From the NCBI GenBank assembly GCA_001412365.1, contig LKUE01000331.1, positions 1 through 36,218 of the forward strand: a stretch of 36,218 nucleotides of DNA. Reading direction: 5' to 3'. Source of the stretch: Desulfuromonas sp. SDB (GTDB lineage Bacteria; SDB-A). A program made the translations under genes and the position numbers. Of this stretch, positions 1 to 36,218 are shown in pieces; within the stretch, counting starts at the first letter, position 1; every line of letters starts with the position of its first letter. The notes beneath the pieces were generated by a model. That model saw nothing but the letters and a program-made list of their open reading frames with translations, made no database searches and had not been told where the DNA came from.

Positions 1-42
1 CCCATCATTACTAAAAAAATTCAAGAACTATGTGATATTTAA
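1..42 (+). CDS. Possible C-terminal end of an upstream gene (partial)
   Basis: Frame 1 is open from the window edge and ends at a TAA at 40-42, giving the tail PIITKKIQELCDI. The composition is plausible for a protein C-terminus and it lies upstream of a recognisable purM promoter. Thirteen residues are too few to assign a family, and an open frame of this length can arise by chance. Confidence 0.25.
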   Translation, partial: PIITKKIQELCDI

Positions 43-107
43 ATAACATCAGCTGCTGCAGATACTCAAACTTACCATCTCTTTCCCCTATATAAACATA
101 AAATTCC

Positions 108-136
108 TAGTCAATGAATTAGGTTTTGTTTATAAT
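108..136 (+). promoter_or_regulatory. Sigma70-type promoter candidate for purM
   Basis: A perfect TATAAT (131-136) lies 17 bases after TAGTCA (108-113, four of six matches to TTGACA). The expected start point is about 20 bases before the purM ATG, and an AAGGA ribosome site lies at 154-158. The region between the upstream stop at 42 and this promoter holds nothing else recognisable. Confidence 0.5.
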
Positions 137-164
137 GGCAAAAAATTCAACCTAAGGAATAATT

Positions 165-1172
165 ATGGATTACAAACAAGCAGGCGTGGACATCCAAGCA
201 GCTGAACAAGCTTTGGATAAAATAAAAAAAATGGTTAAATCCACTTTTTCTCCCCAAGTAGGGGAACAGTGGGGAAACTTCGGGGGATTGTACAAAATTG
301 ATGAGAACCGCTACCTGGTTGCTTCCGCAGACGGAGTGGGCACCAAACTGAAGATAGCTATGGATATGAATATCCATGATACGGTGGGAGAAGATCTGGT
401 AAACCACTGCGTAAACGACATATTAACTTTAGGAGCCCGGCCCTTATTCTTCATGGATTACCTGGCTACCGGTAAATTAAACCAGCAATGTTTTGTGGAT
501 ATTATCAAGGGAATTACCAATGGATGTGTGAATAACCACTGCGCTTTAATTGGCGGTGAAACTGCGGAAATGCCCGGATTTTATTCACCAGGAGAATACG
601 ACCTGGCTGGTTTTATTGTAGGAGAAGTAAATTCCTCAAAAATTCTGGGCAGTTCAAAAATTAAATTTGGAGATATTGTACTGGGTTTAAGTTCCCATGG
701 TCTGCACACCAACGGGTACTCTCTGGTCCGCAAGATTTTTTCCGATCACCACATATCTTGGAATCAAACATTTCCTGGACTTAAAGGCAGCTTGGGAGAA
801 AATCTGCTTAAAGTGCATAAAACCTACTACCCCTTGCTTAAATCTCTGCTGGATTCAGACAGCTTACATGGATTAGCCCATATAACCGGAGGAGGCATAG
901 AAGGAAATCTTTCCCGGATTATCCCCTCCGGGCTTCAGGCAGAAATTGAGGTAAACTGGGAAATCCCTCCCCTATTCCAGCTGATTGAAAAGATCGGGGA
1001 AATCAACAAAAATGAAATGTTCAAAGTTTTTAACATGGGCATTGGAATGATCGTTATTGCCGGAGAGGATAAGCAGACGGAAATTTTAAAACATTTAACC
1101 GACCACCGCGGGGAAGTATTTAAACTGGGAATAATAAAATCGGGAAGAAAAAAGGTTGAGCTGCACTTATGA
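165..1172 (+). CDS. purM: Phosphoribosylformylglycinamidine cyclo-ligase (AIR synthetase)
   Basis: PurM catalyses the ATP-dependent ring closure of FGAM to aminoimidazole ribonucleotide, the fifth step of purine synthesis in the cytosol. The protein is 335 residues, slightly shorter than the usual 340-350. It carries the family hallmarks: an N-terminal MDYKQAGVDI start, the DGVGTK segment, the GGETAEMPGFY segment, and a C-terminal PurM/SelD-type half with HITGGG. The ATG at 165 has an AAGGA site 7 bases upstream. The last codons overlap the next gene by an ATGA junction, suggesting translational coupling. No other purine genes are in the window. Confidence 0.96.
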   Translation: MDYKQAGVDIQAAEQALDKIKKMVKSTFSPQVGEQWGNFGGLYKIDENRYLVASADGVGTKLKIAMDMNIHDTVGEDLVNHCVNDILTLGARPLFFMDYLATGKLNQQCFVDIIKGITNGCVNNHCALIGGETAEMPGFYSPGEYDLAGFIVGEVNSSKILGSSKIKFGDIVLGLSSHGLHTNGYSLVRKIFSDHHISWNQTFPGLKGSLGENLLKVHKTYYPLLKSLLDSDSLHGLAHITGGGIEGNLSRIIPSGLQAEIEVNWEIPPLFQLIEKIGEINKNEMFKVFNMGIGMIVIAGEDKQTEILKHLTDHRGEVFKLGIIKSGRKKVELHL

Positions 1173-1441
1173 AAAACCAGGAAATTTATAAATTTATAGC
1201 TGATGTATTTCTGCACAATGACGCTATTTCAATTTCAGGCAATGAATTTTTAAAATTATTTATCTCTCACTGCCGGGACCGATGGGGTTTACTGGCTGGA
1301 GAAGTTTTGAGATCATGGCATATAAATAATTATGGAGATTTAGAGCAGTATTTAAACACAATGCCTTTAAATTATCAAATTGAAATAACTGATCCTAATC
1401 CCGACCGCAGTGTTAAGTTTGAGGATATATTCTCCATATAA
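1169..1441 (+). CDS. Small protein, probable divergent Minf_1886 family member
   Basis: This 90-residue protein starts inside the purM stop (ATGA overlap), so it is almost certainly co-translated with purM. What can be seen: a central stretch with SGNEFL, WGLLAGEVLRSWHI, then a GDLEQYL segment and a C-terminal DRSVKFEDIF. As I recall the Minf_1886 family of small uncharacterised proteins, it has the same order: an SG-(x)-(E)L segment, an F/W-G-x-LA-x-x-VL-x-x-W segment, a D-x-G segment, and a C-terminal D-x-x-x-DF motif. The match is by eye only. The function of that family is unknown. No signal peptide, membrane segment or metal-binding cluster is visible. Confidence 0.7.
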   Translation: MKNQEIYKFIADVFLHNDAISISGNEFLKLFISHCRDRWGLLAGEVLRSWHINNYGDLEQYLNTMPLNYQIEITDPNPDRSVKFEDIFSI

Positions 1442-1471
1442 TCTTAAATTTTCATATTACAAGGTTTGATA

Positions 1472-1498
1472 TTGCCAAAACCAGCAGAACTCTATAAT
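1472..1498 (+). promoter_or_regulatory. Weak promoter candidate before the DUF62 gene
   Basis: TTGCCA (1472-1477) and a perfect TATAAT (1493-1498) are separated by 15 bases, shorter than the optimal 17. The expected start would be about 17 bases before the ATG at 1522, just enough for the GAGG ribosome site. The 80-base gap contains no other clear element. Confidence 0.35.
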
Positions 1499-1521
1499 TT
1501 TAATAGTAACGAGGTATATAA

Positions 1522-2265
1522 ATGATAGGGTTAATAACTGATTTTAAATTAAAAGATAGCTATGTGGCGGAAATGAAAGCAGTAATGTATTGCATTCATA
1601 AACAGGGTGTAGTTATAGATATTACCCATGATATTCCTTTTGGGGATATTGAAGCTGCTGCTTTTTTATTGGAGCGTTGCTGGAAATCTTTTCCTGCAGA
1701 AACTGTTTTCTGCGGGGTAATTGATCCGGGGGTGGGCACTTCTCGAAAAGCAATCATGGGAAAATCAAAGGGAATGTACTTTGTGGGACCTGACAACGGA
1801 TTGTTCTCTTACCTGTTCCCCCCCCAGCAAGTTAAACTAATTCCTGATCACTTAAGCAGAAAGACCCCGGGAAATACATTCCAGGGGAGAGATTTATTTG
1901 CAGTAGCCGCAGCTAATTTAGATAAACAACAAGATAATTTTTTAAATTCCCAGGGGATTTCTTATTCCGGTCAATTAGTCAAGCTAAATACAGCTCCTGT
2001 TCCCAAAGTAATGTGGATTGATAATTTCGGCAATGCAATACTTTCCATGAAACCTGAACATCTTTTCACTAATGCCCCAAAATTTTGTTTAAACTGGGGA
2101 AATTATTCTTTTTCCGAGATTTATCCAAATTACCAGGCGCTTGCTCCCCACCAGGTTGGTTTGGTTACAGGAGGAAGCGGATATTTAGAGTTAGCGGCCA
2201 GAGATAAATGCGCCGCAGAAATTTTAAAAATTAACCGGGGGGATATTCTTGATGTACGAAATTAG
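1522..2265 (+). CDS. SAM hydroxide adenosyltransferase family protein (DUF62) with altered catalytic His
   Basis: Family members hydrolyse S-adenosylmethionine to adenosine and methionine and are related to the fluorinase and chlorinase. The 247-residue protein has the N-terminal LITDF-x-x-x-DSYV, the ITHDIP segment, the DPGVGT-x-R block with Asp68 and Arg75, the VGPDNGLF block, and a C-terminal FGN and GGSGYLELA. Archetypes use a conserved Asp-Arg-His triad, with His in the motif TFHGRD. Here that block reads TFQGRD, so Gln121 replaces the His (codon CAG). The start has a GAGG site. The gene overlaps the following hsp20 gene. Whether it still hydrolyses SAM is open; it could be a binding protein or a variant enzyme. 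Confidence 0.9.
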   Translation: MIGLITDFKLKDSYVAEMKAVMYCIHKQGVVIDITHDIPFGDIEAAAFLLERCWKSFPAETVFCGVIDPGVGTSRKAIMGKSKGMYFVGPDNGLFSYLFPPQQVKLIPDHLSRKTPGNTFQGRDLFAVAAANLDKQQDNFLNSQGISYSGQLVKLNTAPVPKVMWIDNFGNAILSMKPEHLFTNAPKFCLNWGNYSFSEIYPNYQALAPHQVGLVTGGSGYLELAARDKCAAEILKINRGDILDVRN

Positions 2266-2590
2266 CACTCCCTTTCCCTTGATGGACATTGTGAAAACTG
2301 ATGATTATTTAGTAATTATCATGGATGTTCCCGGAATTAGACCTAATGATATAATACTAAGGTTAACTCCCCGCAATCTGAAAATTGAACTGCCTGCATC
2401 TGATCAAGTGAACTTGCAAGGACATTATTATAAATTGGAAAGGCAACACCAAAATATTACCAGGGAAATTGATCTTCCTGAACAAATTGATCCTGAATCC
2501 ATCCGTTATACCCTGTCCCGTGGAGTACTAACTGTAAAATTGAAAATTACAAAGGAGGTATCCTCTGTCAGAACAATTCAACTTCTTTGA
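2252..2590 (+). CDS. Small heat-shock protein, Hsp20/alpha-crystallin family
   Basis: An ATP-independent chaperone that holds unfolded proteins. The 112-residue product is nearly all alpha-crystallin domain: DYLVIIMDVPGIRPNDIILRL at the start, the family strand pattern ITREIDLPEQIDPESI, and the terminal SRGVLTVKL motif. A short TIQLL tail may serve as the I-x-I/L anchoring motif. The ORF track begins at TTG 2249, but ATG 2252 behind a GGGGGG run is the better start. It overlaps the upstream gene by 14 bases. Its last codons contain the Shine-Dalgarno of lon, so holdase and protease are translationally linked. Confidence 0.93.
   Translation: MYEISTPFPLMDIVKTDDYLVIIMDVPGIRPNDIILRLTPRNLKIELPASDQVNLQGHYYKLERQHQNITREIDLPEQIDPESIRYTLSRGVLTVKLKITKEVSSVRTIQLL
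2551..2567 (+). promoter_or_regulatory. Perfect Shine-Dalgarno in front of a CTG start for lon
   Basis: AAAGGAGGT (2551-2559) lies inside the hsp20 3' end. In the lon frame the only plausible initiator at the correct distance (6 bases after GGAGG) is CTG 2565-2567. An in-frame TGA at 2541-2543 excludes starts further upstream. The GTG at 2619 chosen by the ORF track has no ribosome site in front of it. Confidence 0.65.
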
Positions 2591-4922
2591 AAATAAAGAT
2601 CTACCCTCTGTACCTCCGGTGGAACTGCCCTTACTGGAATTGGAAAAACAGATAATTTATCCAAATCTTCCCCTGGTAGTGGTAATTCCTCCCGGAAAAA
2701 ACAGTGATATGATAAATGATATTTTAAAATCCAAGGAAAAATTATTAGTAGCAGCTCTGAAGAAATTAAATTCAGATAATCCTTCTGAACCAGAATACTA
2801 CAATTTCGGGGTTGCTGCAGTGGTAACCAAGCTAATGAACTTTCCCGACGAAAGCTACCGGATAATTATTCAGGGGAAACAACGGGTAAAAATCATTAAA
2901 ATAAACGATTCCACCAAGTACAAAAAAGCCAAAGTTATTCCGGTCCAGGAAATTAACACGGAAGGACCGGATGTAGAAGCTCTTTATCGAAGCCTGCAAA
3001 ATGCTTTTATCGAATTAATCAGTGAAACCCCAGCCATACCCCAAGAGCTGAAACTGGTTATCAAAGAAATCAGCAAACCTTCTAATCTAGCTGATTTTAT
3101 TTCCATGCATCTAAATATGCCCATATCCGAAAGGCAAAATATCCTGGAAATGCTGGATGTAAGACAGCGTCTCAAATATATTTTAGAAAAGGTAATCAAT
3201 GAACTAGATGTTGCCAAAATGGCTACCAAAATCAGAAGAGATGTTGAATCCAAAGCAGAAGACAGCCGAAGAGAATACTATCTCCGGGAACAGCTCAAAG
3301 CCATAAAAAAAGAATTAGGGGAAGGAGATGAATTATCCAAAGAAATTGAAGAATTAGAACAGAAGGCGAAATCAGTTAAATTAAGCGAAGAAGCGAGGAA
3401 AGCTTGTGAAAAGGAAATTGACCGCTTAAAAATGATGACACCCGCATCTGCCGAATACACTGTGGCTAGAACTTATCTGGATTGGATACTTGAATTGCCC
3501 TGGGAGACATACACAGAAGATAAAACTAATATCCGAAATGCAAAAAAAATACTGGATAATGACCATTACAATTTAACCGATATAAAAGAAAGAATTTTAG
3601 AATTAATTGCAGTTAAAACCTTAAAACCGGATGTCAAAAGTCCGATAATATGTTTTGTGGGACCTCCCGGAGTGGGTAAAACTTCTCTGGGACAGTCTAT
3701 TGCCAGAGCTTTGGGAAGAAAATTTGTGCGGTTTTCACTGGGGGGAATCAGAGATGAAGCTGAAATTAGAGGTCACCGCAGAACCTATGTGGGGGCTCTA
3801 CCCGGAAGAATTATCCAGGGAATCCGCAGAGCTGAATCTTCAAATCCGCTGTTTATGCTGGATGAAATTGATAAATTAGGAACCGACTTCAGAGGAGATC
3901 CAGCCTCAGCTTTGCTGGAAGTGCTGGATCCTGAACAAAATGTCAACTTCAGGGATCACTATCTGGATTTATCCTTTGATCTTTCCAACGTATTATTTAT
4001 TATGACCGCCAACACCACTTCCACTATTCCTCCTGCTCTACTCGACCGTATGGAAATTCTGGAATTACCGGGATATACTACTACTGAGAAAATTGAAATC
4101 GCCAAACGCCACTTAGCTCCCCGTCAATTACATGAAAATGGTTTAGATAAACATGCAGTGAGTTTTAATATTTCCGCTTTTGAAACAATAATTGACCAGT
4201 ACACTCACGAAGCAGGGGTTAGAAATTTAGAAAGAAAAATTGCCCAGGTTTGCCGGAAAATTGCTAAAAGAATCGCCACCCGAAAACCTTCCCGTTCAAA
4301 ATCCCTGGAAGTTGACGGAAAACTGGTAAACAAAGAATTAGGTCCTTCCCGGCAGGTTCACGAAAAGAAAATGTCAGAACCCACCGTAGGAGTGGCAACG
4401 GGAATGGCTTGGACCCCGCAGGGAGGTGAAATTCTTCTGGTGGAAGTGCTCCAACATCCCGGTAAAGGAGAGCTTATTTTAACCGGTCAGTTAGGTGAGG
4501 TTATGAAAGAATCAGCAATGGCAGCTATGGCTATTCTTAAAGCTAATAAAAAAATCCAATCAGAATCAGAGAATCCTTTTGAGCATACTGATTATCACAT
4601 ACACGTGCCTGCCGGAGCTATACCCAAAGACGGGCCATCTGCAGGGATAACCTTGTTAACTGCCCTCTACAGCAAGATAATTGATAAACCGGTAAGGGAT
4701 GATCTGGCGATGACCGGAGAGATTACCTTGACCGGAAGAGTGCTCCCGGTGGGGGGTATTGAAAACAAAATCCTTGCAGCAAAAAGAGCAGGGATTAGAA
4801 ATATTATCTTGCCCAAGGATAACCAAGCGGATATCAAGCATATTTCCAGGCAGAAAAAACAGGATTTAAAATTTTATTATGTTGATCATGTCCATCGGGT
4901 GCTAAAATTAGCAATTGCCTGA
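2565..4922 (+). CDS. lon: ATP-dependent protease La (Lon)
   Basis: Cytosolic AAA+ serine protease that degrades damaged and regulatory proteins. From the CTG start the product is 785 residues, typical for LonA. Domains in order: N-terminal substrate-binding LON domain (about 20-220), a charged coiled-coil linker (about 220-310), AAA+ module with Walker A GPPGVGKT (366-373) and Walker B LFMLDEID, and the C-terminal protease domain. The Ser-Lys dyad is Ser692 (DGPSAG) and Lys735 (ENKILAAK), 43 residues apart as in E. coli Lon. The extra 18 N-terminal residues (starting SEQFNFFENKD) look natural. It overlaps hsp20 by 26 bases, forming a protein-quality-control pair. A GTG start at 2619 (767 residues) is the alternative. 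Confidence 0.97.
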   Translation: MSEQFNFFENKDLPSVPPVELPLLELEKQIIYPNLPLVVVIPPGKNSDMINDILKSKEKLLVAALKKLNSDNPSEPEYYNFGVAAVVTKLMNFPDESYRIIIQGKQRVKIIKINDSTKYKKAKVIPVQEINTEGPDVEALYRSLQNAFIELISETPAIPQELKLVIKEISKPSNLADFISMHLNMPISERQNILEMLDVRQRLKYILEKVINELDVAKMATKIRRDVESKAEDSRREYYLREQLKAIKKELGEGDELSKEIEELEQKAKSVKLSEEARKACEKEIDRLKMMTPASAEYTVARTYLDWILELPWETYTEDKTNIRNAKKILDNDHYNLTDIKERILELIAVKTLKPDVKSPIICFVGPPGVGKTSLGQSIARALGRKFVRFSLGGIRDEAEIRGHRRTYVGALPGRIIQGIRRAESSNPLFMLDEIDKLGTDFRGDPASALLEVLDPEQNVNFRDHYLDLSFDLSNVLFIMTANTTSTIPPALLDRMEILELPGYTTTEKIEIAKRHLAPRQLHENGLDKHAVSFNISAFETIIDQYTHEAGVRNLERKIAQVCRKIAKRIATRKPSRSKSLEVDGKLVNKELGPSRQVHEKKMSEPTVGVATGMAWTPQGGEILLVEVLQHPGKGELILTGQLGEVMKESAMAAMAILKANKKIQSESENPFEHTDYHIHVPAGAIPKDGPSAGITLLTALYSKIIDKPVRDDLAMTGEITLTGRVLPVGGIENKILAAKRAGIRNIILPKDNQADIKHISRQKKQDLKFYYVDHVHRVLKLAIA

Positions 4923-4948
4923 ACAACCATCATGACCAGGAGTTTTTT

Positions 4949-5413
4949 ATGTTGACTGATATTCTAAAAGAACAGAATATAACCATCTGTCAGGAGAAAA
5001 TGGATTATCCTCAAGTTATCCAATGCCTGATCGATCTTGTGGATATTGACCAGGACCAGCAGCAGCAGATAGTAAATTTTATAAACTCCAATGAAAAATT
5101 AACTTCATCAACTCTGGGCAAGGGAGTGATGTTGTTTAAAGCTTGGCCGGTACAAATTCAATCAACCCATTGTTCCCTGTTGATATTTCCCCAGGGTTGT
5201 GAAATTGAAGCTTTCGACGATCAAATAATAACTATTTGTGGATTAATTGCGGCCCCCCAGGAAAAAGAACAGCAATACCATCAATTACTGATTTCCTGGC
5301 TGAGAATGCTGAATGAATCTTCGCTCAGAGATGATTTTATTGAATGCGACACTCCCCAAGAAGTTATCAACCTAATCAGGGAGGAGGAGAAAGAAATTGA
5401 AAGCACTTCCTGA
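4949..5413 (+). CDS. PTS EIIA (fructose/nitrogen type)-like domain protein lacking the phospho-His
   Basis: The 154-residue protein follows the PtsN/IIA-Fru fold order: N-terminal helices, a G-x-G strand segment, then a C-terminal APQEKEQQYHQLLISWLRML region matching the family A-P-x-x-x-E-H-L-x-x-L-x-x-L pattern, and a final EEVINLI-type helix. In active family members the segment after the G-x-G reads close to AIPHAR, where His is phosphorylated. Here it reads MLFKAW, with Lys64 at the His position. Phosphotransfer is therefore unlikely and a regulatory or structural role more plausible. No other PTS gene is present in the window. A CCAGGAG site precedes the ATG. It overlaps aspS by 17 bases. 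The family call rests on pattern alone. Confidence 0.7.
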   Translation: MLTDILKEQNITICQEKMDYPQVIQCLIDLVDIDQDQQQQIVNFINSNEKLTSSTLGKGVMLFKAWPVQIQSTHCSLLIFPQGCEIEAFDDQIITICGLIAAPQEKEQQYHQLLISWLRMLNESSLRDDFIECDTPQEVINLIREEEKEIESTS

Positions 5414-7166
5414 ATTTGATCTTTCCCAAACTTCCATGCGCAGCAAATACTGCGGAGAGATTAGAGATTCGGATTTAGGCAAGGATTTAACTTTAGTTGG
5501 CTGGGTCAACAGTAACCGTCAGCATGGAGGAATTAATTTTGTGGACCTCAGGGACAGATCTGGTTTAATCCAATTAGTATTTGCTCCGGAAGTATATAAA
5601 GATGCGGGAATCAAACTAGAAACATTAATCCAGGTATTTGGTGCAGTTAAACTCAGACCATCTGAAATGGTTAATCCCCACCTCCCTACCGGGAAATTTG
5701 AATTAGAAGTACAGAAATTTCAAGTAATATCCCAGCCCGAACATCTACCCTTTATCCCCGAAGACGAGGTAAAAGCCTCTTTTGAACTGAGGCTTCAATA
5801 CCGCTACTTGGATTTAAGAAGACCATTGATGGTTAAAAATTTAATAATAAGAAACAAAGTTATTCAAAGCATCCGAAATTTCCTTGAACAACATAAATTT
5901 TTAGAAATCGAAACACCCTATCTAACTTCCCCTACTCCGGAAGGAGCAAGGGATTATCTGGTTCCCAGCCGGATTCATCCTGGCAAATTTTATGCCTTGG
6001 CTCAGTCCCCCCAAATGTACAAACAGCTGCTGATGGTGGGAGGCATTGACCGTTACTATCAATTTGCCCGTTGTTTCAGGGATGAAGATCTCCGAGCTGA
6101 CCGTCAACCAGAGCACACTCAGATTGACATGGAGATGAGTTTCGTTTCCCAGGAAGATGTTTTAAGTTTAGCAGAGAATTTAATGGTTCATCTGTTTAAT
6201 GATGTTCTGGATGTAAACTTGGAAATCCCCTTTCCCCGGTTAAGTTATAATCAAGCCATGATCAAATACGGTACGGATAAACCGGATTTAAGATTTGATC
6301 TGGAGATAGTAGATATCACCGAACAAGCTCAAAAATCGGATATGAATATTTTAAAAAACTCAGAATGTACCCGGGCATTGATGGTAGAAAATTTTCTTCC
6401 TTCCAGAAAAGATATCACTGAATTGGAGAATCAAATAAAACAACAGGGGGGGGGAGGTTTGCTTTGGACAAAGTACTCCGAACATAAGTACTCCGGACCT
6501 TTTGCCAAATTTATCACCCCAGAGATTATTGAAATTGCTAATCCTGATAAAAGAGAGGGAACTATGTTTGCAGTCTCCGGCAGTACTTCAACCGTAGCCA
6601 AATGCCTGGGATTGCTGAGAACTGAAGTAGCCAAAAAAGAAAATTTATACAGTAAAAAATGGGCTTTTGTCTGGATTGTTGATTTTCCTTTATTTGAATT
6701 AAATGACCAGGGACAGATGGAACCATGCCACCACATATTCACTATGCCCCATTCTGAAGATTTACATCTTTTAGACACCGATCCCATAAAAGTACGCGGA
6801 CAGCAGTATGATATTGTCCTCAACGGGATTGAATTGGCATCAGGCAGCATCAGAAATCATCTTCCCCAGCTGCAGAGAAAATTATTTTCAATTATGGGAC
6901 TAACCGATCAACAGATTGATCAAAGATTCGGCTTTTTACTGGAATCATTTAAATACGGTGCTCCTCCTCATGGAGGAATAGCTCCGGGGTTGGACCGGCT
7001 GGTTATGCAGATGACGGATATGAAATCAATAACCGAAGTAATCGCATTTCCCAAAACTTTACAAGCTGCCGGTTTAATGGAAAAATGTCCCCGACCAGTT
7101 GAACAACAACTTTTAAATGAATTGAACTTAGAGTTAACTAAATCGGAAGGACTAGATGGAAATTAA
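5397..7166 (+). CDS. aspS: Aspartyl-tRNA synthetase, bacterial type
   Basis: Charges tRNA-Asp with aspartate. At 589 residues it is the bacterial size. Domains: N-terminal OB-fold anticodon-binding domain (about 15-125), class II catalytic core with motif 2 in FARCFRDEDLRADRQPEHTQ, an inserted GAD domain (about 290-400), and motif 3 in GGIAPGLDRLVM. The start is a TTG at 5397, 7 bases after a strong GGGAGGAGGAG site. The first ATG (5439) has no ribosome site but would give a more usual N-terminus beginning MRSKYCGE. Whether it is discriminating or also charges tRNA-Asn cannot be judged here. It overlaps def by 11 bases. Confidence 0.97.
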   Translation: MKALPEFDLSQTSMRSKYCGEIRDSDLGKDLTLVGWVNSNRQHGGINFVDLRDRSGLIQLVFAPEVYKDAGIKLETLIQVFGAVKLRPSEMVNPHLPTGKFELEVQKFQVISQPEHLPFIPEDEVKASFELRLQYRYLDLRRPLMVKNLIIRNKVIQSIRNFLEQHKFLEIETPYLTSPTPEGARDYLVPSRIHPGKFYALAQSPQMYKQLLMVGGIDRYYQFARCFRDEDLRADRQPEHTQIDMEMSFVSQEDVLSLAENLMVHLFNDVLDVNLEIPFPRLSYNQAMIKYGTDKPDLRFDLEIVDITEQAQKSDMNILKNSECTRALMVENFLPSRKDITELENQIKQQGGGGLLWTKYSEHKYSGPFAKFITPEIIEIANPDKREGTMFAVSGSTSTVAKCLGLLRTEVAKKENLYSKKWAFVWIVDFPLFELNDQGQMEPCHHIFTMPHSEDLHLLDTDPIKVRGQQYDIVLNGIELASGSIRNHLPQLQRKLFSIMGLTDQQIDQRFGFLLESFKYGAPPHGGIAPGLDRLVMQMTDMKSITEVIAFPKTLQAAGLMEKCPRPVEQQLLNELNLELTKSEGLDGN

Positions 7167-7629
7167 AGTATATCCCCACCCCTGTCTGAAAACTCCTGCT
7201 TCACCGGTAGAAACTGTTGATGAAAATATCAGGAACATAGTCCAGGAGATGATACCAGTGATGAGAGAGTTAGATGGAATTGGATTGGCTGCTCCTCAGG
7301 TTGGTTTATCCCTGAGCTTGTTCATTGTAGAAATACCCAATAAAGGTATTGTTGCTGCAATAAATCCTGAAATTGTTTTTTCCAATGAACAACTTAAGGT
7401 TATGGAAGAAGGATGTCTGAGTATTCCCGGACATTATCTTCCCCTCATCCGCCCCAGTAAAGTTAAAATTCAAGCAGTAGATTTAGAAGGACAAAAATTT
7501 GAGATAACCGGAGAGGATTTAATAGCCCGGGCGTTCTTACATGAAATTGATCATCTCCGGGGGAAATTAATTATTGATCACTTGTCCCCTGAACAGAGAA
7601 TTGAATTTGAAAGAAATTTAACCTTGTAG
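7156..7629 (+). CDS. def: Peptide deformylase
   Basis: Metalloenzyme removing the formyl group from nascent N-terminal methionine. The 157 residues contain all three motifs: GIGLAAPQ (motif 1), EEGCLS with the metal-binding Cys (motif 2), and HEIDH with two metal-binding His and the catalytic Glu (motif 3). The ATG lies inside the end of aspS with GGAAGG six bases upstream, so it is co-translated. It is the last gene of the first co-directional block. A 450-base repeat-rich gap follows. Confidence 0.97.
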   Translation: MEIKVYPHPCLKTPASPVETVDENIRNIVQEMIPVMRELDGIGLAAPQVGLSLSLFIVEIPNKGIVAAINPEIVFSNEQLKVMEEGCLSIPGHYLPLIRPSKVKIQAVDLEGQKFEITGEDLIARAFLHEIDHLRGKLIIDHLSPEQRIEFERNLTL

Positions 7630-7698
7630 TTTTTTAAACCACCAATTAACCGCAGAGGTAAATAATCTATTTCATATATATTTACTTGAAATGAATAA

Positions 7699-7788
7699 AT
7701 CCAGGTTAAGTGTTTAATCCTCCCGAAAATTCTATATTTTCTCCATAGAAAATAATACATTTAAATCAATTTAATCATTTACCTGGAT
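7699..7788. repeat. Nested inverted repeats after def
   Basis: ATCCAGGTTAA (7699-7709) pairs with TTTACCTGGAT (7778-7788), 10 of 11 positions. Between the arms lies a second hairpin, TATTTTC (7735-7741) and GAAAATA (7748-7754), with a six-base loop. A T run follows at 7795-7800. It may be the def-operon terminator or part of a folded non-coding RNA. Confidence 0.4.
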
Positions 7789-7800
7789 ATACTGTTTTTT

Positions 7801-7832
7801 AAAATGTTATTTTTTTATAACAAAAACATTTT
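7801..7832. repeat. AT-rich inverted repeat just upstream of the TTGACA element
   Basis: AAAATGTT (7801-7808) is the reverse complement of AACATTTT (7825-7832). An alternative inner stem GTTAT (7806-7810)/ATAAC (7817-7821) encloses six T. It ends six bases before TTGACA (7838-7843), a location that would suit an operator or a terminator. Confidence 0.35.
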
Positions 7833-7838
7833 ATTTAT

Positions 7839-7946
7839 TGACAAAGATTATCAGTTGAGGTAGTTCATTTAGATATGCTTACTAATCTAGCTTCCATAAT
7901 TAGTATCCGGCATAGTTATAAGTCAAAAGAACAAGTGACAAAGATT
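7839..7946 (+). repeat. Pair of 11-base direct repeats TGACAAAGATT
   Basis: TGACAAAGATT occurs at 7839-7849 (overlapping the TTGACA) and again at 7936-7946, both in the sucC leader and both in the same orientation, with start points 97 bases apart. The copies lie at a spacing compatible with a dimeric or looping regulator. No known consensus was recognised. Confidence 0.4.
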
Positions 7947-8080
7947 GGTTTCCCCTTAAACAATTTGTGGTCGGTTAATCACCTGGTCAGGTTAAACTTG
8001 TTGTTAACAGTTCACCTTGGGTGGTTTTATCAATTGGAATCTAGAGTTCCTGGAAAACAATTAACAAGGACAGATATTTG

Positions 8081-9229
8081 ATGAAAATTTACGAGTATCA
8101 GGCAAAAAATTTGTTTTCTCAACATGAAATTCCAGTACCCCTGGGAAAAACAATTGATAATCCCCAACAGCTGGATTCAATTTTTTCTGAATTCAATTCA
8201 CCAGGAATTGTGCTTAAAGCTCAGGTATATACAGGGGGTAGAGGCAAAGCGGGGGGAGTAAAACTAACTGATGATCTTGATCAAGCCAAAATATTAGCCC
8301 GGGAAATTCTGGATATGAACATAAAGGGGCTTCCAGTTAAAACTGTTTTAGTGGAACAGCAAATAGATATAAAAAGTGAGTTTTATCTCAGCTTTATCCA
8401 GGACCGGGATAATTCTTGTTTTAAATTGATTTTTTCTCCCCAGGGGGGAATGGATATAGAAGAACTGGCTAGAGTTAATCCCGATAAAATCTGGATGAAA
8501 GCAATAAAGTATTTTCCCGGGCTACAATCTTATCAGATCCGGGAAATTCTTACCCAACTGCCTGAAATTTCTTTATCCGCCAAAAAAAGTCTATATACAG
8601 CAATTAACAAATTATACAATCTGTTCATCGCAACTGAATCCAGTCTGGTAGAAATCAATCCTCTGGTCATCACCGGTGAAGATAAATGCCTGGCTTGTGA
8701 CGCCAAAGTAGTAATTGATGATAATGCTTTATTCAGACACCCTCAATTAGCTTCACTGCGAATTCCTGAACACGAAGATCCTTTTGAACGAGAAGCCAAA
8801 GAGAAAAAATTGAATTATGTAAAATTAGATGGAAATGTCGGCTGCATGGTAAATGGAGCAGGTTTAGCCATGACTACTATGGATGTGATTAAACATTATC
8901 AGGGTCAACCCGCCAATTTCCTGGATATCGGAGGGGGGGCAAAATCACAACAAGTTTATGATGCTCTTTCCATAATTGTTAAAGATCCTGCGGTAAAGGT
9001 GATATTTATCAACATCTTCGGAGGCATAGTTAGATGTGATCAGGTGGCTGAAGGAATTATCCAGGCAAAGAATAAATTAAACATAAATCATCCCATGGTG
9101 ATAAGACTAATCGGAACTAACGATCAACTTGCCTATAAATTATTGAAAAATGAAAATCTCCAGGTTTTTACAGAAATGTCAGAAGCAGCCAAACAAGCGG
9201 TAAAATATCTGGAAGAATCCCCTAAATAA
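8081..9229 (+). CDS. sucC: Succinyl-CoA ligase (ADP/GDP-forming), beta subunit
   Basis: With SucD it interconverts succinyl-CoA and succinate with substrate-level phosphorylation. The 382 residues show the N-terminal MKIYEYQAKNLF of the ATP-grasp domain, LKAQVYTGGRGKAGGV, the EINPL metal-binding segment, and the C-terminal CoA-ligase-type domain with LDIGGGA and NIFGGI-x-RCD. The ORF track starts at TTG 8078, but ATG 8081 has AAGGA ten bases upstream and gives the family start. It is the first gene of the central operon; sucD follows after 12 bases. In this context it could run toward succinyl-CoA, feeding the reductive carboxylation by KorDABC, or toward ATP. Confidence 0.97.
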   Translation: MKIYEYQAKNLFSQHEIPVPLGKTIDNPQQLDSIFSEFNSPGIVLKAQVYTGGRGKAGGVKLTDDLDQAKILAREILDMNIKGLPVKTVLVEQQIDIKSEFYLSFIQDRDNSCFKLIFSPQGGMDIEELARVNPDKIWMKAIKYFPGLQSYQIREILTQLPEISLSAKKSLYTAINKLYNLFIATESSLVEINPLVITGEDKCLACDAKVVIDDNALFRHPQLASLRIPEHEDPFEREAKEKKLNYVKLDGNVGCMVNGAGLAMTTMDVIKHYQGQPANFLDIGGGAKSQQVYDALSIIVKDPAVKVIFINIFGGIVRCDQVAEGIIQAKNKLNINHPMVIRLIGTNDQLAYKLLKNENLQVFTEMSEAAKQAVKYLEESPK

Positions 9230-9241
9230 AAGGAATAAAAT

Positions 9242-10105
9242 ATGAGTATTCTTATAGATCAAAACTCTCGTATTATTGTTCAGGGAGCAGCAGGTGTGGA
9301 AGGGCAGTTTCATCTGGCTAAAATGATAGAATACGGCTCCAAGGTAGTAGCAGGAGTTGATCCTGCGTTTAAAACCGACAGGGTGGGCGGAATACCTGCG
9401 TATCCGACAGTTAAACAGGCAGTGGAAAATCACCAAGCTGATACCAGTATAATATTTGTACCTGCTCCTTTTGCTTATGATGCAGTTTTAGAAGCACTGG
9501 AACACGGCTTAAGTTTAATTGTAATAATTACCGAAGGGGTACCGGTCAATGACATGATAAAAATAAAGCAACTGACCAAATTTTCTTCAACCACTATAAT
9601 TGGTCCAAATTGCCCGGGATTAATTTCTCCGGGAAAAGCCAAGCTGGGAATTATGCCCGGTCATATCCATCTTCCCGGTTCAACCGGGGTCATTTCCAGA
9701 AGCGGAACTTTAACTTATGAGGTGGTGCAGTCTCTGACCAAAGCAAATTTGGGGCAGTCAACCTGCGTGGGCATTGGGGGAGATCCCATACCCGGCAGCA
9801 CTTTTATAGATATTTTAAAACATTTCAATGAAGACCCCCAAACTGAACAGGTGGTTTTAATTGGAGAAATCGGGGGCAGTGAAGAGGAAAAAGCGGCAAG
9901 TTACATTCAGCAAGAATTCACCAAGCCGGTAGTGTCATTTATTGCAGGAAAGACCGCCCCCCCTGAAAAGACCATGGGTCATGCAGGGGCTATCGTATCC
10001 GGAGGTAAAGGTACTGCTCAAGGAAAAATTCAAGCTTTAATCAATGCAGGAATAAAAGTTGCTTCAATTCCTGATGAAATTGTTAATTTAATAAAAAATA
10101 AATAA
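9242..10105 (+). CDS. sucD: Succinyl-CoA ligase, alpha subunit
   Basis: The CoA-binding and phosphohistidine subunit. The 287 residues match the family length (about 290). Visible landmarks are the N-terminal CoA-binding Rossmann part (IIVQGAAGVEGQFH), GPNCPG, GIGGDPIPG, and the active-site GHAGAIVSGGKGTA whose His is phosphorylated during turnover. The start ATG has AAAAGGA upstream. A 54-base spacer separates it from korD, with no obvious terminator, so transcription probably continues. Confidence 0.97.
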   Translation: MSILIDQNSRIIVQGAAGVEGQFHLAKMIEYGSKVVAGVDPAFKTDRVGGIPAYPTVKQAVENHQADTSIIFVPAPFAYDAVLEALEHGLSLIVIITEGVPVNDMIKIKQLTKFSSTTIIGPNCPGLISPGKAKLGIMPGHIHLPGSTGVISRSGTLTYEVVQSLTKANLGQSTCVGIGGDPIPGSTFIDILKHFNEDPQTEQVVLIGEIGGSEEEKAASYIQQEFTKPVVSFIAGKTAPPEKTMGHAGAIVSGGKGTAQGKIQALINAGIKVASIPDEIVNLIKNK

Positions 10106-10159
10106 TTAATGATAAAACAATTAATAATTCCAGTTATCCCCTAACCCCAAGAGGTTTTT

Positions 10160-10384
10160 ATGGCAAAAAAAACTAAATATTTGTACATCAAAAAAAACTG
10201 GTGTAAACAATGCATGTTCTGTGTAGAGTTCTGTCCCCGGGATGTGATTGAAGTGGGTGAAGACGGTTATCCCAGGATAGTGGACATTACTAAATGCAGA
10301 GAATGCACTCTATGCATATCCCTCTGCCCTGAATTTGCAATTATCACCGAGCCTGAAGTAACAGAACAGTTAGAGGTGAGATAA
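10160..10384 (+). CDS. korD: 2-oxoacid (2-oxoglutarate-type):ferredoxin oxidoreductase, delta (ferredoxin) subunit
   Basis: A 74-residue two-cluster ferredoxin with CKQCMFCVEFCP and CRECTLCISLCP, each a C-x2-C-x2-C-x3-C-P motif for one [4Fe-4S] cluster. It relays electrons between the thiamine-diphosphate centre in KorB and external ferredoxin. The order D-A-B-C matches known 2-oxoglutarate oxidoreductase operons such as oorDABC of Helicobacter. An AAGAGGT site lies six bases before the ATG. Its TAA shares a base with the korA ATG (TAATG). Confidence 0.93.
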   Translation: MAKKTKYLYIKKNWCKQCMFCVEFCPRDVIEVGEDGYPRIVDITKCRECTLCISLCPEFAIITEPEVTEQLEVR

Positions 10385-11559
10385 TGCTATTTTACAAGTT
10401 ATACAAAGATGAACAAGGCAGGAAAGTGGGCTTTCTTCAAGGAAACGAAGCCTGTCTGGAAGCAGCTTTAATTGCCGGATTGAAATTTTTTGCAGGTTAT
10501 CCTATTACCCCATCTTCTGAAATTGCCGCAGTGGCGGCGGAAAAACTGCCCATGTACGGAGGAAGATTTATTCAAATGGAGGATGAATTAAGTTCCATGG
10601 CGGCAATTGTGGGAGCTTCAATGACCGGAAAAAAAACCATGACTGCAACCAGCGGTCCGGGATTTTCTCTAAAGCAGGAAAATTTAGGATATGCCTGTTT
10701 AAACGAGGTGCCCTGTGTAATTGTGAATGTGCAGAGAGGTGGACCCAGCACCGGGCTGCCCACTCAAGTTTCTCAAGGTGATGTAATGCAAGCTAAATGG
10801 GGATCCCACGGCGATCATCCCATTATCGCCTTATCTCCTTCCTCGGTGCAGGAAGTTGTCGAACTTACCATTCAGGCTTTTAATTTTGCCGAACAATACC
10901 GCAATCCGGTTGTTTTACTGATGGATGAAACCGTAGCCCATATGAGGGAAAAAATAGTTTTCCCCCTGGCTGAGGAAACTGAAATTATCAATCGTCATCA
11001 TTCTGAAGTTGACCCTCAGAAGTATAAGCCCTTCGACACCAGCTTTGGAGACATTCCCCCATTTGAAAACTTCGGAAGTGAATACAGATATTTTATAACT
11101 GGTCTGATTCATGATGAATACGGTTATCCTACCACTAAACCCCTGGAAGTAAAAAATTTATTAGACCGAATTCACCGGAAGATAAATGATCACACCCAAC
11201 AGTTAAGTCTGTTTGAACAATATCAAACTGAAGATGCAGAAACATTAATTATATCCTACGGTTCACCGGTGAGAAGCTGTTTGGGAGCAATGGAAGCGGG
11301 AAGAAAAAAGGGAATGAAAATTGGAGTTCTTCAGTTGAAAACTATCTGGCCGTTTAATCCTGAGATATTTACAAAACTACCCTCTAAAATTAAAAATATA
11401 TATGTAGTGGAATTGAATATGGGTCAGTTAATCCTGGAAATCGAACGAGTAATAAAAAGAAAAGTAAATATACAGGGTATCAATAAATACGATGGCTTGT
11501 TCATCTCTGATCAGGAAATTTTAAAATACCTAGAACAACAACAAGGAAAAAAATCATGA
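10384..11559 (+). CDS. korA: 2-oxoglutarate:ferredoxin oxidoreductase, alpha subunit
   Basis: The 391-residue alpha subunit holds the pyrimidine-binding and transketolase C-terminal-like domains. Landmarks include GNEACLEAALIAGLKFFAGYPITPSSEI, the EDELSSMAAIVGAS segment with the conserved Glu, and TSGPGFSL. The product catalyses oxidative decarboxylation of 2-oxoglutarate to succinyl-CoA with ferredoxin or, with strongly reduced ferredoxin, the reverse carboxylation. Substrate is inferred from family resemblance and from the neighbouring sucCD; a branched-chain oxoacid is the main alternative. It overlaps korB by four bases. Confidence 0.93.
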   Translation: MLFYKLYKDEQGRKVGFLQGNEACLEAALIAGLKFFAGYPITPSSEIAAVAAEKLPMYGGRFIQMEDELSSMAAIVGASMTGKKTMTATSGPGFSLKQENLGYACLNEVPCVIVNVQRGGPSTGLPTQVSQGDVMQAKWGSHGDHPIIALSPSSVQEVVELTIQAFNFAEQYRNPVVLLMDETVAHMREKIVFPLAEETEIINRHHSEVDPQKYKPFDTSFGDIPPFENFGSEYRYFITGLIHDEYGYPTTKPLEVKNLLDRIHRKINDHTQQLSLFEQYQTEDAETLIISYGSPVRSCLGAMEAGRKKGMKIGVLQLKTIWPFNPEIFTKLPSKIKNIYVVELNMGQLILEIERVIKRKVNIQGINKYDGLFISDQEILKYLEQQQGKKS

Positions 11560-12398
11560 TGCAGGATATTATTCATCAATATCTCCGCCCCTCTAAGAAA
11601 TTCCCTCATGTTTGGTGCCCCGGCTGCGGAGACGGAATTGTATTATCGGCAATTGTCAGAGCTATTCACAGTCTGGGAAAATCTAAAAATGAGACTGTAT
11701 TAGTTTCAGGAATCGGCTGTTCATCCCGTGCTCCGGTATATGTAGATTTTCCTGCTCTCCATGGGACCCATGGCAGGGCATTAGCTTTTGCCACCGGGAT
11801 TAAAATGGCTAATCCGGAATTAACTGTAGTGGTAATCACCGGAGATGGTGATGGTTTAGCTATCGGGGGCAATCATTTCATCCACGCCTGCCGCCGGAAT
11901 ATTGACATTACTGCAGTTGTATTCAACAACAGTATTTACGGGATGACCGGAGGTCAATACTCCCCCACCATGAAAGTAAACGATTATGGGGCTACCGCAC
12001 CTTACGGCAATATTGAAAGACCCTTTGATGTATGTGATTTAGCTTCTGCGGCCGGAGCAAATTTTGTGGCCAGAGCTACCGCCTACCATGCAATAATGCT
12101 GGAAAAATTCATTAAAATGGGCATTGCTAAAAAGGGACTATCCATTATTGATGTCATAACCCCCTGCCCTACACTATATAGCTTTTACAACAAAGCGGGA
12201 AAAAATATTGATATGATGGAAAGCATTCGCGATCGAACTATTACCATTCAAAAAGCGGAACAGTTATCGGATGCTGAAAAAGAGGATAAAATCGTGGTAG
12301 GAATTTTTGCTAATCGAGACTTTCCTGAATATACCGGAATATACAGTGATCTGATGGAGAGAGCTAAAAGGAGTGTAAAAGATGAAGAACTTCTATGA
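11556..12398 (+). CDS. korB: 2-oxoglutarate:ferredoxin oxidoreductase, beta (TPP-binding) subunit
   Basis: The 280-residue beta subunit binds thiamine diphosphate and Mg: the WCPGCGDGIV N-terminus, GDGDGLAIGGNH, and VVFNNSIYGMTGGQYSPT are the family signatures (GDG-NN TPP motif). Two ATG codons in a row (11556, 11559) are possible starts; AAGGAAAAA lies upstream. It overlaps korA by four and korC by 17 bases, so the four subunits are likely made in equal amounts. Confidence 0.95.
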   Translation: MMQDIIHQYLRPSKKFPHVWCPGCGDGIVLSAIVRAIHSLGKSKNETVLVSGIGCSSRAPVYVDFPALHGTHGRALAFATGIKMANPELTVVVITGDGDGLAIGGNHFIHACRRNIDITAVVFNNSIYGMTGGQYSPTMKVNDYGATAPYGNIERPFDVCDLASAAGANFVARATAYHAIMLEKFIKMGIAKKGLSIIDVITPCPTLYSFYNKAGKNIDMMESIRDRTITIQKAEQLSDAEKEDKIVVGIFANRDFPEYTGIYSDLMERAKRSVKDEELL

Positions 12399-12924
12399 AA
12401 TTAGGCTCAGCGGTTCGGGTGGACAAGGTCTGATAACCATGGGAATGATTATGGGGGAAGCAGCAGCCCTGTTTGACCATAAATATGTGGTTCAAACCCA
12501 GAGTTACGGTCCGGAAGCCAGGGGTGGTGCATGCAAAGCCGAATTAATTATTAGTAATTCCAGGGTGAATAATCCAAAACCAATAACTGTAGATATATTA
12601 TTAACTCTTTCCCAGCCTGCTTATGACAAATATATTCCGGATGTCAAACCGGGAGGGATTGTCATTATTGATTCATCCCTGGTTAAGTATAAAAAAGGGA
12701 AAGGAGTCTATCCTCTTCCCATAACTACTTTTGCGGAAAAAGATATTGGGTTAAAAGTGACTGCTAATGTGGTGGCTTTAGGAATCATCTGTTCTCTTAC
12801 CAAAGTGGTAAGTTATAATGCCCTGGAAAGAGCATTGTTGAACAGAATTCCTCCTGGCACTGAAAATATAAATAAAAAAGCGCTTAGCTTTGGCAAATCT
12901 TTAAAATTTAAAGATAACATTTAA
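12382..12924 (+). CDS. korC: 2-oxoglutarate:ferredoxin oxidoreductase, gamma subunit
   Basis: A 180-residue gamma-domain subunit with SGSGGQGLITMG near the N-terminus and the YVVQTQSYGPEARGGACKAE segment, both typical of the POR/KOR gamma family. It completes the DABC complex. A GGAG site lies inside the korB end. Twenty bases, including a strong AAGGAG, separate it from the fumarase genes. Confidence 0.94.
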   Translation: MKNFYEIRLSGSGGQGLITMGMIMGEAAALFDHKYVVQTQSYGPEARGGACKAELIISNSRVNNPKPITVDILLTLSQPAYDKYIPDVKPGGIVIIDSSLVKYKKGKGVYPLPITTFAEKDIGLKVTANVVALGIICSLTKVVSYNALERALLNRIPPGTENINKKALSFGKSLKFKDNI

Positions 12925-12944
12925 TGGGATAAGGAGAATTGTAA

Positions 12945-13790
12945 ATGCGAGAAATTAAGGTTTCCCAAATAACTGAGATAGTCAAGGATCTTTGTATTAA
13001 AGCTTGTACTGAACTAAATCCCGATGTTCAACAGGCAATTGCCCAAGCTCTGGAAAATGAACCTTCAGAAGCGGGGAAAGCGGTGTTAAGACAGCTACTG
13101 GACAACGCCGACATTGCCCGTTCAGAGAAAATCCCTATCTGTCAGGATACTGGTTTTACCGTGGTTTACCTGGAACTAGGTCAACAAGTCAACTTAACTG
13201 ACGGATCCCTGAACGATGCCATTAACCTGGGAGTGAAGCAGGGTTATACTGAGGGTTATTTGAGAAAATCCATAGTTAAAAATCCCCTGCTGGCTCCAGA
13301 AAATACCAAGGACAATACTCCTGCCATTATCCATACTGATATTGTCCCCGGAGACAAATTAAAAATTTCAGTACTTCCCAAGGGGGGAGGGTCTGAAAAT
13401 ATGAGTAGGATTAAAATGATGAAACCGGCGGATGGAGTGGAAGGAGTTAAGAACTTTGTCATAGAAACAGTAAATCAAGCCGGGGCAAATCCCTGTCCTC
13501 CCATTGTGGTTGGAGTAGGCATGGGGGGAACATTTGACCATGTCGCCTATTTAGCCAAAAAAACCCTGCTCCGGAAAATTGGGCAGAGAAATCCCGATCC
13601 CCGATTAGCGGAATTAGAAGTAGAATGGTTAAAAGAAGTTAATAAATTAGGAATCGGACCGGCAGGTTTGGGGGGCAGAACTACTGCTTTAGATTTATTT
13701 ATCGAAGAATTCCCCCGGCATATAGCCACTTATCCAGCAGCAGTTAATATTCAATGTCATGCTGATCGCTCAAAAACTTTTATTTTATAA
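12945..13790 (+). CDS. Class I (iron-sulfur) fumarate hydratase, alpha subunit (TtdA/FumA-N type)
   Basis: The N-terminal half of an oxygen-sensitive [4Fe-4S] fumarase that interconverts malate and fumarate. The 281 residues contain the expected cluster cysteines: Cys66 in IPICQDTG, Cys184 in ANPCPPIVVGVG and Cys271 in NIQCHADR, plus KGGGSENMS. Two-subunit class I hydratases act on fumarate or on tartrate; the TCA neighbours favour fumarate. Its stop is 12 bases before the beta subunit, with AAGGAGAT in between. Confidence 0.94.
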   Translation: MREIKVSQITEIVKDLCIKACTELNPDVQQAIAQALENEPSEAGKAVLRQLLDNADIARSEKIPICQDTGFTVVYLELGQQVNLTDGSLNDAINLGVKQGYTEGYLRKSIVKNPLLAPENTKDNTPAIIHTDIVPGDKLKISVLPKGGGSENMSRIKMMKPADGVEGVKNFVIETVNQAGANPCPPIVVGVGMGGTFDHVAYLAKKTLLRKIGQRNPDPRLAELEVEWLKEVNKLGIGPAGLGGRTTALDLFIEEFPRHIATYPAAVNIQCHADRSKTFIL

Positions 13791-13802
13791 CAAGGAGATA
13801 TC

Positions 13803-14357
13803 ATGGGTGCGGTTAAAATAAATACTCCACTAAACGATGAGGTAATTAAAACCTTAAATATCGGAATGGAGGTTTATCTTTCCGGTATTGTGTACACGGC
13901 AAGAGATGCAGCGCATAAGAAATTACTGGAGTTAATAGATAAAAATGAACAGCTGCCATTTGATATCCAGGGCAGTGTCATTTACTATGTGGGCCCATCT
14001 CCGGCTAAGCCTGGTCAACCCATCGGAGCAGCCGGTCCCACCACCAGTTATCGTATGGATCCATTTGTACCTGCCATGTTTGAAGCTGGAATGAAAGGTA
14101 TGATTGGTAAGGGTCAGCGCAGTCAACAGGTAATTGATTATATCAGCAAATATACCGGGGTTTATTTTGGAGCAACCGGAGGAGCAGCAGCGTTGTTGGC
14201 TAAATCAGTTAAAGCTGCTGAAGTTATCGCTTTCCCCGAACTAGGGGCAGAGGCAATAAGAAAACTGGAAGTACAGGATATGCCCTTAATTGTAATAAAC
14301 GATTGTTACGGCAAAGACTTATATCAACAAGGCCGTAGCAAATGGGCGATAAAGTAG
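13803..14357 (+). CDS. Class I fumarate hydratase, beta subunit (TtdB/FumA-C type)
   Basis: The C-terminal half of the split fumarase, 184 residues. Visible family segments: LSGIVYTARDAAHKKL near the N-terminus, IYYVGPSPAKPGQPIGAAGPTTSYRMDPF, MIGKGQRS, and GGAAALLAKSVKAAEVIAFPELGAEAI. It provides much of the active-site surface for the alpha-subunit cluster. The gene is followed after nine bases by the hydrogenase small subunit, so the redox genes sit in the same transcription unit. Confidence 0.94.
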   Translation: MGAVKINTPLNDEVIKTLNIGMEVYLSGIVYTARDAAHKKLLELIDKNEQLPFDIQGSVIYYVGPSPAKPGQPIGAAGPTTSYRMDPFVPAMFEAGMKGMIGKGQRSQQVIDYISKYTGVYFGATGGAAALLAKSVKAAEVIAFPELGAEAIRKLEVQDMPLIVINDCYGKDLYQQGRSKWAIK

Positions 14358-14366
14358 GTAGTAATT

Positions 14367-15347
14367 ATGAGTGAACAAAAGTTAAAACCTAAAGTTGCTT
14401 TTTACTGGTGCGCTTCCTGCGGAGGATGTGAAGAAGCAGTTGTTGATTTGGCAGAAGATATTTTAGATGTAGTGGAAAAAATTGACATAGTATTTTGGCC
14501 GGTGGCAATGGATTTTAAAAAGCAGGATGTGGAAAACTATTCAAATGGCGAAATTGCAGTGTCTTTCATCAATGGAGCGATAAGAACTGAGGAACAGCTG
14601 GAGATGGCCAGACTTCTACGAAAAAAATCCCAACTGGTCGTCGCTTTTGGATCTTGTTCCCACCTGGGAGGAATTCCAGGACTGGCTAATCTTTATTCCA
14701 GGGAAGATCTTTTTGACACCTATTATAATAAACTTCCTTCCAATGACAATCCCCGCAAGATATTACCTTTAACTGAAACTGAAACCGATAAAGGAACCAT
14801 AACCCTCCCCGAAATTCACCGAACAGTGAAAGCGTTAAATCAAGTAATCAATGTAGATTACTACCTTCCCGGCTGTGCTCCTCCTCCCGATCTCATTCTC
14901 AACGCTATCCAGGCAATTTTAGAAAATAACTTGCCTCCCCTCGGTTCAGTGTTGGCTCCGGAAAAATCATTATGCGATACCTGCCCCCGTAAAGATTCCA
15001 AACCGGATAAAATATTGATAAAAAAAATTAACCGGATTTCTCTAACTGAAATACCCCCGGATAAATGTTTCCTGGCGGAAGGAGTGATTTGCATGGGACC
15101 GGCAACCCGTTCCGGGTGCGGAGAAAGATGTATTAATGCTAATATGCCCTGCCGGGGATGTTTTGGCCCCACCAGTGCAGTTGAAGACCAAGGGGCAAAA
15201 TTTTTATCCGCCCTGACTTCGATAATTGACAGTGAAGATGAACAGGAAATAAAAGCCATTCTCGATTCAGTTATTGATCCTACCGGATTATTTTACATGT
15301 ACAGCTTAGCTTCATCAGTTAAGCGGAAGTACCAAGATTTCAAGTGA
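14367..15347 (+). CDS. mvhG: NiFe hydrogenase small subunit, MvhG type
   Basis: A 326-residue soluble small subunit that carries electrons from the NiFe site. The N-terminal CASCGGCEE motif and GSCSHLGGIPG, PGCAPPP give the proximal cluster; the C-terminal CDTCPRK and the CGERC-x6-C-x2-C array give further [4Fe-4S] clusters. There is no twin-arginine signal, so it stays in the cytoplasm, unlike uptake hydrogenases. The absence of a Tat signal and the presence of MvhD and HdrABC next door place it with the group 3c (F420-nonreducing, Hdr-linked) enzymes. Confidence 0.92.
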   Translation: MSEQKLKPKVAFYWCASCGGCEEAVVDLAEDILDVVEKIDIVFWPVAMDFKKQDVENYSNGEIAVSFINGAIRTEEQLEMARLLRKKSQLVVAFGSCSHLGGIPGLANLYSREDLFDTYYNKLPSNDNPRKILPLTETETDKGTITLPEIHRTVKALNQVINVDYYLPGCAPPPDLILNAIQAILENNLPPLGSVLAPEKSLCDTCPRKDSKPDKILIKKINRISLTEIPPDKCFLAEGVICMGPATRSGCGERCINANMPCRGCFGPTSAVEDQGAKFLSALTSIIDSEDEQEIKAILDSVIDPTGLFYMYSLASSVKRKYQDFK

Positions 15348-15354
15348 GGTAAAC

Positions 15355-16818
15355 ATGTCAGAAAGAATTGTAATTGATCCCATCACCAGATTAGAAGGAC
15401 ATGGGAAAATTGATATAATCCTGGATAAAAAGGGGAATGTTGATCAAGCTTATTTTCAAGTTCCCGAACTAAGAGGATTTGAAAAATTCTGCGAGGGAAG
15501 ACTAGCTGAAGAACTGCCCCGGATTACTCCTAAAATATGTGGAGTATGTCCCACTGCCCATCACATGGCTTCAGCAAAAGCCCTGGACGATTTGTACAAA
15601 GTAGAGCCTCCTCCCACTGCTAAATTGATAAGAGAAATGGTCAATTCCGCCTTCGTGTTTGAAGATCATATTCTACATTTCTTCTATCTGGGGGGACCTG
15701 ATTTTCTGGTAGGTCCCCAGCAGCATAAATCACAGCGAAACATCCTGGGAGTAATTTCCAAGGTGGGGGTGGATGCGGGAAAGAAAGTCATTGAAATTAG
15801 AAAAAAGATGAGAAATATAATCACCAAACAGGGAGGAAGGGTTATCCATCCGGTTTGTAATCTACCCGGGGGTGTTTCCAAAGGAGTAACTCCGGAAGAT
15901 CAAGCCCTGTACATTGAAACCGCCCAGCAAGCAATAGACTTTTCCCGATTTGCCCTGGAAGCATTTGAAAATTTAGTTTTAAAAAACGATGAATATCTGG
16001 AGTTGATTTCAGGGGACATTTACTATCTGGAAACTTACTACATGGGTCTGGTGGATGATCAAAACAAAGTAAATTTATACGACGGAAAGGTAAGAGTAGT
16101 AGATCCCCAGGGCAAGGAATTTGTTAAATTCGCACCTAAAGATTATCTAAAGCATGTTCGAGAGCATGTGGAAACATGGACTTATCCTAAATTCCCTTAT
16201 CTGAAAAAAGTAGGATGGAACGGATTTACCGATGGAATGGACAGCGGAATATTCAGAGTTGCTCCCCTGGCCAGGTTAAATGCAGCCGAAGGTATGGCTA
16301 CTCCCGCCGCTCAACAGGAATATGAAAAGATGTTCGACCAAATGGGAGGAAAACCATTACACCACACCCTTGCCTACCACTGGGCACGTTTAATTGAAGC
16401 TTTGTACGCAGCAGAAAGAGTAAAGCAGCTTGCTGAAGATTCCCGGATTACCGATCCCCACATAAGAAACATTCCTGAGTCCACCCCTGATGAAGGGGTG
16501 GGGATTGTCGAAGCCCCCCGGGGAACTCTTATTCATCATTATCAAACTGACCCTCAAGGTAAAATTACTCAAGCTAATCTGATTGTTGCCACCGTCCATA
16601 ACAATGCTGCCATTTGCATGTCTATCGAAAAAGCAGCAAAAAAGCTGATAAACAACCACAATATATCCGAAGGGATACTGAACATGGTGGAAATGGCTTT
16701 TCGGGCTTATGACCCCTGTTTCGCCTGCGCCTCTCATTCCCTGCCTGGTCAAATGCCCTTGATTGTTCAAATTTTTAATCATAACCATAATAAAATTGAT
16801 GAACTAAGAAGGGATTGA
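15355..16818 (+). CDS. mvhA: NiFe hydrogenase large subunit, MvhA type
   Basis: The catalytic subunit for reversible H2 oxidation. Its 487 residues contain the N-terminal RITPKICGVCPTAHH motif (Cys62, Cys65) and the C-terminal DPCFACASH motif (Cys455, Cys458), the four nickel ligands. Twenty-six residues follow His461 and would be cut off by the maturation protease encoded downstream. The start has GTGAGGTAA upstream; the stop overlaps the hdrC ribosome site. No selenocysteine is used. Confidence 0.95.
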   Translation: MSERIVIDPITRLEGHGKIDIILDKKGNVDQAYFQVPELRGFEKFCEGRLAEELPRITPKICGVCPTAHHMASAKALDDLYKVEPPPTAKLIREMVNSAFVFEDHILHFFYLGGPDFLVGPQQHKSQRNILGVISKVGVDAGKKVIEIRKKMRNIITKQGGRVIHPVCNLPGGVSKGVTPEDQALYIETAQQAIDFSRFALEAFENLVLKNDEYLELISGDIYYLETYYMGLVDDQNKVNLYDGKVRVVDPQGKEFVKFAPKDYLKHVREHVETWTYPKFPYLKKVGWNGFTDGMDSGIFRVAPLARLNAAEGMATPAAQQEYEKMFDQMGGKPLHHTLAYHWARLIEALYAAERVKQLAEDSRITDPHIRNIPESTPDEGVGIVEAPRGTLIHHYQTDPQGKITQANLIVATVHNNAAICMSIEKAAKKLINNHNISEGILNMVEMAFRAYDPCFACASHSLPGQMPLIVQIFNHNHNKIDELRRD

Positions 16819-16820
16819 AT

Positions 16821-17228
16821 ATGAATAACAAACTTACTTTGGAGAATATTCAACAGTTTGATCTGGATGAATTTCAGGAAATATCCGGAGAAAATATCTT
16901 TGCCTGCTATCAATGCGGCAATTGTTCTGCAGGCTGTCCGGCCGCAGACTTTATGGATCTAGCTCCCCATGAGGTGATTCGCCTGCTTCAACTTGGTCAA
17001 ATTGATGAAGTAGTTAAAACCAACACCGTGTGGATATGCGCTGCCTGTGTAACCTGTAGGGTAAGATGCCCCAAAGGGGTTGACCTGTCCAAGATAATGG
17101 AAGCAGTCCGGCAGATAGTTTTGCGTAAGAAAAACAATTATGTGGATTTAAATAAGATAGAATCTGAATTGAGAGAAAAACTTCCTCAAATCGCCCTGGT
17201 GGGCAATTTCAGAAAGTTTACTCTGTAG
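16821..17228 (+). CDS. hdrC: Heterodisulfide reductase subunit C (HdrC)
   Basis: A 135-residue ferredoxin-like subunit with CYQCGNCSAGCP and CAACVTCRVRCP, two [4Fe-4S] motifs separated by about 45 residues as in HdrC. It conducts electrons between HdrA and HdrB. The ORF track starts at TTG 16815; ATG 16821 with AAGAAGGGA seven bases upstream is the better start. There are no membrane segments, so this is the cytosolic HdrABC form, not HdrDE. Confidence 0.93.
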   Translation: MNNKLTLENIQQFDLDEFQEISGENIFACYQCGNCSAGCPAADFMDLAPHEVIRLLQLGQIDEVVKTNTVWICAACVTCRVRCPKGVDLSKIMEAVRQIVLRKKNNYVDLNKIESELREKLPQIALVGNFRKFTL

Positions 17229-17255
17229 TTTAGATTTTTCAGTGGAGGATAGCTA

Positions 17256-18134
17256 ATGGAAATATCATATTATCCTGGTTGTACCCTGAAAACTTCAGCA
17301 AAAAATTATGAAAAAACAGGGTTAGCCTTACTTCCTATCTTTGATATCAGTCCAGTTGAAATCAAAGACTGGGTGTGCTGCGGAGCAACCTATTCTTTAA
17401 CCTCTGATAATTTAATGTACCAGCTTGCCCCTATTCGTACTTTAATCAGGGCTAAGGAATCAGGCAATCCCCGACTTCTGACTCTTTGCGACATGTGCTA
17501 CAACACCTTGAAGAGAGCCGCACTATTTATTGAAAATGATGAAGAAAAAAGAGAAAAAATTAAAAATTTCATGGATGAAGAAGAAACTGATTATCGGGGA
17601 GATGAAGTGGAGGTAGTGCATCTGTTAACTTTGCTCAATGAAATTGGTTCACAAAAAATTTCTGAAAAGCTGGTTAAATCTCCCCTGGACTTAAAAATTG
17701 CAACTTATTACGGATGTATGCTGCTTAGACCCAAAGAAATTCAAGCTGACTCTGCGGAAAACCCACAGTTAATGGAAAACATATTTCAAGGTATGGGAGT
17801 GGAAGTTGTTGAGTATCCTTTTAGAACTGAATGCTGCGGTTCTTATCAAATTGTCAACCGCAGGGAAATAATTTTGGATAGAACAAAAAAGATAATATCT
17901 TCCGCGGTTAAAAATAATGCTGATTTGATGGTGTTAAGCTGTCCTCTATGCGATTACAACTTAGAAGCCACCCAGAAAGAGCTAATCGAACAAGACAGTA
18001 ACTTTAAACCGCTTCCGGTTTTATATTTCTCTCAGCTGCTGGCTTTGATCCTGGGTATTGACCCTGAAATTAATGATTGGTCATTGCATAATATTGATCC
18101 TACACCAGTTTTAAAGAGGAAAGGTTTATTATGA
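17256..18134 (+). CDS. hdrB: Heterodisulfide reductase subunit B (HdrB), two CCG domains
   Basis: The 292-residue subunit has two complete cysteine-rich CCG domains: first YPGCTLK, WVCCGA, CDMCYNTL; second YYGCMLLRP, ECCGSYQ, SCPLCDYNL. In methanogens these bind two non-cubane [4Fe-4S] clusters that reduce the CoM-CoB heterodisulfide. Bacteria lack those cofactors, so the true substrate is unknown; a disulfide or a relay role toward the nearby fumarate reductase-like subunits is possible. GGAGGA precedes the ATG, and an ATGA overlap couples it to hdrA. Confidence 0.93.
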   Translation: MEISYYPGCTLKTSAKNYEKTGLALLPIFDISPVEIKDWVCCGATYSLTSDNLMYQLAPIRTLIRAKESGNPRLLTLCDMCYNTLKRAALFIENDEEKREKIKNFMDEEETDYRGDEVEVVHLLTLLNEIGSQKISEKLVKSPLDLKIATYYGCMLLRPKEIQADSAENPQLMENIFQGMGVEVVEYPFRTECCGSYQIVNRREIILDRTKKIISSAVKNNADLMVLSCPLCDYNLEATQKELIEQDSNFKPLPVLYFSQLLALILGIDPEINDWSLHNIDPTPVLKRKGLL

Positions 18135-20065
18135 AAAGGATAGGCGTTTTTATATGCCACTGTGGTATAAACATCGCGGGAACAGTGGATATTGAAAAGT
18201 TAACCTCACAAATCAAAGAATACCCTAATGTTGTTCACGTTGAAAACTATAAATACATGTGTTCTTCTCCCGGTCAGCAATTAATCAATCAGCAGATCAT
18301 GGACAAAAATCTTGATGCGGTGGTGGTTGCTGCCTGTTCACCCTCTCTTCATGAGAATACCTTCAGAACCTCAGTCCAGCGGGTGGAGATGAATCCCTAT
18401 AACTGCGAAATTGCCAATATTCGAGAGCAATGCAGCTGGGTACATGATGATAAACAAATTGCCACAGACAAAGCGGCGAAAATAATTAAGTCCATGGTGG
18501 AGAAAACTGTCCTGGATGAACCTTTAATGCCCATCACTGTACCCGTGAACAGAAAGGCATTGGTAATAGGGGGCGGAGTAGCAGGGATGCAGGCAGCTTT
18601 AAATATTGCCAATAACGGCTATGAGGTAATTTTAGTGGAAAGGGAATCTTCAATCGGCGGACACATGGCTATGTTATCGGAAACATTCCCCACCTTGGAT
18701 TGTTCTCAATGTATCCTTACTCCAAAGATGGTTGAAGTAGATCAGCATCCCAATATCACCTTAATAACTTATTCCGAAGTAGTTGAAGTTTCCGGATTTG
18801 TAGGAAATTTTAAAGTCAAGATAAAACAAAAGGCAAAATATGTGGATTGGGAGAAATGCAACGGATGCGGAGATTGTATTACCGAATGTCCTATCAATAC
18901 TCCCAGTGAATTTGAACAGCAGCTGGGAGAACGTCATGCCATCTACCGTCCGTTTCCCCAGGCAGTTCCCAATAAAGTAATTGTAGATATGGATGAATGC
19001 ATTCAGTGTATGGTTTGTCAGGTTTTCTGTCCCACTGATGCAATTGATTTTAACCAGAAAGATAGCATTGTTGAACAGGAAGTGGGGGCAATTGTTTTAG
19101 CTACCGGATATCAACTGTATTCTCTTAAAAATCTACCTGAATACGGAGGGGGAGAGATAGAGGATGTGATTGACGGTCTCGCCTTTGAAAGATTACTTTC
19201 CGCTTCCGGTCCTACCCAGGGCGTGGTTAAAAGACCTTCCGATGGGAAAATTCCCCAGGATGTCGTTTTTATCCAGTGCGCAGGTTCCCGGGATCCTGAA
19301 AACCATATGCCCTACTGTTCCCGAATTTGCTGTATGTATACAGCTAAGCATGCTATGCTGTACAAGCACAGAGTTCATCAGGGCAGAGCTTATATATTTT
19401 ACATGGATATCCGTTCCGGGGGCAAGGACTACGAAGAATTTGTGCAGAGAGTTATGGAAGAGGAACGGGTAGTATATCTGAGGGGCAAAGTATCCAGGTT
19501 ATATGAAGAAGATGGAAAAGTGGTGGTATGCGGAACGGATACCTTAACCCGCAGAAATGTGGAAATAAAAGCTGATTTGGTGGTTACCGCAACCCCCATC
19601 AGACCGATTGAGGATATTGATCAGTTATCCAAGCTTTTTAAAATCAGTATCAATCAAAATGGCTTTTTAACTGAAGCTCATCCCAAACTCCGACCGGTGG
19701 AATCGTTAACCTCCGGAATTTATTTAGCTGGCTGCGCTCAAGCCCCCCGGGACATCCCGGACACAGTTGCACAAGCCTCGGGAGCTGCTTCCATGGTTTG
19801 TGCTTTATTTTCCTCTGACCAGTTATATCATGATCCCATAATTGCAGGAGTAGATGAAGACCTCTGTTCAGGATGCGGTATCTGTGTAGGAGTTTGTCCT
19901 TACAGTGCTCGAACATTGAATCGTGAAAAAGGAATAGTGGAAGTCAATGAAGTGCTCTGTGAAGCATGCGGAGCATGCTCTGCCGCCTGTCCTTCCGGGG
20001 CAGCTCAGCAGAGAAATTTCACCGACATTCAGTTGAAAAACATGGTCAAGGCAATTCTTGGTTAA
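18131..20065 (+). CDS. hdrA: Heterodisulfide reductase subunit A (HdrA), bifurcating flavoprotein
   Basis: HdrA carries the FAD that splits electron pairs in the MvhADG-HdrABC complex. The 644 residues show: an N-terminal ICHCGINIAG domain; a thioredoxin-reductase-like FAD domain with VIGGGVAGMQAAL and LVERESSIGGHMA (from about 138); an inserted ferredoxin with CNGCGDCITECP and CIQCMVCQVFCP; and a C-terminal ferredoxin with CSGCGICVGVCP and CEACGACSAACP. All cluster motifs are intact and the length is that of stand-alone archaeal HdrA. This integrity supports a working bifurcating or confurcating flavin site. Confidence 0.95.
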   Translation: MKRIGVFICHCGINIAGTVDIEKLTSQIKEYPNVVHVENYKYMCSSPGQQLINQQIMDKNLDAVVVAACSPSLHENTFRTSVQRVEMNPYNCEIANIREQCSWVHDDKQIATDKAAKIIKSMVEKTVLDEPLMPITVPVNRKALVIGGGVAGMQAALNIANNGYEVILVERESSIGGHMAMLSETFPTLDCSQCILTPKMVEVDQHPNITLITYSEVVEVSGFVGNFKVKIKQKAKYVDWEKCNGCGDCITECPINTPSEFEQQLGERHAIYRPFPQAVPNKVIVDMDECIQCMVCQVFCPTDAIDFNQKDSIVEQEVGAIVLATGYQLYSLKNLPEYGGGEIEDVIDGLAFERLLSASGPTQGVVKRPSDGKIPQDVVFIQCAGSRDPENHMPYCSRICCMYTAKHAMLYKHRVHQGRAYIFYMDIRSGGKDYEEFVQRVMEEERVVYLRGKVSRLYEEDGKVVVCGTDTLTRRNVEIKADLVVTATPIRPIEDIDQLSKLFKISINQNGFLTEAHPKLRPVESLTSGIYLAGCAQAPRDIPDTVAQASGAASMVCALFSSDQLYHDPIIAGVDEDLCSGCGICVGVCPYSARTLNREKGIVEVNEVLCEACGACSAACPSGAAQQRNFTDIQLKNMVKAILG

Positions 20066-20087
20066 CCTTGTAGAGAAGGGATTAAAT

Positions 20088-20498
20088 ATGTATGAACCTA
20101 AGATAGTTGCATTTTTTTGTAAATGGTGTACTTCTGCCGGAGCTGACCTGGCCGGAACATCCCGGCTTAAATATCCCCCCAATGTGGTGGGAATCAGGGT
20201 AATGTGTTCCAGCCGGATTGATCCCGAACATATTATGGCTGCTTTCCGCAATGGAGCAGACGGAGTTTTCATCGGGGGATGCCACCCCGGGGATTGTCAT
20301 TATCAAACCGGTAATTATCAGACTTTAAAAAGGATAACCTTGCTTAAACAGATGATTGAAGATTTAGGAATAAATCCCCAACGGTTAAGATTGGAATGGA
20401 TATCCGCGGCAGAAGGTCAACGGTTTTCCGAAATAATAAAAGAATTTACCCAACAGGTAAAAAATCTAGGTCAATTAAAAAGTGAACCATTGCAGTGA
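20088..20498 (+). CDS. mvhD: F420-nonreducing hydrogenase iron-sulfur subunit D (MvhD)
   Basis: MvhD links the hydrogenase to HdrA through a [2Fe-2S] cluster. The 136 residues match the family well: FFCKWCTSAGADLAG, IRVMCSSRIDP, and GADGVFIGGCHPGDCHY with the clustered cysteines. The track start (TTG 20058) lies inside hdrA; ATG 20088 with AGAAGGGA upstream gives the family N-terminus. Its presence is the key reason for calling the hydrogenase Hdr-linked. Confidence 0.94.
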   Translation: MYEPKIVAFFCKWCTSAGADLAGTSRLKYPPNVVGIRVMCSSRIDPEHIMAAFRNGADGVFIGGCHPGDCHYQTGNYQTLKRITLLKQMIEDLGINPQRLRLEWISAAEGQRFSEIIKEFTQQVKNLGQLKSEPLQ

Positions 20499-20505
20499 TA
20501 TTTTT

Positions 20506-21012
20506 ATGAGCCAAACCAAGAAAATAATTGTAGGTATGGGAAATTCCATTCTTGGAGACGACGGTTTAGGATGTTACATCACCTCCCGGCTTCAACAGGA
20601 AAACCTGGATTATCAAATTGTAACCTCACCCTCATCCGGTTTCAACTTAGCTGATCATATTATTGATAAAGATCAAGCAGTTTTTATCGATTCAATTATA
20701 ACCGGCAAGCATAACCCTGGTGATGTTATCACTTACTGTTTGGAAGATTTTAAATCCTGTCAACCATTCAGCATCCATTCAACTGACCTGGCAAATGCAA
20801 TTCAACTCTATCAGAAGTTCAATATTCCCATTCCCTCCCAGATTTTATTTATTGCAGTTGAAGTAAAGGATAACTACACCTTTAAAGAAAATTTCAGTCC
20901 GGAAATCAGTGAAAATATTGATCATATCTACAATCAGGTAAAATTTAAAATATTTGATTTTTTTAGCTGCACTAACCGAGTTAAAGAATACAAAGGAGGA
21001 ATTAATGGCTAA
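20506..21012 (+). CDS. NiFe hydrogenase maturation protease (HycI/HyaD family)
   Basis: The endopeptidase that trims the C-terminus of the large subunit after nickel insertion. The 168-residue form begins MSQTKKIIVGMGNSILGDDGLG, the conserved GxGNxxxxDDGxG signature with the nickel-sensing acidic residue, followed by FIDSI and SIHSTDL where further metal-binding Asp and His occur. The track uses GTG 20482, overlapping mvhD; ATG 20506 starts closer to the family core, though neither has a strong ribosome site. Its target is presumably MvhA. No hyp accessory genes are in the window. Confidence 0.88.
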   Translation: MSQTKKIIVGMGNSILGDDGLGCYITSRLQQENLDYQIVTSPSSGFNLADHIIDKDQAVFIDSIITGKHNPGDVITYCLEDFKSCQPFSIHSTDLANAIQLYQKFNIPIPSQILFIAVEVKDNYTFKENFSPEISENIDHIYNQVKFKIFDFFSCTNRVKEYKGGING

Positions 21013-21772
21013 GCAAGAACATCAGAATATTATGGATAAGATTGCTTCAGCAAATAAATCAGTAACTACCGGGGTTGATGAAAAGGATATTGAGCACTGG
21101 GTAACCATATACATCATGGGAGACGAATATAAAGTCCCTGCTGATCTTACCATTATGCAAGCGATGGAATTTGCCGGTTTTAAATTCACTCGATCCTGCG
21201 GCTGTCGGGCAGGCTTTTGCGGAGCCTGCTCTACAGTGTACCGATTAAAAAATGATTACAAGCTTCAAACGGATATGGCCTGCCAGACCAGGGTTCAAGA
21301 CGGAATGTTTTTAGTTCAGATCCCCTTTGCCCCTGCAGATAAAGCAGCTTACCTTATTAATGAGGAAACTTATCAACCAAATATTTTCATCAAGTACTAT
21401 CCGGAAATAGCCAGATGTGTTTCCTGCAATACATGTACTAAAGCATGCCCTCAAGACTTACAGGTGATGGATTACATCCAGGCAGCATTGCGGGGAGATT
21501 TTGCCAGAGTGGCTGAACTTTCCTTTGACTGCATACAATGCGGTCTTTGTGCAATTAGATGTCCTGCGGAAATTGTCCATTATCATGTGGCTCAGTTAGG
21601 CAGAAGAATGTACTCAGTACATGGATTGAAAAAAGAAGAAAATGTTGAAAACAGAGTCAAAGAAATTGAAAAGGGAAAGTTTAACCAGGATTTCAAAAAA
21701 TTCCTGGATATGGATGAACAAGAAATCAAACAAGCCTACCGGGATCAACAAAAATCAAAAGAAGTTTACTGA
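21005..21772 (+). CDS. Fumarate reductase/succinate dehydrogenase iron-sulfur-type subunit with HdrC-like C-terminal half
   Basis: A 255-residue electron-transfer protein. The N-terminal domain is a plant-type [2Fe-2S] ferredoxin fold with Cys67, Cys72, Cys75 and Cys93 (CGCRAGFCGAC...C). The C-terminal half has CVSCNTCTKACP (138-149) and CIQCGLCAIRCP (176-187). Both are full [4Fe-4S] motifs; in SdhB/FrdB the second motif lacks its second cysteine and holds a [3Fe-4S] cluster. The 38-residue spacing resembles HdrC. A perfect AAAGGAGGA precedes ATG 21005; the longer track ORF is not needed. A role as wire between HdrABC and the FrdA-like protein is inferred. TfrB of methanogens, which combines FrdB-like and HdrB-like parts, is the closest described analogy. 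Confidence 0.85.
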   Translation: MAKQEHQNIMDKIASANKSVTTGVDEKDIEHWVTIYIMGDEYKVPADLTIMQAMEFAGFKFTRSCGCRAGFCGACSTVYRLKNDYKLQTDMACQTRVQDGMFLVQIPFAPADKAAYLINEETYQPNIFIKYYPEIARCVSCNTCTKACPQDLQVMDYIQAALRGDFARVAELSFDCIQCGLCAIRCPAEIVHYHVAQLGRRMYSVHGLKKEENVENRVKEIEKGKFNQDFKKFLDMDEQEIKQAYRDQQKSKEVY

Positions 21773-21809
21773 TAGAAATAATCATCTAACTCTGAAAAAG
21801 GAGTTTAAT

Positions 21810-23477
21810 ATGGCTAAAAAGTACACCCTGATCAACGGATATCCTGAATATATGAGGGAATCAATAAAGTTGGTGGAGAAAACCAGGAATAAACGGGTGG
21901 GAAAACTTCCCAAGCCCATGACCTTGGAAGAAAGAGATGAACTGCTAAATCTGTGCCATCCAGATTATGCACCAGGGGGTAAAAGGAAAATTTCAGTAGG
22001 AGTAAATCAGGGAGATATTGCTCCCAATGAGGTAGCTGATCTTCTGGAATCAAAACCTTTAGTAGATTCCAAAGATATTGATCTAACCAAACCTGATTTT
22101 GAAACTGATTTGTTGATCATAGGAGGTGGTTTAGCCGGAACTTCAGCCGCCTTGCTGGCTAATGATAATGGAATTCCCGCTGAAAAAATTTTGCTGGTGA
22201 ACAAACTCAGACATGGAGACTCCAACTCAATTATGGCTCAAGGAGGAACTCAAGCTGCCGACCGGCCTAATGATTCACCGGCTATTCATTTCATTGATGC
22301 CCTGGGGGGTGGGCATTTTACCAATAAACCAGAAGTGTTAAAAGCTTTAGTGGAAGAAGCTCCCTTATCAATCAAATGGCTATGTGATTTAGGGGTACTT
22401 TTTGATCGTGAGCCAGATGGAAGTTTTACCGAACTTTCCGGAGGGGGGACTTCCCGAAAGAGAATGCATGCCTGCCGTGACTATACCGGTATGGAAGAAT
22501 TAAGGGTAATAAGAGATGAGTTCAGAAGCAGGAATATCCCTTTCCTGGAATTTTACCCTGCTATTGAACTGCTCACTGATCCTGAAAACGGTAAAGTAAC
22601 CGGTGCTTTACTGTGGGGACTGGAAACCAAAGAATACATGGTGGTAAAAGCTAAAGCCACCATAATGGCTACCGGAGGTTTTGGAAGGCTGCATATCCGG
22701 GGATTCCCCACCACCAATCATTACGGAGCCACCTATGACGGAGCAGTAATTGCCTATCGGGCTGGAGCTAAGCTGAGAGATACGGACACTGTTCAGTATC
22801 ATCCTACGGGAGCTGCTTATCCTCAACAGATAATTGGACTATTGCTTACTGAAAAATTACGCACCAGTGGTGCTCAGCCTTTGAATAAAAAAGGAGAGTC
22901 ATTTGTTTATCCTTTGGAACCCAGAGATGTTGAGGCATCCGCATTCATCCGGGAATGCTATATCAATGATAACGGAGTGTCCACTCCTTCCGGAATGAAA
23001 GGCATTTGGCTGGATACTCCCATGATTGACCTGGTCAAGGGCAAAGGAGCGACTGCTAAATCCTTTCCCGGGATGATAAGAATGTTCAACCGTTTTGGCA
23101 TTGATATGACTAAAGATCCGGTGCTGGTCTTTCCCACCCTTCATTATCAAAATGGAGGGATTGAAACTGATCCTGGTGGTAAAACCAATATCCCCGGTTT
23201 ATTTGTGGCAGGAGAGGTTTCCGGAGGGGTTCACGGCAAGAACCGTTTAATGGGAAATTCCACTTTGGACTGCATTGTTTTCGGAAGAATCTCCGGGGTG
23301 GAAGCAGCTCAATATATAAAATCCTGCAAAGGCAAAGACAAACTTTCCCTTAATCATATTGACAATTGGAATCAACAACTCATTAATGCTAAAATTAAAT
23401 CACCACTCAAGGCACCTATACTGTTTCCGGAATACCGGGGTAAAGCAGTACTGGCTAGAATGATAGATATTTTTTAA
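21810..23477 (+). CDS. FrdA/SdhA-family flavoprotein, probable soluble fumarate reductase catalytic subunit
   Basis: The 555-residue protein (ATG 21810 behind AAAAAGGAG) has a roughly 95-residue N-terminal extension, then the FAD-binding LLIIGGGLAGTSAAL. The residues that handle fumarate/succinate in FrdA are all present: His331 (YHPTG), Arg372 (PRD), His445 (HYQNGG) and Arg479 (KNRLMGNS). At the position of the His that binds FAD covalently in FrdA/SdhA there is Asn139 (DSNSIMAQGG), so FAD should be non-covalent. The C-terminus after the NRLMGNS block is short, lacking most of the SdhA helical tail. No SdhC/SdhD membrane genes occur. L-aspartate oxidase is the alternative family reading, but the iron-sulfur partner and TCA context argue for fumarate. 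Confidence 0.85.
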   Translation: MAKKYTLINGYPEYMRESIKLVEKTRNKRVGKLPKPMTLEERDELLNLCHPDYAPGGKRKISVGVNQGDIAPNEVADLLESKPLVDSKDIDLTKPDFETDLLIIGGGLAGTSAALLANDNGIPAEKILLVNKLRHGDSNSIMAQGGTQAADRPNDSPAIHFIDALGGGHFTNKPEVLKALVEEAPLSIKWLCDLGVLFDREPDGSFTELSGGGTSRKRMHACRDYTGMEELRVIRDEFRSRNIPFLEFYPAIELLTDPENGKVTGALLWGLETKEYMVVKAKATIMATGGFGRLHIRGFPTTNHYGATYDGAVIAYRAGAKLRDTDTVQYHPTGAAYPQQIIGLLLTEKLRTSGAQPLNKKGESFVYPLEPRDVEASAFIRECYINDNGVSTPSGMKGIWLDTPMIDLVKGKGATAKSFPGMIRMFNRFGIDMTKDPVLVFPTLHYQNGGIETDPGGKTNIPGLFVAGEVSGGVHGKNRLMGNSTLDCIVFGRISGVEAAQYIKSCKGKDKLSLNHIDNWNQQLINAKIKSPLKAPILFPEYRGKAVLARMIDIF

Positions 23478-23500
23478 CCCATGTTGACCAAGGGGGATTA

Positions 23501-24118
23501 ATGGATGTAATCAAGGTTAAGTCTAATTATCCTAAACAAGAAAAATTAAAGGATGGGAATATTCTCAACATCCGCATAATGACCAAAGAGGATAAACCTT
23601 TAATAATCGAATATTTCAAAAAACTTCCCCATCAGGACATGATGTACTTCAGAATGGATATTACCTCAGAAGGTTTGGATTACTGGATCAAGAGGGAACA
23701 GGAAGAGCTGGCTATAACTTTGCTCGGGTTTATTGACCAGCAACTGGTGGGGATATCTGCCCTTCATCAAGATCTTGCTGCTTCATCATACCATGTGGGA
23801 TATATTAGATTAAGTGTATCTGCTCAACATCGAAAAAAAGGAATTGCTTCCATTCTTGCTCACGAGATAAATGCAATTGCTTTTTCTTTGAATTTTGAAA
23901 AAGTATGTGTGGAATTAACTCCGGAACAAAAAAGTTCTAAAAATATTGTTTCCGACAAATTGGGATTTAAGCAGGAAGCAATTTTAAAAGATCACATTAT
24001 GGATAAAAATAATCAAAAACACGACTTGATCATAATGTCCAATAACCCCAACGATGTATTAGCGCAATTAAAACAGAGAACTGTATTTACTGACACCAGA
24101 TATGGTCAGGAATACTGA
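23501..24118 (+). CDS. GNAT family N-acetyltransferase
   Basis: The 205-residue protein shows a GNAT fold: an N-terminal IRIMTKEDKPLI strand-helix, a central IRLSVSAQHRKKGIASIL segment matching motif A (acetyl-CoA pyrophosphate binding, R/Q-x-x-G-x-G/A), and a C-terminal LGFKQEA segment. Substrate is unknown. It sits between the fumarate reductase-like gene and malic enzyme in the same operon (23 bases after the former, 32 before the latter), behind an AGGGGGA site. A protein-lysine acetyltransferase acting on the surrounding metabolic enzymes is a possible but unproven role. Confidence 0.85.
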   Translation: MDVIKVKSNYPKQEKLKDGNILNIRIMTKEDKPLIIEYFKKLPHQDMMYFRMDITSEGLDYWIKREQEELAITLLGFIDQQLVGISALHQDLAASSYHVGYIRLSVSAQHRKKGIASILAHEINAIAFSLNFEKVCVELTPEQKSSKNIVSDKLGFKQEAILKDHIMDKNNQKHDLIIMSNNPNDVLAQLKQRTVFTDTRYGQEY

Positions 24119-24150
24119 TTCTTCAATAAAATTTTCTAAAGGAGATCAAC

Positions 24151-25494
24151 ATGGCGGAAAAGTACAATGTAGAAGAATTGCTGGCAAAAGCAAAAAAGCC
24201 AGCTGCTGATGCGATGAAATTACACCCCTATTACCAAGGTAAATTAGAAGTTACCACTAAATGCAGAGTAAAAGACTTCAATGATTTCGCAATTTGGTAC
24301 ACTCCGGGAGTAGCTGCTCCCTGCAGGGATATCCACAGCAATCCGGAAAAAATATTTGAACACACCAATAAGGGAAATTTCGTGGCGGTTGTATCTGATG
24401 GCACCAGGGTACTGGGACTAGGAGATATTGGTCCACATGCTGCCATGCCGGTGATGGAAGGAAAGGCTATCTTGTTTAAATATTTAGGAGGAGTAGATGC
24501 ATTCCCCATCTGCCTGGATACCAAAGATCCCCAGGATATAATTAAAACCTGTAAATTAATTGAACCCTGCTTCGGAGGGATTAACCTTGAAGATATAGCC
24601 AAGCCCAAATGCTTCCGCATACTGGACACACTCCGGAAGGAAATGAAAATTCCGGTATGGCATGATGATCAGCAGGGTACTGCTGCAATTACTCTGGCAG
24701 GATTACTTAATGCAATTAAAATCGTAGGCAAGAAAAAAGAAGATGTTCGGATTACCATGATCGGAGCGGGAGCTTCCAATATTGCCATTTCCAGAGTCAT
24801 GATTTCAGCCGGATTCCCTCCTGAAAATATAATCATGGTTGACACTAAGGGGACTTTGCACAAGGGCAGGAACGATCTCAATAACGATGAAAATAGAGAG
24901 AAATGGCATATGTGTGAAATTTCCAATAAAAAACAGCTTAAAGGTGGAATTGCAGAAGCACTTAAAGGAGCTGATGTCAGTATATCTCTGTCTAAACCAG
25001 GACCAGGAACAATTAAACCTGAATGGATTTCGGAGATGGCAGATGATGCAATTGTTTTCGCCTGTGCCAATCCAGTTCCGGAAATATGGCCGTGGGAAGC
25101 AAAACAAGCTGGAGCCAGAATAGTTTCTACCGGAAGATCTGATTTCCCCAACCAGGTAAATAATTCTCTGGGTTTCCCCGGAATATTCAGAGGAACCCTG
25201 GATGTTTATGCCAAGACCATTACCGATGAGATGTGTATAGCCGCAGCTGAAGAATTAGCTAAATGTGCGGAAGACAAAGGATTAAGAGATGATTATATTG
25301 TACCAACCATGGATGAATGGGAAGTATTCCCCCGGGAAGCAGTAGCAGTAGCATTAAAAGCTATTGAACAGGGAGTAGCCAGAATTTCCATGACTAAGGA
25401 ACAGTTGTATGAAAAAGCCAGTTCAATTATAAAAAGAGCCCGAAAAGAAACTGAAGTACTGATGAAGGAAGGCTTGATAAAGATGGGAGAGTAA
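24151..25494 (+). CDS. Malic enzyme (NAD(P)-dependent malate dehydrogenase, decarboxylating)
   Basis: Interconverts malate with pyruvate plus CO2. The 447 residues belong to the short bacterial form without the C-terminal phosphotransacetylase-like domain. Landmarks: YTPGVAAPCRDI, SDGTRVLGLGDIGPHAAMPVMEGKA, CFGGINLEDIAKPKCF, PVWHDDQQGTAAIT with the metal-binding Asp pair, the Rossmann segment ITMIGAGASNIAI, and CANPVPEIWP. An AAAGGAG site precedes the ATG. It ends the operon; its stop codon lies in the loop of a strong hairpin. With the neighbouring fumarase it links pyruvate to the fumarate-succinate segment. Confidence 0.95.
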   Translation: MAEKYNVEELLAKAKKPAADAMKLHPYYQGKLEVTTKCRVKDFNDFAIWYTPGVAAPCRDIHSNPEKIFEHTNKGNFVAVVSDGTRVLGLGDIGPHAAMPVMEGKAILFKYLGGVDAFPICLDTKDPQDIIKTCKLIEPCFGGINLEDIAKPKCFRILDTLRKEMKIPVWHDDQQGTAAITLAGLLNAIKIVGKKKEDVRITMIGAGASNIAISRVMISAGFPPENIIMVDTKGTLHKGRNDLNNDENREKWHMCEISNKKQLKGGIAEALKGADVSISLSKPGPGTIKPEWISEMADDAIVFACANPVPEIWPWEAKQAGARIVSTGRSDFPNQVNNSLGFPGIFRGTLDVYAKTITDEMCIAAAEELAKCAEDKGLRDDYIVPTMDEWEVFPREAVAVALKAIEQGVARISMTKEQLYEKASSIIKRARKETEVLMKEGLIKMGE

Positions 25495-25520
25495 TCTCCC
25501 ATCTTCAAGGCAGTTTTTTT
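25481..25520 (+). terminator. Intrinsic terminator candidate at the end of the central operon
   Basis: AGATGGGAGA (25481-25490) and TCTCCCATCT (25495-25504) form a perfect 10-base-pair stem with the loop GTAA, which contains most of the malic enzyme stop codon. A run of seven T (25514-25520) follows, but nine bases after the stem, so the geometry is not ideal. Ribosomes reaching the stop codon would hide the stem, so termination may depend on translation. Confidence 0.6.
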
Positions 25521-25691
25521 ATGAATGAAGTAGATTTCAAGCATCCTTATTTCCATTTAAGGACATCTGATCTAGCTGATATCAATAATCCATACCCACC
25601 AAAAAAATCAACTCCGGTAAATCACAAAAATGAAAAAATTAGAGAAGTTATTGAGAAATTTCTGAAGTTATTTGACTGGTTTTGGGTTTGA
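25521..25691 (+). CDS. Possible small protein of 56 residues
   Basis: Below the ORF-track cutoff. ATG 25521 opens a frame to TGA 25689-25691 with the product MNEVDFKHPYFHLRTSDLADI... ending in KFLKLFDWFWV. An AAGG lies ten bases before the start. The composition is protein-like, with a basic middle and an amphipathic, aromatic C-terminus that could sit at a membrane or a partner surface. It is not recognisable as a family, and it starts right after the T run of the putative terminator, which weakens the case. Confidence 0.4.
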   Translation: MNEVDFKHPYFHLRTSDLADINNPYPPKKSTPVNHKNEKIREVIEKFLKLFDWFWV

Positions 25692-25706
25692 TTGAATATT
25701 GAATAT

Positions 25707-26552
25707 CTAATTTTTTTTCAATTCTGAAATTAATGGATCATATCTCAATCTGCTTAAATTTTCAGTTATAAAGTCAGTGGCTAAAAGTTTACCGGAATTT
25801 TTACTGAAAATATCCCGGTAAATCTTGTTATGCCTCAGATAACCTCCCCAGGGATTTGGTATAAAACGATGATCTTGTTCATAAACTTTATAATAAAAGG
25901 GGATTGGCTGTTCACATCTCCATTGACCCTGTAAATAGGTTGAAGTCAAATTTAATTTTAATTGAAAAATGAAGCTGGTGTCATTTTTAATCTTTAAATC
26001 AATACTGGGATAGGCAATAGTTGCTCCGCTGCCAAAAGGTTGAGTGCGATCTACATCCGGAAACACATCAAAACCATGCCTCCATCTCTCGGTTACGGTT
26101 AAAGGAGTGTGAAGGGTCATCCAATATATTAAATTGGAAAGCTGGCACAGCCCTCCTCCCACCTCTGCTACTATTTCTCCATTGCGTAGAACCATCCCAT
26201 CCACAAAACCCCGGCGATAGGTGGTTTTGCCTAAAATAAACCAAAATGAGAAGATTTGCCCCGGTTTTAATATCAACCCATTAAACCAGGGCAGGCTTAT
26301 TTTCAAATTTATTAATTTATTTTTCTGCAGTTTTCTGTTTAAACCGGTTAAATTTCTCAATAAAATAGTTTGATGAGAAAATATTTCATGCTTCAACAAC
26401 TCTGAATTAATTGATGTGGAAAGAAATCTATAATTTTTTTGCTGCCAAAAAGCTGATTTTATAAGATTATAATATCTGCCCAAGGTTCTCTTCCAGCCGG
26501 GTTGTTTTGGTCTGTTTAATACCTTTTTATATGTAAGTCTCATATTATTCAT
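25707..26552 (-). CDS. VanW family protein
   Basis: The 281-residue product carries the VanW domain (about 85-240): PGQIFSFWFILGKTTYRRGFVDG, then VGGGLCQLSNLIYW, matching the family G-G-G-x-C-Q-x-S-x-x-x-Y pattern, and a following HGFDVFPDVDRT. VanW occurs beside some vancomycin-resistance genes but is widespread outside them and has no settled function. There is no clear signal peptide and no van gene nearby. It is convergent with the central operon and divergent from the TPR-kinase gene. Start at ATG 26552 or 26543; neither has a good ribosome site. Confidence 0.88.
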   Translation of the reverse strand: MNNMRLTYKKVLNRPKQPGWKRTLGRYYNLIKSAFWQQKNYRFLSTSINSELLKHEIFSHQTILLRNLTGLNRKLQKNKLINLKISLPWFNGLILKPGQIFSFWFILGKTTYRRGFVDGMVLRNGEIVAEVGGGLCQLSNLIYWMTLHTPLTVTERWRHGFDVFPDVDRTQPFGSGATIAYPSIDLKIKNDTSFIFQLKLNLTSTYLQGQWRCEQPIPFYYKVYEQDHRFIPNPWGGYLRHNKIYRDIFSKNSGKLLATDFITENLSRLRYDPLISELKKN

Positions 26553-26628
26553 ATTTAATTAGATTAATATTAAAGAATTTTTATTTTTTTTACAATTTAT
26601 TAATTAAATAATTTGCTTATTTTAACAG

Positions 26629-26657
26629 TTGACTATAAAATAGATCAGGTTGATAAA
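26629..26657 (+). promoter_or_regulatory. Promoter candidate for the TPR-histidine kinase gene
   Basis: TTGACT (26629-26634) and GATAAA (26652-26657) are separated by 17 bases. The expected start lies about ten bases before the ATG at 26675, which has no visible ribosome site, so the message could be nearly leaderless. An alternative -10, TATAAA, lies at 26635. Confidence 0.4.
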
Positions 26658-26670
26658 CATGTTAAACCTG
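26646..26670. repeat. Inverted repeat overlapping the kinase promoter -10
   Basis: CAGGTT (26646-26651) is the reverse complement of AACCTG (26665-26670), with a 13-base spacer that covers the proposed -10. This geometry suits a repressor operator, though six-base arms are short. Confidence 0.3.
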
Positions 26671-26674
26671 CTTT

Positions 26675-28417
26675 ATGATTGAAGCTGAACAAATAATAGG
26701 TGAAGTTGATCAAAGCAAAAGCCCTCAACTTCAACTGGTCGAATATCTTAATTTATCCGACAAATACAAACAAAAATCACAAACCCTGAAATCTTATTTA
26801 GCCGCTGAAAAAGCTCTGAAAATTGCCCAGGAACTAAATGATCAGGATAAAATCCAACAATCTTTAATCTTACTTGGTTTCAACAGCTTTTTGATGTCCG
26901 ACTACCAGAAATCACTTGGATATTTTCAGCAAATCATTCAATCCGATCAGTATCCGCACTATACTGCCAGTGCTGATGAAGGAATTGGCATGGTATTGTT
27001 AAAACTAAACCAAAAACAAAAAGCACTGCAATATTTTCAAACTGCCCTGGAGATCAGAGAAAAATCAGGCAAGATGAAATCCATTCAACAAATTTACAAC
27101 AATATTGCCAATTGCTATAGAAGTCTGGGCGATTATAAGAAAAGTGAAGATTATTTATCTAAATCTCTGGAAATAGCGACTTCCAGGAATGATGAAACAG
27201 TCACCGCAATTATTTTGAACAATCTTGGAGAGCTGTACAGAGAACAGAATAAATATGATCAAGCCTTAGATTACTACAGGAAAGCTTATGCCCTGCATGA
27301 AAAGTTAAATGAAAGCAGCAAAGCCTCTAAACCACTATTTAACATTGGATTGGTTTTAAAAGATTTATCAGAATTACAACAAGCCGAACAAAAGATACTT
27401 CAGGCATACCAGATTTTTGATCAAACCGGGCAGAAACTCAGTAAAATGTCAGCAGCAGAAGCTTTAGCAGAAATAATGGAAAGAAATCAAAATTTTGAAA
27501 AATCCACTTATTTCTTAAAAATTGCCCAGGAATTACAAAAAGAAATATTTGATGAAAATAAAAGCATTCAAATCGGGGAAATGACTGCAAAATATGAACT
27601 TGAAATCAAGAAAAAACAGGATCTGATAAACAATTTAAAAAACGTCAAATTAGCTAAAGCTCAACAGACCATTACCGAACAGAACCAAGAACTTGAAAAA
27701 AAGAACCAGGAGTTAATTGAAATAGCCAAAGCCAAAGACAATATTCTCCGGATAGTCTCCCATGATCTGAAAAATACTATCGGTTCAATAATAACTCTCA
27801 CTCAGATGATTTTTATGAATGAGAATATTGACCCCCAGCTCAAAGAATCTTTGGAGATGATAAACCATTATGTGGACAGAGCCCTAATACTAATTGAAGA
27901 TATTATGGAATTAAACCGGATTGAGATGCCTGATTTCAAACTTAACTTAACCGATGAAAATATTATCTTATTATTAAATGATTTTGCCCGGGATTTTTCG
28001 CAGTTAGCCCGAAAGAAGAACATAGCTTTTCAGTACAGTACTCAGATAGAACAGGCTATGTGTAAAATAGACTTGAACAGATTCTGGCAGATATTTCAAA
28101 ATTTACTTTCCAATGCAATCAAATTCACTCATAAAGACGGAAAAATCGAATTAAAGGCAAAACTTACAGATATACAGTCAAAACAATACCTTGAAATTTC
28201 TATATCCGACAATGGGATAGGCATTTCCGAAGAAGTTATTGATCAAATTTTTGATAAATTCACTCCTGCACGCAGACCAGGTACTGAGGGTGAGCCAACT
28301 ACCGGATTAGGATTATCAATAGTTAAGAAGCTGGTAGAAGCTCATCAGGGTCTCATTGATGTTCAATCTGAGGTGGATTCAGGGACAACATTTATTATTT
28401 CTTTCCCCACAATTTAA
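26675..28417 (+). CDS. Cytosolic TPR-domain sensor histidine kinase
   Basis: The 580-residue protein begins with about six tetratricopeptide repeats (roughly 20-290), continues with a coiled coil (about 295-350), and ends in a kinase core: HisKA with His363 in IVSHDLKN, N box NLLSNAIKF, G1 SDNGIGIS, F/G2 region FDKFTPARRPG...TTGLGLSIVKKL. There are no membrane segments, so it senses a cytosolic signal or binds a partner through the TPRs. No response regulator or DNA-binding gene is adjacent, making it an orphan kinase. Related TPR-kinases are frequent in Bacteroidota-like and other FCB-group genomes, a weak hint on taxonomy. Confidence 0.92.
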   Translation: MIEAEQIIGEVDQSKSPQLQLVEYLNLSDKYKQKSQTLKSYLAAEKALKIAQELNDQDKIQQSLILLGFNSFLMSDYQKSLGYFQQIIQSDQYPHYTASADEGIGMVLLKLNQKQKALQYFQTALEIREKSGKMKSIQQIYNNIANCYRSLGDYKKSEDYLSKSLEIATSRNDETVTAIILNNLGELYREQNKYDQALDYYRKAYALHEKLNESSKASKPLFNIGLVLKDLSELQQAEQKILQAYQIFDQTGQKLSKMSAAEALAEIMERNQNFEKSTYFLKIAQELQKEIFDENKSIQIGEMTAKYELEIKKKQDLINNLKNVKLAKAQQTITEQNQELEKKNQELIEIAKAKDNILRIVSHDLKNTIGSIITLTQMIFMNENIDPQLKESLEMINHYVDRALILIEDIMELNRIEMPDFKLNLTDENIILLLNDFARDFSQLARKKNIAFQYSTQIEQAMCKIDLNRFWQIFQNLLSNAIKFTHKDGKIELKAKLTDIQSKQYLEISISDNGIGISEEVIDQIFDKFTPARRPGTEGEPTTGLGLSIVKKLVEAHQGLIDVQSEVDSGTTFIISFPTI

Positions 28418-28436
28418 CATCTTAATATAACGTAAC

Positions 28437-28470
28437 ATATAATCATAATTGATTATATAATTATTTTTAA
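28437..28470. terminator. AT-rich hairpin between convergent genes
   Basis: ATATAATCA (28437-28445) and TGATTATAT (28450-28458) form a nine-base-pair stem with the loop TAAT, followed by a T-rich stretch. It lies between the kinase stop and the asparaginase stop and may serve as a weak bidirectional terminator. The stem is almost all A-T pairs. Confidence 0.35.
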
Positions 28471-28474
28471 TTAA

Positions 28475-28972
28475 TCATGTGTAAAGGAATTTTCCACTGG
28501 TAAAATCACGGTCGGCTTTGTCTATGGGAATTATTAAGCCATTCATCGCAATATAAACCCCTTTCCCCATCAGTTGAACTGCTCCCAAAGCCAAACCAAG
28601 ATTGAACTCTGCATCTGAATCCTTGAATTTTTCCGGTTTAAATGAGCCGGTCAAGACAATGGTTTTATCTTTTATTGAATTTAAAAACCGGGCTGTTTCC
28701 AACATGGTATCTGTACCGTGGGTAATTAAAATATGTTTGTTTTGATCTTGCTGACAAATCTTCAATAACTTTTCCCGATCAGATAGGTCAATATCCATAC
28801 TGTCCTTGGTAAATGCTGAAATCAAATGATAATTTAAGCATAAATCAATTTTACTTAATATTCTTAAAACCGCAGGTTCTCCTATTTCAAAACCGTATCC
28901 TTTGATTTTTCTGGGATAATCTTTATCAATAGTTCCTCCGGTTTGAATTATTGTAATTTGACCTACCTTCAT
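28475..28972 (-). CDS. Stand-alone asparaginase N-terminal-domain protein
   Basis: At 165 residues this is half the size of a full L-asparaginase (about 330). It has both catalytic-region motifs of the N-terminal domain, IIQTGGTIDK with the nucleophile Thr and ITHGTDTMLETA with the second Thr, but no C-terminal domain, and the short downstream gap holds no remnant of one. Short asparaginase-domain proteins of this size exist in other bacteria, so it is probably not a broken gene. A GAGGAGGT site lies seven bases before ATG 28972, five bases after the ABC permease stop, so it belongs to the metal-transport operon. Its substrate is unclear. Confidence 0.85.
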   Translation of the reverse strand: MKVGQITIIQTGGTIDKDYPRKIKGYGFEIGEPAVLRILSKIDLCLNYHLISAFTKDSMDIDLSDREKLLKICQQDQNKHILITHGTDTMLETARFLNSIKDKTIVLTGSFKPEKFKDSDAEFNLGLALGAVQLMGKGVYIAMNGLIIPIDKADRDFTSGKFLYT

Positions 28973-28977
28973 CTGTA

Positions 28978-29784
28978 TTACCTCCTCATCACACTTTTTA
29001 CGGTCATTGAAATGAAGTAAATCAAAGTCCCAGAAGTCACCATAGTCGCTCCGGGTGGGGTTTTCAGAAAATAGGAAAGAAACAGTCCGCCCACTATGAT
29101 AAATAAATTAAATACTATGCCCCACCAAATAATCCCCCGGTAATTGCTACTCAGCAATGAGCCAAAACTTGCGGGTAAAACCACTAGTGCGGAAACCAAA
29201 ATAATGCCCACCATTTTCATACTCACTACAATTATGGCGGCAAGAAGAAATAGCATAATTGTATCCAGTAATCCAACAGAAACTCCGCTGATTGTAGCAA
29301 CTTCTTCATCAAAAGTCAGAAATAATATCCGGTTGAAAAAAAATAAAATTAAAAACAGAAAAATCATCAGCAAGCCCAAAGCAGTCCAGATGTCAAAAGA
29401 TCTTATTCCTAAAATATTGCCGAATAAATATCCGGTTAAATCAAAATTGTAATTCTGTTTCAGCTTAATCAGCACAGCCCCTAAAGCCATGGCAAATGAA
29501 AAGTAGATGCCAATACTGGTATTAAGGCTAATTTTTCCATATTTTGATACTTTACCGATTATTATTGCCGAAAAAAGGCAAAAAACTAATGCGGTAAAGA
29601 ACGGATTTAAGTTAAAAAGAATACCCAGGGCGACTCCTCCAAAAGCAGTATGCGAAATTCCCACTCCTAAAAAAGCCATCTTCCGGGAAACAATGAAAAA
29701 TGAAAATATTCCAAACAAAATGCTTAAAATAAAGCTAATTAAAACTGCATTTCTGAAAAAATTAAGATTTAATAAAGTGATCAT
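28978..29784 (-). CDS. Metal ABC transporter permease (ZnuB/MntB family)
   Basis: An inner-membrane subunit with about eight hydrophobic segments, including FFRNAVLISFILSILFGIFSFFIV and FILVSALVVLPA-type family stretches (here IILVSALVVLPASFG). The ISHTAFGGVALG segment is a hallmark of zinc/manganese permeases. ATG 29784 gives 268 residues, the family size; the ORF track runs back to 29835, and GTG 29805 is another option. None has a strong ribosome site. It overlaps the ATPase gene by 23 bases. Zinc or manganese cannot be separated by sequence. Confidence 0.92.
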   Translation of the reverse strand: MITLLNLNFFRNAVLISFILSILFGIFSFFIVSRKMAFLGVGISHTAFGGVALGILFNLNPFFTALVFCLFSAIIIGKVSKYGKISLNTSIGIYFSFAMALGAVLIKLKQNYNFDLTGYLFGNILGIRSFDIWTALGLLMIFLFLILFFFNRILFLTFDEEVATISGVSVGLLDTIMLFLLAAIIVVSMKMVGIILVSALVVLPASFGSLLSSNYRGIIWWGIVFNLFIIVGGLFLSYFLKTPPGATMVTSGTLIYFISMTVKSVMRR

Positions 29785-30571
29785 GATTTTTTTTACAAGT
29801 TTCACACTCTTTATCGTGATAAAGAAAATTGACATTCTTACCGAAAACTTCCTCTAAAGCATGAGAAGGAATACAATTTTCAGGCTTGCCGTGGTAGTGA
29901 ATCTTTACTTTCAAACAGGCAATCCTGTCAATGAACAAGGACACCGACCCAATATCATGGGAAACCATGATGATTCCCAATCCAATCTGGTCACGTAATT
30001 TAACCAGAAGATGGTAAAAATTATCCTGGGCAACCATATCCAGTCCGGTTGATGGCTCGTCTAAAATCAGCATTTCTGGCTTTACAGCTAAAGCACGGGC
30101 AATTAAAACCCTCTGTTTCTGTCCCCCTGAAAGATTGCTGAAGTGTTCACTGCGGTAATCTATCATGTCCACAACTTCCAGTGCCTGGAAAATAATATTT
30201 TTATCTTCAGAATTTAACTTCTCCCACCATCCCTTTTGAGCATATCTGGACATAGATACTACATCCTCAACATTAACCGGGAAATTCTGATCATATTGTG
30301 TTCTCTGGGGAAGATAGCCAATGCACCCCTTCTTTCTGTAGTTGATGCACTGATCAAACTCTATTTTTCCTCTATACGGTTTAATTAGACCTAGTATCGC
30401 CCTTATTAATGTGGTTTTTCCTCCTCCATTGGGGCCAACTATAGATAAAATTTCCTTAGATTTAAGCTTTAGGTTAATTTCTTTTAATACAACGTGGTCA
30501 TTGAACTTAACCCATAAATCCTCGACTCTTACCAGAATTTTTTCGCTGTCAGTATTATTTAAGTGCTTCAT
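29762..30571 (-). CDS. Metal ABC transporter ATP-binding protein (ZnuC/MntA family)
   Basis: The 269-residue ATPase has Walker A GPNGGGKT (46-53), Q-loop YLPQRTQYD, signature LSGGQKQ (147-153), Walker B MLILDEP (167-173), and the switch His in VSHD (204-206). The C-terminal tail is unusual: YHDKECETCKKNHDHF has two Cys and three His in a short stretch, which could bind zinc and modulate activity. It overlaps the binding-protein gene by 17 bases and the permease gene by 23. Confidence 0.94.
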   Translation of the reverse strand: MKHLNNTDSEKILVRVEDLWVKFNDHVVLKEINLKLKSKEILSIVGPNGGGKTTLIRAILGLIKPYRGKIEFDQCINYRKKGCIGYLPQRTQYDQNFPVNVEDVVSMSRYAQKGWWEKLNSEDKNIIFQALEVVDMIDYRSEHFSNLSGGQKQRVLIARALAVKPEMLILDEPSTGLDMVAQDNFYHLLVKLRDQIGLGIIMVSHDIGSVSLFIDRIACLKVKIHYHGKPENCIPSHALEEVFGKNVNFLYHDKECETCKKNHDHFIKS

Positions 30572-31463
30572 ATAAAGTCGTTAAATTAAATTTCATTGTT
30601 TTTAAATAAGTTGATCTCTGTTCATCTTCTGGATCGCCGATGGCATCCAATCTAATCAATCTGCCACCAATTTCATCAGCCAGGGTTTGAGCAACCGGAT
30701 TTTCCATATTTAAACCAATTACCACTAACTTAACCTGATTTTCCTTTGCCTGCTCAATTAAATCTTCCATCTGGCTTATAGAAGGCTGATCTCCATGTCC
30801 GGACTCAATAGTGCCAATAATCTTTAAATTGTAATCAGATGCCAGATAATCCCAAGCAGGATGCCATTGGATGAATTTGTTATTTTCAATATCTGTGAAT
30901 AATAATTCAGCTTGATTATTCAGATCTTCAATTTCACTTAGATACTCTTGCAAGTTGCCTTGATAAAAGTATTTACGCATGCTATCCTTTTCGGATACAA
31001 TCTTCTCGACAAATATCACTATTGTCCTTGCATGATTCAGGGAAAGCCAGATATGGGGATTACGGTGTGCGTCTACATCTAAACAACTATCAGATAAATA
31101 AAAATTTTCCACATGAGAAGGCAGAAATTGTTCAACCCATCCGTCAAAGTCAGGATCAATTCCCAGATATATATCCACCCGGGAAAGAACAATTACTTCA
31201 TCAGGAGAAGGTTCGAATATATGAGGGTTGGCTCCAGGGGGAATTATATAGATAACTTCAACACTGTCGCCGGTTATGTTATGCACCATGTCGTAAACAG
31301 GAAAAATTGAAGTTGCTATCACCAGGCGGTCATCATCGGGGGGTGAACCGATCTGTGAACATCCCACTGCCAGTAATAAGATAAATGTTTGAATACCGAG
31401 CTTCACTATTATTTCGAAATTGCACAATTTATGGTATTTTTTTCTTAAATTATTGTATTTCAT
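30555..31463 (-). CDS. Metal ABC transporter substrate-binding lipoprotein (ZnuA/TroA family)
   Basis: The first gene of the transporter operon. The 302 residues start with a basic segment and a hydrophobic stretch ending in LLAVGC, a lipobox-like site with Cys35, so it is likely a lipoprotein facing the periplasm or cell surface. Family landmarks: IATSIFPVYDMV, PPGANPHIFEPSP with metal-binding His81, NPHIWLS with His137, and QWHPAWDYLA with His201; the fourth ligand is probably an Asp near 273-277. The His-rich loop common in zinc-specific ZnuA is nearly absent. Zinc or manganese are both possible. Confidence 0.92.
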   Translation of the reverse strand: MKYNNLRKKYHKLCNFEIIVKLGIQTFILLLAVGCSQIGSPPDDDRLVIATSIFPVYDMVHNITGDSVEVIYIIPPGANPHIFEPSPDEVIVLSRVDIYLGIDPDFDGWVEQFLPSHVENFYLSDSCLDVDAHRNPHIWLSLNHARTIVIFVEKIVSEKDSMRKYFYQGNLQEYLSEIEDLNNQAELLFTDIENNKFIQWHPAWDYLASDYNLKIIGTIESGHGDQPSISQMEDLIEQAKENQVKLVVIGLNMENPVAQTLADEIGGRLIRLDAIGDPEDEQRSTYLKTMKFNLTTLYEALK

Positions 31464-31480
31464 GTTATTTTAAATTGAAA

Positions 31481-31494
31481 ATATAAACTTATAT
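31481..31494. repeat. Palindrome upstream of the metal-transporter operon
   Basis: ATATAAACTTATAT is a perfect inverted repeat of ATATAA around AC, 18 bases upstream of the znuA-like start and overlapping the likely -10 on the minus strand (TATAAG). Its place fits an operator for a metal-responsive repressor such as Zur, Fur or MntR, but it does not match a consensus I know. Confidence 0.3.
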
Positions 31495-31545
31495 TGCATA
31501 AATTCCTTTAAATAAACTATATCTTATTTTCTTTCAACCTTGAAA

Positions 31546-34221
31546 TTATTTATCCAGTTCTTCCCTGATTAGCCGGGAGAGTTCATGAACACTGTACGGT
31601 TTCTGCAAATATGGTCCTACCCCTAACTTCTGTGCTTTTCTAACTCTTTCCGTCTCTGAATAACCGCTTACTATTAATGCTTTTTGTCCTGGGTTAATTT
31701 CAATTATCTTTTTATAGGTATCCAGTCCATCTAGATCCGGCTCCATAATCATATCTAAAATTATCAAATCAAACTTCTCCTGCTTTACTGAGTTTATAGC
31801 TTCAGTGCCATTTTTCACCGTACTTACCTTATAACCCAAGCTGGAAAGCATTAATTCAGACATCACCCTCTGCTGTTCCACATCATCTACTACCAATATT
31901 TTCTCACCGCTGCCGATATAGGAAAAATCTTTTTTTTCTTTTTTATCAGTTTTTTTATCCGAAGTAGTGGGGAAAAATAAAGTAAATGTCGAACCTTGCT
32001 GAGGTTTGCTATTCACCTCAACATAACCATGATGATCTTTAACTGTACCCCATACCACTGCCAAACCTAAACCAGAACCACTCCTTCCCATAGATTTTTT
32101 AGTGTAAAAAGGTTCAAATATTCTCTTTACATCTTCACTGGGTATGCCAAGCCCGTTGTCAGAAATATCAATTCTTAGGTAATCTCCATTTTTAAAATGT
32201 TTGAAATCAACCTGGTTTTTATCAACATTGATCAGGGATGTTTCAATTTTTATCCGCCCAGGACCATTTATTGCTTCATAGGCATTTAAAATTAAATTAA
32301 ATAAACTCTTGTATATATGATTTTTTGAGCCTTTTATCAAACTTAACCGGGGAAATAGACTGACATCAATTTCCACTTCCGGTCTATTTTTTTTCAATTG
32401 AGTAACTTCACTGGAGTTAATTAAATCTTCAACCAGGCTATTTACATTGAGAGGAACCTCTTTGGTTACCCCTCTTCTGGCTAAAGTAAGCAAATCCTGC
32501 ACAGTTTCAGCAGCCATCTTTCCTGATTCCTTTATCATCTCCAAAGGTTTTCTGAGTCTACTGTCAGAGGGAAGATTTTTCAATAAGACATCAGGATAAC
32601 CCACCATGGGCAGAAGGATGTTATTTAGATCGTGAGCAACCCCTCCCGCCAGGATTCCTAATGACTCCATCTTCTCCGCCCGGATTAATCTCTGTTCAAG
32701 CTTTTTTCTATCGTCAATATCTTCAGTGATTCCAGTTAACATATTAATAGTACCGTTATTATTTAAAATGGGAAAAGTTCTGGTTTTAATCCATTTAACA
32801 TTTTTTGTTTTGGTAACTATCCTGTATTCAACTTCAAAACTTTTTCCATGATGAATTTTAAAATATTCTATGACCCTCTGCTTGTCTTCAGGATAAATAC
32901 AGTCAATCCATAATTTTTGATCAGTCAACAATTCATCAATAGAATAACCGTAAATATCTTCAAATGATGAGCTTACATAAACTATTTGAGACCAGTCCTC
33001 ACTGACCATCCAAAAAGCGGGATCCATTACATCAGCCATCTTCCGGAATTTTTCTTCACTTTTCTTCAGCTTTTCTTCAAGTTGCTTTCTGTCGGTGATA
33101 TCCAGCTTTGTTCCTATTGCCCTGACTGGCTTGCCATGTAGATCCCTATCCACAACTTTGCCATGATCTAATACCCACATGTAGTTTCCACCAGCATTTT
33201 GAATTCGATAAACAGCTTCGTAGAAGGGAAGAAATCCCTGAAGGTGTCGGTCAAATAAATCCACCACTCGTTCTCTGTCTTCAGGGTGGATCATTTTTTT
33301 CCAAAAATTTAAACTGTAATTAATTTTTTGAGGTTCATAACCGAGCATTTCCAGCCATTTAGGATTGGTATAAGTTATATTCCGGATAAAATCTATATCC
33401 CAAATCCCTTCCTGTGCTCCCTCCAGAGCTAATCTCAATCTTTCTTCACTTTTGGAAAGCTGCTGTTCAATTATTTTACGATTGGTTATATCTTTAATAA
33501 CCGTTACTATTCTGATCACCTGATCATGGCGAATAATAGGTATTTTTCTGGTTTCGGTAAAAACCTTTTTACCGGGGAGATCATTTTCCTCCTCCGTGAC
33601 CAGCATTTTTTTAGTATCCATAACCTGCTGATATTCCTGTTTAACCTTGTCCGGGAGAAAGGGAAATATCTGAAAAACTGTTTTTCCCACAGGTTCAATT
33701 ATGTCCAGGTTGAAATTTTCAATCCAGGAGTAAAAAGACTTATTGACCATTAATATCTGGTAATCTTTATCAATTACATGAAAAATTTCTTCCAATGAAT
33801 TTATTGTCGATTCGTACAAATCTCTAAGAAACTGCTGATGCTGAAGTTGCTGATCAATATCGCTTATGTCCACAAAATTAACTGCATAACAATCTTCATT
33901 TTGAAAATTACATTTATAAAAATAACTTCTCAGACAAATATTAAATCCCCCGGAGGGAATTTTTTTTAACCCCAGATCTAATCCCCCATTTACATATTTT
34001 CCTTCTGAAAGTACCCTATCTCTGTATAAACATTGAGAGGGAGGATCTAAGTATTCGCTGAATTTCTTGCCGTTTAAATTTTCCTGAAATAATTCCTGGG
34101 CAGCAGTATTTGTAAACACCATCTTATCTTTGTTTATTATCATCCAAGGGTCAGGCAGTGATTTAATAATTTGTTCTGGACTGAGATTTAAGTTTTCAAA
34201 CAGGTGTTTTTGTTTTTCCAT
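31546..34221 (-). CDS. Multi-PAS hybrid sensor histidine kinase with C-terminal receiver
   Basis: An 891-residue cytosolic signalling protein with no membrane segment. Domains in order: four PAS domains (about 15-120, 135-250, 265-385, 390-510), the last two with PAC-type WIKTR/TGITEDI and VLDHGK/IGTKLDITDRK ends; HisKA with His530 in GGVAHDLNN; HATPase with N box NLILNAYEA, DNGLGIP and SGSGLGLAVV; and a receiver domain (about 770-891) with VVDD, phospho-acceptor Asp823 in LILDM, SGYSE and the Lys in QKPY. No output domain is present, so a separate phosphotransfer partner or target is needed. It follows a PadR-type gene on the same strand. Confidence 0.94.
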   Translation of the reverse strand: MEKQKHLFENLNLSPEQIIKSLPDPWMIINKDKMVFTNTAAQELFQENLNGKKFSEYLDPPSQCLYRDRVLSEGKYVNGGLDLGLKKIPSGGFNICLRSYFYKCNFQNEDCYAVNFVDISDIDQQLQHQQFLRDLYESTINSLEEIFHVIDKDYQILMVNKSFYSWIENFNLDIIEPVGKTVFQIFPFLPDKVKQEYQQVMDTKKMLVTEEENDLPGKKVFTETRKIPIIRHDQVIRIVTVIKDITNRKIIEQQLSKSEERLRLALEGAQEGIWDIDFIRNITYTNPKWLEMLGYEPQKINYSLNFWKKMIHPEDRERVVDLFDRHLQGFLPFYEAVYRIQNAGGNYMWVLDHGKVVDRDLHGKPVRAIGTKLDITDRKQLEEKLKKSEEKFRKMADVMDPAFWMVSEDWSQIVYVSSSFEDIYGYSIDELLTDQKLWIDCIYPEDKQRVIEYFKIHHGKSFEVEYRIVTKTKNVKWIKTRTFPILNNNGTINMLTGITEDIDDRKKLEQRLIRAEKMESLGILAGGVAHDLNNILLPMVGYPDVLLKNLPSDSRLRKPLEMIKESGKMAAETVQDLLTLARRGVTKEVPLNVNSLVEDLINSSEVTQLKKNRPEVEIDVSLFPRLSLIKGSKNHIYKSLFNLILNAYEAINGPGRIKIETSLINVDKNQVDFKHFKNGDYLRIDISDNGLGIPSEDVKRIFEPFYTKKSMGRSGSGLGLAVVWGTVKDHHGYVEVNSKPQQGSTFTLFFPTTSDKKTDKKEKKDFSYIGSGEKILVVDDVEQQRVMSELMLSSLGYKVSTVKNGTEAINSVKQEKFDLIILDMIMEPDLDGLDTYKKIIEINPGQKALIVSGYSETERVRKAQKLGVGPYLQKPYSVHELSRLIREELDK

Positions 34222-34232
34222 AACTGCTTCAG

Positions 34233-34271
34233 TGAAACTTGATTATTGAAAATTATTTAGTCTAAGTTTCA
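34233..34271. repeat. Inverted repeat between the PadR-type gene and the hybrid kinase
   Basis: TGAAACTT (34233-34240) is the exact reverse complement of AAGTTTCA (34264-34271), with a 23-base spacer. It fills most of the 58-base gap upstream of the kinase ATG. It could be an operator for the adjacent PadR-type regulator or a leader hairpin. Confidence 0.35.
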
Positions 34272-34279
34272 TTATTTGT

Positions 34280-34585
34280 TTAAACGATCAAGTCCATTAA
34301 ATCTTGATATCTACTTTTAGCAAATTCCAGGGCTTTTTTTCCTTTTTTTGTTATCAAGTAGTATTTCCTGATTTTTCCCTTTACAAAACTTGTTTCCACT
34401 TCCACATAACCTTTTTGATGAAGTTTATGGAATAAGCTGTGGAGCATCCCTAATTCAACCTCACATTTTATCTCCTTAAGTTCTTCAATAATATCTTTAG
34501 GATAAATACGCTCCTGTCTCGCGCTTTCCAAAATATAAATTTTTACAAAATCTTGAAGAAAATCTTCCTCAAATCCATTAAGCAT
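34280..34585 (-). CDS. PadR-like winged-helix transcriptional regulator
   Basis: A 101-residue DNA-binding protein. The order helix ILESARQERIYPKDIIEEL, recognition-helix region VELGMLHSLFHKLHQKGYVEVE, and wing IRKYYLITKKGKKALE matches the PadR family (the final Y-x-I/L-T-x-x-G motif is diagnostic). The last helix would form the dimer interface. It starts 13 bases after the peptidase stop with AAAGGTGTTG upstream, so both are probably one transcript. The effector is unknown. Confidence 0.85.
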   Translation of the reverse strand: MLNGFEEDFLQDFVKIYILESARQERIYPKDIIEELKEIKCEVELGMLHSLFHKLHQKGYVEVETSFVKGKIRKYYLITKKGKKALEFAKSRYQDLMDLIV

Positions 34586-34598
34586 TATTCAACACCTT

Positions 34599-36218
34599 TT
34601 ATTTAAAATTTTCATATAAATTTAAAAAGTCTCTAATTTCACCGGCAATTATATTAAAGCATCTATCCCAAAAATCAGCAGATTTAAAGTTTATATTCAA
34701 CTCGTTCCCCACCTCATCAATGCTCTTTTTCCCAGTGCTTGATAACAACTCATCATAAACTGAAATAAACTTAATTTTATCATTTTGATAATGACTGAAC
34801 AATCCTTTTGCAAATAACAGTCCAAATGCATAGGGGAAATTATAAAAATCAATATCAGTTCTGTAGTAGTGTGGTTTATTCACCCATCTGTAGGGATGGT
34901 AAGTGCTTTTATCTAAATTATTTCGGTAAGCTTTAAGTTGAGAATCAATCATGATTTTTTTTAAATCTTCAACGGATAGAGGACCCTGCCTGCGGAGATC
35001 GAACAGCTGAGACTCAAACAAAAAGCGGGAATAAATATCCACTATCACTTGAGCGGCATTAGAGATCAAACTTTCCTTAATTACCAGAATATCCTGTTCT
35101 CTTAAAACCGTCCTGGTATTTTCAGCAAATAAACATTCATTGAAAATTGATGCAGTCTCAGCTAAAGGCATGGGATATGAAGAATTAAGCATGGTTTGAT
35201 TAGCCAGGCAATATCCATGATAAGCATGACCTAATTCATGGGCGAGGGTTATCAAATTTTTCACATTCCCTTTGAAATTTACTAATATACGGCTCTGGTT
35301 TATACTTTGCACATTTGAACAAAATGCGCCACCTACTTTTCCTTCTCTAATCTCAAAATCAATCCAGGACTGGTCAAAAGCTTTTTGAACAAAAGACTTC
35401 ATCGGCTGACTGAACTGCCCCAGAGAACTCACAATTATATCCCTGGCTTGGGTTATGGTGTAAACATTGGAATCCTCAGTTATGGGAGCAAACAGGTCAT
35501 ACCAGGAAAGACCTTCAGAACCACCAAGAACAGAAGCTTTAAATTTAAAGTAATCATCGAAGATATCTAGATTATTGTTTATTGAATTTAACAGGGCATC
35601 TAATATTTCCTGGTCCATCCTCGATTTTATTAAAACTTTTTCCAATGGTGATTTAAATCCTTTCAGGGTGCTTGTTATTATTGATTCACCTTTAATTGAA
35701 TTTATACAACCGGCTACTGAATGTTCGATCTTGGAATAAGCTTCCAGTTCAGAATAATAAGCTTGTTTTCTTAAATTTTTATCCGGATGTAAATAATAAT
35801 TTTGTATTTCATTGATTGGTAAATACTTCAACTCACCGTTTATTTCAATTTGACCGGTCAAGGTTGAAGTTAATAATTTCTGTAAATTTTGCCAAGCTAA
35901 GGAACCGGTTAACTTAAGATGGTAAAGTAAAGTTTCCTGTTCAACTGGTAAAAGATAGGCACAAAGTCTTTGAGTTTCCAATAAGTATTCCAGATGGTCT
36001 TCAATTACTTCTTGCCGGGCAGCAAGATCAGGAAGATCTTCGATATTAGCAATCCAGTGAGAGAATCTCACTGCTAATTCGAAATGTTTTGAATTTATTT
36101 TTATCAGTTTTTCCCGGTAATGTATTGCCTCTTTATTAGTTGTATCTACAGATGAACTGAGAGAACAGAACTGAAAAAGTAAATTATATTTTTTTAAATA
36201 ATTGTTTTCAAAATCAAC
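34599..36218 (-). CDS. pepF: M3 family oligoendopeptidase (PepF type), partial at the window edge
   Basis: A cytosolic zinc metallopeptidase that degrades short peptides. The zinc motif is TLAHELGHAYH (HExxH), followed about 25 residues later by LAETASIFNE, which supplies the third ligand. The ORF track begins at GTG 36071 (490 residues), but the frame stays open without a stop to 36218, and the added residues (CSLSSSVDTTNKEA...) continue the PepF N-terminal helical domain. The true start is therefore beyond the window; family members run about 560-600 residues and some 540 are visible here. Confidence 0.93.
   Translation of the reverse strand, partial: VDFENNYLKKYNLLFQFCSLSSSVDTTNKEAIHYREKLIKINSKHFELAVRFSHWIANIEDLPDLAARQEVIEDHLEYLLETQRLCAYLLPVEQETLLYHLKLTGSLAWQNLQKLLTSTLTGQIEINGELKYLPINEIQNYYLHPDKNLRKQAYYSELEAYSKIEHSVAGCINSIKGESIITSTLKGFKSPLEKVLIKSRMDQEILDALLNSINNNLDIFDDYFKFKASVLGGSEGLSWYDLFAPITEDSNVYTITQARDIIVSSLGQFSQPMKSFVQKAFDQSWIDFEIREGKVGGAFCSNVQSINQSRILVNFKGNVKNLITLAHELGHAYHGYCLANQTMLNSSYPMPLAETASIFNECLFAENTRTVLREQDILVIKESLISNAAQVIVDIYSRFLFESQLFDLRRQGPLSVEDLKKIMIDSQLKAYRNNLDKSTYHPYRWVNKPHYYRTDIDFYNFPYAFGLLFAKGLFSHYQNDKIKFISVYDELLSSTGKKSIDEVGNELNINFKSADFWDRCFNIIAGEIRDFLNLYENFK

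Follow-up and report, generated by a model that had tools for sequence, protein, structure and literature searches.

In the window, as we call the whole 36,218-nucleotide stretch of Desulfuromonas sp. SDB DNA analysed here, the gene frdB (21005-21772, forward strand) encodes a 255-amino-acid FrdB-like iron-sulfur subunit, most likely a wire protein that connects an Hdr complex splitting hydrogen with a soluble fumarate reductase and passes electrons from the former to the latter. We propose, with a probability of about 0.6, that FrdB is the electron-transfer subunit of soluble FrdBA and that this enzyme serves as the high-potential outlet of HdrABC-MvhADG, in a bifurcation of electrons from H2 to ferredoxin and fumarate. 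The proposal starts from the cluster ligands of FrdB, the catalytic residues kept in its partner FrdA and a conserved gene set, each of which is observed directly in the sequences.

The translation of frdB is free of internal stops, and its start, preceded by a good ribosome-binding site (AAAGGAGG), overlaps the 3' end of the hydrogenase maturation protease gene by 8 bases. Cysteines occur at positions 65, 67, 72, 75, 93, 138, 141, 144, 148, 176, 179, 182 and 186. They form a plant-type [2Fe-2S] motif (C67, C72, C75 and C93; 21203-21283) followed by two full CxxCxxCxxxC(P) motifs, namely [4Fe-4S] motif I (C138/C141/C144/C148-P, 21416-21451) and motif II (C176/C179/C182/C186-P, 21530-21565; CIQCGLCAIRCP, residues 176-187), all on the forward strand. 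These 12 ligand positions are cysteine in 86/86 homologues, so the pattern is due neither to chance nor to sequencing error; C65, tried as an extra ligand, was rejected (cysteine in only 27/86). Motif II takes the place of the [3Fe-4S] motif of SdhB, which in E. coli reads C206-x5-C212-x3-C216; the classical C-x5-C-x3-CP pattern is replaced by C176-x2-C179-x2-C182-x3-C186 in every one of the 86 homologues. The invariant ligands and the two four-cysteine motifs lead to a firm prediction of one [2Fe-2S] and two [4Fe-4S] clusters, as the initial annotation had proposed. The four-cysteine motif is also found in 6 of 30 proteins scoring above the SdhB cut-off and thus cannot by itself set FrdB apart from SdhB. 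The gap between the two motifs is 27 residues in 85 of 86 homologues, the exception being a protein without the proline demanded by the search pattern, and measures 32-34 residues in the HdrC proteins of the same loci and 44-46 in SdhB (n=30). The spacing is therefore nearer to that of HdrC than to that of SdhB, as first suggested, although 27 residues fall short of the HdrC range; the gap equals that of CdhA, which aligns with FrdB gap-free across this stretch.

The relationship of FrdB to SdhB and HdrC was assessed with sequence profiles. All curated models matched it below their cut-offs, with 24 bits for dhsB (cut-off 88), 29.5 for TfrB (385), 25.5 for HdrC (350) and 41.9 for RnfC (246); across 64 FrdB members, the RnfC, TfrB, CdhA and dhsB models gave weak matches to all, and the HdrC model TIGR03290 matched 43. 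Fer2_4/Fer2 and Fer4_8/9/17 are the Pfam domains found in FrdB, and Fer2_3 appeared in just 1/64 members (E 4e-4). Over the whole length, hhalign returned an E-value of 9.6e-16 with SdhB (237 columns) versus 2.6e-13 with HdrC, the [2Fe-2S] domain and the helical dicluster domain being co-linear with the SdhB/FrdB architecture, and the SdhB HMM outscored the HdrC HMM on 69 of 86 members. The SdhB profile used here was built from 31 sequences; a single E. coli SdhB set against the FrdB profile gave a weak and misaligned match. When the halves were compared separately, the N-terminal one matched SdhB only (5e-9), whereas the C-terminal one preferred HdrC (6e-12) to SdhB (1.2e-8), so that the HdrC-like character previously given to this half withstood the profile check. 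A profile match between HdrC and the C-terminal part of SdhB (7.5e-17) argues for one fold family and not for a fusion. Judged by these alignments, FrdB has the SdhB fold, with a dicluster half that is predicted to resemble HdrC and its relatives in being compact and holding two [4Fe-4S] clusters. Calling it an HdrC-like hybrid is a fair description of the C-terminal half, but the protein is an SdhB homologue over its whole length, and SdhB and HdrC share their fold. Nor is it an HdrC, its score and spacing lying outside the model cut-off and the 32-34 range of that family, and a separate HdrC gene being present at 16815-17228. Fold searches gave low full-length TM-scores (0.2-0.3) with mixed matches to RnfC, SdhB and HdrC, the latter at 3.0 A over 83 columns, and were used solely to back the predicted domain types.

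The genes of the window surrounding frdB lie on the same strand in the order SucC, SucD, KorA, KorB, KorG, FumA, FumB, MvhG, MvhA, HdrC, HdrB, HdrA, MvhD, protease, FrdB, FrdA, acetyltransferase and malic enzyme. The succinyl-CoA, 2-oxoglutarate and fumarate enzymes (SucC to FumB, 8081-14357) are upstream of a complete HdrABC-Mvh gene set of the electron-bifurcating type. It comprises the small subunit MvhG of a group 3c type [NiFe] hydrogenase (14367-15347; best NCBIfam match VhuG, below cut-off), the large subunit MvhA (15355-16818) with its KICGVC and DPCFACASH ligand motifs, HdrC (16815-17228; TIGR03290, below cut-off), HdrB (17256-18134) with two CCG (non-cubane cluster) motifs, the FAD-containing HdrA (18131-20065; 808 bits with the HdrA2 model), which is the candidate bifurcating subunit, and MvhD (FlpD; 20085-20498, PF02662). 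HdrB scored 157.8 bits with the SdhE model of methylmenaquinol:fumarate reductase, marginally above the 152.9 of the HdrB model, and both CCG motifs are kept in 65/67 relatives. The maturation protease (20482-21012; TIGR00072, above cut-off), FrdA (21810-23477) and the malic enzyme (24151-25494; subfamily model, below cut-off) complete the region. On the reverse strand, a ZnuABC-like ABC transporter set (periplasmic metal-binding protein, ATPase and permease; 28978-31463) was recognised by eye only.

The link of FrdB to Hdr rests on gene context. The best 80 of 573 relatives in GTDB genomes were retrieved, and include WOR-3, Bipolaricaulota, Thermoplasmata, Bathyarchaeota, Heimdallarchaeota and Anaerolineae, among others. 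Across bacteria and archaea, 51 of 84 loci have HdrB encoded immediately before frdB, with MvhD, HdrA or Flox genes upstream in 15 more, and frdA follows frdB immediately in 79. A sample of 386 genomes, not selected by FrdB similarity, gave a frdB match in 38; Hdr/MvhD genes were present in 21 of 29 close-family regions and Flox genes only in 2 more. Most of the TCA-hydrogenase-Hdr-Frd set of the window recurs in five regions (L141, L145, L146, L148 and L154), and plasmid pILYOP01 of Ilyobacter polytropus (L008:1-10347) carries aspartase-HdrB-HdrC-HdrA-MvhD-Flox-FrdB-FrdA. Ilyobacter polytropus is a cultured fusobacterium, in which the complete HdrBCA-MvhD-Flox-FrdBA operon adjoins aspartase on a megaplasmid. 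FrdB covers positions 19-82 of the TfrB model and HdrB positions 263-475, a Rosetta-stone sign that both together are the counterpart of a single fused protein; a CCG part is absent from FrdB in all homologues. The contact with Hdr assumed by the initial annotation is thus supported, through gene context and not through cluster content. The accompanying argument, that a lower potential suits FrdB to Hdr rather than to quinone, does not hold by itself: Wolinella 8-methylmenaquinol:fumarate reductase (MFR), for which a second [4Fe-4S] cluster is likewise predicted, nevertheless oxidises 8-methylmenaquinol via SdhE (PMC2680327). A quinone partner is therefore compatible with this cluster content, and a sequence does not reveal redox potentials.

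Some points of this context speak against joining FrdBA to Hdr. The window frdB does not adjoin hdrB, from which hdrA, mvhD and the protease gene keep it apart, and some relatives (L130, L151, L149, L153) have other genes, or no clear Hdr gene, nearby. A small 2x[4Fe-4S] protein precedes FrdBA in place of Hdr genes in L130:1623-4606 (G037) and L151:7858-11660 (G316), and multihaem cytochrome c genes lie by FrdBA instead of Hdr in two genomes (for the L130 group, the cytochrome gene is in L006), which suggests that a FrdBA module of this type can be fed by a membrane or cytochrome donor. No clear Hdr gene was found near frdB in L149 and L153. A more distant FrdBA subfamily (L123-L128, L009), with FrdB 28-35% identical, also occurs in Cupriavidus-type aerobes, and Hdr genes are absent nearby. 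Three species from the family of the window genome (G001-G003) have neither FrdB nor an ordinary SdhB, indicating that the cluster was gained or lost within the family.

FrdA is a 555-residue FrdA/TfrA-like flavoprotein whose true start is at 21810, the mechanical open reading frame starting at 21642. In fold and sequence it matches the fumarate reductase of E. coli and flavoproteins related to it (best fold match FrdA 1kf6), with TfrA as its nearest curated model (284 bits, cut-off 718). It has an additional N-terminal part of about 95 residues, and the SdhA/FrdA match ends ahead of the C-terminal helical domain. The E. coli FrdA catalytic residues H232, E245, R248, R287, H355 and R390 correspond to H331, E348, R351, R372, H445 and R479, invariant or nearly so in the family; the position aligned with T244, another residue with a functional role in the E. 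coli enzyme, is likewise conserved. L-aspartate oxidase was considered as the identity of FrdA and rejected on context and on the best fold and model matches (E. coli FrdA, TfrA), which make it the less probable identity. The histidine that links FAD in E. coli FrdA (H44) is Asn in 76/76 FrdA proteins (N139 in the window), and the FAD is predicted to be bound non-covalently. Enzymes without this histidine reduce fumarate and do not oxidise succinate: variants of E. coli QFR and yeast SQR with non-covalent FAD no longer oxidise succinate, and MFR does not do so either (PMC2680327). The invariant Asn thus favours fumarate reduction. Neither a second SdhA/FrdA-like gene nor any SdhB was found in the 98.7% complete genome.

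The closest known systems share parts of this arrangement. The TfrAB thiol:fumarate reductase of methanogens is soluble as well, and provides the nearest curated model for FrdA and the one whose parts FrdB and HdrB divide between them; it differs in that TfrB unites the iron-sulfur and CCG parts in one chain, whereas in the window HdrB supplies the CCG part as a protein of its own within the Hdr-hydrogenase complex, and in scores far under the Tfr cut-offs (284 of 718 for FrdA and 29.5 of 385 for FrdB). E-type SdhABE enzymes, including MFR (Wolinella, Acidianus), have as their hallmark a second [4Fe-4S] cluster replacing [3Fe-4S], together with an Hdr-related, HdrB-like SdhE, and MFR also has the non-covalent FAD predicted here (PMC2680327). 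FrdB shows the ligands for [2Fe-2S], [4Fe-4S] and a second [4Fe-4S] and has an HdrB-like partner gene, as in E-type SdhB; the differences are that those enzymes are quinone-linked, that MFR is periplasmic, and that SdhB models do not recognise FrdB at cut-off. By gene list rather than sequence, a Cloacimonadota cluster in Ca. Celaenobacter shares TFR, OGOR, fumarase, SucCD, Mvh and Hdr with the window; its authors proposed a functional link, which they read through CoM-S-S-CoB (PMC8542988). Fumarate reductase genes that share an operon or cluster with HdrABC, and a proposed bifurcating link, are also reported for Pseudoclostridium thermosuccinogenes, where Koendjbiharie et al. put forward a fumarate reductase linked to ferredoxin, with Flx-Hdr (PMC7282089, citing a 2019 preprint), and for tubeworm symbionts and Thioflavicoccus, where a complex of tfrAB, korABCD and flxABCD-hdrABC was suggested by Rubin-Blum et al. 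(PMC6315080). In these, likened to the window by description and not by sequence, the donor is NADH (Flx) instead of a [NiFe] hydrogenase. The FrdBA-Hdr kind is thus already known: the gene set occurs widely among anaerobic members of both Bacteria and Archaea, and the Hdr-fumarate reductase idea is published, while the literature searched held no biochemical proof for this family. What is new here is the ligand invariance, the CCG-less FrdB with HdrB in place of that part, the predicted non-covalent flavin and the cross-domain context counts.

In the mechanism that we propose, electrons from H2 would enter at MvhA/G, pass to MvhD and reach the flavin of HdrA, where they would part. One half, at low potential, would reduce ferredoxin, and the other half would travel via HdrC/HdrB to FrdB ([4Fe-4S] II, [4Fe-4S] I, [2Fe-2S]) and to the non-covalent FAD of FrdA, where fumarate would be reduced to succinate; HdrB would take the place held by the CCG part of TfrB, or by SdhE, in other E-type enzymes. 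The net reaction would be 2 H2 + fumarate + 2 Fd(ox) -> succinate + 2 Fd(red). That the proteins touch, the order in which electrons move, the bifurcation and the direction are what we infer from the observations above. With H2 as donor, textbook potentials put the free-energy sum per fumarate at -70 to -85 kJ under standard conditions; at 10 Pa H2 it is still downhill, at -24 to -39 kJ. The reduced ferredoxin could be used by Rnf, which is present in the genome. Fumarate reduction for succinate/propionate formation or for reductive 2-oxoglutarate synthesis fits best, and syntrophic oxidation is possible.

As a part of syntrophic propionate or glutamate oxidation, the complex could also run in reverse, with FrdA oxidising succinate and HdrABC-Mvh confurcating its electrons with those of reduced ferredoxin to form H2. 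We regard this as unlikely. The genome encodes a methylmalonyl-CoA mutase, which makes propionate oxidation through succinate possible and is a point against our preferred reading; Rnf is present, citrate synthase is absent, and SucCD/Kor/Fum/malic enzyme could work oxidatively, but the invariant Asn at the flavin site and its consequence for succinate oxidation (PMC2680327) argue for the opposite direction, which is downhill even at 10 Pa H2.

More doubtful still is a division of labour in which HdrABC-Mvh reduces a soluble disulfide and FrdBA acts separately as a methanogen-like thiol:fumarate reductase. The two CCG motifs that HdrB retains in 65/67 loci leave room for a thiol or disulfide substrate, FrdA is closest to TfrA, and TFR is how such genes are annotated in the literature (PMC8542988); yet the CCG domain, the thiol-oxidising part of TfrB, is missing from FrdB in every homologue. 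That FrdB is an ordinary SdhB-type subunit of a quinone-linked succinate:quinone oxidoreductase is highly improbable: it matches the SdhB profile over its full length, but its 24 of 88 bits are far under the model cut-off, an SdhC/D-like gene is absent nearby, and a search for the futalosine route, as distinct from the classical men pathway, found no menaquinone gene.

Beyond this genome, there is about an even chance that FrdB marks a distinct cross-domain docking module, which would turn H2- or NADH-fed HdrABC bifurcators into fumarate reductases and define a class of flavin-based electron-bifurcating enzymes whose high-potential acceptor is fumarate, with a range that takes in Fusobacteriota, candidate bacterial phyla, Thermoplasmata, Bathyarchaeota and Heimdallarchaeota. 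The cultured Ilyobacter polytropus, with its operon by aspartase, makes the bifurcation idea testable. If it is true, fumarate reduction would need neither membrane nor quinone to conserve energy, which would be stored in reduced ferredoxin for use by Rnf or Kor, and it would explain the HdrABC acceptor in many organisms thought to be without coenzymes M and B.
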